Shown piece after piece: positions 1 through 64,000 of a stretch of DNA of 64,000 nucleotides; position 1 is the stretch's first letter, and each line of letters starts with the position of its first letter. The stretch lies in the NCBI RefSeq assembly GCF_023955655.1, contig NZ_JAMXHT010000002.1, positions 434,001-498,000 of the forward strand, read 5' to 3'. The position numbers were made by a program, and so were the translations under genes. The notes below the pieces were generated by a model. It did not search any database. It saw only the letters and a program-made list of their open reading frames with translations, and was not told the DNA's origin. This DNA is from Ralstonia soli. Its GTDB lineage: Bacteria; Pseudomonadota; Gammaproteobacteria; Burkholderiales; Burkholderiaceae.

Positions 1-1
1 C

Positions 2-523
2 ACCTTCCAGCACGTGCAACTGCTGTCGGGCATGACGGTGCTCGAGAACGTGGCGCTCGGCGCCCACCTGCGCGGCGACTTTGCGGCGCAGGGCGGGGTG
101 CTCGCCAGCGTGGTGCGCATGAACCAGGGAGAAGAGCAGAAGCTGCTGTTCGAGGCGCGCCGCCAACTGGAGCGCGTGGGTCTGGCCGATTGCATGTACC
201 AGGAAGCGGGCAGCCTGGCGCTGGGCCAGCAGCGGATTCTGGAAATCGCCCGCGCGCTGTGCTGCGACCCCGCGCTGCTGCTGCTCGACGAGCCCGCCGC
301 CGGCCTGCGCTACAAGGAGAAGCAGGCCCTGGCTGCGCTGCTCACCAAACTCAAGGCCGAAGGCATGAGTGTGCTGCTGGTCGAGCACGACATGGACTTC
401 GTCATGAACCTCACCGATCGGCTGGTCGTGATGGAGTTCGGCACCAAGATCGCCGAGGGGCTGCCGCAGGAAGTGCAGCAAAACCCCGCAGTGCTGGAAG
501 CCTATCTGGGCGGCGTTGAATAA
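2..523 (+). CDS. livG: Branched-chain amino acid ABC transporter ATP-binding protein LivG (5' truncated by window)
   Basis: This is the C-terminal part of one of the two cytoplasmic ATPases that power high-affinity uptake of branched-chain amino acids or related amides. The reading frame is already open at the window edge (TFQHVQLL), so the Walker A motif lies outside. Visible are the ABC signature region ([15 protein letters not shown], where LivG usually has S rather than the second L), the Walker B motif [11 protein letters not shown] and the H-loop VEHDMDF. It ends 11 bases before livF, so the two are co-transcribed. The LivG assignment rests on the family-typical AAGL Walker B and the adjacent LivF. 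The amino acid specificity cannot be told because the binding protein and permeases lie upstream of the window. Confidence 0.9.
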
Positions 524-534
524 GGAGAACGCGC

Positions 535-1278
535 ATGTCAGTCATTCTCGAAGTGCGTGACCTGCACGTCCGCTACGGCAAGGTGGAAGCGTTGCACGGC
601 GCCAACCTGAAGGTGGAGGCCGGGCAGATCGTCACCGTCATCGGCCCAAACGGTGCGGGCAAATCGACCATGCTGGGCGCCATCATGGGCGCGCTGCCGA
701 CCACCGGTTCGGCCAACGGCGTGGTCTCATATCTCGGTCATAACCTGACCGGTCTGCCGGTGGAGAAGCGTGTGGCGCGCGGCATGTGCCTCGTGCCAGA
801 AAAGCGCGAGCTGTTTGCCACCATGAGCGTGGAAGACAACCTCGTGCTCGGCGCGTACCGCCGCAAGCGCGCTGGCGAGCGCAATTATCTGGATCAGATG
901 GAGGTGGTCTACAGCCTCTTCCCGCGCCTGAAGGAACGGCGCGCGCAGGAAGCCGGCACGCTCTCCGGCGGCGAGCGCCAGATGCTGGCCGTGGGCCGTG
1001 CGCTGATGGCCAAGCCGCAACTGCTGATGCTGGACGAGCCGAGCCTCGGCCTCGCGCCGCTGATCGTGAAAGAGATCTTCCACATCATCAGCGACCTGCG
1101 CAAAACCGGCGTGGCCACGCTGCTGATCGAGCAGAATGCGCGCGCGGCCTTGCAAGTGGCCGATTACGGCTACGTGCTCGAAACCGGCGACATGACGCTC
1201 GAAGGCCCGGCGCAGGAGCTGGCCGTGAACCCGCGCGTGATCGAGACCTACCTGGGGCTGGCGAAAAAGGCCGCTTGA
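535..1278 (+). CDS. livF: Branched-chain amino acid ABC transporter ATP-binding protein LivF
   Basis: This is the second cytoplasmic ATPase of a Liv-type amino acid importer (247 aa, the usual length). It has Walker [10 protein letters not shown] near residue 38, ABC signature LSGGERQ, Walker [12 protein letters not shown] and the H-loop region LLIEQNA, where LivF proteins typically carry EQN. The start ATG has an AAGGAG ribosome site in the 11-base gap after livG. It is the last gene of the transport operon, since the next gene is convergent on the opposite strand. No intrinsic terminator is obvious in the 15 bases that follow. Confidence 0.95.
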
Positions 1279-1293
1279 CCGGCAGCCTGACGA

Positions 1294-1641
1294 TCAATCG
1301 TCGTCATCGTCGTGACGGCGATGCTTCCAGTATTCGCGCTCGCGTTTGCGCTGTTCGCGCCATTGTTTCTCTTGCCACTTGCGCTCGCGCCAGTCATCGC
1401 CGTAGTAGCCGGGTGCAACAACCACGGGCTGCGGTTCGACATACACGGGTTGGGGTGCGTAAACCGGTGCGGGCGCGTAAACAGGCGCCGGCGCATATAC
1501 CGGGGCCGGTTCCACATACACCGGCGCCACCGGAATGCCGATACCGACGTCCACGTTGACCCGGGCCAGTGCCGGCTGGGATGACAACGCTGCCAGTGCG
1601 GCGGTAGCGGCCAGCGCGCATAGCGCCAAAATTTTCTGCAT
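1294..1641 (-). CDS. Small exported Tyr/Pro-Val repeat protein, function unknown
   Basis: A 115-aa protein with a clear signal peptide (MQKILALCALAATAALAALSSQPALA, cleavage after ALA). The mature part begins RVNVDVGIGIPVAPVYVEPA and continues with repeats of the type VYAPAP/VYVEPQP over about 45 residues. It then has a strongly charged tail rich in R, K, W and E, ending in HRRHDDDDD. Proteins of this shape occur in beta-proteobacteria as short periplasmic or surface proteins of unknown role. The terminal His/Asp run could bind a metal, but that is only a suggestion. The gene is convergent with livF and stands alone. The ribosome site GAGGAGCTTCACC precedes the ATG. Confidence 0.75.
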   Translation of the reverse strand: MQKILALCALAATAALAALSSQPALARVNVDVGIGIPVAPVYVEPAPVYAPAPVYAPAPVYAPQPVYVEPQPVVVAPGYYGDDWRERKWQEKQWREQRKREREYWKHRRHDDDDD

Positions 1642-1747
1642 GGTGAAGCTCCTCGACGGAGCTGCACTGTAGTGGACTGGCGCCTGCGCGGTCTTACAAA
1701 AAATATACGGGCGTTACGAGATGTAACGAAGTGGCGTCAGGGCGACG

Positions 1748-2257
1748 TCAGAGTGCCGTTCGTTCCATCAATTCGGCATCGTTGCCGTAGATGGCGTGCA
1801 GCGTCGTCCGGCGCTCCCTGTCCAGGGCAACGGGCTGATAGCCGAGGCGGCGCCAGAACATATCGGCACCCTGTACGGCCACGAGGCGCGATTGATTCAG
1901 GCCCTGCGCCACGGCCGCAGCGTGCGCGGCGGCATACAGTCGCTCGCCCAAGCGCTGGGTGCGGCCGGCCGGGGCGATGGCCATGTCGTGCACGAACCAG
2001 AGCACATCGACCGCATCGGCAGCGGGCAACGGCACGTGCAACTTGGGCGGGGTCCATGCATGCCATGCATGCGAGAGCAGGTAGCCGACCACCTCTGCGC
2101 CCCGCGCGGCGACCAGGCACATCGCCGGACTGCGGGCCCAGCGGCTGGCCAGCGCGTCGCCCGGTTCCAAGAACCCATCGCCGTAACACGCCTGTTGCAC
2201 GGCCAGGATGCCGGGCAGGTCCTCTGCAACGATGGGGCGGATGGTCAGCTCGGACAT
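1748..2257 (-). CDS. GNAT-family N-acetyltransferase
   Basis: A 169-aa protein of the GCN5-related acetyltransferase fold, which transfers acetyl from acetyl-CoA to an amine. The N-terminus (MSELTIRPIVAEDLPGILAVQ) is typical. The acetyl-CoA pyrophosphate-binding loop is probably the segment DMAIAPAGRTQRLGERL, which corresponds to the family Q/RxxGxG/A region but is atypical. The C-terminal FWRRLGYQPV matches the common F-Y/W-x-x-x-GF/Y ending. No substrate can be inferred. It is a single gene on the minus strand, divergent from the transaminase that begins at 2424. Large frames on the opposite strand over this gene are GC-driven shadows. Confidence 0.85.
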   Translation of the reverse strand: MSELTIRPIVAEDLPGILAVQQACYGDGFLEPGDALASRWARSPAMCLVAARGAEVVGYLLSHAWHAWTPPKLHVPLPAADAVDVLWFVHDMAIAPAGRTQRLGERLYAAAHAAAVAQGLNQSRLVAVQGADMFWRRLGYQPVALDRERRTTLHAIYGNDAELMERTAL

Positions 2258-2423
2258 GAAATCGCAGTGGGCGGAAAACCGGCGAGTTTACCGGACGCCT
2301 GTTGGTCATCATGCCGATTGCGCATAACGTGGGCGCACCTCGGTATTCGCCGCGCGGCGCACGTATCCTTGAGATTCGTTGGCAGGGCAGTCCCGCCCGT
2401 ACCTTGAATCTTCCAATTCCAGC

Positions 2424-3296
2424 ATGTCCCGAATCGTCTTCCTGAACGGCCAATACGTGCCCGCTGCCGAGGCCACCGTCTCCATCATGGACCGCGGCTT
2501 CACCTTTGCCGATGGCATTTACGAAGTGACCGCTGTGGCGCGCGGCAAGCTCGTCGACAACGACGCGCACCTTGCCCGCCTGACGCGCTCGCTGTCCGAG
2601 ATCGGCATCGACAACCCGTACACCGAGGCCGAGTGGACACGCGTGTGCGAAGAGCTGGTGGCGCGCAACGGGCTGGAAGAGGGCGTGGTCTACATGCAGG
2701 TCACGCGCGGCGTGGCCGAGCGCGACTTCGGCATCCCGGCCGAGATCACGCCGACGGCCGTGGCGTTCACCCAGGTCAAGACCATCGTTGACAGCCCGCT
2801 GGCAAAGAAGGGCGCGACCGTGGTGACGGTGCCCGACCTGCGCTGGAAGCGTTGCGACATCAAGAGCGTTGGCCTGCTGCCGCAGGTGATGGCCAAGCAG
2901 ATTGCCGCCCGCGCCGGTGCCCACGAAGCCTGGATGACCGACGGCGATCGCGTGACCGAAGGCGCGTCGTCCACCGCCTTCATCATCACTGCCGACAAGC
3001 GCCTGATTACGCGCCCGCTGTCGAATGCCGTGCTGCCGGGCATCACCCGCGTGTCGATCATGGCGCTGGCCCGCGAGCACGGCCTGACGCTGGAGGAGCG
3101 CACCTTCACCGTGCAGGAAGCCCAGCAGGCCGCCGAGGCCTTCTATACCAGCGCATCGACGTTCGTGATGCCGGTGGCGTCCATCGACGGCGTGAAGATC
3201 GGCAACGGTCAGCCGGGCCCGCTCACGCAGGCGCTGCGCGCGCTGTATCTGCGTTTTGCGGGCGTGGACGCCGCCGAATCCGCCGATCAGATGTGA
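2424..3296 (+). CDS. dat: D-amino acid transaminase (class IV PLP aminotransferase)
   Basis: A 290-aa fold-type IV aminotransferase that interconverts D-amino acids and 2-oxo acids. Such enzymes supply D-alanine or D-glutamate for the cell wall or catabolise D-amino acids. Key features are the N-terminal strand MSRIVFLNGQYVPAAEATVS, the motif DRGFTFADGIYEV, the PLP lysine K147 in RWKRCDIKS, and the phosphate-binding TEGASST. The frame is open upstream to 2379, but the family start is the ATG at 2424. A short lysis-like alternative, the branched-chain transaminase, is less likely because IlvE proteins differ at the N-terminus. It is monocistronic, followed 66 bases later by an exported protein gene. 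Confidence 0.9.
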   Translation: MSRIVFLNGQYVPAAEATVSIMDRGFTFADGIYEVTAVARGKLVDNDAHLARLTRSLSEIGIDNPYTEAEWTRVCEELVARNGLEEGVVYMQVTRGVAERDFGIPAEITPTAVAFTQVKTIVDSPLAKKGATVVTVPDLRWKRCDIKSVGLLPQVMAKQIAARAGAHEAWMTDGDRVTEGASSTAFIITADKRLITRPLSNAVLPGITRVSIMALAREHGLTLEERTFTVQEAQQAAEAFYTSASTFVMPVASIDGVKIGNGQPGPLTQALRALYLRFAGVDAAESADQM

Positions 3297-3362
3297 CGAA
3301 AGCGGTTTCGCCGGCGCGGTAGAATCGCCCGCTCAGTTTTTGCAGCAAGGCGAGATATCCCC

Positions 3363-3890
3363 ATGAAGACAGGAGGCTGGCGCCGGCAAGGCGCCATTGC
3401 GGCGACCGCGCTGGTCGTCGCGCCATGGGCAGCGATGCCCGCGATTGCGCAAACCGTGGCCCCGTCGGCGACCATGCCAGCGGTGTCTGCGCAACTCACG
3501 TCCGAATCCGCGGGCACCGATGCACGCTGGCGCCGGTTCGAGGGCGTCAACGGCATCGTGTCCTATATCGATCGGCAGTCGGTCAAGTCGCAGCCAAACG
3601 CTGAGGCGGATGCGCACACCGTGCACTTCCGCCTGTTGCGCAACGTGCTGCCCGATTTCACGATCAAGACGGCAGACGGCCAGCCGATCCGTTCGTCGGT
3701 CAAGCAGGTCATGCTCGATTGCGCGCGACATACCTACACGGTGATTGCGCAAACGCTCTACGGTGCGCGCAATGCAAGCGGCAAGCCGCTCTATCAGATC
3801 CGCTACGGCGATGAGGCGCAAAGCCGCTCGCTGCGCGAAGGCAGCGTGTTCGCGTGGATTGCCAGCCGGTTCTGCGGCGCGGGTCAGTAA
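3363..3890 (+). CDS. Exported protein, possible surface-adhesin-E-like domain
   Basis: A 175-aa protein with an N-terminal signal peptide (basic MKTGGWRRQG, then a hydrophobic stretch ending MPAIAQ). The mature part has the pattern WRRFEGVNGIVSYIDRQSV, then LLRNVLPDF, a single internal Cys in MLDCARHTYTV and a final Cys in FCGAGQ, which could form a disulphide. This resembles the small secreted domain (surface-adhesin E-like, about 120 residues) found in many beta- and gamma-proteobacteria, in which a residue-oxidising stress or adhesion role has been suggested. I give that family only tentatively. The gene is monocistronic and convergent with the small gene at 3933. Confidence 0.7.
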   Translation: MKTGGWRRQGAIAATALVVAPWAAMPAIAQTVAPSATMPAVSAQLTSESAGTDARWRRFEGVNGIVSYIDRQSVKSQPNAEADAHTVHFRLLRNVLPDFTIKTADGQPIRSSVKQVMLDCARHTYTVIAQTLYGARNASGKPLYQIRYGDEAQSRSLREGSVFAWIASRFCGAGQ

Positions 3891-3905
3891 CGTCCCGCCG
3901 GGCCT

Positions 3906-3925
3906 GGGCGGCGCCTGGGCCGCCC
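3906..3925. terminator. Possible shared hairpin between convergent genes
   Basis: GGGCGGC and GCCGCCC form a perfect 7-bp stem with a 6-base loop in the 42 bases between the convergent genes ending at 3890 and 3933. There is no T-run on either side, so it is at best a weak or Rho-assisted terminator. Confidence 0.3.
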
Positions 3926-3932
3926 CGCCTGT

Positions 3933-4145
3933 TCAGATCGACGCTTCTTCCCGGTTGTCGTTGTCTTCGCGGCTTCGTGCGTAAGGCTGCCGCTCCCGCT
4001 CAAGCTCCGGATATCGGCGCGAGGCAAAGCCGATGGCGGCTTCATACGAGCCGAACTGGTTGGATTCGGCGGCCACGCCGTCATTGACCAGGATTGCGTA
4101 CCACTTCCCGTAGAGCGGGCCGTACACCACGACCTTGCTTTTCAT
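3933..4145 (-). CDS. Small conserved-type hypothetical protein (about 70 aa)
   Basis: A 70-aa cytoplasmic protein starting MKSKVVVYGPLYGKWYAILVNDGVAAESNQFGS and ending in a very polar tail (REDNDNREEASI). The frame is open upstream to 4220. The ATG at 4145 is chosen because an AAGACA-type ribosome site lies just upstream and the sequence before it is not protein-like. No signal peptide, membrane segment or known motif is visible. The GKWYAIL segment suggests a small beta-rich fold. I do not recognise the family and assign no function. Confidence 0.55.
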   Translation of the reverse strand: MKSKVVVYGPLYGKWYAILVNDGVAAESNQFGSYEAAIGFASRRYPELERERQPYARSREDNDNREEASI

Positions 4146-4316
4146 TGTCTTGTCCCTGTTTCTTGTATCGATGGCTGCGATGCGGTTTGCGCAAGGCAGC
4201 GGCTCGGGCTGTCCGGGCACCAGGTCGTGGCGCGCCGTCAGCGTTGTAGGCGGACGATGATTGCAGTGTGTTACACGCGCGTCAACGTTTGCGTTGGGTG
4301 CAATGTTCTAGTGGCG

Positions 4317-5288
4317 TCAATCCGGTGCCAGCGTGCCAGCCACGCGGGCTTGCCGCAGTTCGGCGGGCTCATGGCCTGATTCCACGTAGTCTGCAAAGCG
4401 GCGGATGCAGTCCGCCACCCAGTCGGGGCGGCGCAGCGGCAGCCAGTGGCCGGCGTCGACCTCGTGGCGCCAGTAGTGCGGGACCCACGCTTCAACGGCG
4501 CGTGTGACGGCGGGGCTCACGTAGCGATCTCGCGTCGGCACGATCAACTGCACGGGGGCATGCGGCTCGCGTGCTTGGGGACGGGCCAGGCGCTCCCGGA
4601 AGTTCGCGCGGTACATCCGCACGCCGTTACGCGCATCGCGCATGAGCGAAGGCCGCGGGGCATCGACGCGGACGCCCTCTGTCTTGTGCAGCCACCACGG
4701 CCACATACGCGCCATCCACCATCGCCACGACCATTCCGGCACCACCGGCAGGTGGAAGACGCCCACGTACCACGACTGCAGCCGCTGCTTCCACAGCGCG
4801 CGCCTGGCGGCCCACGTGCCGGCGTCGCGCTGCGCGCGCATCCAGTGGCCGACGTGATCGAGGCACGGGCCCGAAATCGAGGTGTATGAGGCAATGCGCC
4901 CGCGCAGCCGGTCCGTCGTCACCGATTCCCAACTGTGGATGGAGCCCCAGTCGTGCCCGACCAGGTGAAACCGCTCGCCTGGCAGCAGCGTGTCGGCCAC
5001 GGCGGCAAGGTCGTCGGCGAAGTGGGCGATGCGGTAGGCGGTGGTGTCCGCGGGGGCGTCCGAGAGGCCGGCGCCTCGCACATCAAAGGTGAGCACGCGA
5101 CGCTGACCGGCCAGCACATCCCGCACACCGTGCCAGACCGTGCTGTCGTCCGGATAGCCATGCACGAGAACGATTGCGGGGCGCTGTTGTGTCGACGGAT
5201 CAGCCGGCTGCGTCAGGCGGGCGTGCAACCGGACGTTGCCCGATCGCACCACGTGGGAGGACTGGCGGAGGGCAGCGGGTGCAGACAT
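4317..5288 (-). CDS. Alpha/beta hydrolase, epoxide-hydrolase-like
   Basis: A 323-aa soluble alpha/beta hydrolase. The oxyanion strand-turn is LVHGYPDDSTVW near residue 42. The nucleophile elbow is GHDWGS with Asp113 as nucleophile, which is the signature of epoxide hydrolases and haloalkane dehalogenases rather than esterases (which have Ser). A late acid (TRDRYV) and the catalytic His in DAGHWLPL complete the triad. HGYP suits an epoxide hydrolase. Related sequences exist as the N-terminal half of a fusion to a short-chain dehydrogenase, but here the hydrolase stands alone. It is a single gene on the minus strand. The substrate is unknown. Confidence 0.85.
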   Translation of the reverse strand: MSAPAALRQSSHVVRSGNVRLHARLTQPADPSTQQRPAIVLVHGYPDDSTVWHGVRDVLAGQRRVLTFDVRGAGLSDAPADTTAYRIAHFADDLAAVADTLLPGERFHLVGHDWGSIHSWESVTTDRLRGRIASYTSISGPCLDHVGHWMRAQRDAGTWAARRALWKQRLQSWYVGVFHLPVVPEWSWRWWMARMWPWWLHKTEGVRVDAPRPSLMRDARNGVRMYRANFRERLARPQAREPHAPVQLIVPTRDRYVSPAVTRAVEAWVPHYWRHEVDAGHWLPLRRPDWVADCIRRFADYVESGHEPAELRQARVAGTLAPD

Positions 5289-5537
5289 CGAGGGGCTCCA
5301 TGTCGATCAAAAATGACATCGATCGATGGCATGGTAGGCGTCCGCATCGCCATTTGACAATGCGTAACGTTCACAACGTTGTGACGGCGCGCCGCAATAA
5401 ATTTCGTGCGTTCCAGGAGGAACTTCCATAGAATGCGAACGCGAATTGTTCCTATTACCATTATTTGAGCCGGCCGAGCCGGCCGTAGAGCCGCCGGCAT
5501 CAGGGAAATGCAAGAAAAACAGCAGAGAGGAGACGGC

Positions 5538-6914
5538 GTGCGTGCGTCGATGCGTGCGGTGTGGCTCGTGGTTTCAGCCGCGCTGGTCGCGGCGTGCGGC
5601 GGCGGGGATGGCGGCAGCGGCACATCGTCGACGGCTTCTGCGTCGGCCGACACACTTTCGCCGATGGCGCAGGTAGGCAAGCAGATCTTTTTCGATCAGA
5701 CGCTCTCCGCCTCGGGCAAGCAATCTTGCGCGTCGTGCCATGACCCGGCGCGCGGGTTCACCGATCCGAACAACCTGGCCGTGTCGATCGGCGGGCCGAA
5801 TTCCGATCTGCCGGGCCTGCGCAATGCGCCGTCGCTGAACTACGCGTCGTACACGCCCAACTTCAAGATCGACGGCACCGGTACGGCGTCGGGCGGCTTT
5901 TTCCGCGATGGCCGCTCGCCATCGCTGGCTGACCAAGCCCAACAGCCGTTCACCAACCCGTTCGAGATGGCCAACGCCTCGGCCGATGACGTCTTCAAGA
6001 CGCTGCTGACGCGCCCGTACATCGACCAGTTCACGGCCGTGTTTACCAAGGCAGGCATCCAGGACAGCGCGACCGCCATGCAGAGCATCGGCCGCGCGCT
6101 GGCGGCGTTCCAGAGTGAAGACCCAGGTTTCCACACGTTTGACAGCAAGTACGACGCGTATCTGGCGGGCAAGGTCACGCTGACAGACTCGGAGACGCGC
6201 GGCCTGCTGCTGTTCAACAACCCGACCAAGGGCAACTGCACCGCATGCCACGTGTCGTCGGGCACGGGCAGCACGCCGGCGCTGTTCACGGACTTCACGT
6301 ACGACAACGTCGGCATTCCGCGCAACTGGGGCATCGCCGCCAACCAGGAGGGCACGACGCTGCCCTACGTGCCGAAGAACGGCCTGGCGCTGGGCGCCCC
6401 GAACTACAGCTACTACGACCTCGGCATCTGCGGTCCGCTGCGCACCGACTATCGCGTGGGCGGCCCGACGTGCGGCCAGTTCAAGGTGCCGACACTGCGC
6501 AACATCGCGCTAACCGGCCCGTACTTTCACAACGGCGTGTTCCAGACGCTCGACCAAGTGGTGGCGTGGTACGTCACGCGCGATACCGATCCGGGCCGCT
6601 GGTACGTCAAGGCCGACGGCACATCCGATGTGCCCTACAACGATCTGCCGGTCGCCTTCGATGCCAACGTGAACGTGGCGGAAGTTCCGTACAACCCGGC
6701 CAAGGCGCCGTCGATGACAAACCAGGAGATGAGCGATCTCGTGCATTTCCTGTGCACGCTCACCGATGGATTTGATCCGGCCAATCCGTCGGCCTATCGC
6801 GTGCCGGCGCAATGTGGCTCCACTGCAGCCAGCGTGGGCGCCGCCCGTATCCAAGCTGTTTCTGCCGGCGGGGCCACGCCGGGCAAGACCGTCCAAACGG
6901 TCGCCAGCAAATAA
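5538..6914 (+). CDS. Di-haem cytochrome c peroxidase / MauG-family lipoprotein
   Basis: A 458-aa periplasmic di-haem protein of the bacterial cytochrome c peroxidase/MauG family. The N-terminus is a lipoprotein signal with lipobox LVAAC followed by a Gly/Ser-rich linker. Two CxxCH haem sites are present: Cys64-Cys67-His68 (SCASCHD) and Cys234-Cys237-His238 (NCTACHV). The GTG at 5538 is preferred because GAGAGGAG lies 8 bases upstream. An in-frame ATG at 5508 has no such site, and another ATG lies at 5550. It starts a five-gene set with a porin, FMN-binding protein, ApbE and membrane cytochrome, spaced by tens of bases. Family members reduce peroxide or oxidise a partner protein. Which one applies here is not evident. 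Confidence 0.88.
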   Translation: MRASMRAVWLVVSAALVAACGGGDGGSGTSSTASASADTLSPMAQVGKQIFFDQTLSASGKQSCASCHDPARGFTDPNNLAVSIGGPNSDLPGLRNAPSLNYASYTPNFKIDGTGTASGGFFRDGRSPSLADQAQQPFTNPFEMANASADDVFKTLLTRPYIDQFTAVFTKAGIQDSATAMQSIGRALAAFQSEDPGFHTFDSKYDAYLAGKVTLTDSETRGLLLFNNPTKGNCTACHVSSGTGSTPALFTDFTYDNVGIPRNWGIAANQEGTTLPYVPKNGLALGAPNYSYYDLGICGPLRTDYRVGGPTCGQFKVPTLRNIALTGPYFHNGVFQTLDQVVAWYVTRDTDPGRWYVKADGTSDVPYNDLPVAFDANVNVAEVPYNPAKAPSMTNQEMSDLVHFLCTLTDGFDPANPSAYRVPAQCGSTAASVGAARIQAVSAGGATPGKTVQTVASK

Positions 6915-6951
6915 ACCGATTCAAGATTCAAAGACCAGGGAGCGTCACAGC

Positions 6952-8328
6952 ATGAAACGAACCGCCTTGTCGGTGGCCGCCGCCATCGCGCTGATGGGGG
7001 CCGGCGCGGCCAATGCCGCCACCACCGCGCAACTCGAACAGAAACTCGACGCCATGGCCGCGCAGATCGAAGCGCTCAAGGCCGAGCTGAAGGAAGTGAA
7101 GTCGCAGAACGCGACGCTCGCCACGCAGCAGCAGACGCAGGCCAAGGCCCAGGCGCAGCAGACCGCCGCACTACAGGACGTGCAGCAGACCGTGCAGACG
7201 GCGCAACTCGCCTCCACCAAGCCGTCGCCGCTGGACAACCTCACGCTGTGGGGCTACGGCGAGGTCAACTACAGCCGCCCGACGCGCCGCTCCGAAGACA
7301 CCAAGATGGACCTCGCGCGCGCGGTGTTCGGCATCGGCTACCAGTTCAATGACAAGACGCGCTTCAACTCGGAGTTCGAGATCGAACATGCCATCGCCTC
7401 GTCGTCTGACTCGGGCGAATTCGAGGTCGAGCAGTTCTACATCGACCACAAGCTGACCGACAAGATCGGCCTGAACGCGGGCTTGTTCCTGATCCCGACC
7501 GGCTTCATCAACCGCAACCACGAGCCGACCAACTACTACGGCGTGCATCGCAACTTTGTCGAGACGCTGATCATTCCGAGCACGTGGCGCGAGGGTGGTC
7601 TCTCGCTGTACGGCGATACCGATTTCGGCCTGAACTGGAACGTGGGCCTGACCACCGGCCTGAACCTGGCCAAATGGAACTTCAACCCGGAAAACCCGCT
7701 GTTCAGCTCCGCGCTGGAGATGCAGAACAACGGCGCAGGTCCGCTGCAGCAGACGCACCAGGAACTGGGGCTGGCGAGTGCGAAGAACCTGTCGCAGTAC
7801 GTGGCGCTCAACTACTCGGGCATTCCGGGCGTGACGCTGGGCGGCTCGGTGTTTACCGGCAAGAGCAGCCGCTCGAGCACCGACGCACCGCTGCCGGAAC
7901 AGCGCGCCACGCTGTATGAAGCGCACGCGCGCTGGACGCCGGGCAAGTGGGATCTGTCGGCGCTGTATGCGCGCGGCACGCTCAGTCACGCCGACGTGGC
8001 CAACCAAATGAACCCGGGCGCGGCCAACCCGATGCCGTCGGCCTTCTACGGATGGTTCGTGCAGGCGGCGTACAACATCTGGCAGAAGGGCGACTATCGT
8101 GTCGCACCGTTCATCCGTTACGAGCGCTACAACATGGCTGAGAAGGTCGAAGGCCTGGCGCCGGGCTTCGCATCGCCGTCCGGCTGGCCGCTGTTGGCGG
8201 ATACGGTGTACACCATCGGCGCAAACTTCTACCTGAACCCGAACGTGGTCTTCAAGATCGACTACCAGCGCTTCAAGCAGAACCGCGATTTCTCGCGTGT
8301 CGATCTGGGCCTGGGCGTGTCGTTCTAA
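6952..8328 (+). CDS. Outer-membrane porin with N-terminal coiled coil (phosphate-selective porin-like)
   Basis: A 458-aa outer-membrane protein. It has a signal peptide (MKRTALSVAAAIALMGAGAANA), then a coiled-coil segment (QLEQKLDAMAAQIEALKAELKEVKSQ...) rich in Q and A to about residue 88. A beta-barrel follows, starting LTLWGYGEVNYSRP with alternating aromatic strands and ending in the classic C-terminal Phe (LGLGVSF). This architecture is seen in porins of the phosphate-selective O/P type, where the coiled coil trimerises in the periplasm. It sits 37 bases after the cytochrome gene and 41 before the FMN-binding protein, so it likely serves the same system by letting a small substrate, ion or metal complex in. 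The substrate is not identifiable from sequence. Confidence 0.85.
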   Translation: MKRTALSVAAAIALMGAGAANAATTAQLEQKLDAMAAQIEALKAELKEVKSQNATLATQQQTQAKAQAQQTAALQDVQQTVQTAQLASTKPSPLDNLTLWGYGEVNYSRPTRRSEDTKMDLARAVFGIGYQFNDKTRFNSEFEIEHAIASSSDSGEFEVEQFYIDHKLTDKIGLNAGLFLIPTGFINRNHEPTNYYGVHRNFVETLIIPSTWREGGLSLYGDTDFGLNWNVGLTTGLNLAKWNFNPENPLFSSALEMQNNGAGPLQQTHQELGLASAKNLSQYVALNYSGIPGVTLGGSVFTGKSSRSSTDAPLPEQRATLYEAHARWTPGKWDLSALYARGTLSHADVANQMNPGAANPMPSAFYGWFVQAAYNIWQKGDYRVAPFIRYERYNMAEKVEGLAPGFASPSGWPLLADTVYTIGANFYLNPNVVFKIDYQRFKQNRDFSRVDLGLGVSF

Positions 8329-8369
8329 GCCCCATCGATCCCTCTGAAGAACCGAAGGAGGCGCAAGCC

Positions 8370-8930
8370 ATGCGTTACCAGCCAGTGCCCATCGTTCTCG
8401 TGTGTGCCGCCGCAGTGGGTGCACCGGGCGTTGTCATCACCCAGGCTTTTGCAGCGGACTACATGACCGCTGCCGAGGCCCAGAAGGCAATGTTTCCTGA
8501 GGCCACCAGCTTCGAGCCGGTGCCGCTTGCGCTGTCGGCCGACCAGCTCAAGCAATTGGCCGATCGTGCCGGCGGCCCGGCCAAACCGGGCGCCTGGCGC
8601 GCATGGCAAGCCAAGCAGGGCGGCAAGACGCTCGGCTACTTCGTCACTGATGCCGTCATCGGCAAGTTCGAGCTGATCAACTACGCGGTTGGCCTGAGCG
8701 CCGCGGGCGAGATCAACGGCGTCGAAATCCTCACCTACCGCGAAAGCCACGGCTATGAAGTGCGCAACAAGCCGTGGCGCGCGCAGTTCCTGGGCAAGTC
8801 GGCCAAGTCGGCGCTGCGCATTGGGGACGACATCAACAACATCAGCGGCGCAACGCTATCGTGCACGCACCTGACCGACGGCATCCGCCGCATTGCGGTG
8901 ATGGCGCAGCTGGCGCTCGTCAAGGGCTGA
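8370..8930 (+). CDS. Exported FMN-binding domain protein (covalent flavin acceptor)
   Basis: A 186-aa protein with a signal peptide (ends TQAFA-A) followed by an FMN-binding domain of the NqrC/RnfG type. The acceptor motif is SGAT near Thr162, preceded by an Asp/Asn-rich stretch (GDDINNISGATLSC), which fits the sequence that ApbE enzymes modify by attaching FMN to Thr through a phosphoester. The upstream GKFELINYAVGLSAAGEINGVEIL is typical of the domain. A strong AAGGAGG ribosome site precedes the ATG. The next gene is apbE, 8 bases downstream, which strongly supports flavinylation. It is expected to be a periplasmic one-electron carrier between the membrane cytochrome and the haem lipoprotein, but that order is inferred. 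Confidence 0.88.
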   Translation: MRYQPVPIVLVCAAAVGAPGVVITQAFAADYMTAAEAQKAMFPEATSFEPVPLALSADQLKQLADRAGGPAKPGAWRAWQAKQGGKTLGYFVTDAVIGKFELINYAVGLSAAGEINGVEILTYRESHGYEVRNKPWRAQFLGKSAKSALRIGDDINNISGATLSCTHLTDGIRRIAVMAQLALVKG

Positions 8931-8938
8931 GGCGCGCG

Positions 8939-9724
8939 GTGGAGGCGGCTGTCTGCCGGCGCGCGCGTCCGCTGCTCGGCACGCTTGTCGACGTGCAAGC
9001 CGAAGGCCCGGATGCGGACGCGGCCGTGGCGGCGGCGTTCGACGAGATTGCCGCCGTGCATGCGCTGCTCAGCTTTCATGCGCACGACAGCGAGTTGCAA
9101 GCGATCAATCGCGCGACGCCCGGCACGCGGCTGCAGGTCGATCCACGAACGCTGGCTGTGCTGCGGCTTGCGGCGATGTTGTATGCCGGATCGGCACGGG
9201 CGTTCGATTGCCGTGTCGGTTCGCCGCAAGCGTTGTTGGCCGACGCGCGTTTTCCTGTGGGGTTCGATGGCGACATCGTCATCAAGCAGACCCATGCATC
9301 GATGGACCTCGGCGGCATCGCCAAGGGGCATGCCGTGGATTGCGCGATCGAGGTGCTGCGCGGGTTCGCCACCGAACGCGCTGTCGTGAATGCCGGTGGG
9401 GACCTTCGCCACCATGGCGCCCGGCCGATGACGGTGCAGGTGCGTGATCCACGCAATGCGGCGCGCGTTGCGGCGTCGGTGGTGCTCGACAACGCGGCGC
9501 TTGCGAGTTCGACTGCCGGTGGTTTGGGCGCGCGTATGGAGAGCGCTTCGCGCATTCATGATGCCGAGAGGGCGCCTGTTCCGGCGCTGGCTGGCGCAAC
9601 CGTGCACGCACCCACCTGCATGCTGGCCGATGCGTTGACCAAGGTCGTGCTGGCCACGGGTGATGTTGCGCATCCGCTGCTGGCGCGGTACGGCGCGGCG
9701 GTGGCCCTATACTCGCCAACTTAG
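8939..9724 (+). CDS. apbE: ApbE-type FAD:protein FMN transferase
   Basis: A 261-aa ApbE-family enzyme that cleaves FAD and attaches FMN to a Ser or Thr of an exported flavoprotein. Recognisable segments are RPLLGTLVDVQ (family MGTxx), AVHALLSFHAHDSELQAIN, the substrate loop MDLGGIAKGHAVD, the VNAGGDLR motif and the C-terminal ADALTKVVLATG. The start is taken as GTG 8939, 8 bases after the FMN-protein stop, because no ATG exists near and upstream residues are a shadow of the previous gene. No clear signal peptide is seen, so it may act before export or be delivered in an unusual way. That is odd for a family with many lipoproteins. Confidence 0.85.
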   Translation: MEAAVCRRARPLLGTLVDVQAEGPDADAAVAAAFDEIAAVHALLSFHAHDSELQAINRATPGTRLQVDPRTLAVLRLAAMLYAGSARAFDCRVGSPQALLADARFPVGFDGDIVIKQTHASMDLGGIAKGHAVDCAIEVLRGFATERAVVNAGGDLRHHGARPMTVQVRDPRNAARVAASVVLDNAALASSTAGGLGARMESASRIHDAERAPVPALAGATVHAPTCMLADALTKVVLATGDVAHPLLARYGAAVALYSPT

Positions 9725-9754
9725 CTCGCCGCGTTAACCGGTTGTCCGCACGTC

Positions 9755-10234
9755 ATGTCCGCTCCTCCCCGTTTTTCCCACCATCTGCGTGAAAGCGCGT
9801 TTCGCCTCAGCCGCCGCCGGCGATGGGCGGTGTATGGCGTATTTACCGTGCTGCTGGTGACGGGCCTCGTCTGGCTGGCGCTGCATTTTCTGGACGATGG
9901 CAGCGAGGGCGGCATGCTGGCGCTGGCGTGGAGCATGAAGCTGCACGGCGCAGCCGCCATGGCCGCGTTGTATCTGCTGGGTATGCTGTGGGGCCCGCAT
10001 ATCCGCAACGCGTGGGTGCGTCGACGTAACCGTGCGGCCGGCACCGTGTTCGGCACGCTGACAGCCGTGCTGGTGGCGACGGGCTATGCGCTGTACTACG
10101 TCAACGGCGAGCTGCCGCGCCAGGGGGCGGAAATCCTGCACTGGGTGGCGGGCGGCATCGTGTGCATTGCCCTGTGGGTGCACATCGTGATCGGGCGCCG
10201 CAAGCGCAAGGCGGGGCCGGCGTTCCAGATGTGA
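9755..10234 (+). CDS. Four-helix inner-membrane cytochrome b-like protein (DUF4405-like)
   Basis: A 159-aa integral membrane protein with four predicted helices near residues 24-44, 57-77, 93-114 and 131-150. Histidines lie in or at the ends of helices (KLHGAAA, GPHIRN, ILHWVAGG, LWVHIVIG), a pattern like small di-haem b cytochromes of the DUF4405/cytochrome b561 type. Basic N- and C-termini (RLSRRRRWAVY and GRRKRKAGP) put both ends in the cytoplasm. It follows apbE by 30 bases and would be the natural electron entry point from the quinone pool to the flavinylated periplasmic protein. Haem binding is inferred only from the helix histidines. Confidence 0.7.
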   Translation: MSAPPRFSHHLRESAFRLSRRRRWAVYGVFTVLLVTGLVWLALHFLDDGSEGGMLALAWSMKLHGAAAMAALYLLGMLWGPHIRNAWVRRRNRAAGTVFGTLTAVLVATGYALYYVNGELPRQGAEILHWVAGGIVCIALWVHIVIGRRKRKAGPAFQM

Positions 10235-10237
10235 GTG

Positions 10238-11146
10238 TCAGGCGGGCTGCTCAGACCCGCCCTGCAGCAGCGGCGTGGCAGCCGCGAATTCGGCCAGATG
10301 CTCCAGCAGCGTGCGCACCTTGCGCGGCAACTGCTGCTGCGGCCAGACCGCATAGATTTGCCGCTGGGGCGTACGCCATTCCGGCAGCAGACGTACGAGC
10401 CGGCCCGCCTCCAGCGCCTGATGGCAGAGCGTGAGCGGGCAATACAGCAAGCCGAGGCCGTTTTCCGCCAGCGTGACACCCAGTTCAATGTCGTTCAGGT
10501 CGCATCGGCCCCGAGGTTGCATCTCCACGGTTTCCTTGCCATCGGCCGAGGTGAACCGCCAAGTGGACAGCGGCGACGACACCAGCAACCGATGCGTTGC
10601 CAACTCACGCGGATGTGCGGGTGCACCGTGTTCGGCAAGGTAGGCGGGCGATGCCACCAACACCATCTCGATCACGCCGAGCCGCCGCTGCCGCAACTTC
10701 GGGTCGTCCTGCGGGCCGACGCGGATGGCGAGATCGGCGCCATGCCGCCACACGTCTTCGTTGCGGTTGCTCAGTGACAGCTCCAGCCGAATCTCGGGCC
10801 ATGCGGCCAGGAAGCTGGCATACGCGGGGGCGAGCAGCCCGCGCGACAGGTTGACCGGCGCCAGCACGCGCAGGGTGCCCTTGACCTGGTTGAGATCGTC
10901 GTCGAGCGTGGCGGTGGTCTGCGCGAGCGCGGTCAACAGCGGCCGGCATTGCTCGTAGTACTGCAGGCCTTCGGGCGTCGGCTTCAGGCTGCGCGCGCTG
11001 CGCAGCAGGAGCTGGCAGCCGAGCAGGCCCTCCAGCTTCTGCAGGCGCCGCGTGAGCGTGGCGGGCGGCAGATTGGCGTGCCGGGCCGCTGCCTGCAGGC
11101 TGCCGTGGTCCACGATGGAAACGAAGAGGGCCAAGTCGTCTAGCAT
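10238..11146 (-). CDS. LysR-family transcriptional regulator
   Basis: A 302-aa LysR-type regulator. It has an N-terminal winged helix-turn-helix (MLDDLALFVSIVDHGSLQAAARHANLPPATLTRRLQ), then a periplasmic-binding-protein-like effector domain (for example LAIRVGPQDDPKLRQRRLG, the usual conserved stretch). Members of this subgroup typically regulate a divergent gene and themselves. It is convergent with the membrane-cytochrome operon, ending only 3 bases from it, and divergent from the small membrane protein at 11253. That gene is therefore the likely target. The effector molecule is unknown. Confidence 0.92.
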   Translation of the reverse strand: MLDDLALFVSIVDHGSLQAAARHANLPPATLTRRLQKLEGLLGCQLLLRSARSLKPTPEGLQYYEQCRPLLTALAQTTATLDDDLNQVKGTLRVLAPVNLSRGLLAPAYASFLAAWPEIRLELSLSNRNEDVWRHGADLAIRVGPQDDPKLRQRRLGVIEMVLVASPAYLAEHGAPAHPRELATHRLLVSSPLSTWRFTSADGKETVEMQPRGRCDLNDIELGVTLAENGLGLLYCPLTLCHQALEAGRLVRLLPEWRTPQRQIYAVWPQQQLPRKVRTLLEHLAEFAAATPLLQGGSEQPA

Positions 11147-11147
11147 G

Positions 11148-11198
11148 ATTCCATTTTCGGAATTTAAGTTTCAATAAACGTCTATGGTTTCTTGAAAC
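11148..11198. promoter_or_regulatory. Putative LysR operator region in the divergent intergenic space
   Basis: Between lysR (starting 11146) and the DUF2798 gene (11253) there are two inverted repeats. ATTCC (11148-11152) pairs with GGAAT (11159-11163), and GTTTCAA (11168-11174) pairs with TTGAAAC (11192-11198). The position and dyad symmetry fit a LysR recognition and activation site. This is an inference from layout. Confidence 0.45.
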
Positions 11199-11252
11199 GC
11201 GGTTGTCTAGCATACCGTCAATCACATTTGACGGCTTGCAAGGAGAACCGCC

Positions 11253-11504
11253 ATGTCGATCCCCGTTTCTACGCCCACCCGCCTTCGTGTCACCTTTGCC
11301 TGGTTGATGTCCGGCCTCATGTCGCTCTTGATGACCGGCTGGATCGGTTGGATCAACGCCGGGATGAGCTCGGACTTCCTCGCCCGCTGGGCACATGCAT
11401 TCGTGCTGGCCTGGCCGGCCGCTTTCACGATCGTGCTGATTGCCGCGCCCACGGTGCAGCGTCTGACGCAGCGTCTTGTGACAGCCGACGCAATGCAGCC
11501 CTGA
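11253..11504 (+). CDS. DUF2798-family small membrane protein
   Basis: An 83-aa protein with two transmembrane helices (near residues 12-34 and 44-65). The repeated hydrophobic pattern with conserved-type segments LMSGLMSLLMTGWIGWINAG and ARWAHAFVLAWPAAFTIVLIAAPTV is characteristic of DUF2798 proteins, small two-helix membrane proteins of unknown role often placed next to a LysR regulator. AAGGAG precedes the ATG at good spacing. It is divergent from the LysR gene and probably controlled by it. Confidence 0.8.
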   Translation: MSIPVSTPTRLRVTFAWLMSGLMSLLMTGWIGWINAGMSSDFLARWAHAFVLAWPAAFTIVLIAAPTVQRLTQRLVTADAMQP

Positions 11505-11594
11505 AAAAGAAATCGGCCCACCGGGAGGACGGTGAGCCGAAAGTTGACAGCAGGAAAGACCGATGAAATCGGTAAGACACCGGGCTGGCAGCAT

Positions 11595-11693
11595 GCGGAT
11601 TTCCCAATCGCAACATCCCCAGCCCTTTCCGCGCAAGACGGCGCCGGCGCGGCAATCCGACGATCCGGCCCGAAGCGCGGATTTCCCCATCGC
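11595..11693. repeat. Pair of 17-bp direct repeats in a 440-base gene-free stretch
   Basis: The stretch 11505-11944 holds no convincing gene. Within it, GCGGATTTCCCAATCGC (11595-11611) and GCGGATTTCCCCATCGC (11677-11693) are direct repeats with one mismatch, 82 bases apart. Short frames on both strands here lack protein-like composition and ribosome sites. A regulatory RNA or protein-binding pair is possible but unsupported. Confidence 0.5.
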
Positions 11694-11944
11694 GCTCCCA
11701 GCCGATCCTTGCCGCGGCATTGCCGCCTGACACGTCCACCTGACACCCGACCGCCTCCGACTTGCACACCGGCGGAGGTCATCGCCAAGCAGTGATCGCA
11801 CTGTATTGCTCGCCGGCTTTCGTCAAACTTTCGGAACGCCCTGGGATTTACCCGCATGCGCCCATCACCGCGTCTACGTCAGGCCTAAGAAATCGTGCAG
11901 ATTGGGCAGGCAGAATGGCGGCTCGACCACAAAGACTGCCCACC

Positions 11945-12412
11945 ATGCCCGCACCCGCTGATCTGCTCGTCCGCCCCATCCGCCAAGACGACTACGCCGC
12001 CTGGAAACCCCTCTGGGATGGCTATAACGCGTTCTACGGACGCGCAGGCGAAACCGCCTTGCCCGATATCGTCACGCAGACGACATGGCAGCGCTTCCTC
12101 GATGCGCAGGAACCCGTCCATGCCATGGTCGCCGAGCGCGAAGGCGTGTTGCTGGGCATCGTGCATTTCCTTTTCCACCGCAGCACGACGCAGGTGCAGC
12201 TGACGTGCTATCTGCAGGATCTGTTCACCACCGAGGCGGCGCGCGGGCAGGGCGTCGGTCGGGCGTTGATCGAGGCGGTGTATCGGCGCGCGGCTGAGGC
12301 CGGCTTGCCCCGCGTCTACTGGCAGACGCACGAAACCAACGCGACAGCGATGACGCTGTACGACGCCATCGCCGAGAAATCCGGCTTCGTGGTCTACCGC
12401 AAGTTCCTGTAG
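11945..12412 (+). CDS. GNAT-family N-acetyltransferase
   Basis: A 155-aa GCN5-related acetyltransferase. The acetyl-CoA binding loop is visible as LFTTEAARGQGVGRALIEAVYRRA (motif A, Q/RxxGxG/A = RGQGVG), followed by YWQTHETNATAMTLYDAIAEKSGFVVYRK, the usual motif B with Asn and Tyr. The start ATG at 11945 gives the family N-terminus MPAPADLLVRPIRQDDYAAW. Upstream in-frame sequence to 11762 is not protein-like. It may acetylate a small amine or a protein N-terminus, but nothing in the context points to a substrate. It is convergent with the chemoreceptor ending at 12428. Confidence 0.9.
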   Translation: MPAPADLLVRPIRQDDYAAWKPLWDGYNAFYGRAGETALPDIVTQTTWQRFLDAQEPVHAMVAEREGVLLGIVHFLFHRSTTQVQLTCYLQDLFTTEAARGQGVGRALIEAVYRRAAEAGLPRVYWQTHETNATAMTLYDAIAEKSGFVVYRKFL

Positions 12413-12427
12413 CGCGGGCGTCAGGCG

Positions 12428-13966
12428 TCAGCCGGCGACGCGGAACACGCTCACCGCGCGCGTCAGTTCCTGCGCCTGCTCTTCCAGGGATTCAGCTGCG
12501 GCGGCGGCCTGCTCGACCAGCGCGGCGTTCTGCTGTGTGACCTGGTCCATCTGCGTCACCGCCTGGTTGACCTGCTCAATGCCGCTGCTCTGCTCGGCAG
12601 AGGCGGCGCTGATCTCGTCCATGATCTGCGTGACGCGGGCGATGGCTTGCACGATGCGCTCCATCGTCGTACCCGCTTCGCCCACCAGCGTGGAGCCTGT
12701 CGCCACACGCTCGGCCGACTCGCTAATCAACGCCTTGATCTCCTTGGCGGCCGCGGCGGAGCGCTGCGCCAGCGTGCGGACTTCGCCCGCCACCACGGCA
12801 AAGCCACGACCCTGCTCGCCCGCACGTGCTGCCTCCACTGCAGCGTTGAGCGCCAGGATGTTGGTCTGGAAGGCAATCCCTTCGATCACGCCGATGATGT
12901 CGACGATCTTGCGGCTGCTGTCGCTGATCGCATCCATGGTGGAAACCACGCGCGATACCACCTCGCCGCCCTGGCTGGCGGTGGCCGACGCATCGCCGGC
13001 CAGGGTGCTGGCATGACGGGCGTTGTCGGCGTTCTGCCGCACGATGCCGGTCAGCTGTTCCATGCTCGATGCGGTTTCTTCCAACGACGACGCCTGCTCT
13101 TCCGTGCGCTGCGACAGATCGGCATTGCCCGCCGCGATCTGCTTGGAAGCGACATTGATCTGCTCGATGCCCGACTGGATGCGCGCCACCGTACCGGTGA
13201 GCGTGGATTGCATCGTGTGCATGGCGTGCAGCAGGCTTGAGCGATCGTTCGTACGCAGCGCCACCGGCGCGGTCAGGTCGCCCTCGGCGATCTGCGTGCA
13301 GACAGCGGCGGCATAGCCAGGTTCACCGCCCAGGCTGTGCTTGATATTGCGGATCAGCGCGAGCATCAGCACCGTCAGCAGTAGGCCGATGCCCAGCACG
13401 ATGCCCGTGCCCTTGAGCGCGTTGTCGTGCAGCACGGCGTCGATGTCGTCGATATAGGCGCCGGTATAGACATGCCAATCCCACTCGGGGAGGTACTGGG
13501 CATAGGTGAGCTTGGGGACGGGTTTTTCGGTGCCCGGGCGTGGAAACTCGTATTGGATGAAACCGGTGCCGACCCCGATGATGCGCTTGACCGCCTGCAC
13601 ACCGGCAGGATCGTTGAGGCTGTCGACGTGCTGGTTCTCCGACGTGGGCTTGACCGGCAGCAGCAGGATGATCTGGCCCGACGTCATCACGCCGATGTAG
13701 CCGGCCTTGCCGAAGCGGATAGGCCGCAACGCTTCCAGTGCGGCACGCTTGGCGTCTTCCGCAGGCATGGCCTGTTTGGCGGCGCGCTCCTGATAGGACT
13801 TGATGATGGCGGTGGCGCTCTCGATCTGGTGCTGCAGGTCCAGGCGCTTCTCATCCATCATGGTCGCGCGGTTGGCCAGCAGGCCGATCGCCAGCAGCGC
13901 GATCAGGCATACCCACAGCAGCGCGAGCGTCGCGTACAGCTTGGCGTTCAAGGTCAGTTGTCTCAT
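12428..13966 (-). CDS. Methyl-accepting chemotaxis protein with single Cache sensor
   Basis: A 512-aa transmembrane chemoreceptor. After an N-terminal helix (residues 11-31) comes a periplasmic single-Cache-type domain with [39 protein letters not shown] and [20 protein letters not shown] second membrane helix ([26 protein letters not shown]), a HAMP-like linker and the cytoplasmic signalling hairpin ([22 protein letters not shown]) follow. The start ATG at 13966 is chosen because the preceding in-frame residues are not protein-like. This Cache subclass often senses small organic acids, though the ligand is not shown here. The C-terminus has no NWETF-type CheR tether. It is divergent from a second chemoreceptor. 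Confidence 0.93.
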
Positions 13967-14340
13967 GTTGTCGTTTTGGTCTGATGTAGAGCTGCGTCGC
14001 GCTCGGACCGGTGCAATGCCGGTCGCCTCCTTTGCGTGCGACGCATAGACATACGGCAACCAGTTGCATATCTGAAGGGTGTTTCCGGACGGGGCACCGA
14101 TCGCCCGCGGTGAAGGTGCGCTGCGATCGCAATACGAGGCGAGGCGCCGACCGATTGTGTTCATGTCGCCCAGCGGCTTCTGAGATGGCTGCGGCCGTTG
14201 AGGTCCGCCTAATCTTTTTGCGAAGGTGGCCGTTAGTTAACCATATACGGCACAGGGTTTTATATATGAAACATCTGGGCCCATTCAGATGGATGCGCGG
14301 ACGCTCCGCGCGTCGTGACACGCACCTGGATTTTTCCGAC
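13967..14340. promoter_or_regulatory. Divergent promoter region between two chemoreceptor genes
   Basis: These 374 bases carry no convincing gene. The half nearest the plus-strand receptor (about 14205-14270) is AT-rich, with a TTATATAT stretch that could hold a -10 element. I could not identify a confident flagellar sigma-28 site by eye. Confidence 0.35.
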
Positions 14341-15879
14341 ATGAATAAGTTGAGCATCAATGCGCGCATCGCGATCACCACGGGCTTCCTTGGTGTGTTG
14401 TTGATCGCATCAGGGGTATTTGGGGTGCTGGGCATGGCCCGCAGCAACCGGACCCAGCACGAAGCCTATGCCGTGCATTTCGCTTCCGTTGTGGCGCTGG
14501 GCAAGTCCGGCACGGCCATGTCGCGGGCGCGTTTTGGCCTGGACTGGGCCATGAGCAACCCCAATTCACCGCAGTTGCTGCCGCAGCTCGATCGCGCCCG
14601 CGTATTGCTGGATGAGTCCGACCAATGGTGGGAGCGCTTTCGCCAACTGCCTAAGACGCCGGAACTGCGTCGTCTGACCGACGATCTTGGCACCAAGCGC
14701 ACGGCCGTGCTGCGCGAGGGCATTGGGCAATTGATGCAGGCCATTCGTGCAGGCGATACCGCTTGGATGACCGAGGCACGCGCCAGTCACCTGATTGGTC
14801 TCTACACCGCCATGAACAACAGCCAGGGCACGCTCGAGCAGTACCTGAGCGCCGCCGCCAAAGAGGCGACCGACCATTCCGAGGCGCTCTTCCGCATGCT
14901 GTTGATTGGCAGCGCGATCAGCATCGCCCTGGGGCTGCTGGTCGCCTTCTATAGCTGGTGGAGCTTGCGGCGCGCCATCATGGCGCCGCTCAACGCGGCC
15001 CTCACACAGTTTGACGCGATCGCCGCGGGCGAGCTGACCACGCGTAGCACGATCCGCTCTGACGACGAGATGGGCATGCTGCTGCGTGGGCTGGCGAAGA
15101 TGCAGGACAAGCTCGGCGCCACCGTCACTACGGTCAGGTCCGGCGCCCATTCCATTGCGTCTTCCACGGAGCAGATTGCTGCCGGCAACATGGATCTGTC
15201 TGCGCGCACGGAGCGCCAGGCGGCTTCGCTGGAAGAGACCGCCTCAGCCATGGAGCAACTCACCTCCACCGTGCAATTGAATGCGGAGAACGCGCAGCAG
15301 GCGAGTGACCTGGCGGCAAGCGCCGCCTCCATGACGGCGCGCGGCCGCGAGGCCGTCGACAGCATGGTAGGCACCATGCGGACCATTCATGCCGGCTCGG
15401 CCAAGATGATCGGCATCATTTCCACCATCGAGGGGATCGCGTTCCAGACCAACATCCTGGCGCTCAATGCGGCGGTGGAAGCTGCGCGTGCGGGTGAGGA
15501 GGGTCGTGGATTCGCCGTGGTCGCGGGGGAAGTCCGGAATCTGGCGCAGCGGTCAGCGGCGGCGGCCAAGGAGATCGGCGCGCTGATCGCCGAATCCACC
15601 TCGCAGGTACAGCGCGCGGCAGGCACCGCCGACGGCGCCGGCAGCACGATGAGCGAGATTGAGGCGGCCATCGGCAAGGTGGCGCATATCGCCGGCGAGA
15701 TCGCGATTGCCTCGCGCGAGCAAAGCGATGGCATCCGCCAGGCGAGCGTGGCGGTCTCACAGATGGATGAGGTCACGCAGCAGAATGCCGCGCTGGTAGA
15801 AGAGGGCGCGGCTGCAGCCGCTTCGTTGGCGGAGCAGGCTCAGCGTCTGAGCGCCGTAACGGCAGGGTTCAAGGTCTAA
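14341..15879 (+). CDS. Methyl-accepting chemotaxis protein with four-helix-bundle (TarH-like) sensor
   Basis: A 512-aa chemoreceptor of the Tar/Tsr architecture: TM1 (residues 9-31), a helical periplasmic domain with W and R residues ([31 protein letters not shown]), TM2 ([21 protein letters not shown]), HAMP, and the signalling tip [22 protein letters not shown]. The ATG at 14341 gives the usual beginning [10 protein letters not shown]. An in-frame ATG at 14266 is preceded by no ribosome site. The ligand domain differs from the neighbouring Cache receptor, so the pair sense different chemicals. The signalling domains are near-identical in the tip, as expected for one chemotaxis array. Confidence 0.93.
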
Positions 15880-16033
15880 CGGCCCCCTTCTCGCAAATCA
15901 CCCGAGACAGGGCCACGTGCATGCGCGACCTTTGGTCCGCGCGATCCTCAAAAACGACGAATAAGGGTAATCCCGCATCTCCGATTTCGAAGACGCGGAC
16001 TATAGTTGCACCTGTGTTCCAGATATTAACAGA

Positions 16034-16060
16034 CGTTTCATAGGTAAAACAAGCGAAACG
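16034..16060. promoter_or_regulatory. Imperfect dyad upstream of the catabolic operon, probable IclR operator
   Basis: CGTTTCATAGGTAAAACA (from 16034) resembles the perfect palindrome found before the porin at 28943, matching 12 of its 18 positions. A further GCGAAACG at 16053-16060 restores an inverted half-site pair CGTTTC...GAAACG. It lies just before the first gene of the operon that contains an IclR regulator. The binding protein is inferred from context. Confidence 0.5.
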
Positions 16061-16077
16061 TGATGGAGTCGACAAAA

Positions 16078-16380
16078 ATGCAGCCGCAATTCAATCCCGA
16101 CCTCGCTCCGTGGGAGCCGATTTCTCCGAACAACGTCGCTGGCAAGGGTCGCATCGAGCGCCCGGGCCACGTCGCCAATCTGGTCTGGCAGACGCGCGCT
16201 GCCGAGCCGACCGCCTATGAGAACCAGCTCGGCGATTCGCTGGAAGCGGCGTTCCTGGGTGGCGCGCAGACGCCGGCCGACATCGTTGCCGTGCTGAACG
16301 AGCGCGGCCCGCGTAACGCCGCCGGCGACGCCTGGACGGAAGAGGCGTTCCTGGCCGAGATGCGCCGCCTGGGCGCCTGA
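16078..16380 (+). CDS. Small protein preceding a Rieske oxygenase (recombinase-like helix-turn-helix family)
   Basis: A 100-aa soluble protein starting MQPQFNPDLAPWEPISPNNVAGKGRIERPGHVANLVWQTR, with a C-terminal half (AAFLGGAQTPADIVAVLNERGPRNAAGDAWTEEAFLAEMRRLGA) like a small helix-turn-helix of the resolvase-type recognition region. I recall this family from genes placed next to Rieske oxygenase subunits, but its role is not known to me. The ATG at 16078 is favoured because GGAG lies 11 bases upstream. GTG 16060 and ATG 16063 are alternatives. Being first in the operon it could be a regulator or a small oxygenase accessory protein. Confidence 0.65.
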   Translation: MQPQFNPDLAPWEPISPNNVAGKGRIERPGHVANLVWQTRAAEPTAYENQLGDSLEAAFLGGAQTPADIVAVLNERGPRNAAGDAWTEEAFLAEMRRLGA

Positions 16381-16448
16381 TCACTACAGATTCGACGCCG
16401 TATTGCCCACTGAGGCGGCCGGCGCAACCCCATCAAGCGAGGCAAGCA

Positions 16449-17516
16449 ATGGAAGGCAACAAGGAAGCGCAGAAGGAAGCGCGCATCAACACCGGTCTGC
16501 GCAACTACTGGTATCCGGTGGCGGCGTCGTGGAACGTGAAGAACGCCCCGGTGGGCATCACGCGCCTGAGCCAGAACATCGTGCTGTGGCGCGATACCGC
16601 AGGCCAGGTGCATGCGCTGGAAGACCGCTGCCCGCACCGCGGCGCACGCCTGTCGATGGGCTGGAACCTGGGCGACCACGTGGCCTGCTGGTACCACGGC
16701 GTTGAAGTGAACGGCCAAGGCACGGTCACGAGCGTGCCGGCAGTCGACAGCTGCCCGATGGAAGGCAAGACCTGCGTGCGCAGCTACCCGGTGCAGGAAC
16801 GCGCCGGCGCCATCTTCCTGTGGTTTGGCGACAAGGCGCCGTCTGAGTACGACGATGCCGTCGGCACGCTGCGCCTGCCCGAAGAGCTGACCAGCGACGA
16901 GCACAGCCACTTCCTCTGCTACGCGCACTGGAACGTCAACTACCGCTATGCCATCGACAACGTCATGGACCCGATGCACGGCGCGTACCTGCACGCCGTG
17001 TCGCACTCGATGGCCAGCGGCGAGAAGAAGGCCGTGATGGAAGTGGTCGAGACCGACCACGGGATCATGTTCCAGAAGACCGGCCAGCGCGGCGTGAACT
17101 TCGATTGGACCGAGTTTGGCGAGACCGGCACGATGTGGCTGCGCCTGTCGATTCCGTATCAGCCGAAGGTTGGCCCCGGCGGCCCGTTCACCATCGTCGG
17201 CATCGCCACGCCGGTGGACGAACAGCATTGCATCGTCTACTTCTGGCGCACGCGCCACGTGCAAGGCTGGGAGCGCGACGTGTGGCGCTTCCTGTATCGC
17301 AACCGACTGGAAGGCCTGCACTGGGATGTGCTCGAGCAGGACCGCGTGGTGCTCGAATCGATGGCGCCCGAAGCGCGCGACCACGAAACGCTGTACCAGC
17401 ACGACATCGGCATCACGCGTATCCGCCGCATCCTGGCCCGCCGTGCTGCAGCCGAGCTGGCTGACGCGCCGGTCGCCATGCTCAAGCCCATTGCTTCGGA
17501 AGCCCAACATGCCTGA
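16449..17516 (+). CDS. Rieske non-haem iron oxygenase, large (terminal oxygenase) subunit
   Basis: A 355-aa terminal oxygenase of the VanA/phthalate-dioxygenase group. The Rieske [2Fe-2S] ligands are Cys61-His63 (CPHRGA) and Cys80-His83 (CWYHG). The mononuclear iron ligands are His177 and His182 in DPMHGAYLH, with Asp174 in the electron-bridge position. Such single-type-subunit oxygenases demethylate or hydroxylate aromatic acids, taking electrons from a VanB-type reductase. One is encoded at 27923 at the other end of the same cluster. The substrate is not readable from sequence. The gene overlaps the next by 8 bases, showing translational coupling. Confidence 0.92.
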   Translation: MEGNKEAQKEARINTGLRNYWYPVAASWNVKNAPVGITRLSQNIVLWRDTAGQVHALEDRCPHRGARLSMGWNLGDHVACWYHGVEVNGQGTVTSVPAVDSCPMEGKTCVRSYPVQERAGAIFLWFGDKAPSEYDDAVGTLRLPEELTSDEHSHFLCYAHWNVNYRYAIDNVMDPMHGAYLHAVSHSMASGEKKAVMEVVETDHGIMFQKTGQRGVNFDWTEFGETGTMWLRLSIPYQPKVGPGGPFTIVGIATPVDEQHCIVYFWRTRHVQGWERDVWRFLYRNRLEGLHWDVLEQDRVVLESMAPEARDHETLYQHDIGITRIRRILARRAAAELADAPVAMLKPIASEAQHA

Positions 17517-18282
17517 GCGCAATCCAGCCACCGGGCTGCTGGCCGGCCGCAAGGTGCTCGTCACGGGCGCCGCGCGCGGGCTGGGCCTGGCGTTTGCCAA
17601 GTCCATCGCCGAAGCGGGCGGCGCGGTTGCGCTGGCCGACATCCTGGGCGAGCGCGTGCAGGAAGAGGCTGCAGCGCTGCGTGCGGCTGGCTTCGAGGCC
17701 CATGGCTTCACGCTGGACCTCGGTGATCCTGCGTCCATCCAGGCTTGCGCTGCTGCGGCTGCGCAGGCTCTGGGCGGGTTGGATGGCCTGGTCAACAACG
17801 CGGCGATCACCAACTCCGGCGGGCGCGACGCATCGTCCATCGACGTCGACACGTGGGACCGCGTGATGAACGTCAACGTGCGCGGCACCTGGCTGATGAC
17901 GACGGCATGCCTGTCGGCGCTCAAGGCATCGGGCCGCGGCGCCATCGTGAACCTGTCGTCGGACACGCCGCTGTGGGGCGCGCCGAACCTGCTGGCCTAT
18001 GTGGCGAGCAAGAGCGCTGTCATCGGCATGACGAAGTCGCTGGCGCGTGAATGCGGCGCCGACGGCATTACCGTCAACGCCATCGCGCCGGGGCTGACGC
18101 TGGTGGAGGCCACCGAATACGTGCCGGCGCACCGGCATGCGCTGTACCGCGACCAGCGCGCGATCTCGCGCGACCAGGTGCCCGACGACGTATGCGGCGC
18201 CGTGCTGTTCGCACTGTCCGATCTTTCCCGATTCGTGACGGGCCAGACGCTGGCCGTCAACGGCGGTTTTGTCATGCAGTAA
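17509..18282 (+). CDS. Short-chain dehydrogenase/reductase (classical)
   Basis: A 257-aa NAD(P)-dependent oxidoreductase. It shows the nucleotide-binding TGAARGLG, the NNAA motif, the catalytic Ser in NLSSDTPLW and the YVASK pair (Tyr and Lys), then the C-terminal NGGFVMQ. The start ATG at 17509 overlaps the oxygenase stop. An acidic residue after the second strand (ALADI) suggests NAD rather than NADP. It probably oxidises a hydroxylated intermediate of the pathway, for example a diol or alcohol. Confidence 0.9.
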   Translation: MPERNPATGLLAGRKVLVTGAARGLGLAFAKSIAEAGGAVALADILGERVQEEAAALRAAGFEAHGFTLDLGDPASIQACAAAAAQALGGLDGLVNNAAITNSGGRDASSIDVDTWDRVMNVNVRGTWLMTTACLSALKASGRGAIVNLSSDTPLWGAPNLLAYVASKSAVIGMTKSLARECGADGITVNAIAPGLTLVEATEYVPAHRHALYRDQRAISRDQVPDDVCGAVLFALSDLSRFVTGQTLAVNGGFVMQ

Positions 18283-18314
18283 CGCAACCCATATCACTGA
18301 GAAGAGGTATTTCG

Positions 18315-18851
18315 ATGAGCGATCTCTCCGAACAACAGCAAGTGCAACGCACGTGGGACCGCCCCGAGGGCGCGTCGTTTGAAGACTGGATGAACAGCCG
18401 CGTGGCGCGTTTCTCCACCCGCCGTTACGACTGGGACGCCCTCAAGTTCCAGGCCGACTTCGACCCGAAGTACCGCCGTGCGCAAATGCGCTACGTGGGC
18501 ACGGGCGGCACGGGCGTCGCGGCAGACGCCAACACGGTGCCGTCGGAGCACTTCACGTTCTCGACCATGGTCATTCCGGCCGGTCACGAAGGCCCGTCGC
18601 ACCTGCACACCGATGTGGAAGAGGTGTTCTTCGTCATCCGCGGCAAGCTCAAGCTGGTGCTGGAGAAGGACGGCGAGCGCTTTGAGACCATCCTGACCGA
18701 CCGTGATCTCGTCTCGGTACCCCCCGGCGTGTACCGCGAAGAAATCAACATCGGCGACGAAGACGCGCTGATGTGCGTGATGCTGGGCTCCAAGAAGCCG
18801 ATCACGCCGACGTATCCGCCCGAGCACCCGCTCACCAAGATCAAGCGTTGA
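18315..18851 (+). CDS. Cupin-domain protein
   Basis: A 178-aa protein with a single cupin barrel in its second half. Motif 1 is HEGPSHLHTDVEEVFFVIRGKLKL, with His, His, Glu in the usual metal positions. Motif 2 is reduced (DLVSVPPGVYREEINIGDEDAL), with Arg or Tyr where the fourth His is normally found. The N-terminal 60 residues (TWDRPEGASFEDWMNSRVARF) are not cupin-like and contain many aromatic residues. It could be an iron-dependent isomerase or dioxygenase in the pathway, or a sensor. It lies 32 bases after the dehydrogenase and 4 before the hydrolase, inside the operon. Confidence 0.82.
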   Translation: MSDLSEQQQVQRTWDRPEGASFEDWMNSRVARFSTRRYDWDALKFQADFDPKYRRAQMRYVGTGGTGVAADANTVPSEHFTFSTMVIPAGHEGPSHLHTDVEEVFFVIRGKLKLVLEKDGERFETILTDRDLVSVPPGVYREEINIGDEDALMCVMLGSKKPITPTYPPEHPLTKIKR

Positions 18852-18855
18852 TGCC

Positions 18856-19758
18856 ATGAGCGCGCAGGCTGTCATGTCCTCCCACCCGTTCCGCGTAGCC
18901 GATGCACTTGCCGTGCTGGGCGCCGAGTTTGCCGAGCGCACTGTCGCGATCGACAACAAGGGCAATCAGATCGGCTACCGGCAATGGGGCGAGCGCGGTC
19001 CGGTGGTGGTGCTGTTGCACGGCATCAGCTCCAGCGCCGCGTCGTGGCTGCCTTGCGCGCAGATCCTTTCGCAAACCATGCGCGTGTTCGCATGGGATGC
19101 GCCGGGCTACGGCAATTCCACGCCGCTGGAACAGGCCGCGCCGCGCGCTGCCGACTATGCGCTGCGTCTGCGCGCATGGCTCGACGCGCTGCATGTGACG
19201 CCCGACGTGATCGTCGGACATTCGCTGGGCGCGCTGATGGCCTCGGCGTATGTGGCTGAAGCCCCGGCAACGATGCAGCCGACATGCCTGTTGCTCCTGA
19301 ACCCCGCGCAGGGCTACGGCCAGCCGGGCCAGGAAGACAAGTCCCGCGCGGTGCAGGCACAGCGTCTGGCAACGCTCGACCAGCTCGGTATCGACGGCAT
19401 GGCGGAATCGCGGCACGCACATCTGCTGCGCCCGAACGCCACCGCTGAAGAACGCGCCTGGGTGCGCTGGAACATGTTGCGCCTGAACGATGGCGGTTAC
19501 CGCCAGGCGGTGGCCATGCTCAGCGGCGACGACATCGGTGCCTACCTGCGCAAGCGTCCGGCATCGACGCCGGCCCGCGTGGCCTGTGGCGATGTCGACG
19601 GCATCACGCCGCCGCAAGGCTGTCAAGCGCTGGCCGAGACGTTCGGTCTGCCGTTTGCAAGCGTGCCGGCTGCCGGGCATGCGTCCTATATCGATGCGCC
19701 AGCCGCAGTTGCGGGCTGCATCGAACAAGCCGTTCTCCCCAATTCTCGAAACGCCTAG
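18856..19758 (+). CDS. Alpha/beta hydrolase, probable C-C or ester hydrolase of the pathway
   Basis: A 300-aa alpha/beta hydrolase with oxyanion turn LLHGISSSAASW, nucleophile elbow GHSLG (Ser123), an acid near DGITPP and the catalytic His in AGHASY. Serine hydrolases of this class in ring-cleavage pathways hydrolyse the vinylogous 1,5-diketones that extradiol dioxygenases make. An extradiol-type VOC protein is encoded at 26939 in the same cluster, so this role is plausible but not proven. It may equally be an ester or lactone hydrolase. The gene starts 4 bases after the cupin stop. Confidence 0.85.
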   Translation: MSAQAVMSSHPFRVADALAVLGAEFAERTVAIDNKGNQIGYRQWGERGPVVVLLHGISSSAASWLPCAQILSQTMRVFAWDAPGYGNSTPLEQAAPRAADYALRLRAWLDALHVTPDVIVGHSLGALMASAYVAEAPATMQPTCLLLLNPAQGYGQPGQEDKSRAVQAQRLATLDQLGIDGMAESRHAHLLRPNATAEERAWVRWNMLRLNDGGYRQAVAMLSGDDIGAYLRKRPASTPARVACGDVDGITPPQGCQALAETFGLPFASVPAAGHASYIDAPAAVAGCIEQAVLPNSRNA

Positions 19759-19770
19759 GCGCCAAGACCT

Positions 19771-20598
19771 ATGAGCAACGACCTCATCCCAGAAGACGTG
19801 CAGGAAAAGTACATCGTGCCCGGGCTCGAACGCGGCCTGCGCCTGCTGTGCGAGTTCAGCCACAAAGACCGCGTGCTCTCCGCACCGGAGTTGGCGCGCC
19901 GGCTGAAGGTGCCGCGCTCGACGGTATTCCGCCTGCTGACCACGCTCGAAGTGATGGGCTTCATTGAACGTGTCGATGGCGGTCGTGATTTCCGTCTCGG
20001 CATGGCCGTGCTGCGCCTGGGCTTTGAATACCTCGCCTCGCTGGAACTGACCGAGCTGGGCCGTCCGCTGCTCGATCGCCTGCGCGACGAAATCCATTAC
20101 CCCTGCAACCTCGTCGTGCGCGACGGCCGCTCGATCGTCTACGTGGCGAAGTCGGTGGCGCCCACGCCGTTCACGAGTTCGGTCAACGTCGGCACGCGCC
20201 TGCCCGCGCATGCCACGGTGCTCGGTCGCGTGCTGCTGGCCGATCTGTCGCTGGCCGAACTGCGCCAACTGTATCCGGAGCCGCAGCTGGAAGTGTTCTC
20301 GCACAACACGCCGCGTACGGTGGAAGCGCTGTTCGAGATGGTCCAGCGTGACCGCGAACACGGCTACGTGCTGCAAGAGGGCTTCTTCGAAGCCAACATC
20401 TCGACCATCGCTGCGCCGGTGCTGGATCGCGCAGGCAAGGTGGTCGCCGCGCTCGGCACGACGATCCCGTCGCCGCGCATCGAGCCCGGCCAGCTGGATG
20501 TGATGATCGACAAGGTGCGTGCTGCCGCAGGCGAGCTGTCATATCTGCTCGACTACCGCCCGGCCAGCAACAAGGTCGTCAACCTGTTCCGGGAATGA
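19771..20598 (+). CDS. IclR-family transcriptional regulator
   Basis: A 275-aa regulator with an N-terminal winged helix (LSAPELARRLKVPRSTVFRLLTTLEVMGFIERV) and an IclR effector domain (VGTRLPAHATVLGRVLLADLS, then EGFFEANISTIAAPVLDRAG). The position inside the catabolic operon makes it the probable controller of the cluster, binding a pathway intermediate. The palindrome GTTTCGTATACGAAAC at 28943 and its weaker copy at 16034 are candidate operators. It overlaps the next gene by the ATGA at 20595, so regulator and enzyme are co-translated. An unusually acidic N-terminus (SNDLIPEDVQEKYIV) precedes the DNA-binding part. Confidence 0.93.
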   Translation: MSNDLIPEDVQEKYIVPGLERGLRLLCEFSHKDRVLSAPELARRLKVPRSTVFRLLTTLEVMGFIERVDGGRDFRLGMAVLRLGFEYLASLELTELGRPLLDRLRDEIHYPCNLVVRDGRSIVYVAKSVAPTPFTSSVNVGTRLPAHATVLGRVLLADLSLAELRQLYPEPQLEVFSHNTPRTVEALFEMVQRDREHGYVLQEGFFEANISTIAAPVLDRAGKVVAALGTTIPSPRIEPGQLDVMIDKVRAAAGELSYLLDYRPASNKVVNLFRE

Positions 20599-21404
20599 CC
20601 ATGTCGATGATCAATCTGACCGGCAAGACGGCTGTGGTGACCGGAGGCTCCTCCGGCATCGGTCTGGCCACCGTTGAACTGCTGCTGGAAGCCGGCGCCG
20701 CCGTGGCGCTGTGCGGCCGCAATGCAGAACGGCTGGCAGCGGCCGAAGAGAAACTGCGCAGCCGATTCCCCGAGGCGAAGCTGTTTGCCGCCACCTGCGA
20801 CGTGCTCGACGCCGCGCAGATGACCGCGTTTGCCGATGCGGTGGAGCAGGCGCTCGGCCCCGTCGACATGCTGATCAACAACGCCGGTCAGGGCCGCGTC
20901 TCGAAGTTTGCCGATACCGACGATGCTGCCTGGACGCAGGAGCTGCATCTCAAGTTCTTCTCCGTGATCCACCCCACGCGTGCGTTCCTGCCGCAACTGG
21001 AGCGCTCGGAGCACGGTGCCATCGTCTGCGTGAACTCGCTGCTCGCACAGCAGCCGGAGCCGCACATGGTGGCCACCTCGGCCGCGCGTGCCGGCGTGCT
21101 CAACCTGGTGCGCTCGATGGCCACCGAGTTCGCGCCCAAGGGCGTGCGCGTCAACGGCATCCTGATTGGGCTGGTTGAATCGGGCCAGTGGCGCCGCCGC
21201 TTCGAGGCGCGCCCCGATGAAGACCGCCACCTCGACTGGGCCGCGTGGACGCGCCGCCTGGCCGTGCAGAAACACATTCCCCTTGGCCGTCTGGGCCTGC
21301 CGGAAGAGGCAGCCCGCGCCATTCTGTTCCTTGCCTCGCCGTTGTCTTCGTACACCACGGGCAGCCATATCGATATCTCCGGAGGACACTCCCGTCATGC
21401 GTAA
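20595..21404 (+). CDS. SDR-fold protein lacking the catalytic Tyr and Lys
   Basis: A 269-aa protein with an intact nucleotide-binding fold (TGGSSGIG, NNAG near residue 95) and catalytic-type Ser148 (CVNSLL). Where classical enzymes carry Tyr-x-x-x-Lys, it reads ATSAARAG, so Thr161 and Arg165 occupy those positions. I recall other SDR proteins with this TSAARAG pattern, so it is likely a real subfamily, not a sequencing error. It may use another acid-base pair, act on an unusual substrate, or bind NAD without canonical catalysis. Start codons 20595 (coupled), 20601 and 20607 are possible. It overlaps the next gene by 8 bases. Confidence 0.82.
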   Translation: MTMSMINLTGKTAVVTGGSSGIGLATVELLLEAGAAVALCGRNAERLAAAEEKLRSRFPEAKLFAATCDVLDAAQMTAFADAVEQALGPVDMLINNAGQGRVSKFADTDDAAWTQELHLKFFSVIHPTRAFLPQLERSEHGAIVCVNSLLAQQPEPHMVATSAARAGVLNLVRSMATEFAPKGVRVNGILIGLVESGQWRRRFEARPDEDRHLDWAAWTRRLAVQKHIPLGRLGLPEEAARAILFLASPLSSYTTGSHIDISGGHSRHA

Positions 21405-23112
21405 CGAACAACAACTGGTCACGGTGGGCTATGCGATTGCCGCCTTTCTGGAATCCTGCGAGGTCAAGGCCGCCTTTGGCGTGATCTCCATCCACAACAT
21501 GCCCATCCTCGATGCGATGGGCGAGCGCGGCAAGATCCGCTTCATCATGGCGCGCGGCGAAGCGGGCGGCACCAACATGGCCGACGCGTATGCGCGCACC
21601 ACGGGCAGCCTGGGCGTCTGCTTTACCAGCACGGGCACGGCAGCGGGCAACGCCGCTGGTGCGATGGTCGAAGCGCTGACCGCCGGCACGCCGATGCTGC
21701 ATATCACGGGCCAGATCGAAACGCCGTACCTGGACCAGAGCCTGGCGTACATCCATGAAGCGCCGGACCAGCTCACCATGCTCAAGGCCGTGTCGAAGGC
21801 GGCCTTCCGCATCCGCAGCGCCGACACCGCGATCAGCACGATGAAGCTGGCCGTGCAGACCGCGCTGACGGCCCCGACCGGCCCGGTGAGCGTGGAGATC
21901 CCGATCGACATCCAGGCCGCGCTGATTCCGATGCCGGAAGACCTGCGCCCGCTGCTGGTGCCGCAACATGTGCCGTCGGAACACGCGCTGGATGAACTGG
22001 CCGAGCGCCTGTCGCGCGCGCACCGTCCGATGCTGTGGCTGGGCGGCGGTGCCCGCCATGCCGCAAGCCAAGTCAAGCGCCTGATGGACCTGGGCTTTGG
22101 TGTGGTCACCAGCACGCAGGGTCGCGGCATCGTGCCGGAAGACGATCCGCGCTCGCTGGGCGCCTTCAACCTGCACAAGCCGGTCGAGGCGTTCTACCAG
22201 ACGTGCGACGCCATGCTCGTCGTCGGCTCGCGCCTGCGCGGCAACGAAACGCTGAAGTACGAACTGAAGCTGCCGCGTCCGCTGTACCGCATTGATGCAG
22301 ACGCCTCTGCTGAAGGCCGCTGCTATGCCAGCGACTACTTCGTCTGCGGCGATTCGGTCCTCGCACTGGATGGCCTGATCGCGCGGCTGGAAAACAAGAT
22401 GCAGATCGACGCCGCATTTGCGGGCGACCTGCGCGCCGCGCACGAAAAAGCGGTGGGCGGCCTGATCGACGGCCTGGGCCCGTACTCGAAGCTGGTGGAT
22501 GCACTGCAGGCCGCCGTTGGCCGCGAGTTCAACTGGGTCCGCGACGTGACCGTCTCGAACAGCACGTGGGGCAACCGCCAACTGCGCATTTTCGACTCGC
22601 GTGCCGGCGTGCACGCACTGGGCGGCGGTATCGGCCAGGGCCTCGCCATGGGCATCGGCGCGGCCATCGGCTCGGCCGCAACCGCATCGGGCAAGAAGAC
22701 CTTCTGCCTGGCCGGCGACGGCGGCTTCATCCTGAACCTGGGCGAGCTGGCGACGGCCGTGCAGGAGCGCGCCAACCTCGTCATCGTGCTGATGAACGAC
22801 AAGGGCTACGGCGTCATCAAGAACATCCAGGACGCGCAGTACGGCGGCCGCCGTCACTACGTTGATCTGCACACGCCGGACTACGCGGCGCTCTCGCAGT
22901 CGCTGCAGCTGCGTCATCGCCGTGTGTCCGATCTGGCGGACGTCGGCAAGGCGCTGGAAGAGGCCACCAGCGAGGACGGCCCGTTCCTGATGGAGATCGA
23001 CATGCTCGCCATTGGCAGCTTCAAGACCGCCTTCGCTGGCCCGCCGGTCAACCAGCAAGCACCGAATGGCCAAGGCGAGCGCGCAGCCGAGCGCACTACG
23101 GTGGTGGCGTGA
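21397..23112 (+). CDS. Thiamine-diphosphate-dependent enzyme (acetolactate synthase / decarboxylase-like)
   Basis: A 571-aa ThDP enzyme with three domains: N-terminal pyrimidine-binding (with the activating Glu in MARGEAGGTNMADAYAR), a central domain (residues about 190-330), and the C-terminal pyrophosphate-binding domain. The C-terminal domain carries the metal motif GDGGFILNLGELATAVQERA through VLMNDKGYG, ending in an unusually long tail with TFAGPPVNQQAP. It belongs to the superfamily of 2-oxo acid decarboxylases and lyases. Which 2-oxo acid it handles is unknown. The start at 21397 has the ribosome site CGGAGGA. It overlaps the SDR gene, which suggests the two act in sequence. Confidence 0.88.
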   Translation: MRNEQQLVTVGYAIAAFLESCEVKAAFGVISIHNMPILDAMGERGKIRFIMARGEAGGTNMADAYARTTGSLGVCFTSTGTAAGNAAGAMVEALTAGTPMLHITGQIETPYLDQSLAYIHEAPDQLTMLKAVSKAAFRIRSADTAISTMKLAVQTALTAPTGPVSVEIPIDIQAALIPMPEDLRPLLVPQHVPSEHALDELAERLSRAHRPMLWLGGGARHAASQVKRLMDLGFGVVTSTQGRGIVPEDDPRSLGAFNLHKPVEAFYQTCDAMLVVGSRLRGNETLKYELKLPRPLYRIDADASAEGRCYASDYFVCGDSVLALDGLIARLENKMQIDAAFAGDLRAAHEKAVGGLIDGLGPYSKLVDALQAAVGREFNWVRDVTVSNSTWGNRQLRIFDSRAGVHALGGGIGQGLAMGIGAAIGSAATASGKKTFCLAGDGGFILNLGELATAVQERANLVIVLMNDKGYGVIKNIQDAQYGGRRHYVDLHTPDYAALSQSLQLRHRRVSDLADVGKALEEATSEDGPFLMEIDMLAIGSFKTAFAGPPVNQQAPNGQGERAAERTTVVA

Positions 23113-23144
23113 GCCCACAACTGAGCCAATCCAAGGAGCCGGAC

Positions 23145-23948
23145 ATGCTGCATGTATCGATGGTCGGTTGCGGAGCGATCGGGCAGGGCGTGCTGGAGCT
23201 GCTCAAGAGCGATCCGGACGTCTGCTTCGACGCCGTGATCGTGCCTGAGCACGCGATGGACAAGGCGCGTGCGGCCATCGCCCCGTTCGCCCCCAACACG
23301 CGTGTGACGACGCGCCTGGCGGCGGATGCGCGTCCCGACCTGCTGGTCGAATGCGCGGGCCATGACGCGCTCGAAGAGCACGTGGTGCCGGCGCTTGAGC
23401 AGGGCATCGACTGCCTCGTGGTGTCGGTCGGTGCGCTGTCCGAACCGGGCGTGGCCGAGCGGCTGGAAGCGGCGGCACGGCGCGGCAATGCGCAGGTGCA
23501 GCTGCTGTCGGGCGCCATCGGCGCCATCGATGCGCTGGCCGCTGCGCGCGTGGGCGGGCTGGATGCGGTGGTCTACACCGGCCGCAAGCCTCCGCGGGCC
23601 TGGAAGGACACGCCGGCCGAGCAGCAGTTCGACCTCGATGCGCTGCGTGAACCGACCGTGATCTTTGAAGGCAATGCACGCGACGCCGCGCGCCTGTTCC
23701 CGAAGAACGCCAACGTGGCCGCCACGCTGTCGGTGGCGGGCCTGGGGCTGGAGCACACGCACGTCAAGCTGCTGGCCGATCCGACTGTCGACGAGAACAT
23801 CCACCACGTGGAGGCGCGTGGCGCCTTCGGTGGCTTCGAGCTGACCATGCGCGGCAAGCCGCTGGCGGCCAATCCCAAGACTTCCGCGCTGACGGTGTTC
23901 AGCGTGGTGCGTGCGCTGGGCAACCGCGCGCACGCCGTGTCGATTTGA
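23145..23948 (+). CDS. nadX: Aspartate dehydrogenase-like protein
   Basis: A 267-aa protein of the L-aspartate dehydrogenase fold, which interconverts L-aspartate and iminoaspartate with NAD(P). Recognisable parts are the Rossmann VGCGAIGQGVLELL, VECAGHDALEEHV, LLSGAIGAIDAL, FPKNANVAATLSVAGLG, a candidate catalytic His in ENIHHVEARG and the C-terminal PKTSALTVFSVVRAL. The start is ATG 23145 with AAGGAG 7 bases ahead. A GTG at 23109 would overlap the previous stop. Within a catabolic operon, it is more likely to reduce or oxidise a related amino- or imino-dicarboxylate than to serve NAD biosynthesis. This is an inference. Confidence 0.8.
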   Translation: MLHVSMVGCGAIGQGVLELLKSDPDVCFDAVIVPEHAMDKARAAIAPFAPNTRVTTRLAADARPDLLVECAGHDALEEHVVPALEQGIDCLVVSVGALSEPGVAERLEAAARRGNAQVQLLSGAIGAIDALAAARVGGLDAVVYTGRKPPRAWKDTPAEQQFDLDALREPTVIFEGNARDAARLFPKNANVAATLSVAGLGLEHTHVKLLADPTVDENIHHVEARGAFGGFELTMRGKPLAANPKTSALTVFSVVRALGNRAHAVSI

Positions 23949-23964
23949 ACAAGGCTTTCGCGCC

Positions 23965-25461
23965 ATGACTGTTTCCACCATGAACGCAACCGCAACCTCC
24001 CTGCTTCCGATCTGCATCGCGGGCGAATGGCGCCTCGGCACCGGCGAGCGCTATGTCACGCGCTATCCGGCCACGGGCGAGGTCGTCGCAGAACTCAACG
24101 CCGCCAGCGTGGCCGATGTGGAAGAGGCCGTGGCCGGTGCTTACCGCGCCTTCCTGTCCAGCGGCTGGGCCCAGCGCAAGCCGCACGAGCGTGCCGCCGT
24201 GCTGTACCGCGTGGCCGAGCTGATCCGCTCGCGCAGCGAAGCCCTGGCCCAGCGCCAGCGCCTGGACAACGGCAAGCCCATCAACGAAACGCGCGCCCTG
24301 GTGGCGAGCGCCGCTGCCACATTCCAGTTTTTCGGCGCCGCCTGCGAGACGCTGGAAGAATCGCTCACGCCCGCGCGCGGCGATTGCCTGACGATGAGCG
24401 TGCATGAGCCCATGGGCGTGGTGGCCGCCATCACGCCGTGGAACTCCCCCATCGCAAGCGAGGCGCAGAAGATGGCGCCCGCACTGGCCGCCGGCAACGC
24501 CGTCGTCGTCAAGCCGGCGGAAGTCACGCCGCTCATGGCGCTGGAACTGGCTGCCATTTGCGAAGAGGCCGGCATCCCCAAAGGCATGATCAGCGTGCTG
24601 CCGGGCAAGGGCTCGATCATCGGCGATGCCATCACCAAGCATCCGCTGGTGCGCCGCGTGTCGTTCACGGGCGGCACGAACACGGGCAAGCACATCGCCC
24701 ACATTGCGGCCGACAAGATGATGCCGGTGTCGCTGGAGCTGGGCGGCAAGTCGCCGACCATGGTGTTTGAAGATGCCGACCTGGACCACGCGGTGAACGG
24801 TGTGCTGTACGGCATTTTCAGCTCGTCGGGCGAGTCGTGCATTGCGGGTTCGCGCCTGTTCGTGGCGCGCTCGCTGTACGAGCCGTTCATGGACCGCCTG
24901 GCTGCCGGTGCCGCACGCCTGCGCGTCGGCAACCCGGCTGATGCGGCCACGCAGATGGGTCCGCTGATCACCGATCGCCACCGCGAGACCATCGAGTCGT
25001 ACGTGGCGATGGGTGTGGAAGAGGGCGGCCACCTGCGCACGGGCGGCCTGCGCCCCCACATCGCCGGTTGCGAATCGGGCTACTTCTACACGCCGACCAT
25101 CATCGAAGGCCTGACCAACAGCGCGCGCATCTGCCAGGAAGAGATCTTCGGCCCGGTGCTCGTCGCCATGCCGTTCGACGATGAGGATGAACTGATCGAG
25201 CAAGCCAACGACAGCGTCTACGCACTGGCCGCCGGCATCTGGACGCGCGACTACAAGCGCGCCTGGCGCATTGGCCGCGCCGTGCAGGCCGGCAATGTGT
25301 GGATCAACACGTACAAGCAGTTCTCGATCTCGACGCCGTTTGGCGGTTGGCGCGACAGCGGCCTGGGCCGCGAGAAGGGTCGCCTGGGCATCCTGCAATA
25401 CATGGAACAGAAGAGCCTCTACTGGGGCCTGAACGAACAACCGCTGGCCTGGGCGAACTGA
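23965..25461 (+). CDS. Aldehyde dehydrogenase (NAD(P)-dependent)
   Basis: A 498-aa aldehyde dehydrogenase. It shows TPWNSPIASEAQKMAPALAAGNAVVVKPAE (cofactor site), the active-site Glu in VSLELGGKSP, the catalytic Cys in SSGESCIAGSR, and the late EEIFGPVL and FGGWRDSGLGREKG blocks. Start ATG 23965 follows the previous stop by 16 bases. It would oxidise an aldehyde made in the pathway, such as the product of the ThDP enzyme, to an acid. The exact substrate is unresolved. Residues around the Cys (GESCIAG rather than GQVCCAG) differ from the betaine and succinate-semialdehyde types. Confidence 0.92.
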   Translation: MTVSTMNATATSLLPICIAGEWRLGTGERYVTRYPATGEVVAELNAASVADVEEAVAGAYRAFLSSGWAQRKPHERAAVLYRVAELIRSRSEALAQRQRLDNGKPINETRALVASAAATFQFFGAACETLEESLTPARGDCLTMSVHEPMGVVAAITPWNSPIASEAQKMAPALAAGNAVVVKPAEVTPLMALELAAICEEAGIPKGMISVLPGKGSIIGDAITKHPLVRRVSFTGGTNTGKHIAHIAADKMMPVSLELGGKSPTMVFEDADLDHAVNGVLYGIFSSSGESCIAGSRLFVARSLYEPFMDRLAAGAARLRVGNPADAATQMGPLITDRHRETIESYVAMGVEEGGHLRTGGLRPHIAGCESGYFYTPTIIEGLTNSARICQEEIFGPVLVAMPFDDEDELIEQANDSVYALAAGIWTRDYKRAWRIGRAVQAGNVWINTYKQFSISTPFGGWRDSGLGREKGRLGILQYMEQKSLYWGLNEQPLAWAN

Positions 25462-25489
25462 AGCCGGCGCAGTGTGGAGGAGACAAAAC

Positions 25490-25564
25490 ATGAACACCAT
25501 TTTGGGAAAAGGCTTCGTCATGAATCCGACGCAAGCACCGGTCACGCAAGGGAGCGCGCAATGA
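25490..25564 (+). CDS. Possible 24-residue leader peptide translationally coupled to the transporter
   Basis: A short open frame of 24 codons starting MNTILGKGFV and ending QGSAQ, too short for routine gene calling. It has the best ribosome site in the area (GGAGGAGA, 9 bases ahead). Its TGA (25562-25564) overlaps the MFS start codon (25561-25563) in an ATGA junction. The transporter gene has a weaker site of its own (AAGGGAGC). Coupled leaders like this can tune translation of a membrane protein. It may also be incidental, so confidence is modest. Confidence 0.4.
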   Translation: MNTILGKGFVMNPTQAPVTQGSAQ

Positions 25565-26826
25565 AATCGAACCCGCAACGCTGGCTGGGTGTCGTCGTAC
25601 TGTTTCTGGTTGTCGCCATCTCGTATATCGACCGCATCAACATTGCGGTGCTGATCACGCAACACGATTTTCTGCAGCATGTGGGCCTCGCCGCCAACGA
25701 CCGCAGCAGCCAGGGGCTGCTGGCCACGGCGTTCATGGTCGGCTATGGCTTTTCCGCCATCGTGTTCACCCCGTTCTGTGCCGCGCTCTTTGGTGTGCGT
25801 CGCAGCCTGATCTATGGCCTGGCGCTGTGGGGCGGCATCACCATGATCTCGCCCTGGTTCAACGGCTACGGCGAGTTGCTGCTGTCGCGCTTCATCCTGG
25901 GCTTTGCCGAGGGGCCGCTGTTCTCGCTGGGCGCGTCGTATATCAAGGCGCATTTCGACAGCCGGGAAAGCGGCAAGCCAAACGCCATCTTCAACATGGG
26001 CACGGGTGTCGGCCTGGCCGTGGGTTATCCGCTGGTCGGGTACGCCATTGCCAGCGTCGATTGGGAGGCGTCATTCCACCTGCTGGGTCTGCTCAATCTG
26101 CTGTTGGGTATTCCGCTGGTGCTGGCGTTCGTGCGCATGCCGGAACGTTATGCGGCCATGCCGAAGCCCGAGTCTGTGCCGGCAGCGTTGACGACCGTGC
26201 GGGAGATGTTCCGCGGCGCTTTCCATACGCGCCATATCTTCACCATGACGGTGCTGACGGCGGCCTTCCTGTCGTACCTGTGGGGCAGCAGCAACTGGTT
26301 GCCGACATACCTCAAGGAAGCGCGTGGATTTTCGCTGCGCGAGATGGGCTGGATGGCTTCGATGCCGCAGTACGCAACCGTGCTGGGGGTGGTGCTGGGC
26401 GGTCTGCTGCTGGATATCCTCCCGCGCCGCCGCATTCCGCTGATTTTCGTACTGGGTAGCGTGGGCGTGGCCGTGGCGGTGTTGCTGGCCATCAACAGCA
26501 CCGATCGCTACGCCGCCGCTTACTGGCTGACGGCCGCCAGCCTGTGCTGGGGCCTGCAGAGCCCGGCGATTCCGAGCACCGTTCAATACAACGCGGCACC
26601 CGAGCATGTGGCTTGCGCGTTTGGCGTGACCAACGGGGTGGGTAGCCTGGTGGCGGGTTTCATGCCGGCCATCATGGGGGTCGTCATCGCGATGGGAACG
26701 GGCGGCGGTCTGGCCGCTGGCTTCGGCAGCCTGGTGGGTACGCAGTTGGTCGTGCTGTTGTGCGGCCTGGCCCTGTTGCGCAACGGCGCAACCGCAGGGC
26801 AAGCCGTTCCCGGCGGGGCGCATTGA
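25561..26826 (+). CDS. MFS transporter, anion:cation symporter-like
   Basis: A 421-aa, 12-helix major facilitator. The N-terminal VAISYIDRINIAVL matches the YxDRxN motif of the anion:cation symporter (ACS) subfamily, which takes up organic and aromatic acids. GFAEGPLFSLGASYIKAHF covers the helix 4-5 region and VRMPERY the central loop. The frame is open upstream, but ATG 25561 is the first that gives a sensible cytoplasmic start. The location in the operon makes it the likely importer of the pathway substrate, probably a carboxylate. Confidence 0.9.
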   Translation: MKSNPQRWLGVVVLFLVVAISYIDRINIAVLITQHDFLQHVGLAANDRSSQGLLATAFMVGYGFSAIVFTPFCAALFGVRRSLIYGLALWGGITMISPWFNGYGELLLSRFILGFAEGPLFSLGASYIKAHFDSRESGKPNAIFNMGTGVGLAVGYPLVGYAIASVDWEASFHLLGLLNLLLGIPLVLAFVRMPERYAAMPKPESVPAALTTVREMFRGAFHTRHIFTMTVLTAAFLSYLWGSSNWLPTYLKEARGFSLREMGWMASMPQYATVLGVVLGGLLLDILPRRRIPLIFVLGSVGVAVAVLLAINSTDRYAAAYWLTAASLCWGLQSPAIPSTVQYNAAPEHVACAFGVTNGVGSLVAGFMPAIMGVVIAMGTGGGLAAGFGSLVGTQLVVLLCGLALLRNGATAGQAVPGGAH

Positions 26827-26938
26827 TCGCCGCGGGCAGATTTGCAGGCGCGAATCTCAAGCAGCGCGCGTAGCCCCTCAATGAATCACAGTCGCCGCTG
26901 GCCACCCGAGGCCGGTCGGCGCAAAGCAGGAGATGAAG

Positions 26939-27901
26939 ATGAATACCATTCGGGGCATCGACGAGATCGTCTATGGTGCCGACGACCTTGCCGCCTGCAA
27001 GCAGTTCTTCCTGGATTGGGGCCTTGCGCTGCAATCGGAAGATGCAGACGGCCTGCTGTTCGAAACGCTCAACGGCTGCCGCGTGCGCGTCAAGCACAGC
27101 GACGACGCCACGCTGCCGCCCGCCATGGAAGCCGGCCCGACACTGCGTGAGGTGATCTGGGGCGCAGATTCCCAAGCCGTGCTCGACCGCCTGGCCGACA
27201 CGCTGGCTGACCAGCCCGGCTACGTCAATGCCGACGGCCGCGTGGGCTGCATCGACCCGAACGGCCTGGCCGTGCGCGTGCAGCTGACCGCCAAGCGCGA
27301 CGTCGACGTGCAGTGCGCCGCCATGAACACCTGGACCGACAAGCCGCGCCGCAATCAGCCCAGCCCGATCTACGAACGCGCCACGCCCATCGAAGTGGGC
27401 CACGTGGTGTTCTTCGTGAAGGACGTGGTGGCTACGGAGCGCTTCTATACCGAGAAGCTCGGCTTCGTGCCGTCTGACCACTATCCGGGGCGCGGCGCCT
27501 TCCTGCGCTGCGAACCCGAAGGCGGCCATCACGACCTGTTCCTGCTGCAAACCCCGCAGCCCAAGAGCGGGCTCAACCACGTGGCCTTTACGGTGCGCGA
27601 TATCCACGAAGTGTTCGGCGGCGGCATGCATGTGTCGCGCTGCGGCTGGGATACGCAACTGGGCCCGGGCCGTCACCCGATCTCGTCGGCGTATTTCTGG
27701 TACTTCAAGAACCCCGCCGGCGGGCTGATCGAGTACTACGCCGACGAAGACCAGCTCGACGCCGACTGGCAGCCGCGCGATTTCGAACCCGGCCCGACCG
27801 TGTTTGCCGAATGGGCCATCGATGGCGGCATCGACGGCAACACGCGCCGGCAGAAGAACGTCAGTGGGCCGGAAGGCAAGTTCCTGACGGAAAAGCGCTG
27901 A
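26939..27901 (+). CDS. Two-domain VOC protein, extradiol-dioxygenase type
   Basis: A 320-aa protein with two vicinal-oxygen-chelate domains. The N-terminal one (MNTIRGIDEIVYGADDLAACKQFF) is probably structural. The C-terminal one carries metal ligands in the family positions: His in EVGHVVFFVKDV, His in GLNHVAFTVRD and Glu in GGLIEYYADEDQ. This arrangement is that of type I extradiol dioxygenases, which cleave catechol-like rings with Fe(II). Glyoxalase-like isomerases share the fold, so ring cleavage is likely but not certain. The start ATG at 26939 is chosen because AGGAG abuts ATG 26933 with no spacer and sits 6 bases before 26939. Confidence 0.82.
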   Translation: MNTIRGIDEIVYGADDLAACKQFFLDWGLALQSEDADGLLFETLNGCRVRVKHSDDATLPPAMEAGPTLREVIWGADSQAVLDRLADTLADQPGYVNADGRVGCIDPNGLAVRVQLTAKRDVDVQCAAMNTWTDKPRRNQPSPIYERATPIEVGHVVFFVKDVVATERFYTEKLGFVPSDHYPGRGAFLRCEPEGGHHDLFLLQTPQPKSGLNHVAFTVRDIHEVFGGGMHVSRCGWDTQLGPGRHPISSAYFWYFKNPAGGLIEYYADEDQLDADWQPRDFEPGPTVFAEWAIDGGIDGNTRRQKNVSGPEGKFLTEKR

Positions 27902-27922
27902 ACCGAAGCTGAGAGACGTGCC

Positions 27923-28879
27923 ATGAGTACCAATCCCTTCCTCACCCTGCGCGTGCATGCGATGCGCTACGAAGCCCAGGGCATCGTGAGCGTGGAGCTG
28001 CGCGATGTCGACGGCAAGACGCTGCCGGAATACGCTCCGGGCGCGCACATCGAGCTGCACCTCGGCAATGGCCTGGTGCGCAGTTACTCGCTGTGTGGCG
28101 CGCCAGAGGTGCGAGATCGCTACGTGGTCGGCGTGCTGAACGATCGCAACAGCCGTGGCGGCTCGCGCTACGTGCACGAGCAACTGCGCGTGGGTTCGAC
28201 GCTCAAGATCGGCGGCCCGCGCAACCACTTTGCGCTGGATGAAAGCGCGCCGCGCACGGTGCTGGTGGCCGGCGGTATCGGCGTGACGCCCATCGTCTGC
28301 ATGGCGCGTCGTCTGGCGGAGCAGGGCAAGACGTTCTCGATGCTGTACTGCGCGCGCTCGCGTGCCGAGGCCGCCTTTGCCGATGAACTGGCTGCGCATG
28401 GCGATGCGGTGCGCTTTCACTTTGATGCCGATGCCGGCGGCCCGCCCGATCTGCAGGCGCTGCTTGCGGGGCATCCGGCCGACACGCACTTCTATTGCTG
28501 CGGCCCCGGCCCGATGCTGCGCGCCTTCGAGGCCGCATGCGAGGCGCTCGGCTACACCAACGTCCATATCGAACGTTTTGCGGCCGACCCTGGCGTGGAG
28601 TCGGTGCAGGACGGCGAATACCAGGTCAAGCTCGCACGCACTGGCTCGGAGCTGTGCGTGCCGCCAGGCAAATCGCTGCTGGATGCGCTGCTCGAGATTG
28701 GCGTGGAAGTCGAGCACAGCTGCAAGGAAGGCGTGTGCGGCTCGTGCGAAACCCGCGTGCTGGAAGGCGAACCGGACCACCGCGACAGCGTGCTGTCCAA
28801 GAGCGAGCGCGAGTCGAACCAGACGATGATGGTTTGCGTCTCGGGCTGCAAGGGCAAGCGCCTGGTGATTGACCTTTAA
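27923..28879 (+). CDS. VanB-type oxygenase reductase (FMN/NAD + plant-type [2Fe-2S])
   Basis: A 318-aa electron-transfer reductase of the phthalate-dioxygenase reductase/VanB type. The flavin part (RSYSLCGAPE, residues about 50-60) is followed by the NAD site (LVAGGIGVTPIVCMA, then FYCCGPGPML). A C-terminal ferredoxin domain has the ligand cysteines SCKEGVCGSC and a fourth Cys in MMVCVSG. It passes electrons from NADH to the Rieske oxygenase encoded at 16449. Both ends of the cluster carrying the two halves of one enzyme indicates a single regulated pathway. A terminator follows at 28885. Confidence 0.93.
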   Translation: MSTNPFLTLRVHAMRYEAQGIVSVELRDVDGKTLPEYAPGAHIELHLGNGLVRSYSLCGAPEVRDRYVVGVLNDRNSRGGSRYVHEQLRVGSTLKIGGPRNHFALDESAPRTVLVAGGIGVTPIVCMARRLAEQGKTFSMLYCARSRAEAAFADELAAHGDAVRFHFDADAGGPPDLQALLAGHPADTHFYCCGPGPMLRAFEAACEALGYTNVHIERFAADPGVESVQDGEYQVKLARTGSELCVPPGKSLLDALLEIGVEVEHSCKEGVCGSCETRVLEGEPDHRDSVLSKSERESNQTMMVCVSGCKGKRLVIDL

Positions 28880-28884
28880 GGATT

Positions 28885-28919
28885 GGCGCGCCGGCCTGAC
28901 CAGCCGCGCGTTCTTTTTT
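28885..28919 (+). terminator. Rho-independent terminator of the catabolic operon
   Basis: A GC-rich hairpin (GCGCGCCGGC pairing with GCCGCGCG with one bulge, 7-base loop) is followed by TTCTTTTTTG. It lies just after the reductase stop at 28879, which marks the end of the main operon and separates the porin as its own transcript. Confidence 0.75.
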
Positions 28920-28942
28920 GCGTGCAGTTATTTTTTAAACAC

Positions 28943-28960
28943 CGTTTCGTATACGAAACG
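28943..28960. promoter_or_regulatory. Perfect 18-bp palindrome, probable IclR operator of the porin
   Basis: CGTTTCGTATACGAAACG is a perfect inverted repeat in the 158-base space between the terminator and the porin. It is AT-rich at its centre and overlaps a TATACG that could serve as -10. A degenerate copy lies before the operon at 16034. The same IclR protein (19771) could therefore control both transcripts. Confidence 0.7.
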
Positions 28961-29037
28961 CGCACAACCAGCCCGTCCATCAAGGCGGCGATAACAACTG
29001 GCGGGGCGGATACCTTGGCCAGCGGAGGAAGCAGCAA

Positions 29038-30147
29038 ATGAAGACAACCCTGTTCGCCGTTGCGGCGATGACTTTGGCGACGGCGTCCACCATGGCTGCC
29101 GCGCAGAGCAACGTGACGCTGTACGGCAGCATCGATGAAGGCGTGGCCTACATCAACAGCCTCAAGAGCGGCGCAAACAGCGGCTCCGCCCTGCGCATGG
29201 ACCCGGGCACGATGCAGCCGGACCGCTTCGGCCTGCGTGGTTCGGAAGACCTGGGCGGCGGCACGCAAGCCATCTTTCAGCTGGAATCGGGCTTCCTGGG
29301 CGACACCGGCAACAGCGTGGTGTCGGGCAAGCTGTTCAACCGCGCCGCGTGGGTCGGCCTGACGAACGATCGTCTGGGCAACATCCAGCTCGGCCACCAG
29401 GCGGACTTCATGTTCGATTACCTCGGCCGCCTGAGCAACGGCTTCCAGCTCACCAACTTCTACCTGTTCCACCCGGGCAACTTCGACAACCTGGCCAACC
29501 AGTTCCAGATCGACAACGCTGTGCGCTACGTCTCGCCGGTCTTCGGCGGGCTGCAACTGGGCGGTATGTACGGTTTTGGCGAGGTGCCGGGTTCGCCGTC
29601 CAAGAGCCGCAGCTACAGCCTGGGCGCGTACTACACCAACGGCGGTTTCCGCGCGGCTGCGGCGTACACGGCATCGAATGACCGTGCGCTCGACATCGCC
29701 GGCCGTCTGGGCATCACCAACACGCTGGGCACGACGCTGGTGCCGGGCGTGATGACGCCGATGAGCTCGGTCAAGTCGTTCGGCGCTGGCACGCTGTACC
29801 AATTCAGCGGCCTGCCGGTGCAGATCAATGCCGTCTATACGCAGACGCGCATCACGCTGGGCGGCGCCAATGCCCGCGCGCAGAACGTCGACCTGGGTAC
29901 GGCATGGCACTACAGCGCGGCCAACACGCTCAACGTGGGCTATGGCTTCAGCAAGTACGAAGGCGCGCGCTGGAACATGCTCAACGTGGGCAACGTGTAC
30001 GCGTTCTCCAAGCGCACGCAGGTGTATCTGCAGGGAACGTATCAGCGCGCATCGGGCGATGCGCCGTCGGCGGCCATCAACGGTGTGGGCGTGTCGGCCA
30101 ACCGTAGCCAGATCGTTGTCAGCACCGGGGTGCACCACTCGTTCTGA
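29038..30147 (+). CDS. General porin (Burkholderia-type OmpC-like)
   Basis: A 369-aa outer-membrane porin. It has a signal peptide (MKTTLFAVAAMTLATASTMAAA), first barrel strand SNVTLYGSIDEGVAYINS, the family motif GSEDLGGGTQAIFQLESGF, AWVGLTNDRLGNIQLGHQ, and the final GVHHSF with the terminal Phe. It belongs to the Burkholderiaceae porin family of trimeric diffusion channels, many of which are associated with aromatic-acid catabolic clusters. It is controlled from a separate promoter carrying the palindrome at 28943. A bidirectional terminator follows. Confidence 0.93.
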   Translation: MKTTLFAVAAMTLATASTMAAAQSNVTLYGSIDEGVAYINSLKSGANSGSALRMDPGTMQPDRFGLRGSEDLGGGTQAIFQLESGFLGDTGNSVVSGKLFNRAAWVGLTNDRLGNIQLGHQADFMFDYLGRLSNGFQLTNFYLFHPGNFDNLANQFQIDNAVRYVSPVFGGLQLGGMYGFGEVPGSPSKSRSYSLGAYYTNGGFRAAAAYTASNDRALDIAGRLGITNTLGTTLVPGVMTPMSSVKSFGAGTLYQFSGLPVQINAVYTQTRITLGGANARAQNVDLGTAWHYSAANTLNVGYGFSKYEGARWNMLNVGNVYAFSKRTQVYLQGTYQRASGDAPSAAINGVGVSANRSQIVVSTGVHHSF

Positions 30148-30169
30148 CACCCTGATGCACTGACCAACG

Positions 30170-30207
30170 AACGCGGCGTCGCCGGAGAAATCTGGCGACG
30201 CCGCGTT
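30170..30207. terminator. Bidirectional terminator between porin and dehydrogenase
   Basis: AACGCGGCGTCGCC and GGCGACGCCGCGTT form a perfect 14-bp stem with a 10-base loop (30184-30193). A TTGCCTTT follows on the plus side, and the convergent gene at 30221 ends just beyond. The near-perfect symmetry suits termination in both directions, though the T-tracts are short. Confidence 0.75.
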
Positions 30208-30220
30208 TGCCTTTGTGCGA

Positions 30221-31099
30221 TCAGGCGACGGTGTGATTCGCCATCAGTTCGAGCGCGCGCACCATGGCCGAGTGGTCCCACGCCTTGCCGCCGTTGGCCG
30301 CGCACACGCTGAAGAGCTGCTGCGCGCCGGCCGTGTTCGGCAGGGCAACGCCGAGCTTGCGTGCGCCTTCCAGGGCCAGGTTCAAGTCCTTCTGGTGCAG
30401 CTCGATGCGGAAACCCGGATCGAACGTGCGCTTGATCATGCGCTCACCATGCACTTCCAGAATGCGTGACGAGGCAAAGCCGCCCATCAGCGCTTCGCGT
30501 ACGCGCGCCGGATCGGCGCCGGCCTTGGATGCAAACAGCAGCGCTTCGCCGACTGCCTCGATGGTCAGCGCCACGATGATCTGATTCGCCACCTTGCAGG
30601 TCTGCCCGGCCCCGGATTCGCCCACATGGGTGACGTTCTTGCCCATCAGCGCGAACAGCGGCTTGGCGCGTTCGAACGCTGCTTCCTTGCCACCGACCAT
30701 GATCGTGAGCGTGGCATCGCGCGCGCCGACTTCGCCGCCGGAAACGGGCGCATCCAGGTAATCGGCGCCGAGTGCTTCGATGCGCTTGGCAAAGGCCTGG
30801 GTTTCGATGGGTGAGATCGAGCTCATGTCGATGAACAGCTTGCCGGCCGACAGGCCCTGCGCAACGCCGTCTTCACCGAACAGCACGTTGGCCACGTCCG
30901 CCGTGTCCGGCACCATGGCGATGACGATGTCGGCCGCCTGCGCCACGGCGGCTGAATTGGCGACGACGGTGGCGCGTGCGCGCAGATCCTCAGGCACGGA
31001 ATGCTTGCCGCTGACGATCAGGGTGTGCTCGCCCTTGAGGAGGTTGCGGGCCATATGGGCGCCCATGATGCCCAGGCCGATGAATCCGATGGTTGCCAT
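30221..31099 (-). CDS. 2-hydroxy-3-oxopropionate reductase / 3-hydroxyisobutyrate dehydrogenase family
   Basis: A 292-aa beta-hydroxyacid dehydrogenase. It shows the nucleotide loop GFIGLGIMGAHMARNLL, substrate-binding DAPVSGGEVGARDATLTIMVGG, and the catalytic Lys in CKVANQII with the helix LEVHGERMIKRTF. It most resembles the tartronate semialdehyde reductase (GlxR/GarR) branch, which reduces 2-hydroxy-3-oxopropionate to glycerate. The start ATG at 31099 was chosen because upstream in-frame residues are not protein-like. Convergent with the porin, it may process a C3 product of the upstream pathway, or simply be an unrelated neighbour. Confidence 0.9.
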   Translation of the reverse strand: MATIGFIGLGIMGAHMARNLLKGEHTLIVSGKHSVPEDLRARATVVANSAAVAQAADIVIAMVPDTADVANVLFGEDGVAQGLSAGKLFIDMSSISPIETQAFAKRIEALGADYLDAPVSGGEVGARDATLTIMVGGKEAAFERAKPLFALMGKNVTHVGESGAGQTCKVANQIIVALTIEAVGEALLFASKAGADPARVREALMGGFASSRILEVHGERMIKRTFDPGFRIELHQKDLNLALEGARKLGVALPNTAGAQQLFSVCAANGGKAWDHSAMVRALELMANHTVA

Positions 31100-31401
31100 G
31101 ATGGTTTTCCGAAGGCTTGTCTGTTTGAGTGTGAAAGGGGAGATGCCGTCACGCCGCAGCGCTTGTGACAAGCGTAGATCAGATACCCCGGCGCAGGCTA
31201 GTCGGTCGCCGCGCTGTGCGCTCGAGCATGCTTTGGACCGGCACCGTACGGGTTTCTGCGGCGCGCGATGCCCATCCGGAAACCAGGTCCGGAAATAAGC
31301 GCCAAGAAGCGTCATTGTTCGCGCAATGGTTTTGCGCGGCCCCTTCATAGACTGAAGCCGTGCCGATCAGAGCGATCGGGAAGGTAGGGATGGGAGGGGA
31401 T

Positions 31402-31524
31402 ATGTCCACCACGGCAGCCAGTTGGATCGTCGTCCTGACATGCGCGTACATGGAGTACAGCACGTGGCGGGGCATGAGCGTCTACCGCCGCACGGTCGGC
31501 TACGAGAGCGTGGTGTGGTGCTAA
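31402..31524 (+). CDS. Possible 40-aa small membrane-like protein
   Basis: The 436 bases between 31100 and 31535 contain one short frame with a strong ribosome site (GGGAGGGGAT). It starts MSTTAASWIVVLTCAYMEY and ends VVWC. The first half is hydrophobic enough to be one short membrane helix. A start at 31390 is also in frame. Nothing is known of the product. I see nothing else in 31100-31389. Confidence 0.35.
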   Translation: MSTTAASWIVVLTCAYMEYSTWRGMSVYRRTVGYESVVWC

Positions 31525-31535
31525 GTCGTGCCGCC

Positions 31536-32060
31536 CTAGTGCGCTGCGGGCACCGCAGGCTTGGGCAGCAACCTCCGGATGAGATCGCCATGTGCAGAAT
31601 GACTTGCCAGCAGCACGCCGCCGTCAGCGAGTTCGAATTCGCTGAACTCAAACCCCGGCGCGACCGTGCAGCCGACCAACGAATAGCCGTGCCCGCCGGC
31701 CACGCGTTCGGCGGCAAACCACCGGCCTGCCGGCACCACCGCCTGGTACACCGTCATCTCGTCGTCGGCCGCATGGCCCAGGCGATGCGTGCGCACCGTA
31801 CCGTCGTTTTCCAACACATGCACATTGAGTGAGTCGCCTGCATGGAAGTGCCACAACTCGTCCGATTGGATCCGATGCCAGGCGGAATATGCGTCATCCG
31901 CCAGGAGGTAATAGATGGCGGTGGCAGCCGCACGTTCGACGGCAGGGATGCCGCGTTGGACGCGTTCCTCACTGCGATAGGTTTCGCGATAGAAGCCGCC
32001 TTCCGGATGCGGTTCGAGACCGAGGCGGTGGATGAGGCGCAGGGCGGCAGCGGTGGGCAT
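31536..32060 (-). CDS. DUF985 (cupin-5) family protein
   Basis: A 174-aa single-cupin protein. The family pattern is clear: MPTAAALRLIHRLGLEPHPEGGFYRETYRS at the start, then AIYYLLADDAYSAWHRIQSDELWHFHAGD (metal His and Glu positions) and the C-terminal VGCTVAPGFEFSEFEL. These proteins are widespread and soluble, with a metal-bound cupin pocket and no agreed reaction. Start ATG 32060 removes an unlikely 52-residue extension. It is a stand-alone gene. The intergenic DNA to 32247 shows no gene. Confidence 0.88.
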   Translation of the reverse strand: MPTAAALRLIHRLGLEPHPEGGFYRETYRSEERVQRGIPAVERAAATAIYYLLADDAYSAWHRIQSDELWHFHAGDSLNVHVLENDGTVRTHRLGHAADDEMTVYQAVVPAGRWFAAERVAGGHGYSLVGCTVAPGFEFSEFELADGGVLLASHSAHGDLIRRLLPKPAVPAAH

Positions 32061-32246
32061 GACAAGGCTCGGCTTTTCTGAAGGCGATAGGTCAAGCTCA
32101 GTATTGCAGAAGACACGCGGCGTACCGGTTTTGTTGGGCGGCCGCATCGTGCAGCGTTGCCTTTCCGCGTGAGTCCATGCATTGTGGGGGCCGCGCCTGA
32201 CGGGGCGCATGATCACACAAGACCAGACTCACACCGGGGAGCCACC

Positions 32247-32819
32247 ATGTCCGAAGGATTCCACGTGCACGGCGCGCACGATCACGTGCTGGAGCACGCC
32301 GCGGAAAGCGGCCACGCCGACAGCTTTGCCGGCCGCATCGCCGTCATGACGGCCATTCTTTCCACGGCCGGCGCCATCTTCGGCTACCAGGGCGGTGCCA
32401 CGCAGAACGCCGCGCTGCTCGCCAAGAACGAAGCCGCCATCCACAAGACGGAAGCTGCCAACCGCTGGGCCTACTACCAAGCCAAGGGGCAGAAGCAGGC
32501 GATTGCTGAGCTGACCGCCCAGTTGCCCGGCACCGATCAGGCGGCCGCCAAGCGCGATGCCCAGCGCTACGCCACCGAAAAGGAGGACATCCGCCGCCAG
32601 GCCGAAGACCAGGAGCGCCAGGCCAAGGAAGCCGATGACGCCAGCGAACTGGCCGTGCACCACCACCACCGGTGGGCGCAGGCGGTGGTAGCCATCCAGG
32701 TGTCGATTGCGCTGGCGGCCATTACGCTGCTGTCGCGGCGGCGCTGGCTGCAGGCGCTTTCGTACGGCGTGGGCGCGGTCGGGGGCGTATTGGCTGTGCT
32801 CGCAATGCTGCATATCTGA
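32247..32819 (+). CDS. DUF4337-like membrane protein with coiled coil
   Basis: A 190-aa protein of the DUF4337 type. It has a His-rich N-terminus (HVHGAHDHVLEHAAESGH), a first membrane helix near residues 30-48, a long Ala/Gln/Glu-rich coiled coil (residues about 55-135, with KTEAANRWAYYQAKGQKQ), a His run (HHHH) and two membrane helices at the end. The function of the family is unknown. The His clusters could bind metal. A GGGGAG ribosome site precedes the ATG. Confidence 0.78.
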   Translation: MSEGFHVHGAHDHVLEHAAESGHADSFAGRIAVMTAILSTAGAIFGYQGGATQNAALLAKNEAAIHKTEAANRWAYYQAKGQKQAIAELTAQLPGTDQAAAKRDAQRYATEKEDIRRQAEDQERQAKEADDASELAVHHHHRWAQAVVAIQVSIALAAITLLSRRRWLQALSYGVGAVGGVLAVLAMLHI

Positions 32820-32927
32820 GTCGACACACACACGTGCATCGCCTAGCGGTTGCGCCACACCGCGCGCAGCCGCCAGAATGGCGCTCTTGCAGGGGGCGCC
32901 CGCCTCCGTGAATCTGGAGCGAACACG

Positions 32928-33647
32928 ATGACACTCGGAATACGGATGCGGCGCGCGTTGATGATCCTGGGCCTGTCGGCCAGCGCATGGGCCATGGCGG
33001 CCGGCCCGGCGGTCGAGCCAGGGGAGTACGTCTACATCCTGGGCGGCAGCGCGAGCGGCGCGCTCACCGTGAAGGGCAACAGCTTCAGCATCACCACCAT
33101 CGGAGGCAACTGCCACACGTGCGCGGTGGACGGTACGTTCCAGGGCCGCATCGGCGTGGACAAGGACGAGGGCAAGTGCCGCATCGCCGTATCGGGCGGC
33201 AACGGTGCGCTCAAGCTGGATTCATCTGCCACCGCCGACGCCTGCCGTGAGTTCTGCGGCATGCGCGCCATGTTCGACGGCGAGTACCGCCGTGCGCCGG
33301 CTGCCTGTACGGATCGCCAGCGCCAGGCGCGCGTCGGTCAGGCGCACAAGCAATACGCCGCCAAGAACTACGACGCCGCCCGCACGACGCTGCGGGCGCT
33401 GCTCTCCGAATGCGACACCTTCATGGACTGGATCGAGCGCGACAAGGCCCGAAGCGACCTGGCCGTGACGGAGTACCACCGAGGTGACAACGCGCAATGC
33501 CTGGCGGTGCTGTCCGATACCGTTGCCGTGCGCATGCAGAAAGACAACTCGAGCTTCCTGCCGCCGTGCGACGCCGACAACTACGCGTCGACCAGCAAGG
33601 CAATCCTCTACAACCAGGGCTTGTGCAAGGCGCCGGCGAAGAAGTGA
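32928..33647 (+). CDS. Exported cysteine-rich protein of unknown function
   Basis: A 239-aa protein with a signal peptide (MRRALMILGLSASAWAMAA). The mature part has about ten cysteines (GGNCHTCAVDG, GKCRIAV, ACREFCGM, AACTDRQ, LSECDT, QCLAV, PPCDADN, GLCKAP), consistent with several disulphides in the periplasm. The second half (about residues 150-235) has a helical TPR-like rhythm (QAHKQYAAKNYDAARTTLRALLSEC). It is a lysozyme-inhibitor- or adhesin-like shape, but I do not recognise a family. It is monocistronic. Confidence 0.72.
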   Translation: MTLGIRMRRALMILGLSASAWAMAAGPAVEPGEYVYILGGSASGALTVKGNSFSITTIGGNCHTCAVDGTFQGRIGVDKDEGKCRIAVSGGNGALKLDSSATADACREFCGMRAMFDGEYRRAPAACTDRQRQARVGQAHKQYAAKNYDAARTTLRALLSECDTFMDWIERDKARSDLAVTEYHRGDNAQCLAVLSDTVAVRMQKDNSSFLPPCDADNYASTSKAILYNQGLCKAPAKK

Positions 33648-33690
33648 CGATTACGGACTCCGGCAGGGTCCCATTGTTCATCTCGTTGCG

Positions 33691-34587
33691 TCAATGCAAA
33701 CGCGCATAGCGGCCGGGCGGATGCCCGACGTACCGGCTGAATGCTGTGCTGAACGCGCTTGCGGAGCCATACCCCACGCGCTCAGCTACCGCCGCGATCG
33801 CCACATCACCACGCCGGAGCATGTCCTTGGCCAGTGCCATGCGCCAGGCCAGCAGGTACTCCATGGGCGGAAGCCCCACCGCAGAGGTGAACCGATCGAA
33901 AAACGCAGACCTCGACAGCGCGGCCTTCTTGGCGAGTGCATCGACGGTCCATGAGCGAGACGGGTCGCTGTGCATGAGCCGCATCGCTGTGGCCAGCCTG
34001 ACGTCAGCCAGGCCACGGAGCATACCGACGGGTGCATCGCTGTTCGCGGTCGAGCGCAACGCTTCGACCAGCAGGATCTCTACCAGCCTGACCAAGACAT
34101 GATCGCGGCCCGGACGCTGCGCCAACGACTCATCTCTGACGAGCTGGGTCAGCACGGAAAGCCGGTCGACACCGCGCACATGCAGGAGAACCGGCAGCAG
34201 CGATACCAGCAACGCCGCATCGGGTGAGTCAAACACGAAGGCACCGCCGAGCATGCGCACGTCTGGTCTACCACCGCGCCTGCCGTGCCGGACTTCCCCG
34301 GTTGGAGCGGGCATCACCTTGGGGTCGACGTGCTCCGGCGTTACCGGGTCGAAGCCCGATATGACAAAGCCAGGCGTTGCCGGCATCAGCACAAAATCGC
34401 CCGCCTTGAGCGTGATGGCCTCCTGCCCGTCGACGGCCAGAAGGCAACTGCCCTCCAGGACAGTACAGAAGCTCGGCTGCTCAAACGCGGCGTAGCGGAT
34501 GCCCCACTGGCCGGCTCCGCTAATGAGTTTGCTGAACACCGTGCGGGGACGAAGCAAGGTGATGACTTCAGATAACGGATCCACCAC
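33691..34587 (-). CDS. AraC-family regulator with N-terminal cupin (CupRA type)
   Basis: A 298-aa regulator. The N-terminal cupin-like sensor (residues 1-180: QPSFCTVLEGSCLLAVDGQ, LKAGDFVLMPATPGF) is followed by a C-terminal AraC/XylS double helix-turn-helix (SWTVDALAKKAALSRSAFFDRFTSAVGLPPMEYLLAWRM, then VAERVGYGSASAFSTAFSRYVG). It is divergent from a short-chain dehydrogenase, with paired direct repeats between them. The regulator very likely controls that gene in response to a small aldehyde or ketone. The effector is unknown. Confidence 0.93.
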   Translation of the reverse strand: MVDPLSEVITLLRPRTVFSKLISGAGQWGIRYAAFEQPSFCTVLEGSCLLAVDGQEAITLKAGDFVLMPATPGFVISGFDPVTPEHVDPKVMPAPTGEVRHGRRGGRPDVRMLGGAFVFDSPDAALLVSLLPVLLHVRGVDRLSVLTQLVRDESLAQRPGRDHVLVRLVEILLVEALRSTANSDAPVGMLRGLADVRLATAMRLMHSDPSRSWTVDALAKKAALSRSAFFDRFTSAVGLPPMEYLLAWRMALAKDMLRRGDVAIAAVAERVGYGSASAFSTAFSRYVGHPPGRYARLH

Positions 34588-34590
34588 GGC

Positions 34591-34631
34591 TGGACTCTTG
34601 ATAATAAAAAATGGACTTCTGATTATAGAAA
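34591..34631. promoter_or_regulatory. Tandem direct repeat, probable AraC-type operator
   Basis: TGGACTCTTGATAATAAAAA (34591-34610) and TGGACTTCTGATTATAGAAA (34612-34631) are direct repeats with a 21-bp period, or two helical turns. They lie between the divergent AraC (34587) and dehydrogenase (34687) genes. Same-face tandem half-sites are the classic geometry for AraC/XylS binding. Confidence 0.7.
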
Positions 34632-34686
34632 GTCCAAGCCTCGGCCGCTATCGTGACATCACCATCCACCACCCGAGCAAGACAGC

Positions 34687-35436
34687 ATGGACACCGTACT
34701 GATTACCGGATGCTCATCAGGCTATGGCCTGGAGACCGCCCGCTTTTTCCTGGCCAAGGGCTGGCACGTGATCGCCACGATGCGAACTCCGCGCGAAGAT
34801 ATCCTGCCGCAAGCCGAGCGACTGCGCGTGCTTCCGCTTGACGTCACCTCGCCTGAGAGCATCGCCGCCGCAATCGGCGCAGCCGGCCCGATCGACGTGC
34901 TCGTCAACAACGCAGGCATTGGCGTGGTTGGTGCGTTCGAGGCCACGTCGATGCACACCGCCCGCGAGGTGTTCGAAACCAACACTTTTGGCGTGATGGC
35001 GATGATGCAGGCGGTCATCCCGCAATTTCGTGCCCGGCAATCGGGCGTGATCGTGAACGTGACTTCCAGCGCGACACTTGCCGCGATGCCGCTGGCCGGC
35101 GTCTACACCGCCAGCAAGACCGCCATTGCTGGGCTTACGGGTTCCGTGGCTTTCGAGCTGGCGGCCTTTGGCATTCGCGTCAAGCTGGTTGAGCCGGGCT
35201 ATGCGCCGACCACGCGATTTGCTGAAAACGGTGGTGCGCGCATGCAGGGGTTGATTCCCGAGGCGTATGCCGCGTTTGCGCAACCGATCTTCAGCGCCTT
35301 CGCAAATCCGGCTGCGGTCACCACCGAGGCAGACGTGGCCGAAGTGGTCTGGCAGGCCGTGAACGATGCATCAGATCGGCTTCACTTCGCTGCTGGCGCG
35401 GATGCGCGTGCGCTGGTCCAGGCCACGTCAATGTAG
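34687..35436 (+). CDS. Short-chain dehydrogenase/reductase, oxidoreductase
   Basis: A 249-aa SDR with the glycine motif TGCSSGYG, VNNAG, Ser in VTSSATL and the YTASK pair, all intact. The second strand ends in the basic ATMRTP, which suggests NADPH. It closely resembles stand-alone SDR enzymes regulated by a neighbouring AraC protein that act on retinal- or quinone-like carbonyls. The AraC regulator at 33691 and the paired operator in the intergenic space support specific induction. The terminal 40 residues (SDRLHFAAGADARALV) are common in this subgroup. Confidence 0.9.
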   Translation: MDTVLITGCSSGYGLETARFFLAKGWHVIATMRTPREDILPQAERLRVLPLDVTSPESIAAAIGAAGPIDVLVNNAGIGVVGAFEATSMHTAREVFETNTFGVMAMMQAVIPQFRARQSGVIVNVTSSATLAAMPLAGVYTASKTAIAGLTGSVAFELAAFGIRVKLVEPGYAPTTRFAENGGARMQGLIPEAYAAFAQPIFSAFANPAAVTTEADVAEVVWQAVNDASDRLHFAAGADARALVQATSM

Positions 35437-35456
35437 CGGCATGGGGACAGTCGGCA

Positions 35457-36854
35457 TCACTCGTCCATCAACCGGACCCGGACCTTCTTGCCCTTCAACG
35501 TGCCTGCGTTGAGCTTGCGCAGCGCGTCGCGTGCGATGCCGCGCTCGACCGCGACGTAGGTCGAGAATTCGGTCACGTTGATCTTGCCGATCTGGTCGCC
35601 GCGGAAACCCGCGTCGCCGGTCAGCGCGCCGAGCACGTCGCCGGGGCGGATCTTGTCCTTGCGTCCGCCGAGAATCTGCAGCGTTTCCATGGGCGGCAGC
35701 AATGGCCCGTCGTTGCTGGTGTCCAGCTCGTCGAGCCGATGCCATTCGACCTCGCGTCCGAGCGCCTCCTCGATGTTGCCGACACGCCCCATCTCGTCCA
35801 TGCTCGCCAGGCTCAGCGCCCAGCCGTTCTCATCGGCACGGCCTGTGCGGCCGATCCGGTGCACGTGCACTTCCGGGTCGGGCGTCACGTCGACGTTGAT
35901 CACCGCTTCAAGCTGCGCGATGTCGAGCCCGCGCGCGGCGACGTCGGTTGCCACCAGCACCGAGCAACTCCGGTTCGCGAACTGGATCAACACCTGATCG
36001 CGTTCGCGCTGCTCCAGCTCGCCATGTAGCGCGAGCGCATGGATACCCTGCGCGCGCAGCACGTCGAGCAGGTCGCGGCATTGCTGCTTCGTGTTGCAGA
36101 ACGCAAGCGTGCTGACGGGGCGGTAGTGCTTGAGCAGCAGCCCGACCGCGTGCAGCCGTTCGTTATCGGCTACCTCGTAGAAGCGCTGGCGGATCTTGCT
36201 GTCGTCGTGGCGCTCTTCGAGCTTCACTTCCTTCGGGTTGCGCAGGAACTGCCGGGTCAGCTTCGCAATCCCCTCCGGGTAGGTTGCCGAGAACAGCAGT
36301 GTCTGCCGCTCGGGTGGGCATTGGCGCACGACCGTAGCGATGTCGTCGAAGAAGCCCATGTCGAGCATCCGGTCCGCTTCGTCGAGCACGAGCGTCTTCA
36401 GCGCGCCGAGCGCGAGATTGCCGCGTTCGAGGTGATCCATGATGCGCCCCGGCGTACCGACGATGACATGCGCGCCATGCTCAAGGCTCACCGCCTGCGG
36501 GCGCATCGGCGTACCGCCGCAGAGGGTCAGCACTTTCACGTTTTCCTCGGCGCGCGCGAGACGGCGGATCTCCTGCGCGACCTGATCGGCAAGCTCTCGC
36601 GTCGGGCAGAGCACCATCGCCTGCACATCGAAGCGCCGTGCATCGAGCCGGGCGAGCAGCGCGAGCGCGAACGCTGCGGTCTTGCCGCTGCCGGTCTTTG
36701 CCTGCGCGATCAGGTCGTGGCCCGCAAGGGCGATCGGCAGGCTGGCGGCCTGGATCGGCGTCATGTCGGTGTAGCCGAGCTGCGCGAGATTCGCGAGCAC
36801 GGCGGGGGCGAGCGCAAGGGTGCTGAAGGGCGCAGCGGTCGGTTCGATAGTCAT
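35457..36854 (-). CDS. dbpA: DEAD-box RNA helicase DbpA
   Basis: A 465-aa ATP-dependent RNA helicase. The helicase core is complete: Q motif (LGYTDMTPIQAAS), Walker A AQAKTGSGKT, PTRELA, GTPGR, the DEAD box (LVLDEADRMLDMG), SAT, ATDVAARGLD and HRIGRTGR. The C-terminal domain (from about residue 390, ILGGRKDKIRPGDVLGALTGD) matches the DbpA RNA-binding domain, which targets 23S rRNA helix 92. It works in the assembly of the large ribosomal subunit. A zinc-ribbon gene lies 13 bases upstream in the same direction. Confidence 0.95.
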   Translation of the reverse strand: MTIEPTAAPFSTLALAPAVLANLAQLGYTDMTPIQAASLPIALAGHDLIAQAKTGSGKTAAFALALLARLDARRFDVQAMVLCPTRELADQVAQEIRRLARAEENVKVLTLCGGTPMRPQAVSLEHGAHVIVGTPGRIMDHLERGNLALGALKTLVLDEADRMLDMGFFDDIATVVRQCPPERQTLLFSATYPEGIAKLTRQFLRNPKEVKLEERHDDSKIRQRFYEVADNERLHAVGLLLKHYRPVSTLAFCNTKQQCRDLLDVLRAQGIHALALHGELEQRERDQVLIQFANRSCSVLVATDVAARGLDIAQLEAVINVDVTPDPEVHVHRIGRTGRADENGWALSLASMDEMGRVGNIEEALGREVEWHRLDELDTSNDGPLLPPMETLQILGGRKDKIRPGDVLGALTGDAGFRGDQIGKINVTEFSTYVAVERGIARDALRKLNAGTLKGKKVRVRLMDE

Positions 36855-36867
36855 GTGGTGCGTTGGA

Positions 36868-37053
36868 TCAGTTGAGCGGCTTGCCTTCGATTTGCTTGTA
36901 GACGACCGTGCCGTCCTTGGTTTCGATGCGCTTGACGTAGTTGCGCGCGCCGCACAGTGCGCAGCGGAACAGCGGCCCCTGGCCTTCGTCCTTGATGACG
37001 ACGTCGGACGGCTCCCACTGCGTGCCGCAGCTCTGGTTGATGCAGGTGAACAT
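36868..37053 (-). CDS. Small zinc-ribbon protein upstream of dbpA
   Basis: A 61-aa protein starting MFTCINQSCGTQWEPSDVVIKDEGQGPLFRCALCGARNYVKRIE. Two CxxxxC/CxxC pairs (C4, C9 and C31, C34) can bind one zinc in a rubredoxin-like or ribbon fold, a common size for RNA-binding accessory proteins. It sits directly before dbpA with a 13-base gap, so both are probably translated together. Start ATG 37053 has GGAG upstream. The alternative longer frame is not protein-like. Confidence 0.75.
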   Translation of the reverse strand: MFTCINQSCGTQWEPSDVVIKDEGQGPLFRCALCGARNYVKRIETKDGTVVYKQIEGKPLN

Positions 37054-37390
37054 GGTTTTCTCCGGATGATTCGGGCGCGTCATGGGTGATGCTCGGGGTG
37101 AATCGGGGAGGCGCACCCGCGATCGAGGTCGCAATGGTAAAAGAGTTTCGGCACAAACCTGGCTACGAGCGAGCCATAGTGCGGGCGCCGCGATGTGGAT
37201 TGAACAGCGAGTCGTCGGGGTGTTACGCCGCGCATCAGCATGGCGGCATCATACCTTCCGCCGTCACTCCCCACATCCCGCCATACCGAAGGCGGCCAGA
37301 TCCGGTTGGTTTCGCGCCGAGGTCGTGCTGGCGCCCAGCATGGCGCATCGCGATCCATCACGTTTCATCACGTAGTGATCGCAGGAGGGT
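37054..37390. other. Gene-free stretch between dbpA operon and T6SS
   Basis: These 337 bases carry short frames on both strands that have neither ribosome sites nor protein-like composition. The only structure I see is a short dyad ATCAC-GTA-GTGAT near 37368. It presumably holds the promoter of the zinc-ribbon/dbpA transcript and the end of the T6SS minus-strand operon. Confidence 0.4.
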
Positions 37391-37825
37391 TCAACCTCGG
37401 TCCAGTTCCGCTTTGAGCAATTGCAGCCGCGTGCCCCCGTCCGGCATGAAGTGCGTGCCATACCTGACAAGCCCAAGTTGCTGTAGATGGCAACTCATCG
37501 TGAAACTCAACAGCATTCCCGGCTCGGGTTCGTCGATTTCGATATCGATCGATTTCAGCCGCGGCTCATACGCAAGCAGTGTCGATTCGATCTCCCGCTT
37601 GAGCGTGTGCGCAGATGCGGGCAGGTGCCGATACACTTTCGAGAGATCGCCCAGCCCATAGTCAGGTACATGCGCGAGGCTGTCGCGACGGCTGTTCAGA
37701 ATGCGTTGGATGTTGTCTTGTACAGACAGGAATGTCTGCGTTGCCTCATCAAACGCGTCGATTGGGGCCCCATTCGCAAAGTGCCCCGTGATTGCCTCGA
37801 ACAGCCCTGGTCCACCGCGCGTCAT
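37391..37825 (-). CDS. tssE: T6SS baseplate protein TssE (gp25-like)
   Basis: A 144-aa baseplate subunit homologous to T4 gp25, a wedge component that nucleates sheath assembly. Characteristic segments are QDNIQRILNSRRDSLAHVPDYGLGDLS and the strand LLAYEPRLKSIDIEI. The usual length is about 150. The ATG overlaps the clpV stop by four bases (37822-37825), so the two are translationally coupled. It is the last gene of the minus-strand T6SS arm. Confidence 0.93.
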   Translation of the reverse strand: MTRGGPGLFEAITGHFANGAPIDAFDEATQTFLSVQDNIQRILNSRRDSLAHVPDYGLGDLSKVYRHLPASAHTLKREIESTLLAYEPRLKSIDIEIDEPEPGMLLSFTMSCHLQQLGLVRYGTHFMPDGGTRLQLLKAELDRG

Positions 37826-40524
37826 GCTGCGACTTCAATGGGATGCTCATCGAAGCTCACCGCCATGCCATCGACCTCATCAAGAGAGAGCCGAATTGTG
37901 GCGAGTTTAGTGCGACTGCCATCGCGCAGGAGCAATTCACGGGCGAGCACGGGCAGGATCTGCTGATCGAGCAGGCTATCGATGTTGCGGGCACCGGAGT
38001 CGGGCAACTGACATGCCTGCACGAACCGCTCCACGATCGCGTCTTCGTAGATGAATGGCGCCCCGAAACGCTGGACAATGCGCTCAGCGACCTTGTCGAG
38101 CTTCATCCGCACGATTCGGCCCAATACCTCTGCTGAGAGCGGGCGGAACGGAATGGTCTGAAAACGGGCAAGTAGCGCGGGTTGGAAGTGTTCGGTTAGC
38201 AGCGGCCGGATGGCTTCCATCAGCATGCCGCCGGTGACTTCGCTGCCGGCTTGGGCCCCTGCCTCCAGCGCCGCCATGATCTGTTCGCTACCGAGGTTGG
38301 AGGTCATCAGGATCACGGTGTTGCGGAAGTCGATCACGCGGCCTTCGCCATCACGCATGAAGCCACGGTCAAAGACTTGGTAGAACAGGTTCAGTACGTC
38401 ACGGTGGGCTTTCTCCGCTTCGTCGAGCAGGATCACGCTGTAGGGACGTTGACGCACGGCTTCGGTCAATACGCCGCCCTGCCCGTAGCCGACGTAGCCC
38501 GGCGGCGAGCCCTTCAGTTGCGACACCGTGTGCGCTTCCTGATATTCCGACAGGTTGATCGTGACGAGCGAGCGCTCGCCGCCGAACATCAGGTCGGCCA
38601 GTGCGCGTGCGGTTTCCGTCTTGCCCACGCCGGAAGGGCCCGTGAGCAGGAATACGGCCAGCGGTGCATCTTCGGATTTGAGCCCAGCCTTGGCTGTACG
38701 CAGGCTCTGGCCCAGCGCGGCAAGCGCCGCGTCCTGACCAATCACCACGCGGCCAAGGCGGGCCTCCAATTCCAGCAGCGTAGCCAGTTCATCTTCGAGG
38801 AGGCTGCCGACAGGCACGCCCGTCCAGTCCGCAATGACTTGCGCGATCACGCCTGCGTTGACCTCCAGCGGCACCAACGCCGCCGTGTCGGCTTGCTCGA
38901 CAAACGCGGCACGCTGTGCCCGGATGGCGTGCTCCAAATCACGCCGGGCCGATTCATCGGGGGCGTTTTGCCAGGCTTCGCGCAAGCGTTCCAGCGCGCG
39001 TGCGGCATCCTGCTTCTGGGCCACCGTCAACTGCAACGTTGTAAGCTGCGCATGCAAGGCGTTGCGACGCGCCTCGATGGTGGCCAATCGCTCCCGAACA
39101 TTCGTGGCCATCACACCCTCGTCCGCGAGCAGTGCCTGGCGTTCCACACCGAGTGCAGCCCACTCGCTTTCGACTTGGCTGATGGCCAAGGGCGTGGATT
39201 CGAGCCCCAAGCGCACGCGGGCGGCGGCAGTGTCGAGCAGATCGACGGCCTTGTCCGGCAACTGGCGCCCGGTCAGGAAGCGGCGCGACAGTTTGACGGC
39301 CGCCGTGACCGCAGCATCGGTGATGTGCACGTTGTGGTGCTTGGCGTAGCGATCTTTCAGGCCGCGCAGCATCAGGCAGGCGTGGTCGTCGTCCGGCTCG
39401 TCCACTTTGACCATCTGGAAGCGACGTTCCAGCGCGGCGTCGCGCTCGAAGTACTGCTTGTATTCGGACCACGTGGTGGCAGCAATGGTGCGCAACTCGC
39501 CGCGCGCGAGCGCCGGCTTGAGCAGGTTGGCCGCGTCCGCCCCACCCGCCGTGTTGCCCGCGCCGATGAGCGTGTGCGCCTCGTCGATGAACAGCAGAAT
39601 CGGCGTGGCCGACTGCTGCACGGCTTCGATCACGTTCTTCAGCCGCTGCTCGAATTCGCCCTTCACGCCCGCGCCAGCCTGCAGCAGCCCGAGGTCGAGT
39701 GTGAGCACGGCCACGTTGGCGAGCACGGCCGGCACGTCGCCTTCCGCAATCTTGAGGGCTAGTCCCTCCACCAGCGCCGTCTTGCCGACGCCGGGTTCGC
39801 CCACCAGGATCGGGTTGTTCTTGCGACGGCGCATGAGGATGTCGATCATCTGGCGGATCTCCATATCGCGCCCGAAGACGGGGTCGATGCGGCCGTCGCG
39901 TGCCTTTTGCGTGACGTCGATGGTGAAGCGTTGCAGAACGCTGACGTCGGCTTGGCCGGGCAGCGGCGTGGATGGCGTGGTGCTGGCCGATTGCGCCGAT
40001 GCAGACTTCGCTATGTTGGGGGTGGTGTCTTGCACAGGCGCCGTCTTGGGCGCCTCGGTAGAAATCTTGTCCAGCTCCGGCATCAGCCGCTGGATCTGGG
40101 TGGCCGACACCGACAGCAGCGGCCAGGCATCCGGCGCGCGCAGCAGGCTGGGCGACTCCACCAACGCCGCGAACAGATGCGCCGAGCGGATGGCCGATTG
40201 GCCTTCTTCCAGCGAGGCACGCACCCATGCCGCCTCCAGCAATTGGCCCAGGCGGTTCGACAGACTCGGCTTGCCGCGCAAGTCATGCGGCAGGCGCTCA
40301 ATGGCAGTGAGCAGCCCGTTCCAGATGGCATCGGTGTCCAGTTCATAGCGGCGCACGATCGCCACCAGATCGCCTTCGCCTTGCTCCAGCAGTTTGATGA
40401 GCCAATGCTCGACCTCGATGTCCCGATGGGCGCGCGTTTCGCACAAGCTTGCCGCATCGGCAAGGGCTTGGGCGCAGTGCGGGTTGAGTCGACGCAGGAA
40501 CGGGGAGAGATCGCGGGCGGTCAT
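37822..40524 (-). CDS. clpV: T6SS sheath-disassembly ATPase TssH (ClpV)
   Basis: A 900-aa AAA+ unfoldase that recycles contracted TssB/TssC sheaths. It has an N-terminal Clp_N repeat domain (LSPFLRRLNPHCAQALADAA), first Walker A GEPGVGKTALVEG with Walker B LLFIDEAHTLIG, a coiled-coil middle domain (residues about 440-560) and second Walker A GPSGVGKTETARAL with LLDEAEKAH. The ClpV type is supported by the T6SS context and length. The start ATG at 40524 follows a frame open further upstream. It is separated from hcp by a strong terminator at 40583. Confidence 0.95.
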   Translation of the reverse strand: MTARDLSPFLRRLNPHCAQALADAASLCETRAHRDIEVEHWLIKLLEQGEGDLVAIVRRYELDTDAIWNGLLTAIERLPHDLRGKPSLSNRLGQLLEAAWVRASLEEGQSAIRSAHLFAALVESPSLLRAPDAWPLLSVSATQIQRLMPELDKISTEAPKTAPVQDTTPNIAKSASAQSASTTPSTPLPGQADVSVLQRFTIDVTQKARDGRIDPVFGRDMEIRQMIDILMRRRKNNPILVGEPGVGKTALVEGLALKIAEGDVPAVLANVAVLTLDLGLLQAGAGVKGEFEQRLKNVIEAVQQSATPILLFIDEAHTLIGAGNTAGGADAANLLKPALARGELRTIAATTWSEYKQYFERDAALERRFQMVKVDEPDDDHACLMLRGLKDRYAKHHNVHITDAAVTAAVKLSRRFLTGRQLPDKAVDLLDTAAARVRLGLESTPLAISQVESEWAALGVERQALLADEGVMATNVRERLATIEARRNALHAQLTTLQLTVAQKQDAARALERLREAWQNAPDESARRDLEHAIRAQRAAFVEQADTAALVPLEVNAGVIAQVIADWTGVPVGSLLEDELATLLELEARLGRVVIGQDAALAALGQSLRTAKAGLKSEDAPLAVFLLTGPSGVGKTETARALADLMFGGERSLVTINLSEYQEAHTVSQLKGSPPGYVGYGQGGVLTEAVRQRPYSVILLDEAEKAHRDVLNLFYQVFDRGFMRDGEGRVIDFRNTVILMTSNLGSEQIMAALEAGAQAGSEVTGGMLMEAIRPLLTEHFQPALLARFQTIPFRPLSAEVLGRIVRMKLDKVAERIVQRFGAPFIYEDAIVERFVQACQLPDSGARNIDSLLDQQILPVLARELLLRDGSRTKLATIRLSLDEVDGMAVSFDEHPIEVAA

Positions 40525-40582
40525 GGCGAAAGAGGGCGGCAAAAGTGAATGCAGGCGGGAACAAGCCAAAGCAGCCTGGCGT

Positions 40583-40618
40583 AAAAAAAGCGGCACCCGC
40601 ATGCTGCAGCGGGTGCCG
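40583..40618 (-). terminator. Rho-independent terminator between hcp and clpV
   Basis: CGGCACCCGC (40591-40600) pairs perfectly with GCGGGTGCCG (40609-40618) around an 8-base loop. On the minus strand it is followed by a run of seven T (40583-40589 as A on the plus strand). It lies directly after hcp, so it will limit read-through into clpV and tssE. Confidence 0.85.
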
Positions 40619-40633
40619 GTGTCGAACTAGGCG

Positions 40634-41119
40634 TTACGCGCGTTCGTTCCAGCTATCAGCGTGGATGATGTTGCCGTCTTTGTACGACCACGTGATCTTT
40701 TCGTAGCGCAGTTCCACGTCTTCCAGGTGGTTGTGCTTTTCGAACGCCGGGTTCTTGATGTCGAGCATCTTCGGGCGCACGGCCACGACTTTCACGTTGT
40801 CGAGCTTGGTGTTGAAGTACTCTTTCTCCTTGCCCGCATCGTCGATCTTGTACCACTTGATCTCGACCGACTTGAGCGTCTGGCCGCTGGTGACGGCCTT
40901 GTACAGATACGGCGTGGCCGCGTCGGTTTCCTTGGTGAAGGTGATCGGCTTGTGCACGCGCGTGCCGGTCAGCTTGCCGGTGTTGCCGTCGGTGGGGATG
41001 TTGACGCTGTGATCCAGCGCCACCACTTCCACGCTGCCCTCGCGACCTTGCACCGTCACCGAACCCTTGATGTCGGCGCCGCCATCGTCCTTGATCCACA
41101 TGTATGCCGGAATTGCCAT
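40634..41119 (-). CDS. hcp: T6SS tube protein Hcp (TssD)
   Basis: A 161-aa ring-forming tube subunit that is also secreted. Family marks are MAIPAYMWIKDDGGADIKGSVT at the start, VEVVALDHSVNIPTDGNTGKLTGTRVHKPITFTKE and the C-terminal YEKITWSYKDGNIIHADSWNE. The gene is typically the most abundant T6SS message. The terminator immediately after it fits high, discrete expression. It lies 15 bases after the OmpA-type gene, in the same operon. Confidence 0.95.
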   Translation of the reverse strand: MAIPAYMWIKDDGGADIKGSVTVQGREGSVEVVALDHSVNIPTDGNTGKLTGTRVHKPITFTKETDAATPYLYKAVTSGQTLKSVEIKWYKIDDAGKEKEYFNTKLDNVKVVAVRPKMLDIKNPAFEKHNHLEDVELRYEKITWSYKDGNIIHADSWNERA

Positions 41120-41134
41120 TGCTTAGAGCTCCTT

Positions 41135-42850
41135 CTACTCGAATGAACAGGCCGGTTGGCCTGGGGGGGAATGGGTTGCGCGCGCAGTTGTTCCATCGCT
41201 GCGGCAGTCGGGGATGAGCGTGATTTCGACGCGGCGGTTGGCTGCGCGCCCCGCGTCGGTGTCGTTGGGGGCCTTGGGGCGCGTGTCGCCGTAGCCCTGA
41301 ATGGCGAAGTGCGAGAGCGGAATGCCCGACGCATCGGCCAGCCAGTCCCGCACGGACGCGGCGCGGGCTTCTGACAGCTTCATGTTGTTGGCCGGGTTGC
41401 CGGTGGAATCGGTGTGTCCGGCCACCAATACGCGCTTGTCGGGGTGGGCCTTGATCATCTCCAGCGCGCCGAACATCACCCGGTTGGAGCCCGGGTTGAG
41501 TTGCGCGTTGCCGGTCTTGAACAGCGACAGGCCGTTCAGTTCGATCATGGGCGGCGGCGGTTCGGGCGGCTGGTAGCTGGCGATCAGCGTGTTCAGCGTC
41601 GGCAGCAATGCCCCCGCCCGATAGAATCCGAGGCTCAGCCGGGGCGGCAGGCCGCTGCGCGCATAGCGTTCGAGTTCGGTCCGGTCACGGCGGAGGGCGG
41701 AGAGCGCATCTGAGCGTGCGGCATCATGTTCCGGTGGAACGGCCTGATAACGCATCATGTTCGCCTGAATGCGTGCCACCAGCGCGCGGTTTTGCCATGC
41801 AGAGGCGCCTGCCGCCGCGCAGAGCGCCACCGCCAGGCCAACGAACGCGTGTGCCAGTGCGCGTGGCAGGGGGTGCTGCATGGGTTGCAGGGCAATCCCG
41901 CGTAGCAACGCATCGGGCAACGGCAGACGCGCGTGTGCGGCCGTGAGCGATGGCTGCTTCAGCCCGGTGATGGCATTCGCATAGTGGCCCACCAAAGAGT
42001 CTGATGAAACAGCGCCCTGTGCGGCCGTCACACCGAAAGCCACAAGATTGACGCTGCGTGTGCCGCGCCCGCTGTCCGTCAGCCCAGGCAAGAGCGCCCC
42101 GGCCGCCCATCGCGCGGCGGCGTCGAGTTGCGCGACACGGTAGGCCCATCGCGCGCGTTCGCCTTGCGCAACCCACCGCGCATGGGCGAGTGCGGAAGCG
42201 GCAATCTGATCGGTCAGCGCACTCCGTTGTGAAGGCAGCACGCCGGACAGTCCAAACCACGGACACGGTAATTGAGACACAGCGGATTCCGCCGCATAGA
42301 CCGCAACGCAAACCGGCAGCGCATACCCGACGGCACGGCTCGTTTCATCCACGGCAGTGCGCCAGCGGAGGGTTGCGGCGGTCAGGGTAGCGGCATCGAC
42401 AGTGCTGTCAGTGTCGACCAGATACGCCACGGCGTCTGGCCCTTGGCCTTCTCGCCAGCGTTTGAGGGCGTCTGCGATGTACTTGAGCTGGACCGGGTCC
42501 TCCACACGCACCCAGATGGCCACATCTGTGACGTGCACGACGTCGTTGCCGAACGCGCGAGCCAATACACCGCTGGATTCGCCGACTGCGAGCACCAGTG
42601 GTGTGTTGCGCCGAATGTTGCCGGGCAGCGTGCGGAGGGCGCTGTCCATGGCGGACAGCACCTGCCGGCTGGCTGCACGGCCAGCGCGGATGCGTCGTGT
42701 TGCGGCGGCAAGCGCAATGCAGGCCACCAGCGCCACAGCGGTGCCGATGCCAAGGTTCCAGGCCACGGACCAGGGCGAGCACGCCGCCAGCCAGAACAGC
42801 GCGAGCACTGCGCCCCACACGAACACGGTGCGATACGGATAACCAGTCAA
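41135..42850 (-). CDS. OmpA-domain membrane protein with TssM-like N-terminus
   Basis: A 571-aa protein. It has two membrane helices at residues 8-50, a cytoplasmic region (60-310) that resembles the TssM/IcmF nucleotide-binding domain but with a broken P-loop (LVLAVGESSGVLARAFG in place of GxxGxGKT), a third helix near 325-345, and an OmpA peptidoglycan-binding domain from about 435 (LSLFKTGNAQL, GHTDSTGN, GYGDTRPKAPNDTDAGRAANRRVEI). The OmpA part would anchor the membrane complex to the cell wall, a role some T6SSs give to an OmpA-extended TssL or TagL. Its place between tssL and hcp supports that. Confidence 0.8.
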   Translation of the reverse strand: MTGYPYRTVFVWGAVLALFWLAACSPWSVAWNLGIGTAVALVACIALAAATRRIRAGRAASRQVLSAMDSALRTLPGNIRRNTPLVLAVGESSGVLARAFGNDVVHVTDVAIWVRVEDPVQLKYIADALKRWREGQGPDAVAYLVDTDSTVDAATLTAATLRWRTAVDETSRAVGYALPVCVAVYAAESAVSQLPCPWFGLSGVLPSQRSALTDQIAASALAHARWVAQGERARWAYRVAQLDAAARWAAGALLPGLTDSGRGTRSVNLVAFGVTAAQGAVSSDSLVGHYANAITGLKQPSLTAAHARLPLPDALLRGIALQPMQHPLPRALAHAFVGLAVALCAAAGASAWQNRALVARIQANMMRYQAVPPEHDAARSDALSALRRDRTELERYARSGLPPRLSLGFYRAGALLPTLNTLIASYQPPEPPPPMIELNGLSLFKTGNAQLNPGSNRVMFGALEMIKAHPDKRVLVAGHTDSTGNPANNMKLSEARAASVRDWLADASGIPLSHFAIQGYGDTRPKAPNDTDAGRAANRRVEITLIPDCRSDGTTARATHSPPGQPACSFE

Positions 42851-42861
42851 GCGTGGCCCCG

Positions 42862-43524
42862 TCAGTGCGGTAATGCGTCAATCGACGCGCTCAGCCAGTG
42901 TTGCGCGCCGAGATAGAACAGACCGGACACCACGCACGCCAGCACCACCCAAGTGAGTGGTGACAAGCCAGTCCAGCGGCGTGGGGTTCCTTGCCGCACC
43001 AGCACAGTGTCGGTCATGCCGTGGTCTGCCCTGCCCAGCCGTTCGTTGACGGCGCGCATCAAGGCCGCACGCGGTTCGGCTCCGTGCAGGGCGAACTTGC
43101 CCTGAAAGCCCAGGCCCAGCACCGCGCCGAAGATGGCCAGCAGCGGCAAGACCGGTTGCGGCTCGGCCAGGCGACGTTCGATGCGTTGGATCAGCGCATT
43201 GCCAGCGTCGTGGCTATTGAAATTCCGCACCTGCAACGGCTCGCGCTCCCAGGCGTCGCGGTCGAACCCTTGCAGATACTTGAGGGCGCTTTCGTCCAGC
43301 AGTGCGCATTGGGCGTACACCGCATCGTCGATCACGTCTGCTGCGCAGCCCGCGGCAGCGAGTTCGGCGCGCAACTGGGCGATTTGCGCGTCGCAACGTT
43401 CAGCAAATGTGCCGAATGCATCCGGCTGTGCGGCGCTTGCCAGGCGCGCGACAGTGAGCGCCGTATCACGCAGCGCGAGCGGCAACAGGGTAGGGGAAGA
43501 AGAGGCAACGGTCATGGATGTCAT
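42862..43524 (-). CDS. tssL: T6SS membrane protein TssL (DotU-like)
   Basis: A 220-aa inner-membrane protein of the TssJLM complex. The cytoplasmic helical domain carries the DotU signature DDAVYAQCALLDESALK and FFGAVLGLGFQGKF-type residues (LLAIFGAVLGLGFQGKFAL). A single C-terminal helix anchors it (LSPLTWVVLACVVSGLFYLG). It lacks its own peptidoglycan-binding domain, which the next gene supplies in this system. The ATG overlaps the tssK stop by four bases (43521-43524). Confidence 0.93.
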   Translation of the reverse strand: MTSMTVASSSPTLLPLALRDTALTVARLASAAQPDAFGTFAERCDAQIAQLRAELAAAGCAADVIDDAVYAQCALLDESALKYLQGFDRDAWEREPLQVRNFNSHDAGNALIQRIERRLAEPQPVLPLLAIFGAVLGLGFQGKFALHGAEPRAALMRAVNERLGRADHGMTDTVLVRQGTPRRWTGLSPLTWVVLACVVSGLFYLGAQHWLSASIDALPH

Positions 43525-44867
43525 GCCGGCAGAACGGCATAGAGTTCAAGCGAGACATCGGGCACCGATGCCGGCACATAGAACTGGCACGCGCGCGCGT
43601 CCAGCATGCGGCTGAAGGCCGGGTGCGCGCGGTCGAGCGCGAAATACTGGTTCTCGATCCGCACGGGAATCGCCGCCGGCAGCCGCGACATGGTCTGCAA
43701 CGGAATGCCGGTGAGCGCGGAGTTGACGATCTGCTCGACCTCGTCCGGCGCGCCGGCCTTGCACAGGCGCGGGAACTGTTCGAGCAGCGCATGCGCCGGC
43801 AGGGCCGATTGCACGGAGAGGTAATAGTCCGCCCCGTCGACCAGCCGCTCGTCGTGGATCTTGCCCGTCCACACGGTGGGCTTGATGCGCTCCAGCGCAA
43901 TCGGCACGACGCGCGAAGGGACGACGGTATCGAGCAGCGCGCGGATCAGATCTTCCAGCGCTGCAAACACCGGCTCCGGCGCAGCGTGCTGATACGGCGG
44001 GATGGCCTTGAGCGTCTCGGTGGTGGAGAACGTGAGCAACGCGCCCGCGAGGCGTGCGAGCACCGCGTACAGACGCTCGGGATGCTGCTCGGGCGCGGCG
44101 CACAGGCGCGCCAGCTCCGGCCAACTGCTGTTGACGCTATGCAGCAGCCAGAACAGCGCCACATCGGCCACGGCAAAATCGGCGATCTGATCAGAACGCT
44201 CGCGCCGGCGCACGGCAAGGCTGGCGCTCTTGGCGCTGAGGATGTCCGACAAGCGCTGCATGCGCTCGGTCAAGCGCGCACTGGCAGAGAGAAACAGGCA
44301 GGGCGGCACGAAGGCGGTGTCCACTTCGAGGCGCCCCTGGGTGTTGCGCACCAGCCGCGCGATCGGGCAGGTGACGTAATCCTCGTGTGCTTCAAAGTCG
44401 AACAGCAGGGCCAGCGCATGCCGTTCCACGCTGATCTCCTCGTGGCCCTCGCCGTTGAGGTCGGGCACTTCCCGGTACTCGCGTACGAAGCGGCGTGGGC
44501 GCGCGGGCTTCTGACCGGCCTCGATGCAGTTGCCGCCTTGGGCGTCCATCAATGGCAGGCCGGCCAGCACGACGATGGCGTCAACCGACGCTGGTACATC
44601 GCCCAGGCTGCGCGCGGTTGGCAGCAGGTCAGCGGTTTGCGTATCGACCAGCGTACCGTCGGGCAGGCGCACATCCAGTGTTGTCAATTGCAGCCGATCG
44701 ATGGCCAATGCATGGGTATCGACGTCGACACGGCGCACACCCCATGGGTCTGGCCACGCCAGCCGCGCGATGCGCTCATCGGCAAAGCCGTTCCACAGGG
44801 TTTGTTGCTGGAAGTGCTGGGGCGTCATGAAAATGCCCTGTGCCCACAGCGGTCTGGTGATCTTCAT
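43521..44867 (-). CDS. tssK: T6SS baseplate protein TssK
   Basis: A 448-aa trimeric adaptor that links the baseplate to the membrane complex. The conserved N-terminus MKITRPLWAQGIFMTPQHFQQQTLW and later segments such as ARYDVPASVPDVSLELYAVLPA at the C-terminus are typical. The start ATG is taken at 44867 because the frame above it is not protein-like. It follows tssC by 117 bases, which hold two hairpins, and precedes tssL with overlapping codons. Confidence 0.93.
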   Translation of the reverse strand: MKITRPLWAQGIFMTPQHFQQQTLWNGFADERIARLAWPDPWGVRRVDVDTHALAIDRLQLTTLDVRLPDGTLVDTQTADLLPTARSLGDVPASVDAIVVLAGLPLMDAQGGNCIEAGQKPARPRRFVREYREVPDLNGEGHEEISVERHALALLFDFEAHEDYVTCPIARLVRNTQGRLEVDTAFVPPCLFLSASARLTERMQRLSDILSAKSASLAVRRRERSDQIADFAVADVALFWLLHSVNSSWPELARLCAAPEQHPERLYAVLARLAGALLTFSTTETLKAIPPYQHAAPEPVFAALEDLIRALLDTVVPSRVVPIALERIKPTVWTGKIHDERLVDGADYYLSVQSALPAHALLEQFPRLCKAGAPDEVEQIVNSALTGIPLQTMSRLPAAIPVRIENQYFALDRAHPAFSRMLDARACQFYVPASVPDVSLELYAVLPA

Positions 44868-44886
44868 TGTGATGATGGAGCGTGCG

Positions 44887-44949
44887 AGCGGGTGCGAGCC
44901 CGCTTCGCATGAATACCGCCGCGCGGCGCCTGGACTGGCACCGCGCGGC
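44887..44949 (-). other. Two hairpins between tssC and tssK
   Basis: AGCGGG/CCCGCT (44887-44892 and 44899-44904) and GCCGCGCGG/CCGCGCGGC (44918-44926 and 44941-44949) are perfect inverted repeats in the 117-base gap after tssC. Without T-runs they are unlikely to be full terminators. They may stabilise the tssB-tssC part of the message, since sheath proteins are needed in large amounts. Confidence 0.4.
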
Positions 44950-44984
44950 ACAACTGCGACAGATTGGAAGCGTGGCCGGCTGGC

Positions 44985-46532
44985 TTAGCTCTTCGCCTTC
45001 GGCATCTGCGAGACGAGCGACAGGTTGATGTCCATGCCTTCGATCTGGAAGTGCGGCACGATGAACAGTTTCACGCGGAAGAAGCCCGGGTTGTCTTCGA
45101 TGTCTTCCACGATCACCTTGGCTTCGCGCAGCGGGTGCGAGGCTTGCAGATCGTCGCCCGGGTCCGTCATCTCGGTCACCAGCGTCTTGATCCACGTGTT
45201 CAGCTCCAGCTCAAGCACGCGGCGGTCCTTGGTGGTGCCGATGTTTTCGCGCTGGATCAGCTTGAGGTAATGCGCGATGCGCGAGAGCAGGAAGATGTAC
45301 GGCAGGCGTGCGTTGACGCGGCTGTTGGCGGTCGCTTCCTTGGTGTCATACAGCGTGGGCTTCTGCGCCGAGTTGGCCGAGAAGAAGCACGCGAAGTCGT
45401 GGTTCTTGTAGTAAGACAGCGGGATGAAACCCAGGTTGGCGAACTCGAACTCGCGCGTTTCCGGAATCAGCACCTCGGTCGGGATCTTCGCCTGATTGCC
45501 GGTGCCCAGGTCATACAGGTGGATCGGCAGGTCTTCCACCAGGCCACCCGCTTGCGGGCCGCGAATCTGTACGCACCAGCCGTTCTTGATGAAGCTCTGC
45601 ACCATGTTGGCGGCAAAGGCGAACGCGGCATTGGCCCACAGATAGCGGCTGTGGTCCGGCCCCTTGACGGCTTCCGTGTAGTTGAACGCGCGCACCGGCA
45701 CCGTTTCCGGGCCATAAGGCAGACGCGCCAGGAAGCGCGGCATCGTCAGGCCGATGTAGCGCGCGTCGTCCGAATCGCGGAAGCTCTTCCACTTCAGGTA
45801 TTCCGCGCGGTCGAAGTAGTTGCCGATGTCGCGAATGGCGGCCACTTCTTCCATCGACTCCTTGCCGAAGAACTGCGGCGACACCGCGCCAACAAACGGC
45901 ATATGGGCCGCAGCCGACACCTTTGAGATATTGCGCAGCAGCGCGATGTCTTGCGGGCCGCGGTCGAATTCGTAGTTGGAGATCAGCGCGCCGATGGGCT
46001 CACCGCCCGGCGTGTCGTACTCCTGAATGTAGGTGTGCAGGTACAGACCGCTCTGGATGACTTCCGGTGTGTCTTCAAAGTCCTGGCGCAGCGCATCCTT
46101 CGACACGTCCAGCAGCTCGATCTTGACGTTCTTGCGGAAGTCCGTGCGGTCGACCAGGAACTTCAGGCCGCGCCAAGCCGATTCAATCTGCTGGAACTGG
46201 GCGTCGTGCATGATCGCATCGAGCTGACGGCTGATCTGCTGGTCCAGCTTCTCGATGTGGAAGTCGAGCAGGCTCTTGTCCAGACGGTCCACCTGCTGCG
46301 ACGACTCCTGAATCATCTTCAGGAACACGTTCATCGCCTGTGCAACGCGCTCGTCCAGCGACGATTCCGACAACGCATCCGCGCTCTGGAACGATTCGAA
46401 CGGACGCGTGGCCGTGACCGGCGTCAGGTTGATTTTCTCGCAGAGGGCCTCGTAGACGCTCTTGCCGGGTGCATCCAGCACCACCGTTTCCGCTGCACCA
46501 GATTCGAATTGGCTGTTTTCTTGTTTTGCCAT
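44985..46532 (-). CDS. tssC: T6SS sheath large subunit TssC
   Basis: A 515-aa contractile-sheath subunit. The family pattern is clear: ESAWRGLKFLVDRTDFRKNVKIELLDVSKD, GEPIGALISNYEFDRGPQDIALLRNISKVSAAAHMPFV, MPRFLARLPYG and the C-terminal FRVKLFIVPHFQIEGMDINLSLVSQMP. It intertwines with TssB to form the sheath that ClpV later takes apart. It sits 27 bases downstream of tssB in the same operon. Confidence 0.97.
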   Translation of the reverse strand: MAKQENSQFESGAAETVVLDAPGKSVYEALCEKINLTPVTATRPFESFQSADALSESSLDERVAQAMNVFLKMIQESSQQVDRLDKSLLDFHIEKLDQQISRQLDAIMHDAQFQQIESAWRGLKFLVDRTDFRKNVKIELLDVSKDALRQDFEDTPEVIQSGLYLHTYIQEYDTPGGEPIGALISNYEFDRGPQDIALLRNISKVSAAAHMPFVGAVSPQFFGKESMEEVAAIRDIGNYFDRAEYLKWKSFRDSDDARYIGLTMPRFLARLPYGPETVPVRAFNYTEAVKGPDHSRYLWANAAFAFAANMVQSFIKNGWCVQIRGPQAGGLVEDLPIHLYDLGTGNQAKIPTEVLIPETREFEFANLGFIPLSYYKNHDFACFFSANSAQKPTLYDTKEATANSRVNARLPYIFLLSRIAHYLKLIQRENIGTTKDRRVLELELNTWIKTLVTEMTDPGDDLQASHPLREAKVIVEDIEDNPGFFRVKLFIVPHFQIEGMDINLSLVSQMPKAKS

Positions 46533-46559
46533 GTTTGATTTACCTCAAGAACAGCGGAT

Positions 46560-47078
46560 TTATTGGAGATTGTTAGAAACTGACGGCGTGTTTTCACCGA
46601 TTTTTTGCAAATCGGCACGCAAACGATCGGACAACGTCGGGTCTTTCAGGATTTTTTCCAATTCGCGACGGAATGTAGCGTTATCCAACAGATTGGATTT
46701 CAAATCGCGCAGCAGATTGCGTGCGGCCATCAGTGCGCGCAGTTCCGGCACCTTGCCTGCCACGACGTCGGGCTTGAAGTCGTCCATCGACTTGAAGTCC
46801 AGGTCGATCGGCAGCTCGGAGCCGTCGCCCGCCAGGGTGTTCTCGACCGCCAGCTTCGCCTTGGGGTTGAGCTCCGCCAGCACCGAGTTGAAGTTGTTCT
46901 TGTCGATCGAAACCTTGGTGCGTTCGGCCAGGGGCGCGGTGCTCTGGCCGTTGCTGTAGTCGCCCATCACCAAGAGCTTGAGCGGCAGCTCAACCTTTTT
47001 CTGCGCCCCACCTGTGTGAAGGTCCAGCTTGATGTTGACGCGTGCCTTTGGCACCTCGTTCTGGAAGCTCTCGGCCAT
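46560..47078 (-). CDS. tssB: T6SS sheath small subunit TssB
   Basis: A 172-aa small sheath subunit, the first gene of the minus-strand T6SS arm. Conserved parts are ARVNIKLDLHTGGAQKKVELPLKLLVMGDYS, the loop RTKVSIDKNNFNSVLAELNPKAKLAVENTL and the helical region FKSMDDFKPDVVAGKVPELRALMAARNLL. ClpV-recognition usually depends on the N-terminal helix of TssC rather than this protein. Divergent from vgrG across a 209-base promoter region. Confidence 0.96.
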   Translation of the reverse strand: MAESFQNEVPKARVNIKLDLHTGGAQKKVELPLKLLVMGDYSNGQSTAPLAERTKVSIDKNNFNSVLAELNPKAKLAVENTLAGDGSELPIDLDFKSMDDFKPDVVAGKVPELRALMAARNLLRDLKSNLLDNATFRRELEKILKDPTLSDRLRADLQKIGENTPSVSNNLQ

Positions 47079-47287
47079 GTTCTATCTCGCTTAGATCAGA
47101 GTTAAAAAATACTAATCAACTGTATTTTTATACAGATATCACGCCGCCAAATCAGGCGTAAATCAGACGCTTGTCAAATTATGTGACTTTAGAATTGTTG
47201 ATCGATTGCTGTTCACCTAACGAGAAAACTTGTTTATCGTCCGCTCCCAAACGCAAATGCGTGAGTCGGGAAAAAGGGTGAAAAACA
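47079..47287. promoter_or_regulatory. Divergent promoter region of the two T6SS operons
   Basis: A strikingly AT-rich 209 bases between tssB and vgrG. It holds the hairpin-like dyad CTGTAT-TTTT-ATACAG (47120-47135), a tandem repeat AAATCAGGCGT AAATCAGACGC (about 47150-47171), and TTGTCA (47171-47176), whose reverse reads TGACAA near a possible tssB -35. Exact promoters cannot be fixed by eye. I saw no convincing sigma-54 site. Confidence 0.5.
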
Positions 47288-49762
47288 ATGACGAATTGGC
47301 AGGCGGATCCAACGGCAATCAGCACGCGCACTGCAGCGCAAATCCTGACCGGACGCCAGCCGTATCACCTCGATGTGCAAGGGCCCGCCAATGGCATCGC
47401 GCTATCCGTTGTCTCGTTCGAGGCGGTGGAGCGCATGGGCGAGCCCTACCGCATCAGCATTGAGCTCACCCACCCCGCTGACCTGCAACGTTCCGACTAC
47501 CTCGGCCACGACGCCACGTTCACCATCGACGCGGCGGATGGCGCTGAACCGCGCACCTTCTGCGGCTGCATCACGCGCTTTTCCAAGCTCAAGACCACGG
47601 CGGATTTCAGCAGCTATCGCATCGTCGTCGAGGCGCACATCGCCCGTCTGCGGCTCACGCGCACCAGCCGCATTTACCAGCACCAGAGTGCGCCGCAGAT
47701 CATCGATGCCATCCTGCGCCGGCACGGCTTCAAGGGGCACCAGTTCCAGTTCAAGCTTCGCCGCGAGTATCCGCAGCACGCCTTCCGCTTTCAGCACCAA
47801 CTGGCTGACTGGCCGTACATCCGCGTGCTGATGGAGCAGGAGGGCATCTACAGCTACTTCCAGGCCGGCAAGCACGGCGACGTGCTTGTGTTCGCCGATG
47901 ACGTCGACCACTACGAATATCAGCCCGAACTCAACGTCCCGTACCGCGAAACGGCGGGGTTGGAGGCGGGTATCGAAGCCATCTTCGCCCTGCAAACGCA
48001 CACCGAGACGGTGCCTGAATCGTTTCTGGTGGCTGACTACAACCCCGCCCAGGCATGGGAGCGCATCAAGGCCGACGCCAACATCGCGCGCAAGGACACG
48101 ACGACTTTCGGGCAGCCCTACATCTACGGCACACATCACCTCGATCAGGACGGTGCCAAGTGGGAAGCGCAACTGCGCCACGAAGCCGCCATCGCCCGGC
48201 AAGTGGTGTACGAGGGGCAGGGCAACGTGCTGGAACTGCGCCCCGGGCGCGTGCTGCACCTGGATGTGGACCAGCCCGACGCGCAAAACGGTCAGGTGGT
48301 GATTGAAGTCACCCACAGCGGCGCGCGCGACGTGGCCTACTGCAACACGTATCGGGCCATTCCGGCCGACCGGCGTTTTCGCTTACCGGTGGAAGAGCGC
48401 GCCTGGCCGAAGATCAACGGTACGCTGAGCGCGCGCGTGACTTCGCCCGGCCAGTACAAATACGCCTACCTCACGCAGCAAGGGCACTACGTCGTGCGCT
48501 TCGATTGCGATTTCGACGAATGGAACCCCGGCGGCGAGAGCGTGCCGCTGCGGCTGGCCAAGCCGTTTGCGGGTGGGCTGCAAACGGGTTTCCACTTTCC
48601 CGCGCTGGATGGCACCGAGGCGGTGATCGCCTTCCGCGACGGCAACCCCAACAAGCCGTACATCAGCCAGTTCCACCACAACAGCCAGCAGACAGACCTG
48701 ATCACGAATCAGGACCGCTGGCTGTCACGCAACGTCATCCGCACGCAAAGCGACAACAAGTTGCAGATGGAGGACTGGGCAGGGGAGGAGCACGTCAAGC
48801 TATCGACTGAGCATTCGGGGAAGAGTCAGCTCACGCTGGGGCACATGGTCAATGGGCGGCGGGAGAAGCGGGGGGAGGGGTTTGAGCTGCGGACGTCGGG
48901 CTGGGGGGCGATTCGGGGTGGCAAAGGTCTGTTCATCTCCGCTGACGATCGGCCCGGGGCTAGTGGTACGCAGCTCGACATGGAGCGAGCCCACAGCTTG
49001 CTGCAACAGGCACTGCAAATCAGCGAATCACTAGCCGAGGCAGCCAATGCAGCTCAGGCCGTTGCTGCCGACTACGCCCGTCAAAAATCGCTTCTGAATG
49101 ACACGCTCGATCAACTCAAGCGTGCAGGCATGCTTGCCAGCGCCCCGTCAGGAATGGCCTTGGTCTCCGGCGCCGACCTGCAATTGACCGCCAATGACAA
49201 CCTGATCGCTACGGCGGGTGGCAATGCCGACGTGAGCGTGCTTAAGCGCTTCACTGTCGCGGCGGGTGAGTGCATCGGTATGCTCGCGCAAAAGCTCGGC
49301 ATCAAGCTTGTCGCCGCCAAAGGCAAGGTCGAGATTCAGGCGCAGCGAGATGAGGTGCGCTTGCTTGCAGATCAGAACGTGACTGTCACTAGCGCCAATG
49401 GGCGCGTTGTCATCGAGGCCAAGGAGGAGCTGCTGCTTAAATGCGGTGGCTCATATCTGCGCATGTCGGCTACCGGTATCGAGGACGGTACTCGTGGTGA
49501 GCGCACGATCAAGTCCAATGGGTTCGGCCGGCAGGGGCCAGCCTCGCTGGGCCAGGAGATGAATACCTGGAAGGATGCCAAGTTTGACGAACAGTTTGTC
49601 CTGCGGTGGCCATACGACGGAAAACCCATGGCTAACCGGAAATTCTCAGTGGTACGAGAGGACGGCAGCATTATTCGCGGCGTTACCGACGCAGAGGGCA
49701 AGACCGGCTTGCAGAGGAGTCTGTTCGTAGATGGTCTGCGACTACGTGTCGATCCGGAGTAG
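47288..49762 (+). CDS. vgrG: T6SS spike protein VgrG (TssI) with C-terminal extension
   Basis: An 824-aa spike protein. The gp27-like half (residues 1-390, with the QIIDAILRRHGFKGHQFQFKL segment), the gp5-like OB/beta-helix part (VRFDCDFDEWNPGGES...PALDGTEAVIAFRDGNPNKP) and a DUF2345-type region (residues about 560-720) are followed by a TTR-like tail from about 765 (DEQFVLRWPYDGKPMANRKFSV). Such tails recruit phospholipase effectors, and one is encoded 95 bases downstream. Base composition changes in the last third of the gene, suggesting recombination of the effector-specific end. Confidence 0.93.
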   Translation: MTNWQADPTAISTRTAAQILTGRQPYHLDVQGPANGIALSVVSFEAVERMGEPYRISIELTHPADLQRSDYLGHDATFTIDAADGAEPRTFCGCITRFSKLKTTADFSSYRIVVEAHIARLRLTRTSRIYQHQSAPQIIDAILRRHGFKGHQFQFKLRREYPQHAFRFQHQLADWPYIRVLMEQEGIYSYFQAGKHGDVLVFADDVDHYEYQPELNVPYRETAGLEAGIEAIFALQTHTETVPESFLVADYNPAQAWERIKADANIARKDTTTFGQPYIYGTHHLDQDGAKWEAQLRHEAAIARQVVYEGQGNVLELRPGRVLHLDVDQPDAQNGQVVIEVTHSGARDVAYCNTYRAIPADRRFRLPVEERAWPKINGTLSARVTSPGQYKYAYLTQQGHYVVRFDCDFDEWNPGGESVPLRLAKPFAGGLQTGFHFPALDGTEAVIAFRDGNPNKPYISQFHHNSQQTDLITNQDRWLSRNVIRTQSDNKLQMEDWAGEEHVKLSTEHSGKSQLTLGHMVNGRREKRGEGFELRTSGWGAIRGGKGLFISADDRPGASGTQLDMERAHSLLQQALQISESLAEAANAAQAVAADYARQKSLLNDTLDQLKRAGMLASAPSGMALVSGADLQLTANDNLIATAGGNADVSVLKRFTVAAGECIGMLAQKLGIKLVAAKGKVEIQAQRDEVRLLADQNVTVTSANGRVVIEAKEELLLKCGGSYLRMSATGIEDGTRGERTIKSNGFGRQGPASLGQEMNTWKDAKFDEQFVLRWPYDGKPMANRKFSVVREDGSIIRGVTDAEGKTGLQRSLFVDGLRLRVDPE

Positions 49763-49857
49763 GACGCACAGACATTCAAGCGCCAACGTCGGCAGTTTTC
49801 AGGCCAACGTCAACGAATCAAACCAGAACCAGATCAAGCGAACCGGAGCACGCCCAG

Positions 49858-51432
49858 ATGGCAACCGAAGAACGCATTCTTCCTCATACCATCGCCAAGG
49901 ATGGCGCGGTGGAGTTTCATTCCGTCACGTCTCCATCGGATGACAGCATTGCGGTGTGTCATGTGCCGCCGGATCGCGTCATTCCGGTCATCTTTGTGCC
50001 GGGGGTGATGGGGAGCAATCTGAAAAACAAAGAGACGAACAAAGAGGTCTGGGTTGTCAACAGCGAGGCGGGAATGGGTTCGTGGCTCTTCAAAAAAGCG
50101 CCGCAACGCAAGGAGTTGCTCGACCCCAAGAAAACAACGGTATTCGACGGCGGCAAACTTCCTGAAGGCACGTCCCTGACTGATGCCGAAAAGAGGAGGC
50201 GGGGGTGGGGCACAGTGGCGAGGACTAGCTATGGCGACTGGTTGGTCTGGCTGCAAAATGCCCTGAATGACTGCACGGCTGGCACTGAGTATGGCCGCAA
50301 GGGTGTGCGAAAGAGCTTGACTGAGAAACCAGTTGCTCCAGGACAGACGCCGCTGACAGACCAAGAGGTGGCTCTGTCATACCGGTATGAGTTGCCGGTT
50401 CACGCAGTTGGCTACAACTGGCTGCAATCAAACGCCGATTCTGCTCAGCATCTGGCGAACGAAATCGATCGGATCATGGCGAGCTACCGCAATGCCGGCC
50501 GCCGCTGCGAGAGGGTGATTGTCGTCACCCACTCCATGGGCGGGCTGGTAGCCCGACATTGCTCCGAGGTGCGCGGATACCGCGAGAAAATCCTCGGCAT
50601 CCTCCACAGCGTGATGCCCACCACGGGTTCCGCTACGGCGTACAGTCGCGTCAAGGCTGGTTGGGAAGGCTCAGGCCTTGCACGTAAAGTGCTGGGCGAA
50701 AACGCCAATGAGATCACGGCGGTCTTTGGGCAGTCGGCCGGGCCATTGCAACTGCTGCCAAGCACAGAGTATGGCGACGGCTGGCTGCAGATTCAGAGCG
50801 CGGAGGGTCAGTTCGTGCACTTGCCGCAAAAAGGCGATCCGTACACGGAAATCTATACCCAACGCGGGAAATGGTGGGGGTTGATTGACGACTCCTTGCT
50901 CAATCCGCTGGACAAGACCAAGCGACAGATTGAGCAGGATTGGAAAAGCTATGTGGAGTTAATCAATCTGGAGGTCCGCAAGTTTCATGACGCTATCAGT
51001 CGCCGCTATCACCCGCAAACCTATGCCTTCTACGGTGACGACACCAAGCACAAGACTTGGGGGGATGTAATTTGGGCGCGCACGCTTAGGCCACACCTTC
51101 GTAATGCGCAGCCCAAGCCGGTTGTTGCACCGCTGGACCTCGCTCTTGTCGATGACAACCGCGTCGGCACTCAGTTGCTGACAGAGAACCCAAAGCTTCT
51201 CGCCAGCAGTATGGAGGAGTTCACTCTGCGATCTCCCGCAGAGAATGGTGACGGTACCGTGCCCATCCGCTCTGGGCGAGCCCCGGCTCAGTACGCCAAG
51301 GCGTGCGTCGCATTCACCGGCGTGGATCATGAGGGTGCCTACAAGCCGACCGCTTGCCGTCATTTCGCACTGTGGGCCGTGGCACGCATTATTGGCAATG
51401 TCAAGGGCACCCCCATGGAGTACACCCGATGA
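49858..51432 (+). CDS. Probable T6SS phospholipase effector (Tle4-like)
   Basis: A 524-aa alpha/beta hydrolase of the PGAP1/LCAT-like group. The oxyanion turn is PVIFVPGVMGSNL (about residue 43-55), the nucleophile elbow VTHSMGGLVAR (Ser226), the acid Asp465 in NGDGTVP and the His491 in GVDHEGAYK. Its position between a VgrG with a recruitment tail and a Tli4-like immunity lipoprotein, with an ATGA overlap to the latter, makes it an antibacterial membrane-lipid hydrolase delivered into rival cells. The Tle4 class is inferred from these partners. No signal peptide is seen, as expected for a T6SS cargo. Confidence 0.78.
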   Translation: MATEERILPHTIAKDGAVEFHSVTSPSDDSIAVCHVPPDRVIPVIFVPGVMGSNLKNKETNKEVWVVNSEAGMGSWLFKKAPQRKELLDPKKTTVFDGGKLPEGTSLTDAEKRRRGWGTVARTSYGDWLVWLQNALNDCTAGTEYGRKGVRKSLTEKPVAPGQTPLTDQEVALSYRYELPVHAVGYNWLQSNADSAQHLANEIDRIMASYRNAGRRCERVIVVTHSMGGLVARHCSEVRGYREKILGILHSVMPTTGSATAYSRVKAGWEGSGLARKVLGENANEITAVFGQSAGPLQLLPSTEYGDGWLQIQSAEGQFVHLPQKGDPYTEIYTQRGKWWGLIDDSLLNPLDKTKRQIEQDWKSYVELINLEVRKFHDAISRRYHPQTYAFYGDDTKHKTWGDVIWARTLRPHLRNAQPKPVVAPLDLALVDDNRVGTQLLTENPKLLASSMEEFTLRSPAENGDGTVPIRSGRAPAQYAKACVAFTGVDHEGAYKPTACRHFALWAVARIIGNVKGTPMEYTR

Positions 51433-52511
51433 AACGCATGACAGCTGGCTGGCTACTTTGCCTCGCATTGTTGTCCGCCTGTGGCAGCAAGGTGCCGCCG
51501 CTTACAGAACAGGAGAAGACCGTGGTCCACGAACTTACAACGAACATGCAACCCCACTGCGTGGGGCGATACTTGATCGATCTGCCCGCAAACGTGCAGG
51601 CTGTTGGTTCTGCCAAACTCAATGGGGTTGAGATTGAGTCGAAGCCTCAGCCTCAGCGCGCTTTCGAACTGGAAATGCGTCGACGTGAGGCCGAGCTGAA
51701 ATCAATGAAGAGTTTGCTCGGCTATTCACGCTTTCTATTCGACCAAGGAAAGGTGCACGGCGCGGAGCATACGCAGTATTTTGTTTCACTTGGCGATCCT
51801 GGGGCATCAAGTGACGCAAAGCGTGTGATTGAGGCCTACAAATGGGACCGAGGTTATCGGATCAGTCTGCAAATCGAGGGCGCTGATTGGACACAATCGG
51901 TGGATAAAGATCAATCCTGGGTGAAGGATATGGGCACACCCAATGACATTCCCGAGAAACTCCATCTCGCTTTCGACCTGATCGATCGCCTGCAAGGACG
52001 CGCGGAGGATGTAATTCCGACTGAACCGGGGGCTTGTTTTTTTGGAGGCTTTTTTCTAGGCAAGGCGATCTCTGAGGACGAAGTGATTACGTCGGCTTTT
52101 GCGCTACCGAGCAAGCCCGACGTCATGTTCGACTGGAAGAGCTCCATCGACCAGAGTAACGATACGCTTATCTCACGTGCCAAGACTCCTGCGGTTCAGG
52201 AACCTCTCAAAGCCGCGAACGGGCGCATTCTTCGCCTCGATTCGTTTGTTTCAAATAGTGGCATCAAGGCTGACGAGGCGTTGGCGAGTGGGCTTACCAC
52301 AAATGAAGTTCATGGACATCTGTTCTCACTGGAGGCTAACTATCGGGGCAGCATGAACGCTCCACGCATCGTGTTGGACATGACGTCTGGGTACTCGACC
52401 TTTCTAGTGGAAGGCGATGCCATCCCTAAAGCCTCGCTTTCAGATCCAGAGGCCGTGGCGCTCTGGGATGCGGTGTCACGCACGTTGCGTCCACGCCCCA
52501 ATGCATTCTGA
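51429..52511 (+). CDS. Tli4-like immunity lipoprotein
   Basis: A 360-aa lipoprotein with signal and lipobox (LLCLALLSAC, Cys19). The mature N-terminus contains HCVGRYLIDLPANVQAVGSAKLNGVEIESKP, the pattern I associate with Tli4 immunity proteins, and later strands rich in D, S and aromatic residues. It begins inside the effector stop (51429-51432) and would bind the effector in the periplasm to protect the producer from its own phospholipase. Two T-runs (52037-52043 and 52050-52055) occur in the middle of the gene. Confidence 0.75.
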   Translation: MKRMTAGWLLCLALLSACGSKVPPLTEQEKTVVHELTTNMQPHCVGRYLIDLPANVQAVGSAKLNGVEIESKPQPQRAFELEMRRREAELKSMKSLLGYSRFLFDQGKVHGAEHTQYFVSLGDPGASSDAKRVIEAYKWDRGYRISLQIEGADWTQSVDKDQSWVKDMGTPNDIPEKLHLAFDLIDRLQGRAEDVIPTEPGACFFGGFFLGKAISEDEVITSAFALPSKPDVMFDWKSSIDQSNDTLISRAKTPAVQEPLKAANGRILRLDSFVSNSGIKADEALASGLTTNEVHGHLFSLEANYRGSMNAPRIVLDMTSGYSTFLVEGDAIPKASLSDPEAVALWDAVSRTLRPRPNAF

Positions 52512-52537
52512 TGGCGCAGGAATGCAAGTGATCTGAC

Positions 52538-53830
52538 ATGGCTGTAGATTTCTCCCTGCTGCCACCCGAAGAGACCTTCGACGATCCGCCACCGAATAAG
52601 GTGTTGTGGAGCATCGTCTTCGTCGTGCTGGCTGCGCTCTGTGTGGGCGCGGTGCTCCTGCTCTGGCCCAAGGGCATGCCCGCCCACACTCTCAAATTTT
52701 GGGCCACGCTGCTCGCTTTCCCGATCGGCGTGTCGTCGCTCGTCGTCCTGCATCGCTACCGCGCCCACGAAGCTCGCAAGCTCGATGTTGAGACACGCAA
52801 CCACGCCGCACGCCAGTTCACCGAGTGCGTCTTTAACGCAGCCAGCATCCCGCTCGCGGTCGCTGGTGCCGCCTATCGCTATTCCGCTGACGAAAAAGAA
52901 AACGCCCTCGCAACCATCCGCGAAGGCAGTGCCAGACTCAAAACCCAAGTCCCCTATGCGCTGGCCGCCGAGCCCGTCAAAGCGCGTTGGCTGGTCGCCC
53001 CCGAGATGCGCAAGGAGTACGGCGACCTAGGCGACGACCTCAAGCGCCGCCAGCACGTCACCCAATGGCTGTTCGACGAACTCCTCGGCGAGCTGTCGCC
53101 GCACATCGAAGCCCTGCCCGCCAAGGTACCGCTGACTGTCCAACTGCTGGTGGCCAACGGCCATCCCTACGAGCAGAACAAGCAACTGCTCGAAGAGCGT
53201 TGGTGCGCCAAGCTGCACCGAGCCCACGATGTGGCCCCGGAACCCAGCACGCCCGCCGACCTGACGGTACTCGACCAATGGATGGATCGTGCCATCGAAG
53301 GCGAGAGCCAGCACGCGACGCTGTACCTTGCCATCCAATTGCATCCTTTGCTCCACGCCGCACCACCGGAGAATGCGGCCGAAGTCGGCGTGGCGCTCTT
53401 GCTCATGCCGGATGCACAGGCCACCCAACACAACGTAGCGCGTGTGGCCAATCTGCACCGGCCGGTACGTGGCACGTTCGGGCAACCCAGCACGGCATTG
53501 TCAACAGGCCTGCGCTGGGGCGGCGCACAAGCCGACCAAATCCAAGGCGGTTGGCAAGCCGGCATCGATGTCAGCCAAGCTGGCATGTTGCGCGAACCCG
53601 CCATCAAACTTGGCCTGACCGCACACGCCACGGACCTGGACCAAACCGTTGGTCAAGCCGGTATCGCCGCTCCGTGGCTGGCACTCGCCTGCGCATCGCT
53701 TGCGAATGACGCTCCCGAGCAAATCGTTCTCACTGGGCAAGGTGAGCAGTTCGACTGCGCCGTCATGAAGTTCGCGGGCACCAAGCAAGGCGCCTCCGAC
53801 ACCACAACCCCACAGGAAACTCCCGCATGA
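52538..53830 (+). CDS. Unknown T6SS-linked membrane protein
   Basis: A 430-aa protein with two membrane helices near residues 24-43 and 53-70 (IVFVVLAALCVGAVLLLW and LLAFPIGVSSLVVL). A large soluble C-terminal part (70-430) rich in Ala, His and Gln follows, with few sequence landmarks. It ends four bases into the PAAR gene (ATGA at 53827). It is found between the immunity gene and PAAR in this arm, so it probably assists PAAR or spike loading, or is an extra immunity factor. I do not recognise a family and give no further function. Confidence 0.7.
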   Translation: MAVDFSLLPPEETFDDPPPNKVLWSIVFVVLAALCVGAVLLLWPKGMPAHTLKFWATLLAFPIGVSSLVVLHRYRAHEARKLDVETRNHAARQFTECVFNAASIPLAVAGAAYRYSADEKENALATIREGSARLKTQVPYALAAEPVKARWLVAPEMRKEYGDLGDDLKRRQHVTQWLFDELLGELSPHIEALPAKVPLTVQLLVANGHPYEQNKQLLEERWCAKLHRAHDVAPEPSTPADLTVLDQWMDRAIEGESQHATLYLAIQLHPLLHAAPPENAAEVGVALLLMPDAQATQHNVARVANLHRPVRGTFGQPSTALSTGLRWGGAQADQIQGGWQAGIDVSQAGMLREPAIKLGLTAHATDLDQTVGQAGIAAPWLALACASLANDAPEQIVLTGQGEQFDCAVMKFAGTKQGASDTTTPQETPA

Positions 53831-54117
53831 CCCGGCGCTACGACATCCTCAAAGGCGATAAAACCACCGCTGGCGGCACCGTTGAAGGCGGCGACCCCAA
53901 CGACCGTGTCGGCAACCGCGAGCAAGCCTACGAGAGCGATCCCGTTTGGTGCCCCGCCTGCAAAACCGTGGGTCGCATCGTCTGCGTCGGTGTGCACCTG
54001 TCCATGACCGGCCCCGATGGCCGCCAGGGCGCGCTCTCCGACGACCTGTGCGTCTGCAAATGCACCCCGAGCCCGCTGCTGATCCCGTCTCAGCACAGTT
54101 CCTACATGGACGTGTGA
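53827..54117 (+). CDS. PAAR-like spike-tip protein
   Basis: A 96-aa protein with the PAAR-like pattern: GDKTTAGGTVEGG (residues 10-22, typical GD-T-GGTV), CPACKTVGRIVCVG and a Cys-rich end DLCVCKCTPSPLLIPSQHSSY. Cysteines at about 42, 45, 53, 75, 77 and 79 could hold the tip metal in place of the usual His-rich set. It would sharpen the VgrG spike. The start codon overlaps the previous stop. It has no effector extension. Confidence 0.75.
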   Translation: MTRRYDILKGDKTTAGGTVEGGDPNDRVGNREQAYESDPVWCPACKTVGRIVCVGVHLSMTGPDGRQGALSDDLCVCKCTPSPLLIPSQHSSYMDV

Positions 54118-54174
54118 GCGAACCGGCCCCATCAACCGGGTAAGCCGGTCAAGAAACGAAGAGATTGTGAAGTC

Positions 54175-57100
54175 ATGAAGTTGTTGCGATTGAGCCTGCT
54201 GAGTACGCTGATCCTTGCTGGTGTACTTGTTGCCGGCATCCTGCTGTGGGGCGAGTTGATCGGCCTCAACACCCCTGAAGCGCGTAGCTCGTGGGCCGTT
54301 ATCGTTTCGGGATGCGCGCTCGTGTTGGCGATCATCTTGTCGTTCGACCTTTGGGGCCGAATGGGAGGCGCGTTCCATTGGCTTGGGCAATGGTTGCAGG
54401 TCAGGGGGCCCGAGATGGCAGGCACCACGCAGGCCAGTGTGCTTGCACAGGACACACCAAAAGCCCACGCAGCCCAACCGTTTCAATCGCTGTGCGACCA
54501 CCTACGTGGCGCACATGGCAGGCGTTGCCGCTACCGCCAACCCTGGCTACTGCTGACCGGCGACACCGCCACCATCCAGCGCCTACATCCCACCATCACC
54601 GAAACCGGCTGGCATCAAACCGACAACGCCATCCTCCTATGGAACGGCGCAGGCGAACACGGCCAACCCGACGCCACCTGGCTCAAGCAGCTCTACAAAC
54701 TCCGCCGCCGTCGCCCCGTCGACGCCATCGTCATGGTGCAAGACGGCGAAGCCGAACTCGCCGCGCAAAAGCGTGGCGTGGGGGCCGACAGCCTTAACCT
54801 CACCCGCATCGCCGAGGCGCTCAAGTGGTCCGCGCCCGTCTATGTGCTCGATGTTGCTGACACCGATGCCGTGCATATCGGCACTACGCCCATCATCGGA
54901 TGCGAGTTCGCTTCCCGCGTTGATGCGCCGGCCATCGCCAATGCGCTGCTGCGCCTACGCAACCAACTCAGCGAGCGCGGCATTGCCGAGCTCGCTGCCA
55001 ATGTTCACGACGGCTACACCGCCGAGCTCTCGCTCCGCCTGGACGCTCGTAGCCTGCCGCTGGCCGCGTGGATCGCCAGCCTGTCAGGCAAACAGCGCCG
55101 CCATCAACCCATCAGCGGGGCCTTTTTCGCGCCGTACCCGCAAGCAGGGCTGGGTGAAGATTCCGCTCGCATGGACCTGTCGGTGTGGCATCACCTGGGC
55201 CGGCTCGCACGCAAGGCGCGAGGGCAGCGCGTCGGCTTCCACCCCATCACCGTCTTCTCCACGATTGCGCTTGGGATTGTCGGCGCATGGACTGCCGGCA
55301 TGGTGGTCTCCGCCGCAAGCAATGCCCGCGAGGTACATCTAACCAGTTCGGCTCTGCAAGCCCTCAACAAGGCACGGGATAGCGCCACCGGCCTGCGCGC
55401 CTTGCTCGACGTTCAACACCGCATCGAGTTGTACGAACACCGCGTGGACACGCACGCCCCCCTCTGGACCCGCTTCGGTCTGAACCAGGACCGCGCAACA
55501 CTGGCCGCGCTCTGGAAGCCTTACGACCAGGCAGCCAATCGTTTGCTGGTCGCGCCCATCGCGCAGAACATCGAAGCCGAGTTGGTCGACCTGACCCAGA
55601 TGCAGACCGACCAGCTCGACGAGCACACCAACAAGCTCGCGCTTGAAGGCCACCACGCTCTCAAGGCTTACCTGATGCTCGCCGAGCCCAGCCGGGCCGA
55701 CGCCGCCTTCCTCACCCCGCAGCTCACCCGCCACTGGCGCACCAGCGCCAACCTGAGTCCGGGTGCCAAGCTCGACCTGTCCGAGCGCCTGCTGGGCTTC
55801 TACGCGGCGCACTTGAAGACGCATGCGGACTGGCGCATCGAACCCCAAGCCGACTTGGTTGGCGAGGCACGTCAGAGGCTACTCGCCGTCATCGTCGTCA
55901 AGAACTCGGAGGACACCATCTACCAGAGCATCCTCGATGCCGTCGGTAACAAGTACCCCGACCAGACGCTCGCCACGCTCACGCCCGGCACCGACCCACG
56001 CGGTCTGTTCCGAACGAACGCTACCGTCCCCGGCGCATTCACCCGCCAAGCATACGAAGGCACCATCGCCGCCGAGATCGACAAAGCCGCCGAGCGCAGC
56101 GCCGTCGCTGGCGATTGGGTGCTCAACACCCAAGCCAGCCAACGCGAGCAAGACGGTCTGACCGGCGACGCCCTGAAAGCCGAACTCACCGCCCGCTACT
56201 TCGCCGACTACGCCGACGAATGGCAAGCCTTCATGAACAGCGTGCAATGGGAAAACGCCGCCACCATGCCGGCTGCCATCGAGCAATTGAAGCCCATGAC
56301 GGACGCCCGGAACTCGCCCGTCATTGCGTTGATGAGATCGCTCGAATACCAAGGCAAGGCCGGCGCCCCCAAGGCGAGTCTCTCTGACACCCTGGTCGCC
56401 AAAGCGCAGAACGTTTTCGGCAAGAAGGACGAAACGCCCGAAGCGCAGAAGCCCGATCCCGCCGGCCCGCTCGGCCCCGCCTTCGGCCCGATCCTGCGCC
56501 TCATGGCCCAGGACACCGCAGCCGCTACCGGCGACTTGAGCCTGCAACGCTACCTCGACCGCGTCACCGCCCTGCGCCTGAAGCTGCAACAGATGAGCAA
56601 CAGCCCCAACGCCGACGCGCAAGCCAAGCAAGTCGCGCTCGCCCTGTTCCAAGGCAAGGGCTCCGATTTGGCCGACATCCAGAACTACGCTGACCAGATC
56701 GCCGCCAGCCTCGGCGCGCAATGGGCCGGTATGGGCGATGCCTTGTTCGTGCGCCCGGTTGCCCAGGCCACGCAGACCGTCTTGCTGCCCGCGCAAGCGA
56801 GCCTGAACGACGCATGGCGCCAAACCATCGCTGCGACCTGGAACAAGTCCTTCGCTGGCCGCTACCCGTTCGCGAACACAGAAAACGATGCGTCCATCCC
56901 CGAACTCGCGCGATTCCTGCGTCCGCAAGGGGGATTGATCACCAGCTTCCTCGGCACCCAACTCGCCGGCGTGCTGGAGCTGCAAGGCGATCGCTGGGTG
57001 CCTGCCGGCCGCGCCTTTGGCACCGCCGCCGGTGGCGACAGCCTTGCCTTCGATCCCGCGTTCCTCAAGGCCATCAACACGCTGCAGAAGATCGCGGCGC

Positions 57101-57657
57101 ACATGCTGGTGCAAGGCGAGCCGCAGTACCGCTTCGATTTCCAGCCGGTACCGACGCCTGGTCTGACCGACACCAAGCTCACCCTCGACGGCCAGAGCCT
57201 GCACTACTACAACCAGCGCGAAACCTGGCACGCACTCACCTGGCCCGCGAACAACCCACAGATGCTCGGCACCCGCCTGCAATGGCAGACCGAACAGGCC
57301 GGCACCAACAAGAGCTTCGAATACACGGGCCGCTGGGGCCTGGTGCGCATGCTTGAGCGCGCCAGCGTCGAACCGATCGATAACGCGACCTTGCAGTTGA
57401 CGTGGCGGGCCTTGCCAGATGCAGCACCGAAGCAAGAGAAGCTGCAAGACGAAGCCCAAGTCGCGCAGGAACCGCTGACCCCGGCTCCGCAAAACGTCAC
57501 CTATCCGATCCGCTACCTGATGCGTACGGAAGTCGGTGCCGGCCCGCTGGAACTGTTGGCGCTGCGCGGCTTTGTGCTGCCGCAGCAGATCTTCCTGGGC
57601 AGGCAAGGTGGTGCGTCCGCACGCGTGGCGCGCACCGCCAATCCGGAGACCTACTGA
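54175..57657 (+). CDS. tssM: T6SS membrane-complex protein TssM (IcmF-like)
   Basis: A 1160-aa inner-membrane protein. It has two N-terminal helices (residues about 5-27 and 42-60), a cytoplasmic domain, a third helix near 355-380 (ITVFSTIALGIVGAWTAG), and a large periplasmic part with the C-terminal beta-domain that meets TssJ. The region that normally carries the GTP/ATP Walker A reads RQPWLLLTGDTATIQRL, so the P-loop is absent. TssM length and order (PAAR, tssM, tssA, tssF, tssG, tssJ) are otherwise normal. The stop overlaps the next start by one base. Confidence 0.9.
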   Translation: MKLLRLSLLSTLILAGVLVAGILLWGELIGLNTPEARSSWAVIVSGCALVLAIILSFDLWGRMGGAFHWLGQWLQVRGPEMAGTTQASVLAQDTPKAHAAQPFQSLCDHLRGAHGRRCRYRQPWLLLTGDTATIQRLHPTITETGWHQTDNAILLWNGAGEHGQPDATWLKQLYKLRRRRPVDAIVMVQDGEAELAAQKRGVGADSLNLTRIAEALKWSAPVYVLDVADTDAVHIGTTPIIGCEFASRVDAPAIANALLRLRNQLSERGIAELAANVHDGYTAELSLRLDARSLPLAAWIASLSGKQRRHQPISGAFFAPYPQAGLGEDSARMDLSVWHHLGRLARKARGQRVGFHPITVFSTIALGIVGAWTAGMVVSAASNAREVHLTSSALQALNKARDSATGLRALLDVQHRIELYEHRVDTHAPLWTRFGLNQDRATLAALWKPYDQAANRLLVAPIAQNIEAELVDLTQMQTDQLDEHTNKLALEGHHALKAYLMLAEPSRADAAFLTPQLTRHWRTSANLSPGAKLDLSERLLGFYAAHLKTHADWRIEPQADLVGEARQRLLAVIVVKNSEDTIYQSILDAVGNKYPDQTLATLTPGTDPRGLFRTNATVPGAFTRQAYEGTIAAEIDKAAERSAVAGDWVLNTQASQREQDGLTGDALKAELTARYFADYADEWQAFMNSVQWENAATMPAAIEQLKPMTDARNSPVIALMRSLEYQGKAGAPKASLSDTLVAKAQNVFGKKDETPEAQKPDPAGPLGPAFGPILRLMAQDTAAATGDLSLQRYLDRVTALRLKLQQMSNSPNADAQAKQVALALFQGKGSDLADIQNYADQIAASLGAQWAGMGDALFVRPVAQATQTVLLPAQASLNDAWRQTIAATWNKSFAGRYPFANTENDASIPELARFLRPQGGLITSFLGTQLAGVLELQGDRWVPAGRAFGTAAGGDSLAFDPAFLKAINTLQKIAAHMLVQGEPQYRFDFQPVPTPGLTDTKLTLDGQSLHYYNQRETWHALTWPANNPQMLGTRLQWQTEQAGTNKSFEYTGRWGLVRMLERASVEPIDNATLQLTWRALPDAAPKQEKLQDEAQVAQEPLTPAPQNVTYPIRYLMRTEVGAGPLELLALRGFVLPQQIFLGRQGGASARVARTANPETY

Positions 57658-59219
57658 TGTTCGCCAACCTCCTGCAAACGCTGTTTGGCACGCGCACGCC
57701 GTCTGACCTCGCCCGCTCCACCCAAGGTCGCTGGGACGACTGGCTACGCCCCATCAGCGAAGCGGCCCCTATCGGCACCGACCCCGCCTACGACGACGAC
57801 TTTCTCGCCATCAAAGACGAAGTCGCCAAGCTGTCGGACATCGACGACACCCTCATCGTCAGCACCACGGAGCAGTTACTCAAGCACAGCGCTAAAGACG
57901 TGCGCGTCGCCGCGTACTACGTCTACGGCCGCATGCGTCGCGATGGGGCAGAAGGGCTCGCCTCCGGACTGGAATTGCTCTCCGCGCTGGTCGATCGTTT
58001 CGGCGACACGCTCTTGCCCACCCGCGCCGAAACCCGCAAAGCCGCGCTTGAATGGCTCGCCGGTACCACTTTCGCCAATCGCCTCGATCGGGTAGAAGGC
58101 CTCACGGACGTACTGCTTGAGCGCACCCTGTCAGCGCTCGCCCTGATCGCCGAACGCACCGAAGCCTGGCCAGACAACGCCCGCCCTGATCTCGGCCCGC
58201 TGCTGCGCCGCTTCGAAGACAAGGTCGAAGCCCCACAGCCCACAGCAAGCGCACCGAGCCAACCCGCAGGTATGACCAGCTTGCCCGCCGCAGGCGAAAT
58301 CACCTCCACCCGCGACTTGCTCGACCGCGCCCGCCACATGGCGGCCTTCCTGCGCGAGCAACCGCAAGGCTATCTGGCGGCCTATCGCCTGATGCGCTGC
58401 GTGCGTTGGGACACCCTCACCGAAGTGCCCCCGCACGAAGTGAGCGGCAAGACGCGCCTGCCAGCACCACGTGCAGAACTGCGCGCCCACCTCCAACGCC
58501 TCATCCTGCAAAAGCAGTGGCCCGAACTGTTGGAAAAAATCGAAGCCGCCTTCGCCGAAGGTGCCAACCATTTCTGGCTCGACTTGCAGTACTACGCCTT
58601 CAAAGCGCAAGAGCAGGCCGGTGGCGAATATGCCCAAGTGCGCGACCTCGTCACCACCGACTGTGCCCTCATGCTCGAACGCTTGCCGGGCTTGGAGCGC
58701 CTGTCGTTTACGGATGGTTCACCGTTTGCCGACGACACCACGCGCGAATGGATCGCCCGCCACGCCACCGTACGCGATGTCGAGCGCGGTGAAACCATGG
58801 CACCCGTCGCCATCGACGCCGCCGGCACCGACTGGGCAGAAACCGAAACCCAAGCCGCCGAAATGGCGCACCAGCAAGGCATCGAAGCCGCCTTCGCCTG
58901 GCTGCAACGCCTGCCCGCGCAAGACGGCGAACGCGACAAGTTCCTCCGCCAACTCGTCATGGCTCGCGTCGCCGAGCGCGCGGACAAGCCCGACACCGCG
59001 CTGCACCTGCTGACTACGCTCGATGCCAACAGCGCGCGCTATCAACTCGCCGCCTGGGAGCCCACGCTCGCGTTCGACACCAAGCTCCACCTGCTGCGCT
59101 TGCTCAAAGTGCGCATCCATCGTAAGGATGCCGACAAGCCCGCGCTCGCCGCGCGCATCGAAGCGCTAACCGGCGAACTCACCGCCATCGATCCGGCCCG
59201 CGCCATTGCCCTGGCATAA
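57657..59219 (+). CDS. tssA: T6SS cap protein TssA
   Basis: A 520-aa TssA of the ImpA/VasJ type. The conserved N-terminal domain is visible (RWDDWLRPISEAAPIGTDPAYDDDFLAIKDEVAKLSDIDDTLIVSTTEQLL), then a variable middle (Pro/Thr/Ala-rich near residues 195-225) and a C-terminal helical part. TssA primes and caps the growing tail. Start ATG 57657 shares a base with the tssM stop, so the pair are coupled. The 85 in-frame codons upstream are a shadow of tssM. Confidence 0.9.
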   Translation: MFANLLQTLFGTRTPSDLARSTQGRWDDWLRPISEAAPIGTDPAYDDDFLAIKDEVAKLSDIDDTLIVSTTEQLLKHSAKDVRVAAYYVYGRMRRDGAEGLASGLELLSALVDRFGDTLLPTRAETRKAALEWLAGTTFANRLDRVEGLTDVLLERTLSALALIAERTEAWPDNARPDLGPLLRRFEDKVEAPQPTASAPSQPAGMTSLPAAGEITSTRDLLDRARHMAAFLREQPQGYLAAYRLMRCVRWDTLTEVPPHEVSGKTRLPAPRAELRAHLQRLILQKQWPELLEKIEAAFAEGANHFWLDLQYYAFKAQEQAGGEYAQVRDLVTTDCALMLERLPGLERLSFTDGSPFADDTTREWIARHATVRDVERGETMAPVAIDAAGTDWAETETQAAEMAHQQGIEAAFAWLQRLPAQDGERDKFLRQLVMARVAERADKPDTALHLLTTLDANSARYQLAAWEPTLAFDTKLHLLRLLKVRIHRKDADKPALAARIEALTGELTAIDPARAIALA

Positions 59220-59223
59220 CACC

Positions 59224-61023
59224 ATGCGCACTCCCACCCAAGACAACGACATCCTCCGCTACTACGAAGCGGAAATGCGCTACCTGCGCGAGGCCGGTAA
59301 AGAGTTCGCGCGTGCGTACCCCGACCGCGCGCGCATGCTCAACCTCGACCGCATCGGCGAGCGCGACCCCCACGTCGAGCGCCTCTTCGAAGGCTTCGCC
59401 TTCCTCATGGGCCGCCTGCGCCACAAGCTCGACGACGAACTGCCCGAGCTGACCGAAGGCATCGTCAGCATGCTGTGGCCGCACTACCTGCGGATGATTC
59501 CGTCGCTGTCCATCCTCGAGCTGCAACCCGCCGTCGGCACGCTGCAACGCCACGAAACCATCGCCCCTGGCCTGGAAGTCACCTCCGACCCGCTCGGCGA
59601 AGACCGCATCGAGTGCATCTACCGCACCACGCAAGACGTCGACCTGTATCCGCTCAAGCTGTCCGAAGCCAGCACCTACGCCCGCGAAGACGGCCGCTCC
59701 GTCCTCCGCCTGCGCCTGACCATCCAGCCGCAAGCCCAGCGCGAGCAACTGACGGTGCCGCGCCTGCGCCTGTACCTGAACGCCGACCGCCCCGTCGCAC
59801 TGGCCCTGTACGCTGCACTGACCGCCAAACCGGTCGCCATGCAAGTGCGCGTGCCAGGTTACCCGCAAGACCGCCCCGGCGCCCCGCAACCCATGCCCGG
59901 CCTGCGCCTGGAACCCGTCGGCTTCGCAGCGGACGAACGCCTCTGGCCCAAAGCCGACAACGCTTTCGGCGGCTACCAACTGCTGTTGGAGTACTTCACC
60001 TTCCCCGAGAAGTTCATGTTCGTCGACCTGCTGGGTCTGGACATGCAAGCCATCCCACAGGAGGCCAGCACCGTCGACGTCGAAGTCGTGCTCGACAAGC
60101 CGTACCCCGACGACATGCGCTTCACCGCGGAAAACATCCGCCTGTACTGCACCCCCATCATCAACTTGTTCGAACTCGAAGCCGACCCGATCACCGCCAC
60201 GCAGTTCGAAACCGAATACCGCGTCCACGCCATGGAGCAGTACGGCGAGCACGTCGACGTGTATTCGGTCGACACCGTGCAAGGTTTTGAATCCGGCAAC
60301 GGCCGGCGCTTTGAATACGCACCGTTTGCCGCCTTCCGCCATCGCGGCGGCATGCTGCGCCACGAGATGCCCGAGCGCTACTTCCACACCCGCGTGCAGC
60401 GCGGGCCGTCCGGGCGCTTCGATACGTGGGTCATCCTGGGCGGCCATGCGTGGGAGCACCAGCACACGCTGCCGAAGGAAACGCTCTCGCTCTCCGTGAC
60501 GGGCACCAACGGCATGCTGCCGCGTAAGAGCCTGCGGGAAGCCAGCATCCGCCGCATGCGCAGCGGCTTTACCAACGTCGAAGCCGTGCGCAATCTCACG
60601 GCCCCTACGTTGCCCGTCTACCCACCCACGGGCGACCGCTTCCACTGGCGCGTGCTCTCGCACCTCGCCCCCAACTACCTGTCCTTGCTCGACGCAGAAA
60701 TTCTGCGCGGCAGCCTCGCGCTCTACGACTGGACCGATGGCGAGCTGAACAAGCGCCGCATTGACGCCATTACCGACGTCAAGCACCGCCCGCTGCAAAA
60801 GCTTGTCAAGGGCGGTTTGCAGCGCGGCGTGGAAATCGAAGTCACGCTCGACGGCGGCCAGTTCGCAGGGGAGGGCGACATCGACCTGTTTGGCGCCATG
60901 CTCAACCGCTTCCTCGGCCTGTACGCCACGCTGAATCTGTACACCCGCCTCGTCACCGTCTCGCAGCCCACGGGCAAGCGCACAGTCTGGCCGGACACCA
61001 AAGGGGAGGGCGCACCGTTTTGA
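59224..61023 (+). CDS. tssF: T6SS baseplate protein TssF
   Basis: A 599-aa baseplate wedge subunit. Conserved beginning DILRYYEAEMRYLREAGKEFARAYPDRARML, then RDPHVERLFEGFAFLMGRLRHKLDDELPELTEGIVSMLWPHYLRMIPSLSI, a signature of TssF. The wedge also contains TssG (next gene) and TssK and TssE (other arm). The stop is overlapped by the TTG start of tssG. ATG 59224 was chosen because the upstream codons to 59206 lack a ribosome site. Confidence 0.95.
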   Translation: MRTPTQDNDILRYYEAEMRYLREAGKEFARAYPDRARMLNLDRIGERDPHVERLFEGFAFLMGRLRHKLDDELPELTEGIVSMLWPHYLRMIPSLSILELQPAVGTLQRHETIAPGLEVTSDPLGEDRIECIYRTTQDVDLYPLKLSEASTYAREDGRSVLRLRLTIQPQAQREQLTVPRLRLYLNADRPVALALYAALTAKPVAMQVRVPGYPQDRPGAPQPMPGLRLEPVGFAADERLWPKADNAFGGYQLLLEYFTFPEKFMFVDLLGLDMQAIPQEASTVDVEVVLDKPYPDDMRFTAENIRLYCTPIINLFELEADPITATQFETEYRVHAMEQYGEHVDVYSVDTVQGFESGNGRRFEYAPFAAFRHRGGMLRHEMPERYFHTRVQRGPSGRFDTWVILGGHAWEHQHTLPKETLSLSVTGTNGMLPRKSLREASIRRMRSGFTNVEAVRNLTAPTLPVYPPTGDRFHWRVLSHLAPNYLSLLDAEILRGSLALYDWTDGELNKRRIDAITDVKHRPLQKLVKGGLQRGVEIEVTLDGGQFAGEGDIDLFGAMLNRFLGLYATLNLYTRLVTVSQPTGKRTVWPDTKGEGAPF

Positions 61024-62042
61024 ATGCCCCAGACAAGCTGCCCCAACGGGACACAGGCCGAACCCTGCTGTCCGCGTTGCTCCAAGACGCCACGCAGATC
61101 AACTTCTTCCGCATCTGCGAGCTGATGGAGCTGGCGGCGCCGGAAGCCCCGCCGCTGGGCGCCACCGATTCACCCAAGACCGAACCGATCCGCTTCCGCT
61201 CCCGGCCCAAGCTCGGCTTCCCCAATCGGGAAATCGACGCCGTCGAGTTCGACCCGGACGACGCCAACGCGCCGCCCGCCGTGCGTACCACGTTCTTGGG
61301 CCTGTACGGCGTCGATGCCCGCATGCCGTCGTACTTCATCGACGAAGTGGCACAGAACCGCGATGGCGCCGAACCGTTGGCCGCGTTTCTTGATCTGTTC
61401 CACCACCGCATCGTCACGCAGTACTACCGTGTGTGGCGGAAGTACCGTTATCCAGCAGGCTTTCGCAAGGATGCGAGCGACAAGGTGTCCAGCTACCTGC
61501 TGAGCCTCACGGGGTTGGGCATCGGCCCCCCCGAGATCCGCAACGAGGTCGATACCCGCACGCTGCTCTCCACGCTCGGCTTGACCGGGCAACGGACTCG
61601 CACGGCGGAGGGCTTGTCCGGTGTACTGCAGCACGTCGTGCCCGATGCCGCCATCGCCGTTACGGAGTTCTATCCGGTGTGGGTCAAAGTGAACGATGCG
61701 GAGCCGACGCCCTTGGGCGAAAACTGCCTGCTGGGCCGTGGCTTTACCGACCGCAGCAACACGGTCCACGTGCGAATCACCCCACAGATGCGCGACACCG
61801 TACTCGGCCTGATGCCCGGCCAGCCCATCCACGACATGGTGATGGCATTGCTGCGCTACTACCTCGGCTACGAAGCTCAGGCGCAGCTGGAGATGAGCGT
61901 GCGCGCGGAGTTGATGCCACAGCCAGCCTTCAACTCCACCCAGGTGAGGCTGGGTTACAGCACGCTGCTGCCGAAAATCGATACGCCACAGGCACCTATC
62001 AGGGTGCAACTCGGCACTTGGGGTGAACAACAACCGATGTAA
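61020..62042 (+). CDS. tssG: T6SS baseplate protein TssG
   Basis: A 340-aa wedge protein partnering TssF. The family pattern NFFRICELMELAAPEAPPLGATDSPKTEPIRFRSRPKLGFPNREID and the later PVWVKVNDAEPTPLGENCLLGRGFTDRSNTVHVRI are clear. The start is a TTG at 61020 in a TTGA overlap with the tssF stop, since no in-frame ATG is near. That start codon and overlap suggest tight translational coupling to keep TssF and TssG in step. Confidence 0.93.
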   Translation: MNAPDKLPQRDTGRTLLSALLQDATQINFFRICELMELAAPEAPPLGATDSPKTEPIRFRSRPKLGFPNREIDAVEFDPDDANAPPAVRTTFLGLYGVDARMPSYFIDEVAQNRDGAEPLAAFLDLFHHRIVTQYYRVWRKYRYPAGFRKDASDKVSSYLLSLTGLGIGPPEIRNEVDTRTLLSTLGLTGQRTRTAEGLSGVLQHVVPDAAIAVTEFYPVWVKVNDAEPTPLGENCLLGRGFTDRSNTVHVRITPQMRDTVLGLMPGQPIHDMVMALLRYYLGYEAQAQLEMSVRAELMPQPAFNSTQVRLGYSTLLPKIDTPQAPIRVQLGTWGEQQPM

Positions 62043-62044
62043 TC

Positions 62045-62662
62045 ATGAACGCCATACAACGACGAATCGTACTGACTGCGCCTGCCGCGCTGACGGCCAT
62101 CTCTCTGGCTGGCTGCGGGGTGGGGCAGGCCATCAAAGACAACACGGTCGACGCCGCCAAATGGGCCTTTACCACGCAGGTCAAGTCCATGAACATCGAC
62201 CTGGACAGTCGGATAGAACTGAATCCCAATGGCCAGGGACAGCCGCTGTCCACCGTCGTACGGCTGTACCAGCTGAAAACTGCACAAAGTTTCGAGGCGG
62301 CGGACTACGCGCAACTGCAGTCGAATGATCTGGAGACGCTCAAACCGGACCTGCTCACCACCAAAGACGTGGTGTTGTGCCCGGGCGCGGCTGTCAGCGT
62401 GGCCGAGCCGATGAACGAAGACGCTGAGTTCGTGGGCGTGGTGGCGTTCTTCCGCAAGGCCGATCAAAGCGCGACGTGGAAATTGGTCATTCCCAAGAAA
62501 CAATGGAAGAAGACCGATCCGGTCAGGATTGTGGCGAGCGGCAGCACGTTGGCACTCGCAGGTGCCAACCCCGCACCCGTCAATCGCACGGCGCCGATAC
62601 AGAGTGCACCAAACGCTTCGAGAACGGAATCCGCGTCTACCGTGGGCACGGAGCGACCGTAA
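62045..62662 (+). CDS. tssJ: T6SS outer-membrane lipoprotein TssJ
   Basis: A 205-aa lipoprotein that ties TssM to the outer membrane. The signal has the lipobox SLAGC (Cys24). The transthyretin-like fold shows NIDLDSRIELNPNGQGQPLSTVVRLYQLKTAQSFEAADYAQL and VAFFRKADQSATWKLVIP. A low-complexity C-terminal tail (PVNRTAPIQSAPNASRTE) is longer than in many homologues. It starts 2 bases after tssG and is the last T6SS gene on this arm. No terminator is obvious. Confidence 0.93.
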   Translation: MNAIQRRIVLTAPAALTAISLAGCGVGQAIKDNTVDAAKWAFTTQVKSMNIDLDSRIELNPNGQGQPLSTVVRLYQLKTAQSFEAADYAQLQSNDLETLKPDLLTTKDVVLCPGAAVSVAEPMNEDAEFVGVVAFFRKADQSATWKLVIPKKQWKKTDPVRIVASGSTLALAGANPAPVNRTAPIQSAPNASRTESASTVGTERP

Positions 62663-62877
62663 AGGGGAGAGCGAAGATCACCCGGCGTGACATAGGGTTC
62701 TACTCTGCTTGGTTCAGCTGCCCTAAGGCGACTACCCACTGCTCTTGGCTGGATCGAGGATCGGGGACACTTGAGTGCTGCTCGTCGCGACTCCGCACAT
62801 CGCGTTGTGACCGCATTTCGCGCGCTGGTGCCGGACTGGGGATAACCGGCACGGGCTTGCCCCATTCCTGCTTGGGG

Positions 62878-63336
62878 CTAGCACGTGCGGTCACCACCGC
62901 TACTGTGCCTTCGGATGCGTGTGCCAGGCAGAGCGGCGCCGGGCTCGAAGGTGACATACGCGCCCGCGGCTGGGATGTCGACAGGGTCTGGGTACAGCGG
63001 ATCGATGCGGACCCGGCCAGCGATGTTCTGCTGCCCATCATCGACGGCCCCCTGCGCTCCAATGATGGTCACGCGTTGCGCGGCGGCGGTGAAGGGCGCG
63101 GTATCGGCACCTTCGACAAAGGCGGTTGCCGTGCCCGCGTACGGCAGGATTGCCTCCGATGCGGCGTGCCAGTGCCGTTTTGCCAGGGCGATCCAGACCA
63201 CGTCGCCCGGGTGGATCACCTGAGCGGGCTGGCCTATTGCAGCTAGAAACCGCTGCCCGCCGTGACGCGCCGTGACGGTCAAGGTTTGCACCAGCATGTT
63301 GCACGCCACTTGATGCGTGCACCGGGCCCCATCGCG
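62878..63336 (-). pseudogene. Broken, apparently duplicated cupin gene remnants
   Basis: Minus-strand translation gives two partial cupin modules in the wrong order. First (63163-63336) comes a C-terminal-type half: QTLTVTARHG...VIHPGDVVWIALAKRHWHAAS, which matches cupin motif 2. Then (62935-63072) comes an N-terminal-type half: GRVRIDPLYPDP and AYVTFEPGAA, which matches the beginning of the same family (normally ...FEPGARTAWHTHP...). The second copy then leaves frame. Neither is intact, and motif 1 (HxH) is lost. I read this as decayed tandem cupin genes between T6SS and the oxidase. The flanks 62663-62877 and 63337-63499 show no gene. Confidence 0.45.
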
Positions 63337-63499
63337 ACTTGCAGCCGTCCCCTGACGGATCGGTGGAAACCCTTGCTTTCGCACATAGTAATTGCATAGT
63401 AATCGATTCGATTCCAATGCGAATTTTCTGATCCTATTCTTTGCCCAGCGATAGAGACCGATCACTGCGTCTCATGTGTAACCAATCGAGGGCTGGCAA

Positions 63500-64000
63500 A
63501 TGAACACAGGTACGGCATTGATTCGCCGCCTGATTGCTGAACTGGGTGAGGATGCCGTGCTGACGGCAGCGTCGGACGTGGGCGGGTTCACCGAAGATTT
63601 CCGCGGCCGCTACAAGGCAGATGCTTTGTGTGTCGCGCAACCGGCCACGACAGAGCAGGTGTCCTTCGTGGTCCGTGCTTGCGCCGAATCCGGAACACCG
63701 GTGCTGCCGCAGGGCGGAAACACCAGTCTGTGCGGCGGTTCGATACCTTCAACTGAAGGTGCGCGGCCAGTGATCGTCAGCCTTGCACGCATGCGGCGTG
63801 TTCGACATATCGATGCGGCAAACGGCTCAATGGAGGTCGAGGCCGGTTGCGTACTGAAGGCTGTCCAGGATGCAGCAGCCGAGGTCGGGCGCCTGTACCC
63901 GGTCAGCCTTGGGGCCGAGGGCTCATGCCAGATCGGCGGAACGCTGTCGACGAATGCCGGCGGCACGAGCGTGCTGCGCTACGGCAATACCCGAGAGAAC
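63500..64000 (+). CDS. FAD-linked 2-hydroxyacid oxidase/dehydrogenase (3' end outside window)
   Basis: The open end of a vanillyl-alcohol-oxidase-type flavoenzyme, here 167 residues. The FAD-binding PCMH domain is visible: PATTEQVSFVVRACAESGTPVLPQGGNTSLCGGSIP, then EVEAGCVLKAVQDAAAEVG and SLGAEGSCQIGGTLSTNAGGTSVLRYGNTREN. Family members are D-lactate or D-2-hydroxyglutarate dehydrogenases and glycolate oxidase subunits, which cannot be told apart without the rest. The start ATG at 63500 follows a weak ribosome site. It runs off the end of the window. Confidence 0.85.
   Translation, partial: MNTGTALIRRLIAELGEDAVLTAASDVGGFTEDFRGRYKADALCVAQPATTEQVSFVVRACAESGTPVLPQGGNTSLCGGSIPSTEGARPVIVSLARMRRVRHIDAANGSMEVEAGCVLKAVQDAAAEVGRLYPVSLGAEGSCQIGGTLSTNAGGTSVLRYGNTREN

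What the first reader, a model, noticed from the sequence alone, without database searches (positions are those of the whole stretch)
16078..28879. Orphan aromatic catabolic operon with both ring-opening and amino-acid-type enzymes
A Rieske oxygenase and its VanB-type reductase bracket dehydrogenases, a cupin, a hydrolase, a ThDP enzyme, an aspartate-dehydrogenase-like protein, an aldehyde dehydrogenase, a symporter and an extradiol-type VOC protein. Combining ring hydroxylation and cleavage with ThDP chemistry and imine/amine chemistry is unusual. The substrate is probably an aromatic acid that releases a 2-oxo acid or an amino-dicarboxylate. I could not match it to a known pathway.
Basis: inference. 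Interest (0 to 1): 0.72.

Follow-up and report, generated by a model that had tools for sequence, protein, structure and literature searches.

The report
Candidate kynurenate (tryptophan-breakdown) degradation operon
This operon most likely lets the bacterium eat kynurenate, a common breakdown product of tryptophan, and would supply the missing genes of a degradation route known to biochemists since the 1960s.

Summary
The operon is real: 13 co-directional genes, then a porin (16.06-30.15 kb). It is no orphan: a Rieske orthologue occurs in 96 of 200 sampled genomes of the window's family, and 78 of 89 fetched loci carry all nine core enzymes. The set fits the classical aerobic kynurenate route (recalled) step by step: dioxygenation, dehydrogenation, extradiol cleavage, decarboxylation, aldehyde oxidation, then opening of a dihydroxypicolinate that would free iminosuccinate, which explains the aspartate dehydrogenase. 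Independent support: among 56 genomes with tryptophan 2,3-dioxygenase (TDO) in one family, all 7 with an aromatic aminotransferase beside TDO (tryptophan to kynurenate) have the Rieske orthologue, against 1 of the other 49; four of the 7 lack kynureninase. Delftia keeps cupin, hydrolase and aspartate dehydrogenase apart from the upper enzymes. The window's cluster is a mosaic: its oxygenase is of another clade than ThDP, aspartate dehydrogenase and VOC. The substrate is inferred; the link is between genomes, not seen in the window's own. Ten searches of an open-access library found no paper on such genes.

The parts
16034..16060 (.). operator-like inverted repeat CGTTTC-N15-GAAACG at the operon start (candidate IclR site)
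   Evidence: one of only two such sites (4-18 base spacer) in the 64 kb; GTTTC-N-GAAAC kept upstream of HTH_62 in L010, L011, L012, L015, absent in 13 Cupriavidus-type loci examined
16063..16380 (+). HTH_62 small protein (recombinase-like helix-turn-helix), role unknown
   Evidence: PF20552 E 5.5e-27; the only match in the genome; found beside the Rieske gene in many related loci, not detected in all
16449..17516 (+). Rieske oxygenase alpha subunit; proposed kynurenate 7,8-dioxygenase
   Evidence: PF00355, PF19112; ligands invariant; type-A clade
17509..18282 (+). SDR1, canonical short-chain dehydrogenase; proposed dihydrodiol dehydrogenase
   Evidence: PF13561 E 1e-54; Y166/K170 (counted from 17503) in all 83 rows
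18315..18851 (+). cupin; proposed ring-opening dioxygenase of the dihydroxypicolinate
   Evidence: PF07883; best solved relatives are quercetinases, E 4e-6; H97, H99, E103, E104 (counted from 18312) in all 83 rows
18856..19758 (+). alpha/beta hydrolase; proposed hydrolase of the ring-opened amide
   Evidence: PF12697/PF00561; S123, D248, H275 in all 84 rows; model pLDDT 93.8
19771..20598 (+). IclR-family regulator, PcaR/PcaU/PobR-like
   Evidence: TIGR02431 E 4e-51, below its cut-off
20595..21404 (+). SDR2, non-canonical SDR (T161xxxR165 in place of YxxxK); proposed C=C reductase
   Evidence: NF005468 above cut-off; R165 in 88 of 88 rows, T161 in 87 of 88
21397..23112 (+). ThDP enzyme; proposed decarboxylase of the 3-carboxy-3-oxopropenyl side chain
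   Evidence: NF005470 931.7 bits, cut-off 495; E52 (counted from 21406) in all 90 rows
23145..23948 (+). aspartate dehydrogenase; proposed iminosuccinate reductase yielding L-aspartate
   Evidence: NF009827 above cut-off; PF01958; Delftia and Klebsiella AspDHs characterised elsewhere
23965..25461 (+). aldehyde dehydrogenase; proposed to oxidise the formylethyl side chain
   Evidence: E 5.8e-149 to TIGR01804, below its cut-off; C292 and E258 in all 86 rows
25561..26826 (+). MFS transporter, proposed uptake of the substrate
   Evidence: E 6e-38 to TIGR00893, below its cut-off
26933..27901 (+). two-domain VOC protein; proposed 7,8-dihydroxykynurenate 8,8a-extradiol dioxygenase
   Evidence: PF00903; HpaD model E 1e-17, below its cut-off; H157/H216/E267 invariant
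27923..28879 (+). VanB-type reductase for the Rieske oxygenase
   Evidence: E 3e-30 to the PaaE-type reductase model TIGR02160, below its cut-off
28943..28960 (.). operator-like palindrome CGTTTCGTATACGAAACG before the porin
   Evidence: kept in L010, L012, L015, not in L011
29038..30147 (+). outer-membrane porin, tied to the operon by the shared operator-like site
   Evidence: NF040479 E 2e-14, below its cut-off

Best explanation
The operon encodes aerobic degradation of kynurenate (4-hydroxyquinoline-2-carboxylate). Proposed route: (1) the Rieske oxygenase with the VanB-type reductase makes the 7,8-dihydrodiol; (2) SDR1 re-aromatises it to 7,8-dihydroxykynurenate; (3) the VOC enzyme cleaves C8-C8a to 5-(3-carboxy-3-oxopropenyl)-4,6-dihydroxypicolinate; (4) the ThDP enzyme decarboxylates the 2-oxo acid and SDR2 reduces the side-chain double bond; (5) the aldehyde dehydrogenase makes 5-(2-carboxyethyl)-4,6-dihydroxypicolinate; (6) the cupin opens the pyridine ring between C4 and C5; (7) the hydrolase splits the resulting amide to 2-oxoglutarate plus aminofumarate/iminosuccinate; (8) aspartate dehydrogenase reduces the latter to L-aspartate. 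IclR regulates; MFS and porin import. Shown here: the genes, their conservation, their catalytic residues, and the genome-level link of the Rieske gene to tryptophan-to-kynurenate genes. Inferred: every substrate and step; steps 6-7 and the role of SDR2 are the least certain.
For: All ten enzymes find a step in the pathway as recalled from the 1960s literature. The aspartate dehydrogenase is explained by the N1-C2(COOH)-C3-C4 unit of kynurenate. TDO within 150 bases of an aromatic aminotransferase: 7 of 141 genomes of Pigmentiphaga's family, all 7 with the Rieske orthologue; of the other 49 TDO+ genomes 1 has it; Fisher p 3e-8, not corrected for phylogeny. All 57 TDO loci of the 56 TDO+ genomes were examined; three arrangements were seen, one with arylformamidase. 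Kynureninase has no match in 4 of these 7 and in 1 of the other 49. Delftia acidovorans (L083/G200) and a Delftia-like genome (G341) also carry an aminotransferase-TDO pair and the Rieske orthologue. In L083 and L089 cupin, hydrolase, an IclR and AspDH stand about 2.2 kb apart from the upper enzymes. Vibrio L005 lacks both Rieske and SDR1 in the 25 kb fetched. The cupin's best solved relatives are ring-cleaving quercetinases. Pseudomonads were reported to turn kynurenate into glutamate, alanine and organic acids (passage and reference title in PMC11354673); 2-oxoglutarate from step 7 would fit the glutamate.
Against: No substrate was tested. The link is genome-level, not adjacency to the cluster. 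In the window's own genome TDO sits by kynureninase on contig 23; of its two aminotransferase matches the listed one is on another contig and the other is not listed. All 7 linked genomes carry a type-B oxygenase by identity, 5 of them type A as well; the window's oxygenase is type A. At order level none of 16 TDO+ genomes without a kynureninase match has the Rieske orthologue; 12 of the 16 turned out to have a divergent kynureninase-like gene within about 4 kb of TDO, 4 did not in the stretch fetched. Nine of the 17 Rieske+ genomes in the family sample have no TDO match, and TDO was found in 8 of 16 cluster-bearing genomes or plasmid records. The cupin lacks the motif-2 histidine and its model is poor (pLDDT 67.5). 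The pathway chemistry and organism physiology are recalled, not from a call.
Confidence: 0.7

Rival explanations
1. The substrate is a close relative of kynurenate rather than kynurenate itself (xanthurenate, quinaldate or another quinoline-2-carboxylate) and the same enzymes funnel it through a dihydroxyquinoline-2-carboxylate.
For: A flavin monooxygenase with best solved relative 6-hydroxynicotinate 3-monooxygenase has matches of 58-67% identity in 32 loci besides the query, including Vibrio L005 that lacks Rieske and SDR1, as an entry for an already hydroxylated substrate would; there its match falls in two frames. Mo hydroxylases lie by the cluster in Caballeronia L002 and Cupriavidus L022, L027, L028, L050, as an enzyme making kynurenate from quinaldate would. 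At least six genomes of one family sample carry two oxygenase types.
Against: The TDO-aminotransferase link points to kynurenate. The window has no match to the flavin monooxygenase or the Mo hydroxylase. The Mo subunit's best solved relative is 4-hydroxybenzoyl-CoA reductase, quinoline 2-oxidoreductase only fourth.
Confidence: 0.17
2. A carbocyclic aromatic acid is degraded by the Rieske-VOC-ThDP-ALDH chain, and the aspartate dehydrogenase only handles ammonia or redox balance.
For: NCBIfam places the IclR nearest the beta-ketoadipate regulators and the VOC nearest HpaD.
Against: AspDH is in the 78 complete loci by definition and missing from few others that are not cut off; in L083 and L089 it stands with the cupin and hydrolase, as a pathway step would. 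A carbocyclic ring would leave the TDO-aminotransferase association unexplained.
Confidence: 0.08
3. The cluster serves an unrelated nitrogen compound (for example an indole- or pyridine-type plant product) and the tryptophan link is a phylogenetic coincidence within a few genera.
For: Few lineages supply the TDO-aminotransferase genomes; p values are not phylogeny-corrected.
Against: Three different arrangements and several lineages, Delftia included, agree; loss of kynureninase fits an alternative fate for kynurenine.
Confidence: 0.05

Closest known systems
Aerobic kynurenate ('quinoline') degradation of Pseudomonas and Delftia, a biochemical pathway; enzymes recalled as EC 1.14.99.2, 1.3.1.18, 1.13.11.10
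   Same: Oxygenase, dihydrodiol dehydrogenase, extradiol dioxygenase, decarboxylation, aldehyde oxidation and a nitrogen-bearing four-carbon end product all have a candidate gene.
   Different: No gene assignment was found in the searches made; the cupin/hydrolase/AspDH lower route is proposed here.
Aspartate dehydrogenases of Delftia sp. Cs1-4, Klebsiella pneumoniae and Ralstonia eutropha JMP134 (PMC5554190, passages read)
   Same: The cluster's AspDH is of this group; the paper gives Delftia 65% and Klebsiella 42% identity to the R. eutropha enzyme, and the cluster orthologues show 65% (L083) and 42% (L008) to the window's.
   Different: Studied for aspartate production; the passages read give them no place in an aromatic pathway. 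That they are the cluster's genes is inferred from the identities.
Vanillate/dicamba O-demethylase type Rieske systems (VanAB, DdmC)
   Same: Single-alpha Rieske oxygenase with VanA_C domain and VanB-type reductase.
   Different: Weak similarity (DdmC E 6e-22) and a complete ring-cleavage and decarboxylation set around it.
Trigonelline, nicotinate and 3-hydroxyanthranilate ring-cleavage operons (recalled)
   Same: Heteroaromatic or amino-aromatic acids, ring opening, imine or amide hydrolysis.
   Different: As recalled, none combines Rieske, VOC, a ThDP decarboxylase, a cupin and AspDH.

Membership tests
kynurenate 7,8-dihydroxylation pathway | ring-hydroxylating oxygenase with NADH reductase | tested here: met
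   family level only: Rieske and VanB-type reductase, ligands conserved
kynurenate 7,8-dihydroxylation pathway | dihydrodiol dehydrogenase | tested here: met
   family level only: SDR1 with intact YxxxK
kynurenate 7,8-dihydroxylation pathway | extradiol dioxygenase | tested here: met
   family level only: VOC with H157, H216, E267
kynurenate 7,8-dihydroxylation pathway | 2-oxo-acid decarboxylase and aldehyde dehydrogenase for the side chain | tested here: met
   family level only
kynurenate 7,8-dihydroxylation pathway | co-occurrence with tryptophan-to-kynurenate genes | tested here: met
   7 of 7 against 1 of 49 TDO+ genomes of one family; not seen in the window's own genome as far as listed
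kynurenate 7,8-dihydroxylation pathway | growth on, or turnover of, kynurenate | not testable with these tools
   needs bench work
vanillate O-demethylase VanAB | Rieske subunit with VanA_C domain | tested here: met
   PF19112 E 4e-14
vanillate O-demethylase VanAB | orthology to VanA | tested here: inconclusive
   no VanA model matched in NCBIfam at E 1e-5, the one match another oxygenase far under its cut-off; identity gap in plasmids; no VanA aligned directly
anthranilate/benzoate 1,2-dioxygenase (AntABC, BenABC) | alpha plus beta terminal oxygenase subunits | tested here: not met
   no beta subunit among the operon genes scanned
NadX-type aspartate dehydrogenase | AspDH family with C-terminal domain | tested here: met
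   PF01958 E 2e-33, NF009827 above cut-off
NadX-type aspartate dehydrogenase | placed with NAD-biosynthesis genes | tested here: not met
   lies inside the catabolic operon
classical SDR oxidoreductase (for SDR2) | YxxxK catalytic motif | tested here: not met
   T161 in 87 of 88 rows, R165 in 88 of 88

The most novel reading that the evidence does not exclude
The cluster supplies all genes of the aerobic kynurenate pathway, whose enzymes have had EC numbers but (as recalled) no sequences, and reveals a new lower route: a cupin splits a dihydroxypicolinate ring, a hydrolase releases 2-oxoglutarate and aminofumarate, and an aspartate dehydrogenase captures the latter as aspartate. That would give the sequenced but unplaced aspartate dehydrogenases of Klebsiella, Acinetobacter, Delftia and Cupriavidus a metabolic job, and would make soil, plant and clinical bacteria unsuspected consumers of a neuroactive and immune-active tryptophan metabolite.
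Probability: 0.5. Interest if true: 0.78.

Novelty: new variant of a known kind. Interest (0 to 1): 0.66.

Why it matters
Kynurenate is the end product of a main branch of tryptophan breakdown in animals, plants and microbes. Its bacterial degradation was described with cell extracts around 1961-63 (recalled; one title seen), but no genes were found in the searches made here. If right, one operon gives testable genes for each step, lets the trait be read from genomes (about half of those sampled in the window's family, and copies in Klebsiella and Acinetobacter records), and explains why an aspartate dehydrogenase sits in an aromatic operon.

Tried and rejected
Considered and set aside: vanillate, phthalate and aminobenzoate routes; a sulfonate- or phosphonate-type route (AspDH-like enzyme, ThDP decarboxylase, aldehyde dehydrogenase), dropped because it leaves Rieske, VOC and cupin without a role; the indole-acetate (iac) pathway, by recall of its gene content.
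Full report
WHAT IS THERE. On the + strand, 16063-28879, thirteen genes follow each other with at most 106 bases between neighbours, and a porin comes 158 bases later: HTH_62 protein, Rieske oxygenase, SDR1, cupin, alpha/beta hydrolase, IclR, SDR2, ThDP enzyme, aspartate dehydrogenase (AspDH), aldehyde dehydrogenase (ALDH), MFS transporter, two-domain VOC protein, VanB-type reductase. No sigma-70-like promoter was seen and terminator-like sites are at the chance level. An inverted repeat, CGTTTC-N-GAAACG with a 4-18 base spacer, occurs just twice in the 64 kb: before the first gene and before the porin. With five-base arms the operon copy is kept in four close relatives (L010, L011, L012, L015) and the porin copy in three of them; 13 Cupriavidus-type loci examined have none before HTH_62. 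It is a candidate IclR operator and ties the porin to the operon.

HOW COMMON. Rieske orthologues (E <= 1e-60) occur in 96 of 200 genomes of the window's family, but only in 12 of 300 drawn from the order. In the plasmid collection 26 of the 40 listed records (607 in all) match at 48% identity or more, the next at 31%. A scan with a ThDP alignment kept 80 of 528 relatives. Of these plus nine loci from plasmid records, 78 of 89 carry all nine core enzymes (Rieske, SDR1, cupin, hydrolase, SDR2, ThDP, AspDH, ALDH, VOC). Of the 11 that do not, six are cut by contig ends (L013, L041, L054, L059, L076, L087), L004 and L005 have annotated VOC genes too distant for the threshold, and L006 is no orthologous cluster. 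The set is found in Klebsiella, Acinetobacter, Pseudomonas, Cupriavidus, Herbaspirillum, Variovorax, Delftia, and in Alphaproteobacteria.

MODULES. In Delftia (L083) and Paracidovorax (L089) cupin, hydrolase, an IclR and AspDH stand together, then about 2.2 kb further on the same strand come SDR1, a second IclR, SDR2, ThDP, ALDH, VOC, HTH_62, Rieske and VanB. Pigmentiphaga L056 has the run from IclR and SDR2 to VanB without SDR1, cupin, hydrolase or AspDH in the 21.6 kb fetched. Caballeronia sp. NK8 has, besides a full cluster (L001), a short one with ferredoxin, HTH_62, Rieske, ThDP and VOC beside a Mo hydroxylase (L002). Vibrio L005 has neither Rieske nor SDR1 in the 25.6 kb fetched. This suggests functional units: Rieske with SDR1; Rieske with VOC and ThDP; cupin with hydrolase and AspDH.

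READING THE CHEMISTRY (established pathway knowledge, recalled; the split of roles is my inference). Bacteria were reported to degrade kynurenate through 7,8-dihydroxykynurenate, extradiol cleavage to 5-(3-carboxy-3-oxopropenyl)-4,6-dihydroxypicolinate, decarboxylation to the formylethyl compound and oxidation to the carboxyethyl compound. That needs an oxygenase with reductase, a dihydrodiol dehydrogenase, an extradiol dioxygenase, a 2-oxo-acid decarboxylase, a C=C reductase and an aldehyde dehydrogenase: the upper enzymes of the cluster. What remains is a pyridine ring whose N1-C2(COOH)-C3-C4 atoms are an iminosuccinate unit. Opening the C4-C5 bond with O2 and hydrolysing the N1-C6 amide gives 2-oxoglutarate and aminofumarate, and AspDH reduces the imine to aspartate. 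A 2024 review (PMC11354673, passages read) says that pseudomonads metabolise kynurenate to glutamate, alanine and organic acids, and cites a 1961 paper whose title speaks of glutamic acid synthesis from it; 2-oxoglutarate as a product would fit.

RESIDUES. Rieske cluster and iron ligands, VOC H157/H216/E267, ThDP E52, hydrolase S123/D248/H275 and ALDH C292/E258 are conserved in all rows compared (84, 84, 90, 84 and 86). SDR1 keeps YxxxK. SDR2 does not (T161 in 87 of 88 rows, R165 in 88 of 88); loss of the carbonyl-handling Tyr suits a C=C reductase better than an alcohol dehydrogenase, but this is inference. The cupin keeps H97, H99, E103, E104 as the likely ligands and has Arg where motif 2 has His; its best solved relatives are quercetinases (E 4e-6). 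AspDHs of Delftia and Klebsiella, 65% and 42% identical to a Ralstonia enzyme as the cluster orthologues are to the window's, were characterised, with amination five to ten times faster than deamination (PMC5554190, passages read).

GENOMIC TEST. If the substrate is kynurenate, genomes that make kynurenate from tryptophan should have the cluster; I tested its Rieske gene. Delftia acidovorans (G200, the species once called Pseudomonas acidovorans) has a tryptophan 2,3-dioxygenase (TDO) gene next to an aromatic aminotransferase, and a second TDO with arylformamidase and kynureninase. In Pigmentiphaga's family 56 of 141 sampled genomes have TDO and 17 have the Rieske orthologue. I fetched all 57 TDO loci, mostly with 4 kb on each side. 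An aromatic aminotransferase lies within 150 bases of TDO in seven (G206, G597, G636, G574, G544, G592, G536), in three arrangements: TDO first, aminotransferase first, or arylformamidase-TDO-aminotransferase (G574, G636, G544). All seven have the Rieske orthologue; of the other 49 TDO+ genomes one has it (G577). Fisher p 3e-8, hypergeometric 1e-7, neither corrected for relatedness. Kynureninase has no match in four of the seven and in one of the 49, so in those four the tryptophan ring has no recognised anthranilate exit. A Delftia-like genome of the order sample, G341, shows the same pair and the Rieske orthologue.

RESULTS AGAINST. In the order sample 16 genomes have TDO and no kynureninase match, and none has the Rieske orthologue. 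I fetched those regions: 12 have a divergent kynureninase-like gene (23-29% identity) within about 4 kb of TDO, four have none in the stretch, none has the aminotransferase. Nine of the 17 Rieske+ genomes of the family sample have no TDO match, and of 16 cluster-bearing genomes or plasmid records 8 have TDO, so the rest would live on kynurenate from outside. The window's own genome has TDO beside a kynureninase on contig 23; of its two aminotransferase matches the one listed is on contig 26. All seven linked genomes carry a type-B oxygenase by identity; five carry type A as well.

TWO OXYGENASE TYPES AND A MOSAIC. Type A goes with ferredoxin plus FAD reductase (Klebsiella, Acinetobacter, Caballeronia), type B with a VanB-type reductase. 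In trees of 29-31 rows the window's Rieske falls with type A (12-row set, 99/98), while its ThDP, AspDH and VOC fall with the type-B clusters. The Ralstonia/Cupriavidus operon thus looks like a type-B pathway with a type-A oxygenase placed in front. That suggests that both oxygenases can feed the same pathway. At least six genomes of the family sample carry both types, so they may differ in substrate range.

OPTIONAL PARTS. An FAD monooxygenase nearest 6-hydroxynicotinate 3-monooxygenase is in 32 loci besides the query; of the 31 of these among L001-L089 it lies between VOC and Rieske in 27. It could let in xanthurenate. A RidA protein lies between Rieske and VanB in 33 of 72 loci that have both, as expected if an enamine or imine arises. 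Mo hydroxylases lie nearby in L002 and four Cupriavidus loci; making kynurenate from quinaldate would be a role. The window has no match to any of these three.

VERDICT. A conserved, near-certainly catabolic operon for an N-heteroaromatic acid; kynurenate is the best candidate (0.7), a close quinoline-2-carboxylate next (0.17). The biochemical kind is known; the gene set, its lower half and its wide spread look undescribed, within the limits of an open-access library.

Noticed in passing
16063-16380: HTH_62 (recombinase-like helix-turn-helix) proteins lie beside these Rieske genes in many loci although no recombinase gene was noticed; an oxygenase subunit, chaperone or regulator is possible.
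   Followed up: partly
14341-15879 and 12428-14164: Two chemoreceptor genes stand just upstream of the operon (TarH- and Cache-type ligand domains); chemoreceptors also lie by related clusters in L002 and L126.
   Followed up: partly
own genome G000:C12:396001-408000 (L201): A second kynureninase gene sits with 4-hydroxy-2-oxovalerate aldolase, a 2-oxo-3-hexenedioate decarboxylase-like and a Rid gene, like a 3-hydroxyanthranilate meta route, about 50 kb upstream of the Rieske gene.
   Followed up: partly
20595-21404: SDR2 is a conserved SDR family without the catalytic YxxxK motif (T161xxxR165).
   Followed up: partly
L005:17235-18319: On a Vibrio nigripulchritudo plasmid the flavin monooxygenase match falls in two frames, so the gene may be broken there.
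   Followed up: no
L126:2806-5385: A gene annotated as 2-oxoglutarate dehydrogenase E1 lies close to the cluster on a Caballeronia plasmid; it could suit a pathway that yields 2-oxoglutarate.
   Followed up: no
37822-62042: A type VI secretion gene set (ClpB-like ATPase, VgrG, IcmF, TssF, TssG, VasJ) downstream, with lower G+C at 46-54 kb.
   Followed up: no
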